A DNA stretch of 64,000 nt from Terebella lapidaria (lineage: Eukaryota > Annelida > Polychaeta > Terebellida > Terebellidae): contig OX424564.1 of NCBI GenBank assembly GCA_949152475.1, positions 29,696,165 through 29,760,164 on the forward strand, in the 5' to 3' direction. Below are positions 1 to 64,000 of this stretch, piece after piece. Both the position numbers and the translations under genes were made by a program. The notes under the pieces were generated by a model. It saw only the letters and a program-made list of their open reading frames with translations, was not told the DNA's origin and did no database searches. Position 1 is the first letter of the stretch. Each line of letters opens with the position of its first letter.

Positions 1-1252
1 GCCAATCACACTAACGTGTTGACGGTCCATTCACCTGTCAATCACACTAGCGTGTTGACGGTCCATTCACCTGCCAATCACACTAGCGTGTTGATGGTCC
101 ATTCACCTGCCAATCACACTAGCGTGTTGACGGTCCATTCAGCTGCCAATCACACTAGCGTGTTGACGGTCCATTCACCTGCCAATCACACTAGCGTGTT
201 GACAGTCCATTCACCTGCCAATCATACTAGCGTGTTGACAGTCCATTCACCTGCCAATCACACTAGCGTGTTGACAGCCTATTCACCTACCAATCACACT
301 AACGTGTTGACGGTCCATTCACCTGGCAATCACACTAGCGTGTTGACGGTCCATTCACCTGCCAATCACACTAGCGTGTTGACGGTCCATTCACCTGCCA
401 ATCACACCAACGTGTTGACGGTCCATCCACCTGCTGATCACACTAGCGTGTTGACGGTCAATTTACCCGCCAATCACACTAGATCCTTGACGGTCCATCC
501 ACCTACCAATCACACTAGCGTGTTGATGGTCCATTCACCTACCAATCACACTAGCGTGTTGATGGTCCATCCACCTACCAATCACATTAGCGTGTTGACA
601 GTCCATTCACCTGCCAATCACACTAGCGTGTTGATGGCCCATTCACCTACCAATCACACTAGCGTGTTGATGGTCCATCCACCTGCCAATCACACTAGCG
701 TGTTGACGGTCCATCCACCTACCGATCACACTAGCGTGTTGATGGTCCATCCACCTACCAATCACACTAGCGTGTTGACAGTCCATTCACCTGCCAATCA
801 CACTAGCGTGTTGATGGTCCATTCACCTACCAATCACACTAGCGTGTTGATGGTCCATCCACCTGCCAATCACACTAGCGTGTTGACGGTCCATCCACCT
901 GCCAATCACACTAGCGTGTTGATGGTCCATCCACCTACCAATCACACTAGCGTGTTGACGGTCCATCCACCTACCAATCACACTAGCGTGTTGATGGTCC
1001 ATCCACCTACCAATCACACTAGCGTGTTGACGGTCCATCCACCTACCAATCACACTAGCGTGTTGACGGTCCATCCACCTACCAATCACACTAGCGTGTT
1101 GACGGTCCATCCACCTGCCAATCACACTAGCGTGTTGACGGTCCATCCACCTGCCAAACACACTAGCGTGTTGACGGTCCATCCACCTGCCAATCACACT
1201 AGCGTGTTGACGGTCCATTCACCTGCCAATCATACTAGCGTGTTGACGGTCT
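1..1252. repeat. 36-bp minisatellite, about 35 copies
   Basis: A 36-bp unit containing GGTCCATTCACCTGCC and CACACTAGCGTGTT is repeated without a break from the window edge, so the array is longer than shown. Two variant classes alternate, CCATTCACCTGCC and CCATCCACCTACC, with scattered single-base changes. The period is a multiple of three and the unit lacks stops, so one + frame stays open for 412 codons (a 12-residue repeat, VHSPANHTSVLT) and a - frame is open for 131 codons. Openness on both strands is what a stop-free 36-mer gives by chance. I see no start context, signal peptide or splice site that argues for translation. Confidence 0.95.
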
Positions 1253-2040
1253 AGCCAGGTCGTGGAGACAACGATAACTTGTAAGTACATAAAAAGGACT
1301 GATATCTAATGGGAATCAATGTAATGTGCGCTTGGCAGCTGGTCAGTGTCTTCAGGCTGCCTGCTCAGTGCTGGACCCTCTGTAGTACGCTCATGAAATG
1401 GACAGGAAATCACACGAGCAAATTACCACAATAATCTAACCTGGATGTCGTCAGGGCATTTTGCAGCATTATTTGAGTTTCTTCCAAATTTCCCGATGCG
1501 ATGATGTTGAAAATGTATGGATTTCATAATGGAATTGATACGGCTTATCATGGAGGGGCTGTAGTAAAAGTGGACTTTACTACAAGCAGTCTCCTTGGAC
1601 ATCAGTCTCCCCGCAACGGAAAAGTGCAGTGCAGGTTGAAGCTGGCCTGAAACATGACGAATTTGTCATCGTTCAGTTTAGCATTTTGTTGACCATCCAC
1701 GACTTGATGTTTGTGATGTACATTAATTTGTGCTCAATTTAGCAGGATATCTGAGGTCTTTGATTCCATGGTTATATAGATTTGCCCGCCATCAGCGCAA
1801 AACATTTGCTATATGTAGTGTTTTGTATCACATCTGTAAACGGAGGCTTGTGCAAGGAAAACAGCACAAATCTATATTTGAGAGGTGTCATGTGTGAGGT
1901 TGTTCCTCGGATGGCAAAGGACTGGTGCATAGAGCTAGACTCGGAATCAGTGAAGTACGTGACCACTCACAACGTCACAATGATGACGACAACTCAGGCG
2001 TTCCATCAAGATTGCTGGATGCTGCTTGTTGGCGGTCCAT
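1253..2040. other. no gene recognised
   Basis: Short open frames only (the longest begins near 1,782). None has coding-like composition, splice signals or recognisable motifs. Confidence 0.5.
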
Positions 2041-2460
2041 TCACCTATGGAGTTATTGGAGGGACATTGCGACCTACTACTTCCGATTTACTACTTATCA
2101 TGACCTACACATACCACTTACCACCTACAACTTACTACTTACAACTTACCACTCGCTATTTACCACTTACGACTTACTACTTACAATTTAATACTCACTT
2201 ACTAATACTTATTATATGGAATTCGGTCACGACATCAACTTGTGATTTACGTCATGCGAGTTGTTTTTCCATTTCCATTCGTAATTCTTTGCGCTTGACA
2301 GTTGGTATAACCATATTAAGATAATATGCTATTCTTCATCAGCAAGAATAGCTTCCACTTCCGCGTGTGATAAGTAGTAAGTGGTAAAAAGTAAGTCGAA
2401 AGTAGTGAGTGTGAGTAGTAAGTCGTAATGTCTCTTCAGGAACTCCATATTCACCTGACG
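2041..2460. mobile_element. foldback / MITE-like element with inverted arms
   Basis: The left arm (about 2,041-2,210) and right arm (about 2,365-2,460) are imperfect reverse complements. Both carry TATGGAGTT near the outer end, then a GACATTRCGAC motif, then an inner tract of degenerate TTACTACTTAC words. The centre is about 150 bp. No transposase is present, so it would be non-autonomous. The left end sits next to GGCGGTCCATTCACCT, which shares 14 bases with the unit of the minisatellite at 1-1,252. Confidence 0.6.
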
Positions 2461-2879
2461 GGCGTCAGAACTAGTTGGGGAAATCAGATATGGTTACGAT
2501 TAATTGTTCACTTATTACTTGCCATAATTGTCCAATCACCAAGTAAATTTGATGTTTTGATTCGAGAGTATAATATCCTAATGGAAAGTTTTCCATGGGT
2601 GGAAAAGCAAAGATAATTACATTTTCTTGCCATAATTTCGTTTCAGAATCTTTGCAAGACGACAAAATAAATGCTATGTTTATGCTGACCAACACGATGT
2701 CTATCTTGACCTTGATAGCGCCGTTTGACTTTGATATCAAGGACCGATCCTTTATGTTCCATGCAAATTTTTCATAACATTTACACATACGATAACGAGA
2801 CAATCAGAGATTGCAGACCCTCGCCCTTCCAGATTTAGTGTTACTAAAAATATAGTTGATGACCCTTACATTTTCTACC

Positions 2880-3540
2880 TGGACGATAATCAGGGATTTT
2901 GGTCCTATCATTGGGTAAATGGTCGGAAATTGGCCATGAAAAAGTGAAAAAAAAATCATGCGAGAAATAATCATTAATCAAAGTCGGTCGTACACCATAC
3001 GATCAACAATTGGCCAAAGAAAAATACAAAAATAGTTGGAAAAATTAATATCCAGTAGAACCGGAGTTATGGTTAATTATGCGATTTTCACTTTTTCCGT
3101 TGCCATGACAACCATTTTTATTTCGATTTTGACAACATTTGAAGGAGACCGAGGCATTACCGTAGCGCTTCACTCCTGTAAATTTCAGATCGATAGAACC
3201 GTTTGTCCTTGAGGTATAAGCGCAGACATTTGCACTGAATAGTCACTGGCAAAAAATAGCCGAAATCGTCAACCCCCAGCTTTCCGACATCGGGCGATAA
3301 TGGAGAAATTCTTCGTACGACCATCGGCCGTACGCAATACGATCGGGAATTGGCTAAAGAAAAATACACGAATAGTTGGAAAAAATAGTATCAAGTAGAA
3401 CCGGAGTTAGAGCCAATTATGTGATTTTCACTTTTTCCGTTGCCATGACAACCGTTTTCATTCGATTTTGACAAAATTTGGAGAGGACAGAGCCATTAAC
3501 ATAGCGCTTCAGTCCTGTAAATTTCAAATTAATGAGTCAT
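2880..3540. repeat. diverged tandem repeat family (copy set A)
   Basis: Two related blocks, about 2,985-3,195 and 3,315-3,525, share AATTGGCYAAAGAAAAATAC, AGTAGAACCGGAGTTA, TTTTCACTTTTTCCGTTGCC and CTCCTGTAAATTTCA in the same order. A third partial block lies at 2,880-2,945. The same family occurs reversed at 33,230-33,760. There is no coding potential. The nature of the parent element is unknown. Confidence 0.7.
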
Positions 3541-4894
3541 GAATGGACTAGTTCACAGAATTTTCCCGCCATGAACTAATCTTCGGAAATCTATAGTTTC
3601 AAACGGACCAATCACAGGTGCGCGCGTTGCCCGAAGCAACAAGTGTAACCACATACGGGAAAACCCAAAGTGTATGCAAATACATGCGGGAATCAGTAGA
3701 CTCACGGTCGTGGTTAAAGGTTTTGCGCGTGATATTTATAGGTTAAAAAGTGCAATGTCGTGCGAGCAGATGGTTATTTTCAATAAACTCATCTAAATTA
3801 GATATATAACAACAGCATGGCGTATAGATTGTCTATTTGTGGTTCACCCAGTCATATTAGCTGATAATTTGAAAGGTGTGGTGAATACTCGATGTAGATG
3901 AAATCCTTGTGGACACTTTCGGTTCAAAATCTGCGCGCAACAGTCATTGGTCGGCTGCCTGATCTTTTCGGGAACGCTCGGTAAAATTTGGCGGCAGATT
4001 CAGTGAACTAGTCTAATGAGGACGCAGAATTTCTTTAGGCTGGAAAAAAATCCAAATTCACAGGTCACAAGTCCAAGGTCATATTGTCCTGTCTACAAGC
4101 GCTTTCAATCCTTCTTCAATGCTCATTGACCATTACGCAATGATAATAAAGGTGTGGATATACAAATTATTTGTGTTGGAAAAACATATTATTTATTGGC
4201 TATAAAAACCGGAAAGTTCAGAGTGTTCATCACGTCGGTGTTATTCACTATGATGTCTTTTTGCACATTAACACGTTGATATATGTCATGTGTGTTTCAT
4301 GTTTCGTGTTGATTCACATAATATATTATGCACATCCATCACTGTGTAACACAATACTGTATTCGTACACATTCATGGTCATTTACATCTCAATAATTGC
4401 TATCATATTTTGCAAGACTTGAGACTTTTTACTAAAATGTCAAAAATATATTACTATGCTATAATTCTCTGCGAATAAAGTCATAACATGATGTATTGGC
4501 AACGACCATTCAAAGAACACGTGCGCACAACGGAACATAATAACTGGTTTACATTTAGGATTATGAATGACGTGTAATGAACTGATGCGAATGGGCTGCT
4601 GTAAAATAATATCCCATCGCTAGGACAATTAATGCCCGAGGAAAGAGTCATAAATAATATACCATGTGTTGGAGCTGCTATTACATCTCAAATACGATCA
4701 ACACTCTCCTGATTGTGATAAGGTAAGACGATGTCTCCCACATTGAGGCAGTTTCGTTAGTCTGTTTTTTTTAAATATACACGTTTGGTGTGAAAACCAG
4801 GATGTCAAAGTATCATTTGTGTTCTCTTCCGAGGTTATTAGCAATGAGTATGTTGCTAAGCAACTGCGATCTCTTGTGAATGACTGCAGCGACA
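3541..4894. other. no gene recognised
   Basis: AT-rich sequence. The longest open frame (4,171-4,422) is hydrophobic and low in complexity, with no homology I can name. Confidence 0.5.
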
Positions 4895-4981
4895 AGCTTT
4901 TAGCTGGGGCAAAAATAGGTTTAGCTGTAGCGAAAATATTTTAGCTGGGGCGAAAATAGTTTTAGCTGCAACGAAAATGTT
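4895..4981. repeat. short minisatellite, about 4 copies of 21 bp
   Basis: Four degenerate copies of TTTAGCTGGGGCGAAAATA occur head to tail, about 100 bp upstream of the acceptor of the split host exon. Confidence 0.8.
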
Positions 4982-5085
4982 GCCATTGCTGATAATTTGG
5001 AATTTATTTTCTGTGAAGTAAAAAAATAAATATGGCACAAATAAGCCACCCTAAAGGATAATATATCCATTTTTTTTTTCTGTAG

Positions 5086-5181
5086 AATGACCTCTCCAAG
5101 CAAGAAACTGCGCCTTCCACAACGACCTCTTGGATTGCTACAAATTACAACCGGTATATCACCAGCCAAGATGCAATCGCT
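5086..5181 (+). CDS. 5' part of a host terminal exon, split by a LINE
   Basis: A pyrimidine run ending in TTTTTTTTTCTGTAG (5,071-5,085) is a good 3' splice site. Immediately after it an open frame of 32 codons begins in phase 0 (NDLSKQETAPSTTTSW...). It ends at GCT (5,179-5,181), where LINE sequence starts. The same frame resumes at 7,718 on the far side of the LINE if the duplicated CGCT is counted once. The acceptor, the short duplication and the restored frame together suggest a real host exon interrupted by an insertion. Upstream exons were not found in this window. I do not recognise the protein. Confidence 0.5.
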
Positions 5182-5393
5182 CATCCTAACCAGTCATATA
5201 TCCGATCACCTTCCAGTGTTCTGAGTGTTGAAATTGACAAACCTATAAATATTAAAGAACCCAAGATAATAACCACAAGAAATATGAATAATGTGAATAT
5301 GCAAAAAAATAGCTGAGAGATTGAGAACAATAAACTGGGATTCACTCGAACACCTAGACGTAAATCAGGCTTACGAGCATTTTTTCGAATACT

Positions 5394-5843
5394 ATGAATA
5401 ACATTATAAACGAAGAAGCACCATTAAAAACTAAAACTAGATCTGCCTCACGAGTTAAACGTGATCCCTGGTATACCACAGGTCTGATAACCTCATCACG
5501 CAACTTGCACAAACTACATAAAAAGCAACTGGGTCATTCTAAAGAACATATTCGCCACATTAAATTCCAACAATACAGAACACTATTCAACAAAATAAAG
5601 CGCGCAGCCAAAAACAATTATTATCAAGCAATACTATATGAATATCGACGTGACATTAGAAAAACGTGGGGCGTTATTAACTCATTGATAGGCAAATCGA
5701 GTAAATCCACAATACCTGATATATTTAACATAAACAACAATCCAGTAAATGACCCTAAAATTATTGCCGAAGAATTTTGTACTTTTTTCACCAATATCGG
5801 AGCCGATTATGCTAATAAAATACCAAAATCTGAAACCACATAG
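5394..5843 (+). CDS. LINE ORF2 fragment: linker between endonuclease and reverse transcriptase
   Basis: This 149-codon open frame corresponds to the region between endonuclease and reverse transcriptase in jockey-group LINEs. It has the usual basic stretch with a DPWYTTGL motif near residue 24, then HIKFQQYRTLFNKIKRAAKNN and KTWGVINSLIGK. It is in the same frame as the following reverse transcriptase and is separated from it by a single stop at 5,841-5,843. Upstream, the frame shifts relative to a short fragment ending at 5,398. It is a piece of the element, not a separate gene. Confidence 0.8.
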   Translation: MNNIINEEAPLKTKTRSASRVKRDPWYTTGLITSSRNLHKLHKKQLGHSKEHIRHIKFQQYRTLFNKIKRAAKNNYYQAILYEYRRDIRKTWGVINSLIGKSSKSTIPDIFNINNNPVNDPKIIAEEFCTFFTNIGADYANKIPKSETT

Positions 5844-5852
5844 AACCACTGT

Positions 5853-7421
5853 ATGCAGCCACAATCTACTGCCAATATGTTTATGGCTCCAACTGATAAT
5901 TTTGAAGTTAGTAACCTAATATCTAAGTTAAAGAGTAAAAATAGCTCAGGGCATGACAATATTTCTCCGATATTACTCAAATTCATTAAGGTAGAGATAG
6001 CCACACCCCTAACCATATTGATTAATAAATCTCATAGTACAGGTATTGTTCCGGATTCTTTGAAACTTGCAAAAGTTATTCCTATCTATAAGTCCAAAGA
6101 AAAAGATATACTAAATAACTACCGTCCTATTTCTCTCTTACCAACCGCATCTAAAATACTTGAAAAAATTGTTCATAAAAGGCTCTATACCTTCCTTTGC
6201 TCCGAAAATGTATTCTACCATAGCCAATATGGGTTTCGTCCTAAACATTCTACATCTCATGCTGTTAACGAATTCGTAGATTATACTGTCCAGTCAATTG
6301 AAAGTAGAATGAATACCATAGGTGTGTTTCTGGACCTCTCCAAGGCCTTTGATACCATTGATCACACAATCTTATTAAATAAACTTAACTGGTATGGCAT
6401 ACGAGGGAAGGCCTTGGAGTGGTTCAAAAGCTACTTATTGAATAGTAGACAATTTGTTGAATTTAAATCGCATAAATCAGAAACACAAAATATCCCTTGT
6501 GGGGTACCACAGGGTTCGGTACTGGGACCCCTATTGTTTATTATATACACCAATGATCTCCCAAACTGTCTTGTTCATTCTAAAGCCATATTATTTGCAG
6601 ATGATACAACAGTCTATTTAAGTTTTAACAACACTGGTGATTTATACAAAAAGAGTAATTATGACCTTGATACCTCAGTTAAATGGTTCCGTGTTAACAA
6701 ACTATCTTTGAATGTGACTAAAACAAACAGTGTGTTCTTCAAAAATAAAGCTGATTTACCTCCGACAGGTCACAAAGTAAAAATCAACAATGATGAAATA
6801 GAAAACAAAAATTATGTTAAATTTCTTGGGATAAATATAGACTCGTCCCTTAATTGGCATGAACATATTAACCATGTGAAAAAGAAACTGAATAGCTCAA
6901 TGTATGCTCTAAATAGAGTGGGACACATTTTACAGCGTAAACATTTGCTCACCTTGTACTATTCCCTAATATTTCCATATCTTGATTACGGTATAACTCT
7001 AAGGGGCGCAACGCATTCCACCTACATTAATAAGCTAGCTATTATACAAAAAACAGCTGTACGAATAATCTGTGGGGCAAAGCATAATGAGCATACGAAT
7101 CACTTGTTTAAGGAATTAGGATTATTAAAGCTAACTGATATGTATAAATTACAGATTGCAAAATACATGTACAGTATAAAAACGAATAATATACCCACTC
7201 CTTTGATTGACTTAATTGTAACTAATTCGGGCGTTCACCATCACAATACTAGAAACATACACAACCCTCATACTGATAAAAGACGAACTACTATAGCTGC
7301 CAATACATTAAGACATAAAGGTCCGGATTTATGGTACACAATTCCAGAATTAATACGTAAAAAAAAGTCAATAAAATCATTCAGTAATTCATATAAACAT
7401 CATCTGATCGAAGGATATTAG
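5853..7421 (+). CDS. LINE reverse transcriptase (ORF2 C-terminal part)
   Basis: A 522-codon frame carries the reverse transcriptase core in order: NNYRPISLLPTASKILEK (about residues 88-105), FLDLSKAFDTIDH (159-171, first catalytic Asp region), PCGVPQGSVLGPLLF (215-229) and LFADDTTVY (247-255, catalytic Asp pair). Thumb-like and C-terminal sequence follow. The enzyme copies element RNA into DNA at a nicked target. No RNase H domain or zinc knuckle is obvious. The endonuclease is nearly all missing because the copy is 5'-truncated. The core itself reads through without a break, suggesting a fairly young insertion. Confidence 0.93.
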   Translation: MQPQSTANMFMAPTDNFEVSNLISKLKSKNSSGHDNISPILLKFIKVEIATPLTILINKSHSTGIVPDSLKLAKVIPIYKSKEKDILNNYRPISLLPTASKILEKIVHKRLYTFLCSENVFYHSQYGFRPKHSTSHAVNEFVDYTVQSIESRMNTIGVFLDLSKAFDTIDHTILLNKLNWYGIRGKALEWFKSYLLNSRQFVEFKSHKSETQNIPCGVPQGSVLGPLLFIIYTNDLPNCLVHSKAILFADDTTVYLSFNNTGDLYKKSNYDLDTSVKWFRVNKLSLNVTKTNSVFFKNKADLPPTGHKVKINNDEIENKNYVKFLGINIDSSLNWHEHINHVKKKLNSSMYALNRVGHILQRKHLLTLYYSLIFPYLDYGITLRGATHSTYINKLAIIQKTAVRIICGAKHNEHTNHLFKELGLLKLTDMYKLQIAKYMYSIKTNNIPTPLIDLIVTNSGVHHHNTRNIHNPHTDKRRTTIAANTLRHKGPDLWYTIPELIRKKKSIKSFSNSYKHHLIEGY

Positions 7422-7713
7422 ATCAACCGCCGCTGGTCCGCTTTGGTTGGTCACCCCGCCGCCTGCTCTTGGCCTGTCTGTCTAGGGTGCGTGCCTGTTT
7501 GGTACCGGTGTCCCGCCATCATTGGGGCTCTCGGGGCTCACCGTCTCGACCATTTTTATTTTTTTTCCTTTCTAATAGCTGACACAGGAAGACAGCCATG
7601 CGGCTATGTGTCACCTAGGATAGCATACTATTTATTCATGTTTGTATATATGTTTATGTATCTTGATTGCTATCCGAATAAATTTATCGTATCGTTATCG
7701 TATCGTATCGTAG

Positions 7714-8164
7714 CGCTATTAAGCTGTTGGATGGGTCAAATCCTGACGACATTTGGGCGTGCCGTCTGCTGCGCCAAATTTTGACCACTGGTTCACAGGA
7801 CAACCTTGACGCACATGTTATGATGAAGAACCGAAATACACGATCAAAAACCTTCAAGAGCAGCAATGCTGAGAATCTGCAGACTCCTGCGGTGCTACAA
7901 CAGCGCGATCAGGTCATATCGGATCTGCAAGAACAAGTCTCCCACTTCACAAACGAGAACAAGGACCTGCAGAAACAGGCACAAGAACTAAAAGATGCGC
8001 TCATGGCAGTTGTGCCTGAAGATAACGACCAGATCAGTGATGACAAACAGGATTATCTTGGCGAGGACAACCTGCTTCGTTCCCCATCACATGAGCGAAC
8101 ATTCCTTATGCTACTTGAACGTTTGTCTGCCTTTAATTTTGTGTCTTTTAATTGTATGCCATGA
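7714..8164 (+). CDS. 3' part of split host exon, coiled-coil protein C-terminus
   Basis: Beyond the LINE tail the frame starting at GCT (7,715) runs 149 codons to TGA at 8,162-8,164. It begins AIKLLDGSNPDDIWACRLL and then carries a predicted coiled coil (about 7,895-8,012, QQRDQVISDLQEQVSHF with heptad-like spacing), followed by an acidic stretch. Base composition is more GC-rich and codon-like than the flanks. The last 15 or so residues look less coding, so the true end or a splice donor could lie earlier. An AATAAA at 8,277 fits a terminal exon. The family is not recognised. The insertion upstream would disrupt this allele unless it is bypassed. Confidence 0.5.
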
Positions 8165-8276
8165 ATGAAATTCGGAAGATACCATGGATTTGTCTCCGTT
8201 GCGCCACCACGCCTCGCCTGCCGCCTTAAAAATTTCCTCGTGAACGCTCCATGGGTTACAAATCTGAACCGATTTT

Positions 8277-8282
8277 AATAAA
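8277..8282 (+). promoter_or_regulatory. candidate polyadenylation signal
   Basis: AATAAA lies 113 bases after the stop at 8,164, in the right place for the split host exon. The hexamer is common in AT-rich DNA. Confidence 0.35.
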
Positions 8283-8667
8283 TTTTCACACATACATATC
8301 CTATGGTAAGATCTCAATCCCAATGGTTGCCATAGTAACAAGTTGGTCGATTAGCGACAATTTTTTGTTCAAATTGGCTTGTTTAACACACATGGTTTGT
8401 GAATGCACCACGGGTGAGAATTTTCGATGAATGATGATGAAATCGCACTGGCTCGATGGGAAAGACCGTCACACGAAACCTAATGTCGTTCAGAATAATC
8501 AAATAAATATTAATTTGATAACGAGGTAACTTATTACGACCATTGAAACATTCAATTGACAACTGTGATCACTTCAATACCATGTAACATGAAAGCAAAT
8601 AGTGCTGGATTCTAGTTTAGAATAGACAATTGATGTTTTTGATGAAAACAGAACAAAATCACGAAAA

Positions 8668-9240
8668 AATAGCATTAGTTTTATTAGTAAAGTCTATTAT
8701 CGACCACAATAAAAATAGTTGAGACAAGTAACATTAATTTTTGAGCTCAACGAGGTAAACGTTCTGTCAGTAGAGATTTTATGGGTTTACCTGGATAAGG
8801 GAGCATTAGTTTCAACAGTAAAGTCTATTATTTACCACAATAAAAATAGTTACGACGAGAAACATTTATTATTGAGCTCAACAAGGTGAAGGCTTTGTCC
8901 AGTAGAGATTTCATGGGTAAAACCGAATAAGTTAACATAATTTCACTAGCTAAGTATATACTGACCACAATAAAAATAGTTAGGACATCAAACATTTATT
9001 ATTGAGCTTAACAAGGTGAAGTTTGAGTTCAGTAGAGATTTCATGGCAGTAATCGAATAAGTTAAAGTTAGGTTTACTATTTGGGTCTATCATTGACCAC
9101 AATAAAAATAGTGAAGACAAGAAACATTTATCATCGGGCTCAAGGTGAAGGTTCTGGTCAGTACAAATTTAATGGTTGTAGTAACAATGGTCATTTTATG
9201 GAATAAGTTAACATCAGTTTTTGCTCAGTTGAGTATATTA
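8668..9240. repeat. 131-bp tandem repeat, about 4.5 diverged copies
   Basis: ACCACAATAAAAATAGT recurs at 8,704, 8,834, 8,965 and 9,098, giving a period of 130-132 bp. Each unit also has GAGCTCAACRAGGTGAA and AGTAGAGATTTCATGG. Copies differ at many positions, so the array is old. No coding potential. Confidence 0.9.
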
Positions 9241-9448
9241 ATAGTTTGGGGACGACAGGCATGATAGGGCTACGGGGGTACACATCAACGGTCGTCAGCG
9301 ACCGGAGAGCATCTAGTTTAGATTGAACTTTGCCAGAGGGGTGCTCCAACATACCCCGAGTGCAACACCAAAGACACTGCATTTGAAACATTTTGTCATA
9401 TCGTTGAATGGTATCTGCTAAGCGACTTTGGGTTATCGTCTCTCTCAA
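9191..9448 (-). CDS. unclassified open frame, possibly exon-derived
   Basis: A 85-codon frame is more GC-rich and varied than its surroundings (ends DALRSLTTVDVYPRSPIM then PVVPKL). No clear acceptor precedes it and the family is not recognised. It overlaps the last unit of the 131-bp repeat. It may be a decayed exon or chance. Confidence 0.15.
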   Translation of the reverse strand: MRETITQSRLADTIQRYDKMFQMQCLWCCTRGMLEHPSGKVQSKLDALRSLTTVDVYPRSPIMPVVPKLLIYSTEQKLMLTYSIK

Positions 9449-9659
9449 ACCCAGAAATCAGTTTGCAATTGACCAGGTGCTGATTTCAAGGTTGGAGAGA
9501 GCCTGCTGCATTTTCCTGTTGATGTGTGCGAAGTGTTTGAATTTAAATTGGTTTTAATTCCGAGATTCAAATCTGGTAAAACGTGAAATGTTGACAAGAG
9601 TCAAGTTCTTGCAACAGTTCAGTTCACTCCTGTGCTACAATAAAATTCACACAAAAGAA

Positions 9660-10130
9660 AATGTAGTACATTTCCGTTTATTCTATACTCCTTTTACAGG
9701 AAATACGGAAATAACAGAATAACAGATAATTTGCCTAGATAGCTACCGATGCATAAAACATATCAAAAGCTTTCTAAATTGAATTTTCCAGAGAAAGTTC
9801 AACTTGACGTACGACAGACATGACATCATTGTACTTTGTGACAATTTAAGCTCAGTAACACAGTCCGATGTTACCCATACATGCATATGTATATGTACCC
9901 ATACATGCAGGTAAAAGGGTCATCACAAAACTTGGGACAATAATCCTTCCGTTCAAAGTATGTTCTAATACATGTACTTGGAAGGCACACATTGCATTAG
10001 GTAGGTGTACAAAACGGAGGTGCTTTTTCAATATTCAATCAATATTCTCAATCAAATTTAATGCATTACATCGTTTTTCTTCAGGAAAGGTATTAATGGA
10101 TGACGGATATATTCTGCAAGTGAAAAGATG
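9660..10130. repeat. diverged duplicate, left copy
   Basis: Shared, order-preserving similarity to about 10,915-11,350, including a CTRTCAAAAGYTWTCTAAATT-like motif and a following TTGACG. The pair flanks the terminal exon at 10,634-10,830. Confidence 0.45.
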
Positions 10131-10633
10131 GCAATAATAATTATTGTCAGTGAAACTTTCCCATTATAAATGGAAAAGCATGAGAAAAAAGTAAATGGTA
10201 AAACAAGGACATCCGTAATTGAAATATTTATACTGGATGAGACATAAACATATTAATTGAAAATATGGGCCACAATTGGGACACCAATCAACTCGGATGA
10301 TCGTGTCATCATGCAAGCGCCACAGGCCCATCGACATGAAAGAAGGAGCGGTGGGTTTGGTCGACTGGTAGGAATAGCCAATCATATTAAAATTAATATA
10401 TGAAACAAACTTCTCTGTTATGTCACAAATCTTGTTCGCCAATTTGTTTTTGATATACTAATAGTTTTAATTTTTTAACCGCAGTGAAGACCATTTTGTC
10501 ATATTATTGGGCCGTTCTGCATACTAGTATGCGTGGCAAAGGGTTATGGCTTGGAGGGATGACTGCTGTTTCCCCTGTGGTATCACCAGTGTTGATGTTA
10601 TAGTGTCTAAACTATGATTGAGATGGCTGACTA

Positions 10634-10830
10634 CTAATCGTAGGGATTGGCAGCGTTGGCTTGTCCGTCCGGCTTCATGCAGTTCTGTTCGTCATCTGAA
10701 TTGTAGATGTTTACGCGCCTTGCACTTGGTGACGACAGGCCGCGCTGCAGGTCCACGATGGGCGAGCAGTACGGCGTATCCACCACAATGTGTGGTGGAT
10801 AATTCAAATTACATTGGGTTGAATTCAAAC
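10634..10830 (-). CDS. terminal coding exon of an unidentified host gene
   Basis: On the - strand a strong acceptor (ATTTTTTTAG, ending at 10,831) is followed by an open frame in phase 1 that runs 65 codons to TAG at 10,634-10,636. It reads ...PPHIVVDTPYCSPIVDLQRG and ends ...QANAANPYD. The segment is clearly GC-richer than both flanks and hydrophilic, with a serine- and acid-rich tail, like the cytoplasmic or disordered end of a protein. No membrane segment or known domain is visible. Upstream exons should lie at higher coordinates. A short start-plus-donor site at 15,073-15,081 is one untested candidate. I infer a coding exon from the splice site, composition and frame. The family is unknown. 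Confidence 0.5.
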
Positions 10831-10914
10831 CTAAAAAAATATGGTCAACATGAAATTATGTGACGAATTTGGTTTATTATTCTGACATCAATGCCACATG
10901 AAAAACCAAGATGT

Positions 10915-11350
10915 TGCACAAAGTGTGCTTTCCTATTCATGGGAAATAACAGGAGAAAAAGAGTTAATTTGACTAAGGTCAATGCTGATGCCTGAAACCT
11001 GTCAAAAGTTATCTAAATTAAATTTGTCAGAATTAGTTTGAATTGACGATCTATAGAAACGACAACATTGTAACTGATGTTAACTCCAGCTGAAATTTAT
11101 ATTGCACAGACACGTGCATATATGTCAAGTGCATTTACATGTAAATGTCGCAACGCAGTACATGGGGCAATATTCTATTCATCCAAGGTTTGCGGGTCGT
11201 TCGAGGCAGTCTTGACAAATATGTATTGATATTTGAAGGGCAATTCGGCATCAAGTACAGGCAGCAAAGTTAACGAATTGCAACATGCAAGTTCTACGGC
11301 CCTGTCGATATAAAAGAGAGATTGATGCGTTTTATTGACTTGCATTCATT
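10915..11350. repeat. diverged duplicate, right copy
   Basis: Partner of 9,660-10,130, heavily diverged and same orientation. Confidence 0.45.
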
Positions 11351-12669
11351 TCAAAGGAAATAAAATTAACTGAGTCCAGAAGAATGTTCTGAAAGTCTGT
11401 TGGAAAGTTATGAACTTATCGCGGTTCATCAGCTTGTTTTCGTATCGTGACTGTAGTTCCATTGACACAATCATCGCCACAGACTGCAGGGGATGAAGTG
11501 CGGGGATTGGGTGGGAGTATGTGGCTCTTGGTTCGCTTGAGGTTTAACTGCACTTATTAGTAGCTGATACATAAAGATACAGCCAGTTTGGAGCCTGAAA
11601 AATACAGAATACATGTATTATCAATGTGTGTTGAGGGCCCTCGCGGCCCTCGTTTCTTGATATAAGAATTCATGGTATTATACTACACCAGTTTATGGCG
11701 ACTTTGCTGTTCAAACAATTTGGCCCACATGTTGCACCCCCCTCCCCCCAGAAAAAAAAACTGAAAAAGAGAATACATACATTAATTATTCAAATACATG
11801 TAAAGGATTGTCACAACAATATAGAAGTACATGCTTCCCTCTTTTGCCACCCGTGTAATATAATCTAGGACAGTGTGCATGGAATATTAATAACATGTAT
11901 CCGTTTATTGACATAAACTAATGCGACGTTTCTGCTCTCGGTGTCACACTGAAGAGTCTACATACACTGTGACCAAGGAGTTCTTAAAGTTTTTTTTTCT
12001 GATAGAGAACGAGTAGAATTTTGATATTTATTGGAAACGTGAATGACAAATTTTCTCTTCCACTGGAGCGCTGCGTCACTCTTGCTAATCTCAATAGACG
12101 AGCACTGTCCTCTAATATTACTAGTCTATTCAAAACTAATCTTCTATCAGGATCAACGGCTGCTGCTAAGTCTGCTATGATAATTCAAAAGACCAAGGTA
12201 TTTCTTGAAGATATGGTCTACGATGTGAGAACATGAAAGCGTGGCGAGTTCTACACACAGTCTTGTGACGTCATTTGTATTTGTATGGATAATGTGGCAA
12301 CCGGCGATGTCAGCAAGACAACCATTCTCTATCCAAAATTGTCATGCACTGTTGACCGTGATTGCATTGCATCAAGGGATACAAAGCACCGAAAATGGCG
12401 GTAATGTCAACAGACTGAAAATGAGAAAGGGGAATCTGTTTGGGCATACAAGTGCAGAAATATAACTATTATGTTTCTTCGTTCGGTCAGAATTGTATGA
12501 CAAAATCCGTAACTTTCTCTCAATATCACTATAAACTTCTCAGAAGTTTGAGAGAATGTACCTTCGTTCAATACAATTTTGGCAAACCTCTTAAAGCCAA
12601 AATAAGAACAAATATTTGCTTTACATTATTCAAGACAAGACAATGCTGGTCTATAATCGACAAATGGTC
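11351..12669. other. no gene recognised
   Basis: Several short frames (for example 12,021-12,236 and 12,241-12,465) lack family motifs or convincing splice signals. Confidence 0.45.
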
Positions 12670-13115
12670 GCGCTCAGTCTAAAATTAGTTACGCTCTGTC
12701 AGGCCAGTATAGATTAATAGTAACCGGACGGAAATGCGCACGCAGCATTGCCCCCATAATTGTAAATATTTGTATGGAATGAGCACGAAGCATTGTTTGA
12801 TGACGTCAATGACCACGTGACAATTTTCCACGCGATTGACCTTAAACACCAACTGCTGAGACTGATAAATATGTATGAAACCTGGGGTGTTTTCGCTTGA
12901 AGGAAAATCAATCGACATCATCAGCGTAGACGAAAGGTAGTCTTGAGTTTGAGGACACATGCATCCTGAAGTTGATGAATATTGAATGCCAAATTACTTC
13001 CCACGATCATTTAGCCAAGAGGATAATATCTCATTTACTAGCAACGCCTGTCAAAGACGGGCTGATTTGCCCTTGTTTTCAGTGTCTGTTCTTGTATTAA
13101 TAATATATCACTGAT
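12670..13115 (+). repeat. inverted homologue of 62,818-63,262
   Basis: About 445 bp aligns in reverse orientation with the right end of the window. Shared landmarks include GGCCAGTATAG, the pair TGACGTCA (12,801) and CACGTG (12,814), TTCGCTTGAAGG, and a TATTAATAATATATCA end. The two copies are well diverged. There is no coding frame common to both beyond short stretches. Confidence 0.75.
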
Positions 13116-13314
13116 ATATTTCTAGCTTGATAGTGTCCTCCGATGATAACCGATATAATTCCTAATGAATTAACAATGCTCGTAGTCATCAGCACACTAC
13201 TCAATCTCTAATATACGTGTGGCACGCAGACAACGACAACTATAACATATCAGAAGGGCTGAAGATTCAACACTTTGCCCTCTATCATTAAAGTTATTTG
13301 CTCCTTGATATTTA

Positions 13315-13329
13315 CCCCCCCCCCCCCCC
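13315..13329. repeat. poly-C tract
   Basis: A run of 15 C bases. Confidence 0.9.
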
Positions 13330-13873
13330 TTATCTATTATTGATAAGAGATATTAGCACCTCTCTTCTGCTTCTAAATTTGATGAGAACAAGAATTTTCC
13401 ATTAAAGTATACATAGTGCATAGTGGATATATGGCAGAATAATTAATGCATCAAACTACGATGGCGAACGATAAATGGCAAAGACGCGATGATTGCACCG
13501 TCTATAGCACATCCCCAACGGTGACTCCTACCACGTATACCGAAAAAAATTTTTTTATTCAGAATTTATCATCATGCAGATCAGTTGGGGTCATGTTAGG
13601 GTCGTAAGTGTATTCGAAGGAACTTTGGTAACCTGTTGGAACGAATAGTTAGCCCAAAATTCCCCTACTAAATTAAGGCTCGCCTTGGATTCGCAATGAG
13701 GACTCGTAGGGAACTTTCTATCCCACACAAAAACGACATGAGATTCTCTTAATCTTGAAGCTGGCCAAATGTTTGTCTAAACTCTCCATCTTCATGAAAA
13801 CATTTGATTTGTGAATGTTGTTCTGAAATGATCGAAACTAACGATCTAATTGATCAAATGAATGAATGCTGGT

Positions 13874-13940
13874 ACATACAGTGCCATCCATTAATTTGAA
13901 GCCACTTGGTGGCTCCGAATTGATGGATGACACTGTATGT
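13874..13940. repeat. 67-nt near-perfect hairpin
   Basis: The arms ACATACAGTGCCATCCATTA... and its complement pair over 32 bases with about four mismatches or wobbles around a 3-base loop (TTG). The loop is short for a typical pre-miRNA. It could be a micro-palindromic repeat. Confidence 0.6.
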
Positions 13941-15356
13941 GTAATAATTGTAAGATTATGTACCCGGTACTATTCGCCTGTACCCTGAGTTTACCTATAA
14001 GTTTTTCCAGTATCATTGATTTATGAACATCCATTTATGAGATTGAAAGACTTAAAAGAAACCACCAACATTACCAAGTTTCCATAGACAGGCAAATTGG
14101 ATTAAACTCGATCCTGATTAATTATTTTTAAAACTCCTCTGTCTAGGGTGTAGATCTTCTTTAAACATAGCAAAAGGTATAATTTGTCTTTTTACTTACG
14201 TTTAACTACGGATACAGATGACGATCGTGCGGACAGAATCGTGCTAATATCGAAATTTTATTAGCAGGACACGATAGAAAACAGAATCGTGTTATTAATG
14301 AAATTTTATCGCAATAGTCTTCATTGAGCTCAACATAGAGTTCGAATATTTCCTTGGAAAACATGTTTCTGCGAATCATGATCCTGAAAACAAAAACATT
14401 CTATAAATCATGTCAATCTAGTACACGTGGAAGCATATGTATTGTTCCCTCTGTACTCACGACCACATGTTGTTTTATCTTCTCGACCAACAATAAAGGT
14501 CACATAGAGGACTGGGTTTCTATTGTGTATTGTAGTAACTGTATTGCCTCACTTGTGAAATATGTATTGTGATGCTTGTAAAAAAAACGTATCACGACTA
14601 CCGTTTCCATTTTAAAAGCCACCATTATGTCTTGAAAAAGTCAACGACCACTTTGAGACCCATCATTGATTCTAAAAAATAAGGTCAACATGGCACTTTC
14701 ACGACTCGACGTTAATGCCTAATTGAGTTCAAACCTAATAGATATGTCGGAACTTGACTACCTAACAAAGCTCTAGCAAAGCTCTGGCGATTTTAATTGT
14801 CCTTTAAATCATGTAATTGTTATACCAACTGAATACTACACTGTAATTCCTTCTATATAATTCACCGGAGTTGTTTTCCTGTTGATCGTGTTTGTTACCT
14901 ACTAGTTAACTCCTTTTACCCTGCTCCACTCACTCACCCCATTTCTGTCTCAAGTCGCCGGCAATGTTCATAACCTGGCAATGTCAACGTTGCAATGACA
15001 TGTTTTGCCTGTAATTCCCGATCAAAATGTCAACTCTTCCATGAATTACCAAGCACAATCAGCCTTACTTACCGAGGCCATGATTTGTTCAAGGCGTAAT
15101 TGCCACTTTCAAGGCGTAATTGCATCACAACAAAAACACGTGGCTTCCGCGTGCGTGGTCACGGTGGCGTTACACTATTTCAATATATCTGTAAACTTTG
15201 AAAGTGCAATCTAATTGACATGCACAGCGTTTGGAAAAGCCAATATCCTGTGACAACTTGCACACGGGGTAGTGGTCAACCACTATATGAAGTAATATTC
15301 AACAAACTGTACCAAAAAACTGAATATGTCGATCTCTTATGAAACTTCAATGTTTT
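13941..15356. other. no gene recognised
   Basis: AT-rich sequence. On the - strand ATGGCCTCG followed by GTAAGTAAG (15,081 down to 15,065) resembles a tiny first coding exon with donor. A 16-base direct repeat (TTCAAGGCGTAATTGC) lies at 15,090-15,125. Confidence 0.4.
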
Positions 15357-15726
15357 GTTAGACACATGGGTGGGATGTGTGGGATTTTATCACTAAGGCC
15401 CGACTATTGCAAAGACCGCTGGAGTGTTCGACGTAAGGTAGGTTTAACATATGGGGGAGTGAACGCTGTTTCGGTACTGTGCATAGCAAGTGTATTTTGC
15501 TAGTATTATGAAAGTTGAAAGAAAACTATTCCATCAAAGTTGTTAGACACATGGGTGGGATGTGTGGGATTTTATCACTAAGGCCCGACTATTGCAAAGA
15601 CCGCTGGAGTGTTCGACGTAAGGTAGGTTTAACATATGGGGGAGTGAACGCTGTTTCGGTACTGTGCATAGCAAGTGTATTTTGCTAGTATTATGAAAGT
15701 TGAAAGAAAACTATTCCATCAAAGTT
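15357..15726. repeat. exact tandem duplication, 2 x 185 bp
   Basis: 15,357-15,541 and 15,542-15,726 read as identical, with the same flanking AAAGTTGT word. Perfect identity means it is very recent or an assembly artefact. Confidence 0.95.
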
Positions 15727-16381
15727 GTCCTTTTAGGCCGTTATTCCAGTCTGTACTCAGATTTAAGAGTGCTAGTCAGCACAGAAGGGTTAAATGAAAA
15801 GCAAGTCGTGTTTTTTACAATCACAGATAATTAATATGACTAATTAGAAAATGTAATCCTATGCTAGAAACAAAAACATGACAAAAAAGGAGAGAAAACT
15901 GATGCATTCATAACTCTTGATTAGCCATGTTGTTGGTTGTATCCTGAAGAGCTTCGGCGTTTATGAATTCCAAGAGGACAATACGAGTAATGGGAATGAA
16001 TCTCTACATAAAAATGATTTAAAGTAGATGATGTAGGACACTCACATTTCAAAAATAAATGTCCTGTCATTCGGGTCAGACATACGGAAAGGGAAATAAA
16101 ATAAAGAGGCAGTGTGAACAAAAGCTGAAAAACTGAATCTGGAATGCTAATTTACTGGCAGCCGCATTTCAATCAAGGATTTTTCGATGATAATTGGCTG
16201 AAAATTGCCTCAAATCTGGAGTCAGTTACATATCAGACAACATATATAAATGATTTAGTCAACTGAGTTAGGCTGATTGTTTCTGATTTAACCCATAAAA
16301 ATTAATTGGAAATTGTGTACGAAATACAATTAGCCTCGAGAACAACTTGGAGTTGTCATAATCATTTTCATCTAATGCAGA

Positions 16382-16890
16382 ACATATTCCTGGTGTAATG
16401 AACGTGAGGTAATTCACCCCCTAATACAAATGGAATTGTAGTGCACTCTAATGATATTTGCACTCAAGTCTGAAGTTATACATAGTCAAGGTCATCACGT
16501 ATGAGCATCCACAATGTGATTGTTGTCCTGTGTTAAGGTCATTGTATCGTCGAGCAAAGAGAATTCTGAAACCGAGCATTGACTCGCTATTGATATTAGA
16601 ATTAGCGCTATGCATTATTCCCTAGTTAGTACTGATAATTTATTCAGCGGAACACGACCATTCACATCATATATATCATGAATTATTGAATAAAGTCAAT
16701 AGACTGTAATGGATTGGAAGACAATAAACCCAGTATACCTGTATCTAGTGAATTGCTGAATGTGGGCGCAACCTGTTCACAACACTAACATGTGCTATAT
16801 ACTATTAATGACATTCATTGTATTGTATTTCAAGTGACTTGTAAAGAATATCACCGAAAGATTATATCCTACCCTATACTCTGGTTTACA
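16382..16890 (+). repeat. amplified locus, intergenic block (old copy)
   Basis: Aligns with 22,384-22,902 (shared AATGTGATTGTTGTCCTGTG, GTAATGGATTGGAAGACAAT and CACAACAC) and more weakly with 39,850-40,260, 44,770-45,280 and 53,690-54,200. It corresponds to sequence just 3' of the EGF-like gene in the younger units. Confidence 0.8.
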
Positions 16891-16935
16891 GTTGATAAGA
16901 TGAAAGGGGACATTTCCCGCCCACATGTACATTAA

Positions 16936-17509
16936 ACTAAACTTCATCTGTCAGTGAAACACTCTCTTTGGCCGTAGTTTTGTTTTGGATAATTGAATCA
17001 ACTTGAAATTTTGTGTGTCTTAATTGGGTATCATGCCGTAATTTTTCACCAAATTTCATAATTCTATCTCGAAAATTGGAAAAGTTGGTAATCTACCCCA
17101 ATGTTGAAATTCAGCCCCAAAATGGAATATCAGGGTCTGCATACAAAAACGACTCTTATCTGATGTCTGAGTTATATATTGCTTGATTTGCTTCACAATA
17201 AACATATTTACTTAATATACACCGCGACTATGCCTACCGACTTCAAATCAATACAATAAATTCATTTTGTACTGGCATAAACATCATGAAAGCCCTGAAT
17301 TTGTTGGAATTCATTTGATCCCATTTTGGACTGAAAATTAACATTGAGGTAGATTGCCAACTTTTTCATTTCTTGAGATAAAATTCTGAAACTTGGTGAA
17401 AAATTACGGCATGATACCCAATTAAGACACATAAAATTTCAAGTTGATTCGATTATCCAAAACAAAACTATCGCCAAAAAGCGTGTTTCACTGACAGATG
17501 AACTTAACT
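16936..17509. mobile_element. 574-bp inverted-repeat element, TTAA-flanked
   Basis: Long imperfect inverted arms (about 190 bp each, about 16,936-17,130 and 17,310-17,509) begin CTTCATCTGTCAGTGAAACAC and share GGTATCATGCCGTAATTTTT. TTAA occurs at both ends (16,932-16,935 and 17,510-17,513), consistent with TTAA target duplication as in piggyBac-like MITEs. No transposase is present. Confidence 0.75.
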
Positions 17510-18135
17510 TTAATTATTAACAGAACAAGCATGTTGTGCAGCATTCTGTTTTCCATTCCTTGCAAATCACAGTGACATACAAAATTCATAATTGTTATTT
17601 GTACCACAAGTACAAGGATATACTTTTCAACACAATATTTATACTGGAATAGTCAAAAATGTTTTGACACTTTACCTCTACCTGTAAAAATATTCAGGTA
17701 TGAAAATTAATATTCAATATCCCATACCTCCCATACCTCGATTATCTTATTATTTAGTGAATAAACGAAAACGCCAATTACAACATAACATGAACCAAAA
17801 ACTCTCACACCAACAGCTCATTACTCTAATGTTTAAGAGTTGTATTTGTTGTATTTGTTTGGACAGAGGTTCCCTCTCCATCATATTTGTCAATTCTGAC
17901 ATTTGTTGCAGAGCTTACATCTTTCCCATCGAATGATCCACAAAATGGCCTAACCACACCCATACTGGCAACCATCACATTAACACCGTGATCGTTCTCG
18001 ACACTGAGCTCAGTTGTAACAGGTGTAAGATTGGACGAGATTGTTCTTCACGTCTGTATTATGGATGGCTGACACATGAGCTTCTCGGCTAGACACGTTA
18101 CTGTATTGTTGTAATCGTTCATATATGTGGTTATT

Positions 18136-18300
18136 ATGTGACCCTAGACATCGATATTTTCATGTTCCTTGGAGTTGCCCGATTATGCCTGACACTGAAC
18201 TCAGAAATACCCTTGACTGTCACACGGGAAGGCCACGCGCTTTATGCCAAAGGTGCTGGACTGGAATGAATGAAGTATGGCGATTGGGAGTTATGGACAA
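18136..18300 (-). pseudogene. decayed EGF-like exon of the amplified gene
   Basis: Matches part of the EGF-like exon at 45,614-45,918, most clearly CACACGGGAAGGCCACGCGC (compare ACACGGGAAGGCTACCCGC) and the following TTYATGCC. The rest is strongly eroded and the frame is not kept. Order relative to the 18,640 block matches the younger gene units, so this is an old unit of the same amplified locus. Confidence 0.5.
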
Positions 18301-18639
18301 CTCTGAAATGTATATAGACATTTACCAAGATTCAAGACACCGTTGCTCTCGAAGGTATTCTTTGCGGAAAAAAAAACATTTTAGAATGAGCTATACATGT
18401 GTTTGATCATAATTTAAGTGAAAGAGGCCCAAGTTCGAATATAACGTCAAGAACTCTAAACATATTGAACCATGTATACAAGTAGACTACATTGTACTTG
18501 ACAAAAGTAACACGAATGTGAAATATATATCATTCTAAGTTTAGTGTATCCCTTGACGATTATCTCTATTGCGCTAATGGTTGTGCAATTTTGATGGACG
18601 TGACACTTCGGATTTGCAAAACGATCTTCTCAAAGATCA

Positions 18640-18780
18640 ACAAAAACCCACCGTGTGACGTCGTAGCTAATCGTGGGATGATTACGATTAAATCGTTGAC
18701 CTGTTTGTTCCTGACACCCACAACAGTGGTATGAATAATGAAACCTAAAAGGTATTGGGGGAATTCCTTAGGAAGCCGCC
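18640..18780 (-). repeat. conserved intronic block of the amplified gene (old copy)
   Basis: About 105 bp aligns with 46,455-46,560, 55,375-55,480 and 40,700-40,795 (shared TAGCTAATCGTG, GACCTGTTTGTTS and ATAATGAAACCT). In the younger genes this lies inside the intron between the two coding exons. Confidence 0.7.
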
Positions 18781-19837
18781 CTTTATCGCTGTCGTGCTCC
18801 TACCTGGATTAAACCGTCTTTTTGTTATCTTTTTGTTATTTTTCCCGATGATCGTATTTTTCATTCACAGTGTTTTAATCTTTATAGTAAGTGGTGCACG
18901 TGAGTTTTGATGACAACATGAGCTGTATAATTAAGAAGATATATGTACAAAAATGCAAAAGTCAGAAAGTAAAGATTGGCAATAACCGGATTTTGTTTTT
19001 ACACACTCCAATATACTCATCAAAATTTGGTTTTCAGCGGTAATAGGTTGGTACATGATACTATACTTTGATTTTTCTAACTCGTTTACACCGTTTTTTG
19101 CTGATATTTTTTGCGATGCTAAATCGTATCGTGTTATAACTTGGCATAGCTTACCTTGGGACCAAACGGCAATTTTCAGCAAACTTTCAGACTTCTACTC
19201 GTGGAACTGATAAAGTTAGTAATCTTCTGCAATGATAAATTCCTCCTGAAAACTTCGTCTGCATGTCAGCAGACATTGTTTATTTTGAGTGCTTGACGGA
19301 AAAGTCTATTCGGATGATTTAGGGAGCGTGGGTTAGGAATGGGACCGTCCCAGCATGTAATTGATACACCTACTGCAGCGCACGCCCCATAGTACCTCGA
19401 CTTGAATTACGTATTGAACAAGGCAATATGGCAGCGCCATACAGCAGTGAAAATCCTCGCTTAAATAGAACTTTTGTGTTTTGAAAGAAACATGTAGCGT
19501 TTCGCAAGCCATGTTTGTGAAAATCTATTGCCGTTTGCATCATGGACATGTAATATTCAGGTAAATAGATCGTTTGAAGTGATTTGACTGAAATAAAGGC
19601 AAAAAAACAGTGTAAACGAGTTAGAAAAAATCAGAATTATATTACATCTATTGTACAGTAGAAACAACTATATTTACACACTGTCTGCCCCTGATGACGC
19701 CAGTGTGGCTTCCGATACAAGTTTGATCGGGCTTTCAAGATGACTTCGATTCTTCATTCAGAAGACTGTAAAACTCTCTGACCTTTAAAACTCAGTGGAC
19801 AGTTGATCTGTAATATACAAGTTTCACACCACCTTAA

Positions 19838-20253
19838 GGTAGTCCGCTCCAAACAGTGAGGGGAGGGGGTCAAAGAGTTTTTTTAAAATAAATGACTGTA
19901 TTAACCAAATCTAGAGATTCAAAATGACATATTTTATAGAGTAACTTATCAGCATCCTAAAACTGAAAAGAAAGTAGGGGGTCACCGTATCCGTTCTCTT
20001 GGAAAACAAGATGCAAGATGTGAATATGGGCAAAAAATGTGTAAAAATACCATAAATTAAGTCATTTTAGTAAATTTTGGTGATTTTTGATCGAATATGT
20101 CGAAGAAACCAGCACGGTGACCCCCTATTTTCTTTTCAGTATTAGAATGCTGATCAGTTACTCTATAAAATGTGTTATTTTGAAGAGATAATATTCAAGA
20201 TATAACTTTTAAATCTTGACTTTTCATTACCTCCTTGTTTGTAGCGGACTACG
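19838..20253. mobile_element. 416-bp MITE with TTAA target duplication
   Basis: The termini GGTAGTCCGCTCC and GTAGCGGACTACG are inverted, and about 160 bp per arm pair (both arms contain ATTTTATAGAGTAACT and GGGGGTCACCGT). TTAA lies at 19,834-19,837 and 20,254-20,257. Homologous unoccupied sites at 28,700, 32,770, 42,050 and 47,905 read CCTTAA followed directly by the right-flank sequence, so insertion site and duplication are well supported. Confidence 0.9.
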
Positions 20254-20920
20254 TTAAGAGGAGAATGTAACATCTCAATGTGAGTTTGTTTAAGCAGACA
20301 AACCCACTTGGTAAAATTTCCAACAGCTTGTGAGAAGCTGCTTTCTTTCGTTTTGCTCTGTGATAAAACGATGCTATTATATTCCTGATACACTGAAAGG
20401 CCAGCAGATGCTAACAACATTTCAAATTGTCCAAATGTTACGGCCTCAAGTGTTGTGGAGATTCAGTTTTAGATCCCTAGACAGTACTATAAGCGTCTAG
20501 ACAAAAAAATAGACGCTGTTGGAGACAATGACCTACCAATTTTCCAACGATGGTACCCCGGCAAAAAGGCATCAATATTTTAGAAGATGTCATAACTGAG
20601 CTATATAAATAGTAACTGTAAAAATGTACAATAAAATTTGATGCCATGAAAGTTTTGTTTGTAATAAATTCACGTTTTTGGATTCCATCGATAAAAATCT
20701 TTGTTACATTTTTTCACGATATTACATCGCTTTATTTGTAAGGACTATTTATGTTATTCTCGGATGTTTTTTTCCCAGAATATTATACCTCAATTTGTCC
20801 ACGAAAAGATGCATTATTCTAGCTGTTTTGCACTTTATCTCAGACATTTTAGTACAACTACTGAAATACTGTTCGAGACAAAATCATTAACCCACAGCTG
20901 ATACCACACAGATATACAAA

Positions 20921-21053
20921 TATGTTTTCCGCAAAAAGATATTTGTCGAGTTTGGTCTGGCGGCTGAATTCAGGATGCACGAGTCCGAAGAACGAGTGTA
21001 TTCTGTGTTCATCCGCCAGACCAAACGAGACCGACATCTTTCTGTGGAAAACA
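20921..21053. repeat. 133-nt hairpin
   Basis: The arms around TTTGGTCTGGCGG (20,951-20,963) and CCGCCAGACCAAA (21,013-21,025) extend to about 45 bases each, ending GTTTTCC and GGAAAAC. It lies in sequence absent from the related unit at 29,350, so it is part of an insertion. Weaker inverted words follow at 21,062-21,092 and 21,291-21,322. Confidence 0.7.
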
Positions 21054-22383
21054 CACGAGCGTGGTTTTTATTTTATCACACATAACTATTCTGACATAAT
21101 TTTAGATACTGTCGTTATCATACGAAAATTGATAATGATCATTAATATTCGGACATATTGGTCTTTAAGTAATCTGCAGTAAAAAAGTAGTTTCGGCCCG
21201 ATGTGGCTCAGCAAGTGATACAGATTATATTTGAAGTAGGGTGATACAGAAAAGGTTATCACACATTTTGGAGTCCTATAGCATTGTAGTTAATAGTGTG
21301 TGGTAAAACAAAAAATCTCCATTCCGATGAATTGCTTGCTCCTTGAAAATATATAATGCGTTCATTCATTTTCAGAAGTACAATAATAACTGCAGACTAC
21401 AACATTAACAGATTGTCAATTATCAAAGTTCATGTGGCTGGTGTAGAATGTTTGTATATGTGTATGGGAACATATGTATGATATAAATATTTAAAACCTT
21501 GAGTACGCTTGTATTGGTTTCATCCAATTATATTAATTTGCTGATTACAAGAAAATACTGATGCAGATTCAACTAATGGGTGCGTATGTTATTCACATGG
21601 TTGGATGTTTGCCGTCAATATGTGAATATAATCGGCCAATCAATTACAATAAATGTGCTAGTCATAATGGCCTAGTATAGTATTATACATGGGAGTGGAG
21701 TTAAAGGTACTTTCGGTTGATGGTACTTTCTAACATTAAAGACGGACATTGGAAGCCACCAAACCACAATTAGAGTTATTGGTGTTCACAAAGGATGTGG
21801 CGGTAGTTGGTTTCCCTAATATCGAAGTCATTCGGGGCAATAACTAAGTTAACTAGGCCTACGTAGTTTTTCCATACCATAATTGATACAATATTTGATT
21901 ATTTGATAAATTTAGACCTACAGCAGGTAAATGCCTTGATAAGTGTGTTTTTAATACACATTTTACACGAGGTAATTTCAAACAATAAAAGCAGAGGTCA
22001 AAAAACAAACTGATGTGTACCATTCAAACTATATCCTGCCATTCGGGTGAAACATACAGTACAGGGAAACCAAACAATGAGTCAATGTGGACAAAAACTG
22101 AAAATCTAAATCAACCAGTGTACTAGCACTCGCATTTCAATTAGAGACTATTCAATAATAATTAGCTCAAAAAATTCCAGTATCTGTAATTGTTCTTTGT
22201 TCAAACTGAACGAATGAAAATCAAACCCGGATTCTGTTCCATATCAAAACAACCTATAAATGTAACTTAGCCAACTGAGTTCAGGCTGATTGTTTGATAA
22301 ATTGATCGGAAATTAATTTTCGATTATTTGTGAAATCGTTTTTCATCTGATGCAGAACAGGCTCGTGTCGTAGTTTTCAGCTC

Positions 22384-22902
22384 AAATAAAAGTTTCCTGA
22401 TGATAATGAACGCGAGGTAATTCACCTACTAATACAAATAAAATTGTGGTGATAGTAAGCTTCAATGATATTTGCACTCACGTCCCGAGGTATCCCAAGG
22501 TTGACTATACATAGTCAAGGTCATTACATATGAGCATGCACAATGTGATTGTTGTCCTGTGTTAGGATTATTGTATCATCGCGTAAGAAATCTAGAATCG
22601 GACATTGACTCGCCATTCATTTTAGAATTGCCGGTATTCATTGTTTCATAGTTAGTACTGGTAACTTATTCAGCAAACCACGACCATTTACACGATATGA
22701 TGAATTATTGAATAAGGTCAATAGATTGTAATGGATTGGAAGACAATATGCCCAGTATCCGTATCTAGTGAATTGCTGATTGTGTACACATCCTGTTCAC
22801 AACACAAGTGTGTGCTATGTATAAACCGTTATTGGCATCCATTGTAATGTATGTTAAGTCATTTGTAAGGAATATGACCGAACAATCATATCCTATTCTA
22901 TA
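22384..22902 (+). repeat. amplified locus, intergenic block (old copy)
   Basis: Partner of 16,382-16,890, interrupted at its right end by the reverse-transcriptase element at 22,903. Confidence 0.8.
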
Positions 22903-23640
22903 TAGACGTGGAATCAATACCCAGTATTAAGTATTACGAGCAAACACAACAGGGCCCGTTATCCAATCTCATAGTCCGGGGACAGAAAGTCATATCAGGC
23001 ATACGAAGTGAAAGAAAACAAAAATGATAGAGAAACTCATGAACCCCCCAAAATGGCCATTAGGAGGTGAAATCAGGTGTTCTGGAAAGAGTGAGCATTT
23101 CCTGCCCCACTAGTGGCACCCGTCATGAATTCCCCAAAATTTTAACATGAAAATAGATCTAGTTGCATGGCAGACATGGATTTGGTGTATTTATCAACCA
23201 GATCATGATGACGTCCATATAATTTCTTAAACGCAGCTATAAGTCTTGGTAAAACATATCCTTGTCGCAGCAGCTTAAAGACTAGCTGGGCACATTCATA
23301 GACAAAGTCCCCCTATTCGCAACTAGCTCTGGAATAGCGTATAAGTTGAGAAACAAACACACCATATGCCGGTGACATAGGAATGTTGCTGCTTAGAAAA
23401 GGGAAATTAACTATGGAAAAATTGGAATCATCACGTCTGTCATATAATCTAGTTGACAGGTTAGAATCATTATCAATCTCCAACCTCAGGTCTAGATAGT
23501 TGGAAAAATTAGCAGAGTCTGTAGTATCCTTAATTTCTAGTTCCCTATGATATATGACATCCAAAAATTCACCAAACTTGGGATTATTTAGCGACAATAC
23601 ATCATCTATGTATCGGAAAGTGAAATTAAAATTACATGTT
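22903..23640 (-). mobile_element. Penelope-like (probable) retroelement fragment
   Basis: Same family as 52,415-53,418. The 3' end (low coordinate) begins at the identical word TAGACGTGGAATCAATACCC. The coding part (about 23,313-23,597) shows LDVIYHRELEIKDT, NYLDLRLEID and FPFLSSNIPMSPAYGV, which follow the catalytic motif in the longer copy. It is 5'-truncated and degraded. The assignment to Penelope-like elements is by motif style and is tentative. Confidence 0.7.
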
Positions 23641-23985
23641 ATAAAAAGTTGTTTTCGAAGGTTTTCCTTGAGGGAAAATATACGTATATAGCATTAATAT
23701 ATTATGATCAATCATTTGAAAAGGGTTCAAGTTCGAATAGGAAGTCAAGGACTCTAAAATTAGTGAATTCTGCATACAAGTAGCATATCTGACAAGATTT
23801 GAGCAATTGTGAAATATATCATACTGAATTCAGATTAGCCTTCCCTTCACAGATTAACACTTCCCGGTAGCAGAGGAGACAATATGCTAATACAATGCTT
23901 AATATCGTATCTAGGGGTTACTTTAATCCACAGAGACGTGTAGCTAATCTCGTATTACAAAGTCGTGATCTCTAATTACAAATTC
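23641..23985. repeat. amplified locus, intronic block; reversed minisatellite unit
   Basis: 23,700-23,900 resembles 18,410-18,560 and 40,330-40,450 (the intron side of the gene). 23,945-23,985 holds one reversed unit of the 21-bp minisatellite found at 25,170-25,338. Confidence 0.5.
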
Positions 23986-24868
23986 GTACAATTAAAGTAC
24001 TAGTATAGTGAAAATATGATGTGCACTTATATGAAAGATCTCATTGATCTGAGCAAAATGGTTTTTACGGAATGTAAATATCACAATCCGTTCAAAAGTT
24101 ACAGCACTTTAAAGACTGAAATCGGCAAATTTGCTTTTTCAAAACAATTTAGCTAATTAGTATGCAAATGAGATATTCATGACGTCATCGGGGGAAGTTG
24201 TTTTAATTAGGTACTTTGATATGTATTATTCATTCATTTAATGTTGTGATTATTCATCAAAACTTATTCTATACAGATTTTAATATGAATAATCAGTGTT
24301 TTCACTTTTTCTGTTGTTGTCGAGGTAACCAGTGACCTGGTATGGCCCATAGCAACCATGGTTGCTAGGGCCAGAAACCCACTTAGAACAGGGTATGCAC
24401 ACATAAAAATGGTGCCAACTTGAGCTCTATAATAATTTATTTCATAAATAATCGACAGAAAGTCTGTGGATACAATGACTTGGCAGTTAATGGCCATGGC
24501 AACCATGGGTAACTACGGCTATAGGGAACGACTGGTAACCATAGCAACAGTACAGTTTGTGTGGATATTGACTATGTATGGTACATAATAATATGCACTA
24601 GTCAGATCGTCAGAACCTTCAATAAGTATCATTTTATCATGTCTTGAAACGTCATGAATTCTCATTAGCATCTAATTTGCATATAAATGAGTTGCTAGAA
24701 CTTTTCAAGTGGCTTCTGTAATGTAGTGCCGGAATGGCAGTTTCAAATGGCTGTAACTTTTGAACGGATAGAGATATTGATATACCGTAAAGACCAATTT
24801 GCTCAGATCAATTAGATCTTTCATATAACAAAACATCATATTTTCACTTTACTAGTACTTTAAGTACA
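23986..24868. mobile_element. 0.88-kb element with long inverted repeats
   Basis: Arms of about 200 bp (23,986-24,190 and about 24,645-24,868) are imperfect reverse complements. They share AAAGTACTAGT, GTGAAAATATGATG and ATTTGCAT-containing words. No transposase is present. It is flanked on both sides by units of one minisatellite in opposite orientation. Confidence 0.75.
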
Positions 24869-25169
24869 ATTAAAATGAAGATATAATGTGCGTTCGATAA
24901 TTTCAATAGTTAAATACACTTAAATGTACTATTGTCATGGTTACAATCAATTCAGTCCTCCCAAAGAACCCTGATTACCAACAGTTGTCATGACCACTAA
25001 CTTGAAAATCAGACAATAAGGTTATGCATAAAATATTTTGATATTTTATAATTGAATTATGCAAGTTGGTATTCACGGTTTCAAATCGTTCTAAGTTCAA
25101 ATGAAGATATTGATGCAAAATTGAACAATTTTATTTTGTTCCACTTTACTCGTACTTTAATACCATTCA

Positions 25170-25338
25170 CAGTTTCGAGATGAAAACGTAGTAATTCGAG
25201 ATCACGACTTTGTAGTTCGAGATCACGACTTCTGATTTCGAGATCTTTACTTTATAATTCGAGATCTCGACTTTATAATTCGAGATCACGACTTTGTAAT
25301 TCAAGATCACGACTTTGTAGTTCGAGATCACGAAATAG
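25170..25338. repeat. 21-bp minisatellite, 7-8 copies
   Basis: The unit TTCGAGATCACGACTTTGTA is repeated with a few changes. Confidence 0.9.
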
Positions 25339-25642
25339 ACACCTTAAATATTTGACATACAACCTGGCCCTAATACGAGTTAGGATACAAAACAACATGA
25401 GCTGTATATTTTCATAAAAATGCACAACTCAGAAAGCAAAGAAGGAAAATGCTGGATTTTTTTGATACTCTTTTCTGAGAAAAAAAATGATGTCTTTCTG
25501 ATCATAAAATCCACACCGAATAGTGAAGACCTGAATTATATGGTAAAATGACACGTCATTTCCATAAAAAATTCTGGAAAGATAAATGTTTCCTCTCAAT
25601 ATATGACGACACAGAATATACTGGTAGATTTTGTTTTGTTAC

Positions 25643-25745
25643 CATTCGAGTCGTAGATATAGCCGTGACTGTAAGATTGAAGAATTTCAGCTGAAGAATG
25701 CCAGAGCACAGAGGAGCAGGATGATCACCAGTTGTGGTATGTTCA
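25643..25745 (-). pseudogene. decayed signal-peptide exon of the EGF-like gene
   Basis: Clearly homologous to exon 1 at 46,944-47,049 (shared CAACTGGTGATCA and CTGCTCCTCTGTGCTCTGGC, which encode the hydrophobic core). The start codon is not kept and the frame is broken downstream. It is followed at 25,800-26,100 by the same upstream sequence as the younger units. Confidence 0.85.
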
Positions 25746-25799
25746 ATGTGTTCCATTTGTGGAAGTAGAGCGAGGAATAAATAATTACAGTTTATTTCA

Positions 25800-26450
25800 T
25801 GATTTGTCCTAAACATTATCATGTGACTGTTCTGTCAAATTTAATTTAAAGTTTGCTTGAATGTTTTATATAGCAATTTCGTTTTTACAGATTTGTATAA
25901 AATATCTGACTGTTGACTGACTCCTACCATACACCGTACTCTTTTTAAATCATCAGCCTTATCTATATCATATCTATATCCCATCCCTAGGGCTATGTCT
26001 ATGTGGGCATGGCGACATCCAGCAGTATGTACGTACAATATGTTCCACGTAACTACATTACAAGACGCGTGACATGAGCTGGTGTACCACATTATACCGG
26101 TAGACAATAGCAAATGGCAAACGCTATATAAAGTGAACGAATCAGATTGTAAATGTATTGTGAATGTCTACTCCAAGAGTAGTATGTTTCACCGAAAAAA
26201 CAGAAAATGGGAACACGGGGCAATGCATATCATGAACATGATGAGTCTCCATGAAAAAAAAATCCAATCCAATTTATCAAAGTTTATTATAAATTGTTTT
26301 ATTATAAATTTATTATACACCGTTTATTATAAATTTATTATACACCTACACAAGTACTAATGTCAGCAATATGAGACATGTGGAGCGAAATATAGAAATA
26401 ATGTAATAAAGGTCCAACAAGAGAAGAGTTGCAGAATTAGTGCTCTTTAA
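25800..26450 (+). repeat. amplified locus, gene-upstream block (old copy)
   Basis: Aligns with 41,270-41,860 and 47,130-47,710 (GACTGACTNMYATACACC, AAATCATCAG and CTCGGGCTACGGCTATG-like words). It contains a TTTATTATAAATT stretch at 26,278-26,345. Confidence 0.65.
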
Positions 26451-26529
26451 AGCTACTGCCTTCACATGTATGCAATATTTTTTTCAAACCTAAATTTTTG
26501 TGAAACACATCTAATGCAAGATAAAAAAA

Positions 26530-27265
26530 ATTAGGAAATTTTTAGATGTTAGCCAGGTCACTGGTTGAATTCAAGGTCAAGAGAATTTTCAGCATAAATA
26601 ACATTAAGCACATATCATGTCCACAGTTGATTGCTAAGCTGTAAATTCAATAATCAGAGAGATATTAGGAATTTTGTGCTGTGGCCTTGAAAATGAAGGG
26701 GCAAAGGTCAAATTCAAGGTCATCAAAATATTAAATGTATATCATTTTCTATATCATGTCCACAATTGATTCCCAAGCCATACAGTCAATAGAGGAGCAA
26801 GATATGAGCCAGTTTGTCCTTGGACCTTGAAAATGAGGTCAGAGGTCAAATTCAAGGTCACGAGAATATTCAGCATATATCATTTCCTATGTGTCCACAA
26901 TTGATTCCTAAGCTGTAAAATCGAGAATAAGTGAGATATTAGCCCGTTTGTCCTGTGACCTTGAAAATGAGGTCAAAGGTCAAATTCAAGGTCATGACAA
27001 TAATCTGCATATATCATTTCCTATATGTTCATAATTGATTGCTAAGCTGTAAAGTCGATAACAAGCGAGATATTAGCCATTTTGTCCTGTGACCTTGAAA
27101 ATGAGGTCGAAGGTCAAATTCAAGGTCATCAGAATATTCAGCATATATCATTTCCTATATGTCCACAATTGATTCCTAAGATGTAGAGTCGATAATAAGC
27201 GAGATATAAGCCACATTTTGTGCTCTGACCTTGAAACTGAGGTCAGAGGTCAAATTCAAGGTCAC
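26530..27265. repeat. 134-bp satellite rich in AGGTCA half-sites
   Basis: Six units with a period of about 134 bp (TGACCTTGA-type words near 26,690, 26,822, 26,956, 27,090 and 27,226). Each typical unit has TGACCTTGA, then GAGGTCARAGGTCA, then TTCAAGGTCA within 40 bp, then AATATTCAGCATATATCATT and CCACAATTGATTCCTAAG. A further partial unit lies at 27,556-27,660 beyond an inserted LINE tail. Confidence 0.92.
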
Positions 27266-27555
27266 GAGAATAGATAGATGGATGGGTAGATAGATAGATA
27301 GATAGATACTTTATTGGATCCAATGATATACGTAACATGGAAACTTGTAGTACGACTAGATGGAGGCAACATAAACATATATTTACAAACTATACATTAT
27401 TAGCGAGAACAGGACACATTGTGCCGACGAATCCACTCCGGGACAAATGATTTTAAAAACCTGTTTGTTCGACATGACAGAGACACAAAACGAATACCGG
27501 ACCTAAGCTTTTTATAAAACTTGTTCAGAGGGTGATCACTGTCGGATAAAATACT
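27266..27555 (-). mobile_element. LINE 3' end fragment inserted in the satellite
   Basis: In - orientation a 3' UTR-like segment ends in TTGGATCCAATAAAGT followed by (TATC)n, the tail type of CR1/L2-like LINEs. GAATA occurs on both sides (about 27,267 and 27,556), a possible short target duplication, and the 134-bp satellite resumes right after it. Only about 290 bp of element is present, with no coding part. Confidence 0.75.
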
Positions 27556-27659
27556 GTGAATATTCAGCATATATCATTTCCTATATGTCCACAATTGATT
27601 CCTAGTCTTTAATCTCAATATCAAGTGAGATGTTAGGCATAATGTGTCCCATTATAAAG

Positions 27660-28075
27660 CATAGGAGAATTTAACATGGGAAAGTCACATTTGGGCCGAG
27701 TTTGGGCCAAAATGGCCCACTTCGAGCGATTCAAGCGCAACGAAATTTATAGACATCATAGGAGCACATATGAGGAGTGTTATGTATCAAAAAGAAAAAA
27801 AGTTACTGAACAAATTTTGAGAAAATGGCCGCCAAAGTCCAAAATCAGGCATTTTTCGTTGAAAACGGCCGCCATTTTGAAAAAAATGCGAAAATCAAAA
27901 AACTAAAAAATACCTCCTTCTTGAATTATTTTTAAGTATTTTTGTGCAAAATTTCAGAAAAATTCGCCTGTAAACAAAAAAGATAAAAATGTGGACGACG
28001 ACGACGACGGACGACGGACGACGGACGCAATGCCATGCCAATAGGTTATCGGACCATAGGTCCGGTAACCTAAAA
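27660..28075. repeat. repeat terminus with GACGACG microsatellite and 14-bp hairpin
   Basis: GGCCGCCAT-type words, then (GAC)n/(GGACGAC)n at 27,993-28,028, then an inverted repeat TAGGTTATCGGACC / GGTCCGGTAACCTA with a 3-base loop (28,042-28,072). This looks like the end of a dispersed repeat. The parent is unknown. Confidence 0.65.
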
Positions 28076-28549
28076 AAGGCGTGCTCAATGGTTTTGACGA
28101 TTACAGTCCGTCCGAGTTGTCTTTTCATCCGTTTTAGTGCCCATTTTGTACCGGTTTTGTAAATAAACAAACGAAGTGTATCCATCTGATCCGAATGTAA
28201 ACAAATGCCCAAATCGCACCTAAAAATCCTCATCGAGCACATTTTTCAGCTCGTATGTGCATATATATAGTGTAGTTATGAGAAAATAATCAGTAATTAT
28301 ATACCATGTACGTGGAATTGTCAGTTTATCTCACACTTCTATGCTTTGTTTACATCTGCGTGTGATGGATACAGTTCCTATATTTACGCGAGAACCGCCT
28401 GTTCAAATGAGCAAAATTTCCCAGAGGTCTGGTTTTAGTTATTACTTTTGATGTGAGTATGTCTCAATCAATTCATTCAGCATGTTTAATATGAAATATA
28501 TTTTCCAAAAAAGTATTGACTGGTTTCGAAGGCAGTTGCTTTAAAAGCC

Positions 28550-29745
28550 ATTCATCACATGAGGTCATGAATATTCAACGTGGATTGTTAATTGTAACAA
28601 AAGAAAAAATTTCGAGATGACTTCGATTCTTCATTCAGAAATCTCCACCTGATGTTTAAAAGGTGTAGACAGTTGATCTGTAATATACAAGTTTTATACT
28701 TCCTTAAATCGAGCATGCAACATCTCAATGTGAGTGTATGCATAAGCAGACAAACCCACTTGGTCAAATTCGTAGCAGCTTGTGAGAAGCCGCTTTTTCC
28801 ATGTAGGTGTGTTTTGCGCTGTGTTAAAAAGAAATACGCTGAAGACCAGCAGATGCTAACGACATTTTGAATTGTCTAAATGTGGCCGCCTAGAGTGTTA
28901 TGGAGTTTCAGTTTTAAATCCCTAGACAGTACCATAAACGTCCAGACAAAACCAATCGCGGTTGGGGACAATGGCCTAACATTTGTCCGACGATGGTGTT
29001 CCAGCAAAAAGACATTAATATTTCAGAAGATGTCAAAATTGAATTATATCAATCTTGATTGCATACATGTACTATTCAATTTGAGTCATGCCGTGAAGAT
29101 ATTTTATATTATAAATACGTGTTCCTGGATTCGACTAATAGAAATCTGTGTTCATTTTTTTCACTACATTACATCGATTTATCTTGTGAAGACCAGTCAT
29201 GTTATTCGTGGATGCTTTTCTGAGAACACTAAACCTCATTTTGTCCATGAATAAATGCATCATTCCTGCCGCTTAGTTCATTTCAAAGATTTTAGCACAG
29301 CTCTACTGAAATGCTGTTTGAAACGGACTCATTCACGGCACAGTTCTGTTGATACCATACATGTAACAAAAATATCGATGAATTTTGAATTGCTTACTCC
29401 TAAAAAATATACAATACCTTCATTCATTTTCAGAAGTACAATAATATTTAGAAACTTGCAAGATACAAGCAGATTGCCATCAAGCAGATTGCCATCAAAG
29501 TTCATGTTTCTCGTGTAGAAATTTAGTATATTCGTATGAAAATGTGAACATAGTATACATATTTGCAATACGTTTGTGTAGGTTTCACGAAGTTTTTTTG
29601 ATGATTGCAACAAATTACTGTTATATATATAATGAACATGTATTTTCTTTGCTAGCCTGAAGATTAGCTGTCCATAATGTGAATATAATCGCCCAAATAT
29701 TCACAATAAAGGTGTCAGTCATAATGGAACACCATCATTAGAAAC
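28550..29745 (+). repeat. amplified locus, upstream block (old copy)
   Basis: Collinear with 19,760-21,750 but without the MITE at the TTAA site (28,704). It has the same landmark order through AGAAGTACAATAAT (29,434) and GTCAGTCATAATGG (29,714). A reversed copy of the 28.9-29.65 kb part is at 37,600-38,365. Confidence 0.8.
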
Positions 29746-30235
29746 ATGCACGTGGAGGTAATGGTGTTTTCGTTATTCCAACATTATGGAGGGATATCAG
29801 AAACCAATAAAACGTATTTGTAATTATAGGTATCCGCATAGGATTTGTTAATAGTGGTTACGAGGTAATGCACCTCGAATTATTGTCATTTGGGGGAATA
29901 TAACAGTTTCAAGGAGGATTACATAGATTACTATGCTATGATTGATAAAATACTTGAATAATTGATAGATTCTGATGTTCATGAGATAAATGCCTTCATA
30001 TGTGTTTTTTTTCTATGACACGAGGTTAATTGCAAACATCAATAGCAGGTGTGAAAAGGCACATTTATGTATACTTTGCACTTTAATACTCGTGTGCGAA
30101 CACTCAAGTGGAAAACAGTCCAGAATTAGAGGATTCTGATGTCGAGGGAGACATTGTTTATGTGCACAGGGTAGAAACAACTTGAAACCTTTGAAGCAAT
30201 GGTACATTAGCACGTGATGGTATATTCCTTATAGT

Positions 30236-31776
30236 TGTAACAAAGTGGGATATCAGACATGGCGGCCGGGTATACGTTCCACATGGAGCGTTGTAGTTGC
30301 CGCCAAAATTATCATGTATCTCACATTGATCGTATAGTGGTACGTTGTTTCGGGGTAGGCCGAGAATCCAGGAAGGGAGGTGGAATCCCTGATCCTCTGA
30401 CTGGAGGCCGAAGGCGCTCCAACAGTAGGACCCCACGGCTGTGGGCTCCTAAATCCTAGGGCCGTGTGTATAAATTTGGTGTGTATTGGGTTACATTTCG
30501 GTGCAAATCACCGGGTGGAGTTCTCTGGTGACTCCAACTCCAAAGACTTCCGGGGTGACCCGTGGGAAAATGGCGAGGGTCGCGTTCCTGAACCGTGCAC
30601 GTCTGGTCGTGGGCCGAATCTGCCGTCATGCTGCTGACCAGTGTGGAGGGGGTCGACGGGACAACCCTCCACGCTTGCTGTCCCTGCGTTCTCTGTTCCC
30701 AGTCTTGTACTTGGTACTTGTACTTGGGGTAAGGGGGCGCCATAGCTCGATGATATGCCCCCTAGACAGAAACCCGGGATCGGGGAAATCCCCTAAACTC
30801 TTTACGATAAATCCCAAGGGATCTTTTAGGTGCCAGACACCATAGACAGTCTCTGACACCACCCGGCCTTTGTTTTTACAGCCAGTCGGGCTGCACTGGC
30901 GTGGGAGGTTTTCAGGCACAAAAATATATCGGGAAAATATATCGGTGAAAAGTGACGGAAACGATGTGTGCAAACGGTAGCTTACTGCCGATGGTCAGTC
31001 TATATTTCAGACACTCTTGTTGCTTGACCGTCAGTCCAAACTCCAAATCACATAACTTCTGTTGCAAGTGTCTTCTATATCAAATGTTCATAAAACTGTA
31101 AGTCCTCATATCTACTATTGTGAGCCCTCATATCTCCTTGTGGCCGATGGTGGGTGTACTACAACAGGCACGTGTCGCCTGCCATGTCGTCGTAGGCGTT
31201 TCATACATTTCAATCGATGCACACCGGGCAGCTCTTTCCTAAAAATGCCGAGTCACGGGCGTTGCTTCTGGACGAAGGTGAAAGTCAAGACGGTCATATA
31301 GGCAAAGTGCTACACGGTTTACTTGAAATATCGTATCGCGTCACTAGTTCACACAGCAGAAATGAGAAAACCATAGAAATCTCTCTATTTCTATGCCAAA
31401 AACTAGCCGAAACGTGGAGCCGGGGACCGGGGCGAAAATGTATCCACCCGGTAATGACGTCACGTGCCTTGGGGAAACCCTAAATTTATGACCCGTTAGT
31501 TGGAGTTTGCACCGAAATGTAACCCAATACACACCAAATTTATACACACGGCCCTAGGATTTAGGAGCCCACAGCCGTGGGGACCTTCTGTTGGAGCGCC
31601 TTCGGCCTCCAGTCAGAGGATCAGGGATTCCACCTCCCTTCCTGGATTCTCGGCCTACCCCGAAACAACGTACGACTATAAGATCAATGTGAGATACATG
31701 ATAATTTTGGCGGCAACTACAACGCTCCATGTGGAACGTATACCGGCCGCCATGTCTGATATCCCACTTTGTTACA
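30236..31776. mobile_element. 1.54-kb non-autonomous DNA transposon with about 280-bp inverted repeats
   Basis: Ends TGTAACAAAGTGGGATATCA and its complement. The arms 30,236-30,513 and 31,500-31,776 are nearly perfect reverse complements with a few changes. The element is GC-richer than its surroundings, so it came from elsewhere. The 1-kb interior has short frames but no recognisable transposase. A target duplication is not clear. The family is unassigned. Confidence 0.9.
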
Positions 31777-31789
31777 TTGTGTTTTGTTG

Positions 31790-32250
31790 TATACCAGTCT
31801 ACCACAATGCGCTTTACAGTCATAACGATACTCTGTTTGGTGAGTATGAAAGTTTTCTTCAGTTCTGTTATATTGCAATAAATGTGTTATTTCAAAATCA
31901 ATGTGACAAATTTATTATGAGTGATTACTGAGGATACAATTCTAGTCATTCCAAGGTGTGACCTGGTGTACTGTCATATTAAATAATTTATGCATAGTAA
32001 TTTACGAATCGTATGATCAGAGTTAAGCATCAAATTTGAATTTTTATCATTCTCAGGAAAATTGGCACCGAAGATGTTCTGAAAGTGTAGGGTTTTCTGG
32101 TTTTAAAAAAAACACCATGGCACACGAATTAGAATGCAAAGCCAAAACAAGGCCAGAAATGGACATTTGCCTCCGTACTATAATGTCAGTACATCGTCAT
32201 TCAAGATTTCGATTCGTAATGGCAGCGGATTGCATCGAATGACCCTCGAC
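31790..32250 (+). repeat. segment with a reversed copy at 37,075-37,600
   Basis: Shared words include TCAATGTGACAAATTT, ATGCGCTTTACAGTCATAA-like sequence, AAAATTGGYACCGAA and ATTCAAGATTT, in the opposite orientation in the other copy. Confidence 0.75.
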
Positions 32251-33038
32251 ATGCTGACGTACATTTGACTAGGTCCCTGTATTACTGCCTTGCAACAACT
32301 TGCAAACTATTCACGTGAGATATATTACTGAAATCTATCACAAAATATGTTAAAATCCACAGTCAAACCAATGGGATTTCATCGCAAATTTTCTCAAATT
32401 TTGTCGTCAACTGATGGATGCCTTTCACACACAATCAATATCCTGCCTAATGACTTCAAACATATCTATATATAAGGTCAACTGCAATTTCTCGAGTGAA
32501 GTATGTAAAAGAATGCAATCCATTTAAATATATTCATAAATGACACATAAAATGAGACTCATCCATGATCAAATGGTTAGTAAATTAATCAGTGAATGTT
32601 TCTTTAGAAGAGCTGCAATATTACAGATAATTTCAATGCTCTCTAAGAGACATACACTAGGTAAAGTAGTGATTATTCATAATCTATGACTGATATGGGT
32701 AACTCTGATTTTTCTCACCTTTAAATATATCAAATTTTCATGACAGATAATCACCATTATAGAGTTTCATACCTCCTTAAACGGAGTATACAATGTCATA
32801 TAAACCCACTTGTCAAAAAGTGTAGCAGCTTGCAAAAAGATCCTCTTTCTATGGAGGTTTGTTACCATCGCCCCCGATAGTGGGCGAGGGTCGAAGACAA
32901 ACAGTTTGATCAGTTTGAAACTTATCGGTATGATAGTGTCTCGGCCCTCCTAAATTTTTTGCCGAAGTCGAATAAAAATGGTTGCAAAAAAGTAAACTTC
33001 CCATAAATGGCTAAAACTCCAGTTCCAATCGAGATTGA

Positions 33039-33215
33039 TAGACGTGGAATCAATACCCAGTATTAAGTATTCCGAGCAAACAAAACAGGGTCCGTTATCC
33101 AATCTCATAGTCCGGGGACAGAAAGTCATATCAGGCATACGAAGTGAGAGAAAACAAAAATGACAGGGAAACTCATGAACCCCCGTAAATGGCCATTAGG
33201 AGGTGAAATCAGGTA
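33039..33215 (-). mobile_element. Penelope-like (probable) element, 3' end only
   Basis: Begins at the same 3' terminal word as the copies at 22,903 and 52,415 and stops after about 177 bp, a severe 5' truncation. No coding sequence remains. Confidence 0.75.
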
Positions 33216-33229
33216 TTTTATCAACTGTT

Positions 33230-33760
33230 TTCGTAATTTCCTATGGCCAATTCCAGATCGTATGGTGTCCAACCAATGTCCGCAGACCAAAACTCTCCAT
33301 TATCACCCTCAGTTGAAAAAGTTTTAGGTGTTCCGAGATTCTTCACAATATTGTGGAGCCAATTATCGATCTGTCTGAACTGTTTTTGTTCAGAAGATGA
33401 ACCTCAATCATGGGAACAATACTGTAAATTTCCACAACTTAAGGGGAATCGACAAGGTTAAGGTCATAGAAAAGGTTAAAATCGAAGAATAGCAATAACT
33501 CTATCTATATTATATATAATAATAACTGTTCATGTTCATAATTAATCTTCCGCATTATTTTCGTACTTTTCTGTGGCCAATTGCCCATCATTTGCTATGT
33601 GACCTTATGGTCCACAATGAGGTCAAAATTCGTGAACTCGTAAGGATTATTTTTTTGCTATGATTTTTAAAACTTCCAAGGGCGAATTCCCCATCACCTG
33701 ATTATGACCAAAATTCCCTATTATCGTCCCAGGTTAAATATGTAAGGTTAATCAGGTTCA
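33230..33760. repeat. diverged repeat family A (reverse of 2,880-3,540)
   Basis: Three blocks carry a CTRTGGCCAATTCCCGATC-like motif followed by CTCCATTATCRCCC or CCCTATTATCGTCCCAGG. These are the complement of words at 3,300 and 2,885. Confidence 0.6.
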
Positions 33761-34140
33761 ATTTTAGTTGCAAAATCTAAGGGGTGAGGATTTGCAATCT
33801 CTGACTGTCTCGTTTTTTTTTTGGTGCTGCGATGAGGTTGTTGGCATATACTTGATACGAACAGAGCACCATTTTATCACTCTGTAGTTATCAAAAAGAT
33901 GCACTGAAATGGTAGCAGATGTTAACGACATGTTAAATTGTCCGAATGTTGTCACCTCGAGCGCTATGCAGATTTACTTTGGAATCCCCAGACAGCGCCA
34001 TAGACAAAAACTAATCGTTGTTGTAGACACAACAATTTTAAGAACGATAGCATACTCAGCAACTAGAGAGCAGTATTTCAGAAAATGTAAAGATTGAATT
34101 CAGTGAATACATGTTCAATTTGAGTCATGCTGTAAAGACG

Positions 34141-35075
34141 TTCTTTCCTCGTAAACACACTGCTTTCTAGATACCACTAATCGACATTTCGGAATATATT
34201 TTTTTAACGGAAGTTTCTCTTTTGTCTGCCATTCACGACCTTCGTTGATGTTGTTCTCAGCATTGATCTTCACTATACCCACTCTGTGTATGAAGTTTGA
34301 TCATAGGGCACAGAAGTGAGATTTAAAGCGTCACGTTATGTTGCGTTATTTCGTCATTTTGGGGACACACAAATTTCCCGCCAAATTTTCTGAAATATTG
34401 TGAATGTTGTAATTGCTCGGTTCCAAATAGTATCAACGTGAATCAACGGAAATTCATCGGAATTATATATTATCATTATTGACACATTACAACCGCTATC
34501 AGATCGATGAATGTATTGTTCCACAAATATTTACTGCCGATTGGAGAGTTTGAATAGCACATGTTTCTGTGCATTTGGGCCGCGATCTTTACGGCAGAAA
34601 ATGTACCAGGGCTTTTAAATTGAGTCGAACTTATACTTTCGTTTTGTGTTCCGATGAACTACATAGGAGGAGAGATATTTTATCCTATTCCATGTTTAAC
34701 ATCACATAAATAGATGGTTATAATCGAATTTATGCCTCAGAAATGCACTCTCAAACACGACTTGAACAGGGCGCAATTTCAGTTTGAAAAAAAATACACC
34801 TGATTTTGTGTAAATTTTGTAAGTAAATAACTTGGAGTTCCTTCATTATATTCAAGAAAGAGTTATGGATATATCTAAGAATACTTTGTTGTATGGTACA
34901 TTTGAATTCAAGCCAAATCAGCAAAAGTGACCACGTGGCAAGCCTTGTCCCCGGAAGTACAAAATTACGCCATAAATACGTAATTTTTGGACACATGTGG
35001 AACGAGACTTCGATGCCCTATTGGATTGCTGAGAATACGCGAACTTGATCGGTCATTTTTTCGACAATACTATAA
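34141..35075. other. no gene recognised
   Basis: AT-rich sequence with only short frames and no clear repeat. Confidence 0.45.
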
Positions 35076-35617
35076 GTTATCATGGGCTTCAGACCCCAAT
35101 ACGGCGTGATATCTGCCTGAAGTCACCATATACCACGAGGCCGCAGGCCGAGTGGGATATGCTCACTGAAGGCAGATATTCTGCCGTATTGGGGTCTGAA
35201 GTCCATGGTAACGATTTTATCATTGGATTATATGGAACCCTCCAAAACGTCATTCCGTATTACCCGCCTGAAGCCCACGATACAGAAAATATCATGGGGT
35301 TGCGTCACAGCTCTCCAAATACGGCGTGGTATTGTCGGAGAATTGACCAATCAAAACCGCGCATTCGCAGCAATCCGATGATAAAACGTCGTATTTTGAG
35401 CTGGAACGCGACACCCAAATATGTTCTGATTTGTGGGCATTAGGCGGGTAAAAACGTAATGACGTTTTGGAGATTTCGATACATAAATCAAAGATGAAAT
35501 CGTTACCATTGGCTTCAGACGCCCGAGTACGGCATGATATCTGCCTTCAGTCGTAGAAGGGACATGGCGACTTATGGCAGATGTCATGCCGTATTATGAT
35601 CTGAAGCCCATGATAAC
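35076..35617. mobile_element. 542-bp foldback element with nested inverted repeats
   Basis: The ends GTTATCATGGGCTTCAGA and its complement pair. Inner arms (35,200-35,280 and 35,440-35,510) also pair (ACGATTTYATC, CCAAAACGTCATTNCG and CCCGCCT words), and the word CAATACGGC with its complement recurs several times. The whole could form a large cruciform. No coding part is present. Confidence 0.85.
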
Positions 35618-35709
35618 TCATGATAGCATTTCAGAGATGAAAGAACTACTTGGTTTTTCACAATACCTTATTTGATAGATAATTCATGGTCATGCCATAT
35701 CGGTAATAA

Positions 35710-36022
35710 CATAGACATAGAACAGAGATGGACTGCCAACTCTGATATCAATCTCTCTGTTTGTAGTTATTGAGCTTGAGGTCACAAAAGGTCAGAGGAA
35801 GAGGGTAGTTACACTTCCGTTGTTAACCTATAACGTCTTATTGCCATTGTTCAATCTTAAAGATCTTCTGAGTGATGATGTCACGTACGATATTTGACGC
35901 ATTTTGACAATTCAATTTTCCATGAAAACGCCAAACCGGAAATAAAGTACCCCTCTTCCTCTGGACGCAAGCTCAAGGTCACAGAGTACGAGTTGGCAGT
36001 CCATCTCTGTTCTATGTCTATG
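35710..36022. mobile_element. 313-bp MITE, 33-bp inverted termini, 8-bp target duplication (hAT-like)
   Basis: The termini CATAGACATAGAACAGAGAT... and their complement match over 33 bases. GTAATAA flanks both sides (35,703-35,709 and 36,023-36,029), and one shared base either way extends this to 8 bp, the size hAT elements make. No transposase is present. Confidence 0.9.
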
Positions 36023-36239
36023 GTAATAACAATCTCAATTCTGATGAAGTTTGATTTTTTTTCACCATAAAAAATTAATGAGCCTGTACTATATTTCAGA
36101 AGAACTATACTATTTGAGATCTGCTACAAAGGGGCCTGGTAAAAACAAATCGTCACGTATCAAATGTGTACTGTCATATCAATGCTCGGTAAAAGTTCTG
36201 GTTTCCAAAATTTTGGAAAACGAGGATTGGAATGTTCTT

Positions 36240-36830
36240 TGAATTCACTGGGACAGGTAATGAATATTCAACGTGCTTAATTGATGAATACAAAGTGTCA
36301 CTCTGGTTTTGGGGTTCTATTAAGTAATACATGTAATCTCCGACATTTACAGGTCTGACTTTCAAGACAGTTCATCACCAAAATATAATTTTTTGCACCC
36401 TCTTGAGAAGAGCGGGAATCCCTCTTGAGAGAAGTTTGAGCAGCTCTTGTTTCCAATGAGGTTTGTTTTGCTTTGTTTTTGAATTCCTGCTGATGGGGTA
36501 TCCCTAATACGAACGGAGCACCAGTTCTTCATTGTATGATTAACAAAAAGATACATTGAAAAGCTAGCAGATGCTGATGACATTGTAAAGTGTCTAAATG
36601 TGGCCGCCCCCAGCACCATAGAGATTTAGTTTTAGATCCATTGAAAACACCAAAAGCGTCCAGGAATATTCAATCGCTGTCGGAGTTATGATAATTTTAC
36701 TGACGATATGGCATGTAGACATCAATATTCCAGAAGATGCCGAATTCGAACTATATAGATTGCGACTACATACATGTACATGATGTAGTCATTTGAGTCA
36801 TGTTGTAAAAACGTCGTTCTCACAACACTT
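36240..36830 (+). repeat. amplified locus, upstream block (old copy)
   Basis: Carries GATACGAACGGAGCACCA, CTAGCAGATGCTGATGACAT, AAATGTGGCCGCC and TTTTAGATCC as in other units. Confidence 0.75.
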
Positions 36831-37074
36831 TATTACATAATCATTACACCGCATGGATAATTGATAGTGAGCTTAACTTGCCAGGACATACAAACATACG
36901 GACACGTTTGTTATTGGAATCATCCAAATTTGGCGGTATTGGTGGTAATAGATTGAGTCTTACATCTCTAATCGACGTATTGGATTTGTACATTTCTTCA
37001 ACGGACGTCTCCTTTGCTTATCTGTGAATTGATTAACTTTGTCTCTAGCATTCATGACATTCTTGGAGGGTGTT

Positions 37075-38365
37075 CAGAAAATAGACGATATAAGTCTGTT
37101 CATCATCACATACATCACATAGTATATGAAAACATAATTCTTGAAGGCTAGAAGGGCACTTCGAGATGCCAATACAAATCTTGAATGACGATGTATTGAC
37201 ATTATATTACAGGGACAAATGTTCATTTCTGGCCATGTCTTGACTTTGCATGCTAATTCTTGTGCCATGACGCTTTTTAAACCAAAAATCTCTACCCTTT
37301 GAGAACATATTCGGTACCAATTTTCCTGAAAATTGTTATTCAAGTTATGCATAATTCAGGTTATTCTACTCGTAAAGTACTATGTATAAATTATGATAAA
37401 TTGAAAGTACACTAGGTGACATCTTGGAAATACCAGAATTGTGTCCTGAGTAATAACTCATAATATCAGGATACCTCTGTAAATTTCAGCAAATTTGTCA
37501 CATTGAACTTGAAATAACACATTTATTGTCACATAACAAAACTGAAAAAAAACTTTCGTACTCTCCAAACAGAGTTTATCATTATGACTATAGAGCGCAT
37601 CTGGTAGACGGATATGCAACAGAATACTATGCTCTTTATATCTACAATAGTAATTTGTTACAATCAGAAAATGATTCTGGGTGAAACCTACACAAACGTA
37701 TTGCAGGTTTTAAATATGTATACTATATTCACATTTTCATACGTACAGTATATACCAACATTATACACTAGAAACATGAATTTTGATCAATGGCAATCTG
37801 CTCGTGTAACGGTTTCCAAATATTATTGTACTTCTGAAAAAGAATGAAGGTTTTGGCTATTTTCAAGAGGTAAGCAATTCAAAATTCATCAAATCAATAT
37901 TTTTGTTACATGTATTGTATCAACTGTGCAGTGAACGATTCAAACAATATTTCAGTAGCTGTGCTAAATTCTCTGAAATGAATACTCCTAGGCAGCAGGA
38001 AGAATGCATCTATTCATGGACAGAATGAGGTATAGTGTTCTCGGAAGAGCGTGTGCTAACAACAAGAATGGTTGACCAAAATAAATCGATGTAATGTAGT
38101 GAAAAAAAATTGTACACAGATTTCCATTAGTGGAATCCAGAAATACGTATTTATGGTAAAAGACATCTTCATGGCATGAATCAAATTAAATTGTCCTTTA
38201 TGCAGCCACGATTTATATAATTCAATTTTGACATCTTCTTAAGTATTGATGTCTATATACTTCAGAAAATTGTTATGTCATTGCCCCCAACAACGATTGG
38301 TTTTGCCTGGACGCTTATGGCGCTTCTGGTGTCTAGGGATCTAAAACTGAATCTCCGTAACATTC
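37075..38365 (-). repeat. inverted segment of the amplified locus
   Basis: 37,600-38,365 is a reversed copy of 28,900-29,650, and 37,075-37,600 is a reversed copy of 31,790-32,250. The whole segment therefore lies against the orientation of its neighbours, and its left and right parts are joined without the 1.54-kb transposon that separates them at 30-32 kb. Confidence 0.75.
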
Positions 38366-38389
38366 GAGGCGGTCGCATTTAAACAATTT

Positions 38390-40600
38390 AAAATGTCTTT
38401 AGCATCCGCTAGGCTAGCATATGCATACGACATTTTAAATTGTCTACATGTGGCCGCCTCGAGCGTCATGGGGATATAGTCCAGATTCCTAGACAGCACC
38501 ATAAGCGTCCGGACAATAACAACCACTGTTTAAGGCAATAACATAAGGATTTGCGACAATAGCCCAACTATAAAACCCAGCATATGTAGACATCAATATT
38601 TCAGAAAATGTCAAGATTGAATTCGGATTGAATCGGCACTGCATACTGCATCATTCAATTTGAGTCGTTTAAATTTGATGACTGCAGCAAAGTACTAAGG
38701 AGTATTTTCGCATGGTTGAAGGTTATTGGTCCGTTAGAAGATATAATCAACCGAAAAATCCCAATAAATGTGCTAGTCATATTGGAATAGCATCGTGTAA
38801 AATATACAAGTGGCGATAATGATAATTATGTTATTCCAAAAGCACAGGAGGAACACTAGAATACACCATAAGATAATAAAGGTATGGGCATTGATGCAGG
38901 ATTTGTAGTTTATTATTACGAGGTATATCTCTCTAAATACCAACGTCATTTGGATGAGTAGGCCCATGCAGTTTATTATGTACAGTGATTGATACAGTGG
39001 ATACAAGTTCAAACCAAATATAAATCTCATCATGAGATAAAACTCCCATTTTGTTTTTACACGAAGTGAATCATGTTGAGATGAGTGACCCGCCGTGTAG
39101 GTGAATAATAACTTGCCAGAGCATACAAGAAATGGCAGTGGATTACAGCAGATGACCATTAACTATTTGTGATTTTTTTTCACATGACTAGCAGGGCCTT
39201 AATGATTAGTGTCACAAAATTCTTCAGATACCAACACGCGTTGAGACAATACTTTCTTATCAAATAGATGCCCAGCACACGAACGTGACGAACGACAGCT
39301 GAACGCGGTATCACAAGACATCCTAAACGCCAAAGAATACAATGGCGTGCCGCTAAATACGACCACAGAGCATAGCCTTAGCCCCTCTATGATAGCCTCC
39401 TTCGCCCAGTCGTCGACTCCCACCAACGTGTCACCATAGGTGCCTGCTCAGGGTGAACATATTATCTGCGATTGGATGCGCGAAAAGGGGTCTAACGAGC
39501 TCTGCACTAATTACCGGTTTATTGAGCGAGGTCATTGACTCGACTGCCGTAATTTAGTTGCACGACGGGTAATATGTCCACGTATACACATGTAATTGGA
39601 ACAGGGAGAAAGGAGTCTGGTCAGGACTAGTGCTGTTACAACCATATAGGCATTATGTGGTTTCTGTCAATAATATTGATGTTGTGTTAATATTATTAAG
39701 TCTGGCTTCTTATTTTATTCAGTATGTCTAACTTTTATAGTTTTAACGATTGTTAGGTAACACTGAATCCTACTCTGCATTGTTTTTCTTTGTTTTGAAC
39801 GATCTCGTTTTGTCGTTAGAAGGTGTGGCTTCGTTGCAGCCCAATTAAGGAGACGAGATAATTACTGAATAAGGCTAATAGATTGGCATGCAAGAGATCT
39901 AGTATCCGTAAGTAAGAATTCGCTAAATGCGGTCGCAACCTGGTCATACAACAATAATTATATACAAACTCTGTGATTCCTTAAGATTTCGAGTGAACTT
40001 TCACATTTAGATCTCGAGTATAAGCATCCAGATGCTGAGGTCAAACATTGAGTTTGGAAACATACATGGACGCAAATGTCAATAGAGAACATGTATATGA
40101 AATACTGACACAACGAATTTGTTGAGCAGCTGCAATGTTGTCCATTGTTTCATATCACGGCATGAAATTAGTACTTGTTTATTTTTACCACATACAAGGA
40201 TATGTTTTTCAACATAACATTTTAATCGGAGTTAACAATTTATGCACACTTTATCTAAACATCTTTTCTGGAAATGAATGAGCTGCAAGTGCACTATCTA
40301 TAGAGCATTGTGAATCCTTAGAAAGGAAGTCTAATCGCTGATATGGTGTCAAAAACTCTATGTCAGTGAATCAAGTTTACGTCTATATCATACAATTATT
40401 TTATCTAACAAGATTTGAGAAAATGAGAAGTGCATATTTCTGATTCCAGTTTATCCACTCACGGTGATTTTCACCGCTAATGGCTATGCAATTTTGATGG
40501 ACAAAACATTTAATTTGTGAATACGAGCTTTCCATCTGAGACTAATAGCCTGAAAAATTCAACCCATCATGTCACATCCTCATGAACTATGATGATGAAA
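38390..40600 (+). repeat. amplified locus, mid and intergenic blocks
   Basis: 38,400-38,650 repeats the TAGACAGCACCATAAGCGTC landmark. 38,770 has GTGCTAGTCATATTGG. 39,200-39,440 matches 44,040-44,280 (GACCACAGAGCATAGCCT). 39,850-40,260 matches 44,770-45,280. At 40,260 the sequence jumps to the equivalent of 46,035, so the segment that holds the EGF-like exon elsewhere is missing. Confidence 0.75.
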
Positions 40601-40609
40601 TCTGGATGA

Positions 40610-41199
40610 ATTCAGACACCATGCGGGCATCCGAAGAGATAAAGTATGTTAACAGAAAGCTCAATGCCGTTTGTACCTGTGGATATCACGGTAAAAGAAC
40701 CCAGAGACGCCGTAGCTAATCGTGAAATTATTGCGAATAAATCTTTGACCTGTTTGTTGATGACACTCCCACCAGTGGTATGGATATAGAAAGCTGAATG
40801 CCATTGTGGAATTTCCCTCTGAGGCCCCACTTTTATAACGCTATCAATCTCACGTTGATCACGTGTTTTTTTTATATGTGGGAGTGTTTTTCAGCCACAA
40901 TGTTTTGATGATCATGCGGCAGTCACGAAAAGAAATGGAAATAACTGGATTTTATTTCTGCGACACACCCATATAGCCTATGAAAAAAAAATCATGTCTT
41001 AATTACTTAATTACAAAATTCACGCTGAAAAGGCCTGGAATGTCACTATCAAAATATCACTAAATACTGACTAGAGTATGTTTTGTTATTCACCATTCGG
41101 TTCGTCGTAGAGATAGCCGTCACTGTATGATTGAGTAGTTCATGTGAAGAACGCCAGAGCACAGAGGAGCAGACTGATCACCAGTTGCGATAGGTTTAT
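40610..41199 (-). pseudogene. decayed copy of the EGF-like gene lacking its second exon
   Basis: 41,094-41,199 is homologous to the signal-peptide exon, and 40,610-40,800 to the intronic block. The segment with the EGF-like exon is deleted at about 40,260. The first exon lacks an ATG and has a stop within it. The donor-like GGTGAATAAC is still present. This copy cannot make the secreted protein. Confidence 0.85.
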
Positions 41200-42499
41200 T
41201 GTGTTCTATCTGATCAATGAGGAGTAAATACTTCATTATAGTGTATCTCCCATGTTTTAGATATTCAGTTGTAACTGTTTTGTGAATTTGTTTGGTATGT
41301 GTTATGATAAAATATCCGAATGTTGGCTGATTTTTGCATTTGGCATGATATCAACGAGCCGTAGCTAGAGGATCTTTGATAAAATATCTCCAGTCACGAA
41401 TGCTTTGGCAATAAATATGGTTTTTATATTTTATACTAGTATATCTCACTATTCACTGACTAACATACACCACACGCTTTCTAAATCATCAGACATATTT
41501 ATATCTAATCCATGTCCCTTCTCTCGGGCTACGGCTATGCAGGAATTGTGGCAATACATTCTACATATAATAACATCACATGATGCATAACATGGCATGA
41601 TGTATTGCAGTATACAAGCAAGCTATACTCTATGATCAAATTGGATTCTAAATTCATTGGTGAATATTTCTCCTAGTAGTAGTATGATTTATAGACATAT
41701 TATGAAAGAATGAAAATGGAGTAATGCATAACACATTAATGAATCTTGATTCATCAAATCTACTAAAGTTGATAGTACATGTACAAGTATACTTGTGTTA
41801 ATATTATGAGCTATATGTAGTGAAATATAAAAGTAATGTAAAAGGGTCTAAGAACGAAAGTATTGCAAACCTGTTGGTCTTTAAAGGCCGTTCATTACAT
41901 GAGGTCAAGAATATTCAACATGAATTGTTAATAGCAACAAGGGAGCAAGTTTCAGTCTGATTTGATCCCTCATTCAGAAATTCCACTGTGACCTTTCAAT
42001 TCATCTCTGATATTCAAGACAATTAATCGCCAATATTTTTCACACATCCTTAAGCGGAACGTGCAACACCTTAAATGTGGGCCAGTTTGTTCTAGCAGGC
42101 AAACACGATTGGCAAAAAATGAAAACCTCATGTTTTATTTGAGGTTTGTTTTGCTCTCTTTTAAAATGGTACTGTTGGCATTTCCCTGATACGAATAAAG
42201 CACCATTTCTTCATTGTTCGGTTGACAAAAAGGTACACTGAAAGGCTAGCAGATGCTAACAACATTTGAAATTGTCTAAATGTGGCCGCCTCGAGCGCCA
42301 TGGAGATTCAGTTTTAGATCCCTAGATAGCGCCTCAAGCGTCAGGACAAAAACAATCGATGTTCGAGACAACAATTCCACAGACTGTAGTACCCCAACAT
42401 GTAATCATCAATATTGCAGAAGATGTCGAGATTGAATTTAGATGGTGCTTGCTTATACAATTCACTGTGAATCATGCTGTGGAAAAATGACGTGTTTTT

Positions 42500-42720
42500 C
42501 CGTGGCTGAGTGGATAGGACTGATGGCTTATGAACATAGAAGCAACTGAGTAGAGATGTGGTTGGTGACGTGGGTTCGAATCCCCGGCACATTGTAGGTG
42601 GTTTCTGCATCAAATGCGCTTTCGAAATTCTAATTTGTCAGTCAATGGGCGATGGTGAAGACAGGCACATCGTGGATCGTCGTTGAACAAATCTGATTAT
42701 TATTATCCTTATTGTTATTT
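42500..42720 (+). mobile_element. tRNA-derived SINE (copy 1)
   Basis: A tRNA-Ser/Leu-like head has an A box (TGGCTGAGTGGAT, 42,503) and a B box (GGTTCGAATCC, 42,574), then a body ending in a CTGATTATTATTATCCTTATT tail. It occupies the same position in four units, so it was amplified with the locus after one insertion. Confidence 0.75.
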
Positions 42721-45267
42721 CTGGATTTGAATAATCAACATTTGGTATGGTATTTTTAATGCAAGTCTTCACTGCGTTTCTTTGAATCGATTCATCTTGT
42801 TTCTAGCAAGTGGGCTAAATCTTTAAAGTGTACCACGGATCAGAATGTTCATTTTCAAAGAAATATTTTTGACCATCACTTTTTTGCTATCCTTTTGATT
42901 CGGAACAAATACAGTACAAAATACAATACAGAAAATACAACACAAGAGCATATACATGCCACACACTTTACCTCACTTCATGAAAACATCATTCTCGGTG
43001 ATTATATATGAAGGCATTTTAGATATCTATTCTAAGACGAAAACTTGCTGCGTTGTTTTTTTTCATACACACGAGAACTTACTGTTCACTGCAAAGTAGG
43101 CACCAAACACGTAGTACAAATTTCGATTGCGGTGAAGTTTGAAGTACTTGCTCCTCAAAGTATACAATGTGTTCATACATTCCCAGAAGTACAATAATAT
43201 TTGGTAACATATAAAAGTGAATATGCTATAAATGAATAAAAAACAGAATTTCGTATCGATTTCAGCCAACTATCTTCATTTGCCAATTGCAACAGAGTAC
43301 AGAAATAATAATGAGTTTGTATTTTCTTTACATTTTTGGGAGGTTTTCGGTACATGCGTGATATATAATCGACCAAATAATCACGATAAATGTGCTAGTG
43401 ATAATGGGGTTTCCCCATGTGCGTCGAGTTATTGCGATCTTTATTACTCAAACGTACGGGAGAAACATCGGAAAAGACCAAAGCAAAATTAATTCATGTT
43501 TGTTCGCAGTGGGTGTGTAATTAATTATTAGGAGGTAATGCTGCCCTAAATACCAAAGTCATGTGCTGAAATACAAGTTTTAACTAGGTCAACATAGTTC
43601 TAAAAATACATGACACCATAACGAAATAATTGATTATTACATTCTGGAGGTAAATGCTACAGTGAAGATGAAAAGTTTGTTTTGTTTTTCACACGAACTG
43701 AATTATATTTAGATAATTGACCTATGGGTAACGCTGTTAGCAAAACGCAAGTCAATTTTTAAAATCAGTACTACATGTAGTAGCATAGAATGTCAACACA
43801 CCAATTGATATTCGTCCGCAATAATAATGCTCAGTTTGTTACATATTCTTCATATCACCTGAATAATTTGCGGTGACCTTAAGGTCAATAACTTGCCCGG
43901 TCTTGGCAAGAAAGAAAATGGCAGTAGATTGCAGCAGATGACCCTCGACAGCTGGAGAACAATTAAGCGACAAATTGTGCACGTTTGGCGCTTATGAACA
44001 TATCTTCAATTATTTACGATCTCCTGGCATGACTCGCAGGACCTTGCTTCATCGTGTTACGAGCTTTCCTAAATGCTGAACCGCGTCGAGACGATTCAAC
44101 GATTGCGTCGAAACAGATTCCCAACACCTGAAAGCTGAAATAATTATTACAATCCTGCACGCCAAACATTGTAATGACGTGCCATCAAAAATGACCACAG
44201 AGCATAGCCTCGTTCTTGTATGATAGCTACTCGTGGACTCCCACCTCACCCAGTCTTTCAGTGTCATGGCCTGCCCAAGGTGGACACATAACGTAAAATT
44301 GGATGCGCAAAAAGAAAACTGCCCTAATTATTATATTTTAAGCCATTTCCTTGATTCCGCCACTGTAATTGAGTTCATCACACGACGAGTATTACGTACA
44401 TAGATATGCATGTAATTGTATTGTCGAAGAATTTTCTACACCTAACCATACAAGGCATATATGGCACGACTGGACCATGAAAAATTATGTACTCTGATTT
44501 AATTGCTCTTATCCAATGATACAGTTTCACAAAATAAATTTTTTTGGATTGTATATCATTGCAATTACATGCAGTTGGATACAGTTTTGATCATTCATCA
44601 TCATACATTTTGTTCAAATCCCACGTGCTACCAGCAGTCTGAGGTATAATCCAGTATGGCTCTAACTTTTATGTTGATTATGATTGCAAGCTTACAACGA
44701 AGACCACATTGCATTTCTGCTGTTCGCTTGAGCGACCCCCCCCCCCCTGCAGTGGATAGGTGTGGTTTCTTTGCTGCCCAATTAAGGAAATGATATAAAT
44801 ATTGAATAATGTTAATAGATTGCAACACGCTCAATCTAGTACCTGTAACTATAGGAACTCGCTAAATGTGGCCGTAATCTGGTAATAATACTTAAATGTA
44901 GGTCTGCTAAATGGCATTAATTATATCGAAATTCTGTGATTTCTATAGATTTCCATTGAATTTCACGTTTAGTTCTTGCCTACTTGCATAAAGTTGCTGA
45001 GGTTTCGGAAATTCAAACATTGAGTTCGGAAATTTTCATGGACATAAATGTAATAAGAGGACATTTTCCGCCTGTATGTGCAGCAAATATTAACACAACG
45101 AAATTATTGGGCATCACAATTGTGTACATTCCTTCCACATCGCAACGACATGAAATTCATACTTATTTATTCGTACCACAAAAACAATATACATGTGTAC
45201 TATTTTCCACATAACATTTTTTGGTTAACAAAGTTACCAATTTATTCACATCTTATCTAAACATCTA

Positions 45268-45275
45268 CGAGTAAC
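45268..45275 (-). promoter_or_regulatory. candidate polyadenylation signal of EGF-like gene copy 1
   Basis: AATAAA on the - strand about 340 bases after the stop at 45,614. An equivalent site lies in the second copy. Confidence 0.3.
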
Positions 45276-45613
45276 AATTTATTAAAATTAATGCTCGCTA
45301 TTCCAAGCACTCACGATTGCCACAACCTATTACAATATGTTATTATACACGAAATAAATGATAGCGTGAGTCCAATTATAATGTCTCAACAAGCGATCAT
45401 TCACAATTCATACACTGACAAAGATTAGATTATATTTTTAAAAATCACATGGAGAATTCAACACAAAAGCACATAACAAACGCACAAATATGCGAATACA
45501 AGCAAAAACCTAAATTTTCCCTTATTTGGAAAATCTGTACGCCTGGGAGTTGGAGCGGCAGTACGGATTTCCCCTCGGAACTCCTCACATCCCAACTCGA
45601 TCAGTCAAATGCC

Positions 45614-45918
45614 TCAAATGTCATATGGGGAATCCCATCGAAGCCCATCTATGACGTCATCGTCGCTCCCGTGCACTCGCTTATCCCTACTCCATGGATA
45701 CCGCTTCTTAAGGCTCTCAGCCAAGTACCCACACTCGGGTCCTAGCCAGCGTGGCGAACACACGCAGACGCAGAAGCGACCGGCCTTTGTCATCGTCTTG
45801 CGTGGTCCACGGCCGCCGTGCAGGCATCGCGCGAGGTGGTCGTGGCCGTTACACGGGAAGGCTACCCGCTTCATGCCGACAGCACGTGACTGTCGGATGA
45901 ACTCCTCTGTCAACTCGC
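45614..45918 (-). CDS. exon 2 of EGF-like gene copy 1 (EGF core)
   Basis: 101 codons including the stop, in phase 1 after the acceptor at 45,919-45,921. It is far GC-richer than the surrounding DNA. Compared with 54,529-54,833 it has six base differences, all at synonymous third positions (Gly, Arg, Thr, Pro, Ala, His codons). Confidence 0.8.
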
Positions 45919-47049
45919 CTGGAAATATAGAATAAGCGCAAACTGAAATATAGGAACTTCTGAAATGAATATACTTAATATTGAATACTAGTATTATTTT
46001 AAAACGTGAAAAAAATGTTTTTTTTTTTCAAAACACTATTCTTGAAATGAATAAGCTGAGAATTGCGCTGTCAATAGAGAATTAAGAATCCTTAGAAGGG
46101 GAGAACAGCCGGTGATGTGCTGTCAAGAAATCTAGATTAGTGAACCAAGATTGTACCATACAATTAGCCTATCTAACAAGATTGGAGAATATGAAAAATA
46201 TATATTCCTGATTTCGGTATATTCCTTCACGATTATTTTTTTATTGTTGATTGTAATGGACATAACGCTTCGGGTTTGCAAACATGAGCTTTCAATCTGA
46301 GACCAACGACCTGCAAATTAAACGCATCATGTCACATTCTCATGAACACTGATGAATTCTGAGTGAATTCAGACACCTTTCGGGCAACAGAGGAGAAAAT
46401 TTATGCTAACAGAGAGCTCAATGTCGTTTGTACCCGTGGATATCGCGGTAAAAACCCCAGGGACGCCGTAGCTAATCGTGAGATGATTACGAATAAATCT
46501 TTGACCTGTTTGTTGACGACACTTCTGTCGATGATATGAATAATGAAACCTGTATGACATTAGGGGATTTCCCTGGGAGGCCGACCATTTATCGCTGTCA
46601 TTGTCACGTAGAGGAACGTGCTTCTAGTCAGAATAATCGATTGTGTTTTTTTATTTGTGGGCGTGCTTTTCACCAACTGTGTTTTAATGATCATAGTAAG
46701 TGGTAAACTGAGTTGGGTTGATAACAATTCGAGCTGTATAGTGACATCCATAAATCAGAGCAAACAAATGAGAAATAACTGAACTCGCTACACTCAGATT
46801 TATCCTATGAAAAAATACTTTGAGGTCTTTCTGGATATAAATTCCACACTAAAAGGCATAACATTCCAGGATCGGAATGTCACTTGTGATGCAAAATGTA
46901 CTCACAGAGTAAAATACTGACTAGAGTTTGTGTTCTTACTCACCATTTGGTTCGTCGTAGAGATAGCCGTCACCATAAGATTGAGTAGTTCCTGTGAAGA
47001 ACGCCAGAGCACAGAGGAGCAGGCTGATCACCAGTTGCGATAGGTTCAT
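45614..47049 (-). CDS. secreted EGF-like peptide precursor, copy 1 (two coding exons)
   Basis: Exon 1 (47,049-46,944) encodes 35 residues: MNLSQLVISLLLCALAFFTG is a signal peptide with probable cleavage after TTQS (residue 24), then YGDGYLYDEPN. The donor is G|GTGAGT, phase 1. The acceptor TTTCCAG precedes exon 2 (45,918-45,614), phase 1. The precursor is 136 residues with no membrane segment after the signal. Six cysteines (58, 67, 85, 87, 89, 98) include CVCSPRWLGPEC, which fits the EGF pattern C-x-C-x5-G-x2-C, while the third EGF cysteine is displaced (LHGGR where LHGGxC is usual). Basic sites KR (52-53), KKR (106-108) and KR (115-116) flank the core and could be cut by prohormone convertases. 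A secreted ligand role is inferred. The gene is inside an amplified locus. TTATTTCTCAG just before the 5' leader may mark an upstream noncoding exon. Confidence 0.78.
46369..46575 (-). other. conserved intronic block, possible alternative exon
   Basis: Conserved with 55,270-55,490, 40,610-40,800 and 18,640-18,780. A CAG (46,561-46,563) precedes a frame containing NKQVKDLF and ISRLATASLG. However, the oldest copy differs mainly by amino-acid-changing substitutions, and no donor keeps phase 1 to the EGF exon. I treat it as intronic. Confidence 0.4.
46944..47049 (-). CDS. exon 1 of EGF-like gene copy 1 (signal peptide)
   Basis: 106 bases, ATG at 47,049, donor ATG|GTGAGTAAG. The leader before the ATG is ATAGAACACA, preceded by an acceptor-like TTATTTCTCAG. 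Confidence 0.8.
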
Positions 47050-47059
47050 TGTGTTCTAT

Positions 47060-49133
47060 CTGAGAAATAACAGCGAGAAGAAAATACTTTATTATAGTGT
47101 ATCTCCCATGTTTTGTCTTAGATATTCAGTTGTAACTGTTTTGTGAATTTGTTTGTATGTGTTATGATAAAATATTCGAATGTTGGCTGATTTTTGCATT
47201 TGGCATGATATCAATGAGCCGTAGCTAGAGGATTGTTGATAATATATGTCCAGTCAAGAAAGCTTTGGCAATAAATTTGCTTCTTATATTTTATACTAGT
47301 ATATCTCACTATTCACTGACTAACATACACCGCACGCTTTCTAAATCATCAGACATATTTATATCTAATCCATGTCCCGTCCCTCGGGCTACGGCTATGA
47401 AGGCATTGTGGCAATACATTCTACATATAATAACATCACATGATGCATAACATGGCATGATGTATTGCAGTATACAAGCAAGCTCTACTCAATGATCGAA
47501 TTGGATTCTAGATTTATTATAGGTGAATATTTCTGCTAGTAGTAGTATGATTTATAGACATATTATGAAAGAATGAAAATGGAGTAATGCATAACACATT
47601 AATGAATCTTGATTCATCAAATCTACTAAAGTTGATAGTACATGTACAAGTATACTTGTGTTAACATTATGAGCTATATGTAGTGAAATATAAAAGTAAT
47701 GTAAAAGGGTCTAAGAACGAAAGTGTTGTAAACTTGTTGGTCTTCAAAATCCGATCATTACGTGAGGTCATGAATATTCAACATGAATTGTTAATAGCAA
47801 CAAGGGAGCAAATTCCAGTTTGATTTGATTCTTCATTCAGAAATTCCACTGCACAGTTCTGATATTCAAGACAGTTATCGCCAATATAGACTTTTTACAC
47901 ATCCTTAAGCGGAACATGCAACACCTTAAATGTGGGATAGTTTGTTTCAGCAGACAAACACAATTGGCAAAACATGAAAACCTCATGTTTTATTTGAGGT
48001 TTGTTTTGCTCTCTTTTAAAATGGTACTGTTGGCATTTCCCTGATACGAATAAAGCACCATTTCTTCATTGTTCGGTTGACAAAAAGGTACACTGAAAGG
48101 CTAGCAGATGCTAACAACATTTGAAATTGTCTAAATGTGGCCGCCTCAAGCACCATGGAGATTCAGTTTTAGATCCCTGGATAGCGCCTTAAGCGTCCGG
48201 ACAGAAACAATCGTTGTTCGAGACAACAATTCCACTGACTGTAGTACCCCAATATGTAGACATCAATATTGCAGAAGATGTCGAGATTGAATTTAGATGG
48301 TGCTTGCTTATACAATTCACTTTGAATCATGCTGTGGAAAAATGACGTGTTTTTCCGTGGCTGAGTGGATAGGACTGGTGGCTTAAGAACATAGAAGAAG
48401 CGGCGACGTACAGATGCAGTGGGTGACGTGGGTTCGAATCCACGGCACATTGTAGGTGGTTTCGACGGGCGATGGTGAGACAGGCACAATTACCTATTAT
48501 CATGGATCATCGTTGAACAAATCTGATTATAATTATCCTTATTGTTATTTCTGGATTTGACTAATCAACATTTGGGATGGTACTTTTTAATGCAATTCTT
48601 CAGTGCATTTATTCGAATCGATTCATCTTGTTTCTAGCAAGTGGGCTAAATCTTTGAAGTGTACCACGGATCAGAATGTTCATGTTTAAAAAATATTTTT
48701 GACCATCACTTTCTTGATATCCTTTTGTTTCGGAATAAATACAATAGAAAAATACAATACAAACAATACAATACAAGAGCATAGACATGCCAACACTTTA
48801 CCTGTATGAAAACATCATTCTCGATGACTATATATAAAGGCATTTCAGATATCTACGCTAAGACGAAAACTTGCTGCGTTGCTCTTTTCATACACGCGAG
48901 AACTTACTGTTCACTGGAAAGTAGGCACCGAACACGTATATAGCACAAATCTCGATTGTGGTGAAGTTTGGGATGCTTGCTCCTCAAAACATACAATGTG
49001 CTCATTCATTCCCAGAAGTACAATAATATTTGGAAACATATAAAAAGTGAATAGGGTATAAATAGATATAAACAGTTCTACGTTTATATTGATCTTAGCC
49101 AACTATCTTCATTTGCTAATTGCTAAGTGCAGA
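47060..49133 (+). repeat. amplified locus, young unit 2 (upstream of gene copy 1)
   Basis: Collinear with 41,210-43,290. It ends at 49,133 within the CATTTGCTAATTGC region and is joined directly to another upstream block at 49,134, so the gene body expected there is missing. Confidence 0.85.
48356..48545 (+). mobile_element. tRNA-derived SINE (copy 2)
   Basis: The same head and tail as at 42,500, with a 3' body partly lost. The B box GGTTCGAATCC is at 48,430. Confidence 0.7.
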
Positions 49134-52100
49134 TATAACTGTTTTGTGAATTTGGTTGTATGTTTTATGATAGAACATTCGAATGTTGACTGATTTTTGT
49201 ATTTGTCATAATATCAACGAGCCGTAGCTAGAGGATTGTTGATAAAATATCTCCAGTCATGAAAGCTTTGGCAATAAATTTGGGTTTTAAATTTTATACT
49301 AATATATCTCACCATCGACTGACTACCATACACCACACGCTCTCTAAATCATCAGACATATTTATATCTAATCCATGTCCCGTCTCTCGGGCTACGGCTA
49401 TGCAGGCATTGTGGCAATACACTCTACATAATTACATCACATGATGCATAACATGACATGATGTATTGCAGTATACAAGCATGCTATACTCAATGATCGA
49501 ACTGGATTCTAAATTTATTGGTGAATACTTCTTCTAGTAGTGGTATGATTTATGTAAATATTGGGAAAGAATGGAAAGGGAGTAATGCATAACATGATGA
49601 ATCTTGATTCATCAAATCTACTGAAGTTGATAGTACATGTACAAGTATACTACTGTTAATTTTTTTAGCTATATGGAGTGAAATAAAAAAAGTGATGTAA
49701 TAAAGGTCTAAGAACGAAAGTGTTGCGAATTGGTTGATCTTTAAAAGCCGTTCATTACATGAGATCATGAATATTCAACATGAATTGTTAAAAGCAACAA
49801 AGGAGCAAGTTCCAGTCTGATTTGATTCTTCATTCAGAATTCCACTGTGACCTTTCAATACAGTTCTGATATTCAAGACAGTTAAACTCCAATATAGACT
49901 TTTTACACATCTTTACGCGGAACGTGCAACACCTTAAATGTGGGCTGGTTTGTTTTAGCAGACAAACACAATTGGCAAAAAATGAAAACCTTATGTTTTA
50001 TTCGAGGTTTGTTTTGCTCTCTTTCAAAATGGTACTGTTAGCATTTCCCTGATACGAATAAAGCACCATTTCTTCATTGTGCGCTTGACAAGAAGACACA
50101 CTGAAAGGCTAGCAGATGGTAACCACATTTTGAATTGTCTAATTGTGGCCGCCTCGAGCGCCATGGAGATTCAGTTTTAGATCCCTAGATAGCGCCTTAA
50201 GCATCAGGACAAAAACAATCGATGTTCGAGACAACAATTCCACAGACTGTAGTACCCCAACATGTAGTCATCAATGATGCAGAAGATGTCGAGATTGAAT
50301 TTAGATGGTGCTTGCTTATACAATTCTTTGGTGTCTTTGGATAAACTATTTGGTCGGGCTTTGTTTCTATTCCAAGATGTTCTATTTTACGTTTGTTTTT
50401 GGCATCATCAAAATCTGACTATTGGTGGAAATAGATTGATACTTACATTCACTGTGAATCATGCTGTGGAAAAATGGCGTGTTTTTCCCTGGCTGAGTGG
50501 ATAGGACTGAGTACAGATGTGGTTGGTGACGTGGGTTCGAATCCCCGGCACACTGTAGGTGGTTTCTGCATCAAATGCGCTTTCGAAATTCTAATTTGTC
50601 AGTCAATGGGCAATGGTGAAGACAGGCACATCGTGGATCGTCGTTGAACAAATCTGATTATTATTATCCTTATTGTTATTTCTGGATTTGAATAATCAAC
50701 ATTTGGTATGGTATTTCTAATGCAAGTCTTCACTGCGTTTCTTTGAATCGATTCATCTTGTTTCTAGCAAGTGGGCTAAATCTTTAAAGTGTACCACGGA
50801 TCAGAATGTTCATTTTCAAAGAAATATTTTTGACCATCACTTTTTTGCTATCCTTTTGATTCGGAACAAATACAGTACAAAATACAATACAGAAAATACA
50901 ACACAAGAGCATATACATGCCACACACTTTACCTCACTCCGTATATGAAAACATCATTCTCGGTGATTATATATGAAGGCATTTTAGATATCTACTCTAA
51001 GACGAAAACTTACTGCGTTGTTTTTTTTTTATACACACGAGAACTTACTCTTCACTGCAAAGTAGGCACCAAACACGTAGTACAAATTTCGATTGCGGTG
51101 AAGTTTGAAGTACTTGCTCCTCAAAGTATACAATGTGTTCATACATTCCCAGAAGTACAATAATATTTGGTAACATATAAAAGTGAATATGCTATAAATA
51201 AATAAAAAACAGAATTTCGTATCGATTTCAGCCAACTATCTTCATTTGCCAATTGCAACAGAGTACAGAAATAATAATGAGTTTGTATTTTCTTTACATT
51301 TTTGGGAGGTTTTCGGTACATGCGTGATATATAATCGCCCAAATAATCACGAAATTTGTGCTAGTGATAGTGGGGTTTCCCCATGTGCGTCGAGTTAATT
51401 GCGATCTTTATTACTCAAACGTACGGGAGAAACATCGGAAAAGACCAAAGCAAAATTAATTCATGTTTGTTCGCAGTGGGTGTGTAATTAATTATTAGGA
51501 GGTAATGCTGCCCTAAATACCAAAGTCATGTGCTGAAATACAAGTTTTAACTAGGTCAACATAGTTCTAAAAATACATGATACCATAACGAAATAATTGA
51601 TTATTACATTCTGGAGGTAAATGCTACAGTGAAGATGAAAAGTGTGTTTTGTTTTTCACACGAACTGAATTATATTTAGATAATTGACCTATGGGTAACA
51701 CTAATAGCAAAACGTTAGTCAATTTTTAAAATCAGTACTACATGTAGTAGCATAGAATGTCAACACACCAATTGATATTCGTCCGCAATAATAATGCTCA
51801 GTTTGTTACATATTCTTCATATCACCTGAATAATTTGCGGTGACCTTAAGGTCAATAACTTGCCCGGTCTTGGCAAGAAAGAAAATGGCAGTAGATTGCA
51901 GCAGATGACCCTCGACAGCTTGAGAACAATTAAGCGACAAATTGTGCACGTTTGGCGCTTATGAACATATCTTCAATTATTCCCAACACAGATTGGGAAT
52001 TGCGAAACAGATTCCCAACACCTGAAAGCTGAAATAATTATTACAATCCTGCATGCCAAACATTGTAATGACGTGCCATCAAAAATGACCACAGAGCATA

Positions 52101-52414
52101 GCCTCGTTCTTGTATGATAGCTACTCGTGGACTCCCACCTCACCCAGTCTTTCAGTGTCATGAGTGGCCTGCCCAGGGTGGACACATAACGTAAAATTGG
52201 ATGCGCAAAAAGAACACTGCCCTAATTAATATATTTTAAGCCATTTCCTTGATTCCGCCACTGTAATTGAGTTCATTACAGGACGAGTATTACGTACATA
52301 GATATGCATGTAATTGTATTGTCAAAGAATTTTCTACACCTAACCATACAAGGCATATATGGCACGACTGGACCTTGAAAAATTATGTACTCTGATTTAT
52401 TTGCTCTAATTCAA
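49134..52414 (+). repeat. amplified locus, young unit 3
   Basis: 49,134-50,320 matches 41,270-42,450. 50,322-50,447 is an extra 126 bp not found at 42,450 or 48,310 but related to 36,900-36,965. 50,450-52,414 matches 42,470-44,515 closely, with a small deletion near 51,985 that removes the sequence corresponding to 44,015-44,110. Confidence 0.88.
50486..50700 (+). mobile_element. tRNA-derived SINE (copy 3)
   Basis: Head GGCTGAGTGGATAGGACTG with a short internal deletion, B box at 50,534, same tail as copy 1. Confidence 0.72.
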
Positions 52415-53418
52415 TAGACGTGGAATCAATACCCAGTATCAAGTATTCCGAGCAAACAAAACAGGGTCCGTTATCCAATCTCATAGTCCGGGGACAGAAA
52501 GTCATATCAGGCATACGAAGTGAGAGAAAACAAAAATGACAGGGAAACTCATGAACCCCCGTAAATGGCCATCAGGAGGTGAAATCAGGTATTCCGGAAA
52601 GAGTGAGCATTTCCTGCCCCACTAGTGGCACCCGTCATGAATTCCCCAAAATTAACATGAAAATAGATCTAGTTGCATGGCAGACATGGATTTGCTGTAT
52701 TTATCAACCAGATCATGATGACGTCCATAGAATTTCTTAAACGCAGCGATAAGTCTTGGTAAAACATATCCTTGTCGTAGCAGTTTAGAGACTAGCTGGG
52801 CACTTCGATAGACAAAGTCCTCATATTTGCAACTAGCTCTGGAATAGCGTATAAGTTGAGAAACAAACACACCATATGCCGGTGACATAGGAATGTTGCT
52901 GCTTAGAAAAGGGAAATTGACTATGGAAAAATTGAAATCATCACGTTTGTCATATAATCTAGTTGACAGGTTAGAATCATTATCAATCTCCAACCTCAGG
53001 TCTAGATAGTTGGAAAAATTAGCGGATTCTGTAGTATCCTTAATTTCAAGTTCCTTAGGATATATGACATCCAAATAATCACCAAACTTGGGATTATTTA
53101 GCGACAATACATCATCTATGTATCGGAAAGTGAAATTAAAATTACATGTTAGTTTCTTAGAACCTCCTCTTTGTAAATGTTGGATAAAATCTGATTCATA
53201 TGAGTATAAAAACAGGTCTGCCAATAATGGTGCACAGTTTGTACCCATGGGAATACCAATAGTTTGTTGAAATATTCGACCACCAAATTCCACAAAAATA
53301 TTATCAATCAGAACATTAACCATATTTACCACATCTATTTCAGTATATTTGTATGGGGCATCAGAGTCGCCTTTAACAAAATAAGCGGTATTATATTTAA
53401 CTACAATATAGTGTAGTT
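52415..53418 (-). mobile_element. Penelope-like (probable) retroelement, 5'-truncated, longest copy
   Basis: The 3' end starts with the same TAGACGTGG word as the copies at 22,903 and 33,039. A 226-codon reverse transcriptase piece lies at 52,652-53,332. The homologous unit at 44,515 shows the unoccupied site, where TTGCTCTTATCCAATGATACAG is continuous. ATGATACAGTTTCA is doubled at the right border (53,419-53,446). The other end has a small inverted repeat TTAACTACA / TGTAGTTAA. Confidence 0.8.
52652..53332 (-). CDS. reverse transcriptase fragment (Penelope-like, tentative)
   Basis: Motifs in order: GGRIFQQTIGIPMGTNCAP (about residues 17-35), LLADLFLYSYE (36-46), FRYIDDVLSLNN (69-80, catalytic YIDD), then LEIKDT, SNYLDLRLEID, FPFLSSNIPMSPAYGVFVSQ and KKFYGRHHDLVDKY. 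The frame continues upstream without a Met for about 25 codons (for example YFVKGDSDAPYKYTEID). The N-terminal part of the enzyme is missing by 5' truncation. No GIY-YIG endonuclease is visible. The PMGxxxAP and YIDD combination suits Penelope-like elements, but I cannot exclude another non-LTR class. Confidence 0.7.
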   Translation of the reverse strand: MVNMVNVLIDNIFVEFGGRIFQQTIGIPMGTNCAPLLADLFLYSYESDFIQHLQRGGSKKLTCNFNFTFRYIDDVLSLNNPKFGDYLDVIYPKELEIKDTTESANFSNYLDLRLEIDNDSNLSTRLYDKRDDFNFSIVNFPFLSSNIPMSPAYGVFVSQLIRYSRASCKYEDFVYRSAQLVSKLLRQGYVLPRLIAAFKKFYGRHHDLVDKYSKSMSAMQLDLFSC

Positions 53419-53446
53419 AAATGATACAGTTTCAATGATACAGTTT

Positions 53447-54500
53447 CACAAAATAAAACTTTTTGGATTGTATATCATTGTAAATACATTCAGTTGGATA
53501 CCGTTTTGATCATTCATCATCATACATTTTGTTCAAATCCCACGTGCTACCAGCAATCTGAGGTATAATCCAGTATGGCTCTAACTTTTATGTTGATTAT
53601 GATTGCAAGCTTACAACGAAGACCACATTGCATTTCTGCTGTTCGCTTGAGTGACCTCCCCCTGCAGTGGATAGGTGTGGTTTCTTCGCTGCCCAATTCA
53701 GGAGAAGAGGTGAACATTGAATAATGTCAATAGATTGCAACACGCTCAATCTAGTACCTGTAACTATAGGAACTCGCTAAATGTGGCCGTAATCTGGTAA
53801 TAATACTTAAATGTAGGTCTGCTAAATGGCATTAATTATATCGAAATTCTGTGATTTCTATAGATTTCCATTGAATTTCACATTTAGTTCTTGCCTACTT
53901 GCATAAAGTTGCCAAGGTTTCGGAAACTTAATCATTGAGTTCGGAAATTTACATGGACATAAATGTCATGAGAGGACACTTTCCGCCTGTATGTGCAGCA
54001 AATATTAACACAACGAAATTATTGGGCATCACAATTGTGTACATTCCTTCCACATCGCAACGACATGAAATTCATACTTATTTATTCGTACCACAAAAAC
54101 AATATACATGTGTACTATTTTCCACATAACATTTTTTGGTTAACAAAGTTACCAATTTATTCACATCTTATCTAAACATCTACAAGTAACAATTTATTAA
54201 AATTAATGCTCGCTATTCCAAGCACTCACGATTGCCACAACCTATTACAATATGTTATTATGCACGAAATAAATGATAGCGTGAGTCCAATTATAGTGTC
54301 TCAACAAGCGATCATTCACAATTCATACACTGACAAAGATTAGATTATATTTTTAAAAATCACATGGAGAATTCAACACAAAAGCACATAACAAACGCAC
54401 AAATATGCGAATACAAGCAAAAACCTAAACTTTCCCTTATTTGGAAAATCTGTACGCCTGGGAGTTGGAGCGGCAGTACGGATTTCCCCTCGGAAGTCCT
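53447..54500 (+). repeat. amplified locus, 3' flank of gene copy 2
   Basis: Nearly identical to 44,520-45,585. No gene was recognised. The equivalent AATAAA (- strand) of the first copy is present near 54,185. Confidence 0.88.
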
Positions 54501-54528
54501 CACATCCCAACTGGATCAGTCAAATGCC

Positions 54529-54833
54529 TCAAATGTCATATGGGGAATCCCATCGAAGCCCATCTATGACGTCATCGTCGCTCCCGTGCACTCGCTTATC
54601 CCTACTCCATGGATACCGCTTCTTAAGGCTCTCAGCCAAGTACCCACACTCGGGCCCTAGCCAGCGTGGCGAACACACGCAGACGCAGAAACGACCGGCC
54701 TTTGTCATTGTCTTGCGCGGTCCACGGCCGCCGTGCAGGCATCGTGCGAGATGGTCGTGGCCGTTACACGGGAAGGCTACCCGCTTCATGCCGACAGCAC
54801 GTGACTGTCGGATGAACTCCTCTGTCAACTCGC
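54529..54833 (-). CDS. exon 2 of EGF-like gene copy 2 (EGF core)
   Basis: Phase 1 acceptor at 54,834-54,836. Protein-identical to 45,614-45,918. Confidence 0.8.
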
Positions 54834-55965
54834 CTGGAAATATAGAATAAGGGCAAACTGAGATATAGGAACTTCTGAAATGAATATACTTAATATTGAA
54901 TACTAGTATTATTTTAAAACGTAAAAAAGTTTTCAAAACACTATTCTTGAAATGAATAAGCTGAGAATTGCGCTGTCAATAGAGCATTATGAATCCTTAG
55001 AAGGGGAGAACAGCCGGTGATGTGCTGTCAAGAACTCCAGATTAGTGAACCAAGATTATATCATACAATTAGCCTATCTAGCAAGGTTGGAGAAGATGAA
55101 AAATATACATTCTTGATTTCAGTATATTCCTTTACGATTATCATGATTATTGTTTTTATTGTTATGTAATTGTGATGGACATAACACTTCGGGTTTGCAA
55201 ACATGAGCTTTTCATCTGAGACCAACGACCTGCAAAATCAAACCCATCATGTCACATTCTCATGATCACTTATGAATTCTGAGTGAATTCAGACACCTTT
55301 CGGGCAACAGAGGAGGAAAATTTATGCTAATAGAGAGCTCATTGTCGTTTGTACCCGTGGATATCGCGGTAAAAACCCCAGAGACGCCGTAGCTAATCGT
55401 GAGATGATTGCGAATAAATCTTTGACCTGTTTGTTGACGACACTTCTGTCGATGATATGAATAATGAAACCTGTATGACATTAGGGGATTTCTCTGGGAG
55501 GCCGACCATTATCGCTGTCATTGTCACGTAGAGGAACGTGCTTCTATTCAGATTGATCGATTGTGCTTTTTTATCTGTGGGCGTGCTTTTCACCCACTGT
55601 GTTTTAATGATAATAGTAAGTGGTGAACTGAGTTAGGTTGATAACAATTCGAGCTGTATGGTGATATCCATAAGTCAGAACAAACAGATGAGAAAAGACT
55701 GAATTCGCTACACTCAGATTAAGCTTATGAAAAAATACTTTGAGGTCTTTCTGGATATGAATTCCACACTAAAAGGCCCAACATTCCAGGATCGGAATGT
55801 CACTTGTGATGCAAAATGTACTCACAGAGTAAAATACTAGAGTATGTTTTGTTACTCACCATGCGGTTCGTCGTAGAGATAGCCGTCACTGTATGATTGA
55901 GTAGTTCCTGTGAAGAACGCCAGAGCACAGAGGAGCAGGCTGATCACCAGTTGCGATAGGTTCAT
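54529..55965 (-). CDS. secreted EGF-like peptide precursor, copy 2 (two coding exons)
   Basis: Same structure as the gene at 45,614-47,049. Exon 1 is 55,965-55,860 (donor G|GTGAGT) and exon 2 is 54,833-54,529 (acceptor TTTCCAG). The intron is 1,026 bases against 1,025 in the other copy. The predicted 136-residue product differs from copy 1 at only two places, both just after the signal peptide: YS for YG and PH for PN. The EGF-like core, cysteines 58-98 and all dibasic sites are identical. The paired phases, intact signals and silent-only changes in exon 2 suggest both copies are functional. It could be a growth-factor-like or antimicrobial secreted peptide. The receptor and tissue are unknown. 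Confidence 0.78.
55860..55965 (-). CDS. exon 1 of EGF-like gene copy 2 (signal peptide)
   Basis: ATG at 55,965, hydrophobic core LVISLLLCALAFF, donor CATG|GTGAGT. The upstream leader is identical to copy 1. Confidence 0.8.
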
Positions 55966-56889
55966 TGTGTTCTATCTGAGAAATAACAGCGAGAAGGAAA
56001 TACTTCATTATAGTGCATCGCTCATGTTTTTTCACCTGCGGCTGTTTTCTCACTATAATAGGTTTTGTTCGTAAGTATTATAATAGAACATTCGATTGGT
56101 ACTGGCTTTGTATATGTCATAATATATCCAATTGAGAATTGGATTCTAAATTTATTGGTGAATGTTTCTTCCAGTAGTAGTATGATTTATGGACATACCG
56201 TTAAAAAATGAAAATGGAGTAATTCGTAACATGATGTGAGTTGATTCATCAAGTTTACTGAAGTTGATAGTGCATTGTACCACTGTGAAATGTACCACTG
56301 TAAAGATTATGAGCTATACGGAGTGAAATATCGACATCTATATATAACGACAAATATAAAAGTAATGTAATAAAAGTTTAACAACGAAAGATTTGCAAAC
56401 TTGTTATTTTTCTTTAAATGCCGTTCATTACACGAGGTCATGAATATTCAACATGAGCTAGTTTGTATTAGCACACAAACACAATACCTTCTGTTTCATT
56501 TAAGGTTTGTTTTGCTCTCTTTTAAAATGTTACTGTTGGCATACTCTGATACTAATAAAGCACCATTTCTACATTGTGTGGTTGACAAAAATTATACAAT
56601 GAAAGGCTAGCAGATGTTAACGACATTTTACGTTGTCTAAATGTGGCCGCCTCGAGCGCCATAGACATGATAGAGATTTAGTATTAGATCCCTAGAGAGC
56701 GCCATAAGCATCCAGACCCAAACATCCGTTGTTCGAGACAACAATTTCACTGACTTTTATAGCACCTCAGTATGTAGTCAATAATAGTCAGAAGAAGTCG
56801 AGATTGAATTTAGATCCTGCCTGCTTTTAAAATTCAATTTGAGTCATGCTGTAAGACGTCATTTTCTAAAAAAAACAAAATGACGTGTT

Positions 56890-57060
56890 TTCTCCATAAC
56901 CGAGTGGATAGCACTGTTGGCTCTTGAACATCGAAGCAACGAAGTACAAATGCGGTAGGTGACGTGGGTTCGAATCTCGTCACTGGCACATAGTAGGTGG
57001 TTTCGTCGTTGAATAAATCTGATTATTATTATCCTTATTGTTATTTCTTGATTTCGCTAA
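56890..57060 (+). mobile_element. tRNA-derived SINE (copy 4)
   Basis: Diverged A-box region (CCGAGTGGATAGCAC) and B box GGTTCGAATC at 56,968. The tail CTGATTATTATTATCCTTATT is conserved. Confidence 0.7.
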
Positions 57061-57189
57061 TCAGCATTCATGATGGTACTTTATAATGCAAGTCTTCACT
57101 ACATTTCTTTACACGAATTCACCTTGTCCCTGCCTTTCCTGATATTCTTAGACGTTTTTTTCAGAGCAAAAACCTTTTCTGAGAAGCAA

Positions 57190-57600
57190 CATTCCGAGGT
57201 CACCAGCATATATGGTGTGTTTGTCTCACAACTAATACGCTCTTCCAGAGCTAGTTGCAAATATGAGGAATTTGTTCACACAAGTTCCTAACTATTCTCT
57301 AAATTGCTGCGCCAATGATTTGTTTTACCAAGACTAAGTGCTGCGTTCAAGAGATTCTATGGACGTCATCACGATCTAGTCGATTCTACACCAAATCTGT
57401 GAGTAGTATGAAGCAGGATTTATTTGCACAATAAAATTTTTCGGAATTGTTGACGGGTGCCACGTGTGGGGCAGGAAATGCTCATTCTTTCCGGAACACC
57501 CGATTTCACCTCCTTATGGCCATACAGTTACACGGTCGTTCATGAAGTTCCATAATCGATTTTGGTTGACACCGGACTTTGAGATTGGAAAGTGAACATC
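57190..57600 (+). mobile_element. Penelope-like (probable) retroelement fragment, degraded, + strand
   Basis: Matches the C-terminal coding part and 3' region of the 52,415 element in the opposite orientation (YGVFVSQLIRSSRASCKYE; then GGGGCAGGAAATGCTCATTC). It is older than the 52-kb copy. Confidence 0.7.
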
Positions 57601-58530
57601 GCTTGTGTTGCTTATGTTTAAGCATGTTTATTTCAACACTTTACCTCATTTTGTATATGAAAACATCGATCTTGATGGCTATAAAGGCATTTTAGAACTG
57701 CACTGTAAGACGGAAACTTGCTGAATTATTTTTTTTCATATACACGATACCTTACTGTTCAATGCAAATAAGCACCATACACGTAGCTCATATCGTGATT
57801 ATGGTGGAGTTCGGAATGCTTGCCCGTCAAAATATACAATGTGCTCATTCATGTCCAGAAATACAATAATATTTGGAAACCATTAAACAGATGAAAAAGT
57901 GAATATGGTGTAAATAACAAAAAAACAGTTCTACGTGTACGTGTTTATCGATTTTAGCCAACTATCTTAATTTGCTAATTGCAACAGAGCGCAGATAATA
58001 ATAATTATCTTTGCATTTTTTAGTTGGTGGTCATATGTGAATATAATCGGCCAAATAATCAGGATAAATGTGCTAGTCGTAATGGGGTATCCCCATGTGC
58101 GTCGAGTTAATGGCGATTTTTATTATTCCATCATACGGGATAAACATCGGAAGACACCAAAACATAATTAATTCATGATGGTTCATAGTGTGTGTGTAAT
58201 TAGTTATTACGAGGTAATGCTGCCCTAAATACCAAAGCCATTTGCGGAAATACAAGTTGTAAGTAGGTTAGCATAGTTCAGCATAGATGATACAATAACT
58301 GAATAATTGCTTGTTGTATTATGAAGGTAAAAGTTACAGTGTAGATGAAACTTTCATTTTGCTTTACACACGAAGTGAATAGTAATGCTCAGTTTCTTAC
58401 ATAAGCTTCATATCATATTAATAATTGGCGGTGGTCATAAGGTCAATAACTTTATAGCCCGGATTTACAAGAAATGGCAGTAGATTGCAGCGGATGACCC
58501 TTGACTGGCTGATGAACAATTAGGCGACAA

Positions 58531-61500
58531 ATTGTGCACATGCGGCGCTTGTGAGCATATCTTCTGTTATTTGCGATTTCCCTGTATGACTCACAGGGCC
58601 TCATTGCTTTACCGTGTCGCAAGATTTTTCAAATGCTAAAACACATCAGAACAAAACTTCCGTATCAAACAGATTCCCAACACATGAATGATGAACGAGA
58701 CATTCGTGGTTTCCTTGCTGCCCTATTAAGGAATCGAAGTAGTATAAAACTTTAACAAACACGTCCTTCTTTGATTCCCATACTCCGAAGGCGTGAAATA
58801 TAGTTCTTATTTGGTGATGATTAAAAAGGAAGTGACTTGCGTTATAATTGAACTCAGTACACTTAGGTACACTCGCTAAGATAAATAGGCGCATGATTAT
58901 GGCATTTAATTTGTCGCATTTTCACTCAAGTTTCACGTTCTCATTTCATGGCATAATTCGACAGCTTTGTTAACAGGGACGTACATTTCTTATTTTTTAT
59001 TCAATAAAACAGAAGTGTCGGTTCATTCGTCATAGATACTAAATACTATGACTTATACAGGCATGGAAGGCAAAACCAAACACCGCTTATGACAAAGGAT
59101 CACTCCAATATAAATGTATGAACCTGTCGCCGGGAACGTTAAAATTAATGCACAAAAGCAAAAAAGAAGCACTATCAACGCGATATGGAATTATTACATG
59201 TGAGTCCTAAAATTCGGAGTCAATACAATATACTGAAAGAAAACAGCGATATGCTAGATTGATACTTACATACATACCATAACTTCTGGAACCATTTTTC
59301 TAAATTCAAAATACCAATCGATCCTAAAATAACGCAAAAATCTACATAATTACACGGTTGAATCTGCGGACCTGATTATAACCGATTGCATGGTGTCGTA
59401 TCTGCCTCTATTTATAATTTACATAAAATGCAATACAGTAATTGCAATAGGCCTACATCTGTCCGTCCGGGGGCTTTAGATTAAACGAATACAAACCAAC
59501 CGGTGCCCTCTTCATTATGCATGTCTTTTAGATTGCTTCCGACACCCCCATCCAACTGTAGTAGTGGAATCGCATTCTGCCTTGCAAATTGTGTGGCTTG
59601 TGAATTTTTTTTTCATTTTTTTTTCATCTTGGAAATCGCAGGATGACTGAATATCGTGACATTTGAGCGAGCTGACGTGTATTTTCCTAATGAGAAAGTC
59701 ACTTCATTACATACACTATACTTTTACCACTCCCGCTGCATTTACAACGATCATGCGTAAGGTTTTATTATGATAGAAATACCATTAGTCGTCATGTGCA
59801 CAAGACAGTGAAACTTTCTGACGTAACAGAAACTGAAGTTGCTTTCCATGCCATAAACATGATTGGTGATTTGATCAGACAAGTATGCGCATACAGTCAT
59901 GATTCAATTTGACTGATGTGTCGCTGCTTTTTGCATGAAGTCAGTCCAGCAGCCCAGATCACACCCCCTCCCTTTCCTCCGCATATTCCGCTGTCGAGAT
60001 AATTCCAGTCATAATTTCCAACTGTTATATTAGTAGATCCCAACAAATGGACGTGAATAACGTGTCAAACCATGTTGTATTTTTTATGTGGACACTATCA
60101 CCGGGGTCAGAAACCACCGGATGTACCAAAAGCAATTGACGGCACGATGTACAGCTATTTCACTAGCACAAAGATGTTGAAAATATTTGCACGCATAGTC
60201 AAGTTCAAATCAAAACGTGAAATGATTTTACCCCATGAATGTCATGAAAACTGTATAAAAACACATTTTTCACTAAATTTCCCAAAACTGGCAATCGATG
60301 TAAATGTTAGCCCCCCCAAGCCCCCCCCCCCCCCCCAAGTGGAAAATCAATGCCCATGGTACACACGACATGTACACTGTATGAAATATTGTGAATCGAT
60401 TCAGCCGACAAAACAATAAGAACAGGTTTTATAGTCATCGATAACATGATCTATATATATATATATGTACAAAGTGCTGTAATAATGTTATGTTTAGCAC
60501 ACATATATTGGAGAGTTTTGTAAATCCTTTTTGTCAATTATCATACTGGATAGCGATTCTTTGAATTCAAATAAATACATCCAATTGAAGTCGACTAGAA
60601 ACAAAAATTTACTTTAATATCGGATTGAGTGCGTTAGAAGAGACCTACAATAATCGTGTCCAAAATACATCTCAGCGATTTTGGTTCGTTGTAAAGTTAA
60701 TTTCAATATCACAAATCCCGCATTAGATATTCGGCTTACTTACATCTTTTGTAGTTCGATGACTTTGTTCTTGCTGGGCAATCCGATTGTTAATAAAATG
60801 AAAAAGGAACAATCACATATATTTCCTATTCACAGTTGCTTCACACAAGTTGTTGGACGTTCTCAGCTCCTCTCGTAGGTTACTCCGTGTTTTATTCCCA
60901 ACCAGATGGAGGAAAAGTTTCCCACAACTATTTATCCAATGGTAAACTTGGTTATCCGCCTGGTATTAGTAATAGCCATATCCCCGTAGGCTGGTCACTT
61001 CTGTTCCCTTCAAGTCAAGTCCTCTCCCCAATCGACCTCCTCCCACTTGCTTTACGCCGCAGGGAGATGACGAAAGCCAGAATGTAGAGCAAGAATCACC
61101 CCCTCTCTCCGATAAACAACCGCTCCCCCCGCCCGGATGCACTTGATGATCAATAACTAACGCCTCCCTCCAAAGGCGACACCCATTTGTGACGCCAACG
61201 ATATGATAGGTGCCATTCTACGGTCACCAAACCGGTGGCAGCAGAAACTCCATCGGACCAATACCATTTCCTGCTCATATCCCGTCTGGAAGTCTTCTAC
61301 CGTCGGGGGAAAGACCATCATATCTTGTGTGCCTGGGCGTGCAGCCATCGCTTGTCAACTTAGCGTTGTCATATTTTAGCGGGTGATGCTTACCAGAAAG
61401 AGGGCACTGAAGTTGGACAGTTACCGAAGATCTATTTACTGTCTCGATGTCCACTTAGGCTTGACATTGACCTGTGTTACTTTTCCCCATTATGTCTACT

Positions 61501-61834
61501 GGTTGTAACTGGAGTGGTAGGAAACATACCATGCTTCATCAAATATGCATACATCAGGAGAAACAATTGGATTTGTCGTTTTCGCGTTACAAATTGTTTG
61601 CCCAATTACATGTATCGTTCGCCATTATAGTTTGTGCGTGATGCATGAATTATGCTACCATATTCACCATCTTGGCAAGTCCGGAGTTTTGGAAATGCGA
61701 GTCCATAAAGCATGTCAATTCTTGCTTCACATGAGATATCCTCTATCAGGGAAACTTATTAGGGACCTTCACTTTTTTTAATTTATATTATTTTTTTTCT
61801 GAAGAATGATTTGCTCCCTGGGATAAAAAAAGAA
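58531..61834. other. no gene recognised; poly-C tract at 60,311-60,336
   Basis: AT-rich DNA with a run of 7 C, AAG, then 16 C at 60,311-60,336. The span 60,830-61,350 is clearly GC-richer and has a 63-codon - frame at 61,157-61,348, but without recognisable motifs or splice signals. Confidence 0.4.
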
Positions 61835-62200
61835 ACTGGGAACTAAATATTTGAAACCCGGAATCAAGTATTAAAACCTTGAATTGAGTGTTCAAACCTC
61901 GGAACAAATATTTAAACCTGAACATAAACCCGGAATTAAATATTAAAACCCGGCAACTAAATATTCAAACCGGGAAATAAATATTCAAACCCAGAAATAA
62001 ATATTCAAACTCGGAATTAAGTATTAAAACCGGGAATTAAATGTTAAAACCGGGAAACAAATATCCAAACCTGGAAATAAATGTTCAAACTGGGAAAAAA
62101 TATTGAAACCCGGAATTAAATATTCGAACCAGGAAATAAATTATTCAAACCTGGAATTACGTATCAAATATTTGATTCCCGGTTTGAAATATTTCCCAGT
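61835..62200. repeat. 21-bp minisatellite, about 16 copies, ending in a reversed unit
   Basis: The unit CCGGGAATTAAATATTCAAAC is repeated with a length wobble of 1-3 bases. The last about 35 bp (62,165-62,200, ATTTGATTCCCGGTTTGAA and then ATTTCCCAGTT) is the reverse complement of the unit. Confidence 0.88.
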
Positions 62201-62817
62201 TGCAAAAGTGAGTGAATAATTCTACAGAAAAAAAGTTATATCCTAAATTAAAAAAAAGATGAATATCCCTCGACTCTATAGAATTAACAAAAACAATTGC
62301 TTTTGAGAAACAATAGATGCAATTGAAGACAGAGGTTTCATCAACGTTAAATGTCGATGCTTTTGTATTGCAATAAACTGTTAGGAGTTTTGTATGGGTG
62401 AGATTTTAAAAAAAAACCCACAAATATTCGACTTTTTGTTGTTATTATTATTGTCATGTTTTTTTTTTTCAAATTTAGAAGTAGAGAAGCACATTTTCAA
62501 AACCAATTTAAGAGAGAAGTACGAACACTACTTATAACAAATACCAACGATTTTTGCATACATTCTGATAATGACAATGCTTCACAGTGTTTCATATTCT
62601 TGAAATTCTGTGAATCGTTTCCATAAATAAATAATGAAGAGCAAATAACTTTGATGATGGAGAAAGAAGTGTTGAATTTTCGGCCATCCTGATATATTTT
62701 TGATATTGGGACTTGTGTATCCCATAGTAAAGATTAGATGACGTGTTTGGGGCACGTAGCGAGAGTTTCAATTTGTTTGAAGCAGAAAAATTAAAACTTT
62801 ACCAGTCATCATTTGAG

Positions 62818-63262
62818 GACACTGTCAACATATTGATATATTATTAATACACAAATAGTCAGTTTGTGTAGGACATTGAAAACAGAGGCCCGTCTTAGAC
62901 AATCATTGCTAGTAAATGGGATTGGACCCTTGGCTAGATGGTCGTGGGAGTACAGTATATTGGTGTAAATAATTAATCATTTTCAGGAAGCACATGTCCT
63001 CAAACTAACTGACTAACTTTCGTGCACGCTGATGATGTCGATTGATTTCCCTTCAAGCGAAAACAATCCACGTACATATTTATCAGTCTCAACAGTCGGT
63101 ATTTAAGGTAAATCGCACGGAAAATTGTCACGTGGGCACCGACGTCATCGAACAAAGCATTATAATAGTTCATACAAATAGTGGGGGCATTCCCTTTGGA
63201 TGGATAATAGTAGTCTATACTGGCCTAAGAGGGCATGACAATTTTGGACTGAGCGTGACAAT
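62818..63262 (-). repeat. inverted homologue of 12,670-13,115
   Basis: Reverse-oriented partner of the segment near the left side. CACGTG (63,129) and GACGTCA (63,141) keep nearly the same spacing as in the other copy. Confidence 0.75.
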
Positions 63263-64000
63263 TTGTCATCTACAAACGAGAATAATCTTGAATAATGCAA
63301 AGAAATATTGGTATTTGTATGTACGTTGGATGGTGTAGATTGATGGCACGCATGACAGTCTGAAAGTCGGATGCCGTGCATTGTTCGAAAACAAACATTC
63401 ATATATTATAACAATTCTCGGAGGCTATCACTTTCCACACATCAAAATTGTTTGCCTTTGAAGGTATTACACCTCCTGAGAAATTGTGCCTAACTCAAAC
63501 TACAGCTTTTCACATCTTCCACAATTTTTATCTTCTCATGAAACGCCACTTCCATTGTCACCTGCACTCTACTGTACGTATGGTTTAGTGGTACGATATG
63601 AAGCATGGCATGGAGATTTTACAGAACCGATTTATCTTGATTCCTTCTTGAGATATACGTGTTTCAGTCCCTAAAAAAACATCATAAAATTTGACTCATC
63701 CTTAAATCTTATAATCAGTATTCATGACATCGACAAGTAAAGTTGTTTTATTGAACTACTTACAAAACATTACTGCAAAACAGTACAAAAAATTACTGCA
63801 ACTTTCATTGATTTTATCAGGACAACTTTGGAGATATTTGATGGTCACAATAAATTTTCGAAAATGATTGTTAAAAACTTCGAAGCTTCCTGGTAACCAT
63901 CTCAGTTGGTAAAGCCCCTAGCAACCAAATAATAGGTAACTATAGGCTTGATTCTTCATTCACACGAACTTCACCGAGTGCTACCAAAACGATCCCTCGG
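63263..64000. other. no gene recognised
   Basis: Only short frames, with no repeat or splice evidence I can support. Confidence 0.45.

What the first reader, a model, noticed from the sequence alone, without database searches (positions are those of the whole stretch)
45614..55965. Tandemly amplified small secreted EGF-like gene with silent-only divergence in its core exon
Two complete two-exon genes encode a 136-residue precursor. Their 305-bp EGF exons differ at six sites, all synonymous, while the flanking copies have also diverged. Exon 1 differs by two amino acids just after the signal peptide. This points to purifying selection on the core and possible change in the N-terminal segment.
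Basis: partly seen in the sequence, partly recalled or inferred. Interest (0 to 1): 0.82.

Follow-up and report, generated by a model that had tools for sequence, protein, structure and literature searches.

The report
Duplicated gene for small secreted peptide
Two nearly identical neighbouring genes in an invertebrate animal appear to make the same small secreted cysteine-rich, partly EGF-like peptide, kept unchanged in its core by selection and left over from a larger, mostly decayed gene cluster; it is a plausible orphan signalling peptide, not an extraordinary one.

Summary
Two minus-strand genes, 8.9 kb apart, each have two coding exons with GT-AG sites and encode 136 residues. Their 305-bp second exons differ at six third-position transitions, all silent (dN 0, dS 0.09; chance of 6 of 6 silent 0.0002-0.001). 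Exon 1 has three silent and two amino-acid changes (dN/dS about 0.2), so special change in the N-terminus is not supported. The six changes are also silent in an overlapping antisense frame, so silence alone does not name the coding strand; splice sites, a signal-like N-terminus and the cysteine pattern favour the minus strand. The array is larger than reported: a dead third exon 1 (41.1 kb), older relics (25.7 and 18.2-18.9 kb), and an upstream block with nine matches, all local; two complete second exons were found in 761 Mb. 'EGF-like' is half supported: C-x-C-x8-C fits, but Pfam is sub-threshold, the usual third cysteine is absent, alignment to human EGF is no better than cysteine-keeping shuffles, and the low-confidence models do not look like EGF. 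Best reading: a lineage-restricted, probably KR-processed secreted cysteine-rich signalling peptide in a birth-and-death tandem array.

The parts
46944..47049 (-). Copy A coding exon 1: ATG, hydrophobic signal-like N-terminus, first base of codon 36
   Evidence: donor GTGAGTAAG
45919..46943 (-). Copy A intron (1025 bp, phase 1)
   Evidence: 58 of 1010 aligned sites differ from B
45614..45918 (-). Copy A exon 2: six-cysteine core, KR sites, C-terminal acidic tail, stop
   Evidence: same protein stretch as B, six silent differences
55860..55965 (-). Copy B coding exon 1
54834..55859 (-). Copy B intron
54529..54833 (-). Copy B exon 2
45240..45613 (-). Probable 3' UTR of copy A, with AATAAA hexamers beginning at 45283 and 45246
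   Evidence: 6 of 354 sites (45260-45613) differ from B; extent inferred
41094..41199 (-). Copy C exon 1, dead: ATG reads ATA and codon 20 is TGA; exon 2 not found
40250..40855 (-). Copy C intron remnant, 22% different from A
25609..25817 (-). Older exon-1 relic with similarity before the start; start lost, frame broken
18204..18929 (-). Older relic: intron stretches 18446-18929 and the start of an exon 2 (18204-18263, VAFPC motif) followed by a stop
41266..44139 (-). Upstream block next to copy C, unit of the local array
47127..49123 (-). Upstream block of copy A
49130..51981 (-). Further upstream block without its own exon 1
56136..58695 (-). Upstream block of copy B, about 71-87% identical to the others in the aligned pieces
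52416..53432 (-). About 1 kb holding a reverse-transcriptase fragment, present beside B and absent from the equivalent place beside A
   Evidence: RVT_1 E 0.0024, 18 bits, under the cut-off of 29.6
45609..45935 (+). Antisense 108-aa ORF, identical in both copies, no Pfam match; probably a by-product of coinciding wobble positions

Best explanation
A pair of intact, recently duplicated genes for one small secreted cysteine-rich peptide, the survivors of a local birth-and-death tandem array. Inferred mechanism: the N-terminus directs secretion; a proprotein convertase cuts after MKR and KKR, perhaps DKR, releasing a roughly 50-residue core (VAFPC...ESL) held by three disulphides; its C-terminal half resembles the end of an EGF domain (C-x-C-x8-C), with the usual third cysteine replaced by one two residues before the fourth. 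It acts outside the cell, most likely as a diffusible ligand. Shown by sequence: open spliced frames, silent-only core, local array and decay. Inferred: expression, secretion, cleavage, disulphides, ligand role.
For: Open spliced frames with GT-AG sites in both copies; dN 0 and dS 0.091 in exon 2; exon 2 GC 0.59 and exon 1 GC 0.49 against 0.36 in intron and 0.35 in 3' flank; most hydrophobic 19-residue stretches start at residues 1-3 (mean 1.76-1.91), and none starting after residue 25 exceeds 0.82; dibasic sites at 52, 106-107 and 115 bracket cysteines 58-98; C-x-C-x8-C signature only at the two genes in six frames of 64 kb, 0.025 expected; two exon 2 copies and three close exon 1 copies found in 761 Mb; upstream block with 9 matches, all in the window.
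Against: No transcript, peptide or homologue in another species was available. Pfam EGF_2 sub-threshold. Human EGF alignment score 32 is reached by 254 of 2000 cysteine-keeping shuffles and 101 of 2000 full shuffles. AlphaFold models weak (pLDDT 50.5 and 67.7) with an alpha/beta layout; no EGF protein among the 50 Foldseek rows listed of 699, none with E <= 0.001. A further dibasic pair (RK at 75) lies inside the core. The silent pattern fits an antisense frame equally. One paper states that all known EGF ligands are made as transmembrane precursors, though it also lists soluble candidates. One pair of copies is a small sample.
Confidence: 0.5

Rival explanations
1. Real secreted cysteine-rich peptide, but not EGF-like: an orphan disulphide scaffold used in defence, mucus, shell or venom, where the C-x-C-x8-C match is coincidence.
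For: Sub-threshold Pfam, alignment to EGF no better than shuffles, models not EGF-shaped, local tandem array with dead copies.
Against: For the core, EGF is the best family in Pfam (E 0.034) and the only PDB sequence match at E <= 10 (P-selectin EGF, E 0.44); signature expected 0.025 times per window. The core is unchanged between copies, unlike many fast-changing defence or venom peptides (recalled).
Confidence: 0.3
2. The two copies look alike because of gene conversion or a very young duplication, and constraint on the protein is weak.
For: Divergence is patchy: 0.5% to 10% in 200-bp bins inside the duplicon and 20-24% at its edges; 528 of 2231 windows are as similar as exon 2; blocks of 98%, 96%, 95% and 90% identity adjoin.
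Against: Synonymous divergence in exon 2 (0.091) is not below intron divergence (0.057); conversion cannot remove only the amino-acid changes.
Confidence: 0.12
3. The antisense ORF (45609-45935, +) is the coding frame.
For: Identical 108-aa product in both copies; six changes silent there too; P for six silent transitions 0.0013, the same as in the sense frame.
Against: Sense and antisense wobble positions coincide, so silence in one tends to give silence in the other; no Pfam match; the sense strand has phased splice sites and a signal-like exon 1 that recurs in copies A, B and C.
Confidence: 0.03
4. False tandem duplication: two haplotypes of one locus joined in the assembly.
For: 2-6% divergence is within heterozygosity of some marine invertebrates (recalled); 41.3-49.1 kb and 49.1-58.7 kb are roughly colinear.
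Against: Upstream blocks of A and B differ by about 13-27% in the aligned pieces, much for alleles; other degraded units surround them.
Confidence: 0.05

Closest known systems
Secreted EGF-type ligands without a membrane anchor (Lymnaea L-EGF; planarian Smed-egf-6 and -7)
   Same: Small secreted precursor with one cysteine-rich core and no later strongly hydrophobic segment. L-EGF is described as secreted and signalling through an ErbB-type receptor (passages of PMC4210270); Smed-egf-6 and -7 as secreted without transmembrane domain (passages of PMC4914847). Their sequences were not compared here.
   Different: Usual third cysteine absent, extra cysteine two residues before the fourth; residue before the last cysteine is Glu, where EGFR ligands carry Arg (recalled); no sequence match to EGF families beyond the C-terminal motif.
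P-selectin EGF domain (PDB 1fsb)
   Same: Only PDB sequence match of the core at E <= 10, aligned over the last three cysteines (GRFCVCVCSPRWLGPECGYLAE with GNYTCSCYPGFYGPECEYVRE).
   Different: E 0.44, 22 residues only; a domain of a large adhesion protein (recalled).

Membership tests
EGF-like domain | Match to a curated EGF profile above cut-off | tested here: not met
   EGF_2 13.1 and 14.9 bits, cut-off 22.1
EGF-like domain | C-terminal signature C-x-C-x(2)-{V}-x(2)-G-{C}-x-C (PROSITE PS00022, recalled) | tested here: met
   CVCSPRWLGPEC; the only two six-frame hits in the window are genes A and B
EGF-like domain | Six cysteines at EGF spacing, with the third four to six residues after the second (recalled) | tested here: not met
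   Cysteines 58, 67, 85, 87, 89, 98: 17 residues between the second and third
EGF-like domain | EGF fold and C1-C3, C2-C4, C5-C6 disulphides (recalled) | tested here: inconclusive
   Models of pLDDT 50.5 and 67.7; only the second was searched, no EGF protein in the 50 listed Foldseek rows; too weak to decide; disulphides not measured
EGFR (ErbB) ligand | Arg just before the sixth cysteine and Leu about five residues after it (recalled) | tested here: not met
   Sequence reads GPEC-GYLAESL: Glu before; Leu at +3 and +7
EGFR (ErbB) ligand | Binds and activates an ErbB receptor | not testable with these tools
   No assay
Processed secreted peptide precursor | Signal peptide, dibasic cleavage sites, no transmembrane segment | tested here: inconclusive
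   Hydrophobic N-terminus, KR at 52, KKR at 106-108, KR at 115, no 19-mer starting after residue 25 above 0.82; no signal-peptide predictor or peptidomics

The most novel reading that the evidence does not exclude
A lineage-specific peptide hormone built on an EGF-derived core in which the third cysteine has moved next to the fourth (C-x-C-x-C), giving a new disulphide layout and freeing the peptide from ErbB receptors, kept as two identical-core genes in a decaying tandem array.
Probability: 0.15. Interest if true: 0.5.

Novelty: new member of a known kind. Interest (0 to 1): 0.3.

Why it matters
If right, it adds an orphan, probably processed secreted peptide with an unusual cysteine layout, in a compact array where dead and living copies sit side by side, a natural record of birth and decay. 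It also shows that silent-only divergence can be silent on both strands when wobble positions coincide, a caution for reading the coding strand from two copies.

Tried and rejected
Distant paralogues: a whole-genome protein search gave one extra weak place (C12:40384752-40384856, E 3.2; E 0.5 with the core only), which contains a TGA and shows no matching cysteine layout in the frames printed: rejected. A DNA pattern for C-x-C-x-C-x3-W-x-G gave 183 forward and 166 reverse places against 44 and 55 for the reversed control. Thirty of these 349 were fetched and translated: mostly microsatellites and simple repeats; of the 28 whose pattern start was placed, none has a cysteine at the sixth position. 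The other 319 were not translated. No relative of exon 2 (100 aa) among viral contigs (10 pattern stretches, 0 confirmed) or prokaryote genomes (99, 0 confirmed). Rfam: no match in the window at gathering scores. PDB matches of the whole protein: 9qkx_A, unnamed, E 5.1e-5, and KempTIM1, E 0.019; nominally the first is significant, but it is a sum of three short stretches with single E-values of 3.2 or worse over residues 41-72 and shares no cysteines in the printed alignment: taken as chance in an internally repeated protein. A haemocyanin family search meant to place the organism gave nothing, but no control rang either: uninformative. Constraint from copy C exon 1 (4 of 106 differences from B, 7 from A, against 22-23% in its intron) was considered and dropped, because the adjoining upstream block is also only 5% different.

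Full report
WHAT IS THERE. On the minus strand, copy A has coding exons 46944-47049 and 45614-45918, copy B 55860-55965 and 54529-54833. Joined, each gives 136 residues with a GT-AG intron of about 1 kb in phase 1. The two proteins differ only at residue 26 (G in A, S in B) and 35 (N in A, H in B). Exon 2 differs at 6 of 305 sites, all third-position transitions and all silent; exon 1 at 5 of 106 (3 silent, 2 not); the intron at 58 of 1010; the 3' flank at 34 of 1096; the 81 bp before the start codon at 18, since the close similarity ends there.

SELECTION. For exon 2, dS is 0.091 on 70 sites and dN 0 on 233; for exon 1, dS 0.129 and dN 0.026. The chance that six random changes in exon 2 are all silent is 1.6e-4 without transition bias and 1.2e-3 if only transitions are allowed. 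So the core looks to be under purifying selection, and exon 1 perhaps too, less clearly (3 of 5 silent, P 0.095-0.25). Taking the dead copy C as outgroup, A carries four of the five exon-1 changes (one amino acid) and B one (one amino acid); nothing points to a fast-changing N-terminus. Two cautions. First, overall similarity of exon 2 is not unusual for the duplicon: 528 of 2231 overlapping windows of the same length are as similar or more so. Second, the plus strand over exon 2 carries a 108-aa ORF that is also identical in both copies, because third positions of the two frames coincide; the same six changes are silent there. The minus strand is preferred for its splice sites, its signal-like exon 1, found in three copies, and the cysteine pattern.

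THE ARRAY. Searches of the 761-Mb assembly found two copies of exon 2 and, by protein, three of exon 1; by DNA an older exon-1 relic at 25.65-25.84 kb as well. Counts from this tool are lower bounds. Copy C (exon 1 at 41094-41199) has lost its ATG and has a TGA at codon 20, and no exon 2 was found for it. Older remains: exon 1 at 25609-25817, intron pieces at 23744-23856 and 18446-18929, and the first part of an exon 2 at 18204-18263, in the right order after its intron piece (tblastn E 0.011-0.017). Since the intron pieces at 18.4 and 23.7 kb cover the same part, at least two old copies are needed. A weak inverted 3' remnant (67.9% over 109 bp) lies 10 kb outside the window (74728-74834 in window numbering, L056). 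A 300-bp probe of the block upstream of the genes had 9 matches, full or partial, all between 20.4 and 56.7 kb of the window. The cluster is thus a local tandem array in which most units have decayed. The latest step appears to have copied 42545-47114 to 50506-56030 or the reverse (98, 96 and 95% identity by segment), with about 1 kb of a reverse-transcriptase fragment in the second place only. The upstream blocks of A and B differ by 13-27% in the aligned pieces, which speaks against two alleles of one locus, though no reads were available.

THE PROTEIN. The most hydrophobic 19-residue stretches start at residues 1-3; dibasic pairs occur at 52, 75, 106, 107 and 115; cysteines stand at 58, 67, 85, 87, 89 and 98, with one more at 13. 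The ending C-x-C-x8-C fits the EGF signature recalled from PROSITE and occurs nowhere else in the six frames of the window, with 0.025 expected in first-order Markov sequences (40 trials). But Pfam EGF_2 scores 13.1 bits for the whole protein and 14.9 for residues 50-110, cut-off 22.1; the only PDB sequence match of the core is the P-selectin EGF domain at E 0.44; a local alignment with human EGF (recalled letters) scores 32 over 14 residues, reached by 254 of 2000 shuffles that keep the cysteines and 101 of 2000 that do not. By eye, the CLHGGRG stretch resembles the CLHDGVC of human EGF, so a cysteine would be expected near residue 73; here it is glycine, and an extra cysteine stands at 85. 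AlphaFold gave pLDDT 50.5 for the whole protein (two sequences) and 67.7 for the core alone, with a beta-alpha-beta-beta-alpha layout; Foldseek on the core gave 699 matches at E <= 10, none at E <= 0.001, and no EGF protein among the 50 listed. These models are too weak to exclude an EGF fold, but they do not support one.

THE ORGANISM. A 16-kb contig carries mitochondrial cox1 with TGA as Trp, AGA at a conserved Ser, ATA at conserved Met positions and AAA at a conserved Lys, which fits code 5 and argues against echinoderm, ascidian and vertebrate codes (conserved positions and codes recalled). An invertebrate, probably a protostome; not placed further.

MECHANISM. Most likely the precursor is secreted, cut at KR sites and released as a disulphide-bonded peptide of about 50 residues that acts outside the cell. 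Secretion and cutting are inferred from sequence. A ligand role follows from the resemblance to secreted EGF-type ligands. The metazoan survey PMC4914847 says in its introduction that known EGF ligands are made as transmembrane precursors, but reports EGF-type candidates with no transmembrane region and two secreted planarian ligands (passages); Lymnaea L-EGF is described as secreted (passages of PMC4210270). The present protein should not be filed as an ErbB ligand: the Arg expected before the last cysteine is Glu (rule recalled). Defence, mucus, shell or venom roles remain open.

LITERATURE. Four searches of the held library were seen as listings, with passages of two papers. None could be aimed at this exact sequence, so no claim is made that it is unpublished.

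VERDICT. A correct observation; a probable pair of real genes; an EGF label that is half supported; moderate interest.

Noticed in passing
1-1254: 36-bp minisatellite, about 35 copies at 92% match, open in frame for 412 codons (NHTSVLTVHSPA-like repeat).
   Followed up: no
5394-7421: Two ORFs of what looks like a non-LTR element; the second matches RVT_1 at E 1.2e-38.
   Followed up: partly
15355-15728: Tandem pair of a 185-bp unit with 100% matches.
   Followed up: no
30269-31744: 239-nt inverted repeat arms, 98% complementary, 998 nt apart, in a GC-richer stretch: possible recent mobile element.
   Followed up: no
22902-23441 and 52414-52951: Two copies at 95% of the reverse-transcriptase-bearing repeat, with an inverted relative at 57173-57523.
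   Followed up: partly
47050-47100 and 55966-56016: Just before the start codon both genes read TTATTTCTCAG-ATAGAACACAATG, a fair splice acceptor, with TATAAT starting 35 bases before the A of CAG: either a hidden 5' exon or a TATA/initiator promoter; dead copy C has lost six bases there.
   Followed up: partly
L015, L016 (C417): A second contig carries cox1-like sequence in two pieces, perhaps a nuclear or variant mitochondrial copy.
   Followed up: no
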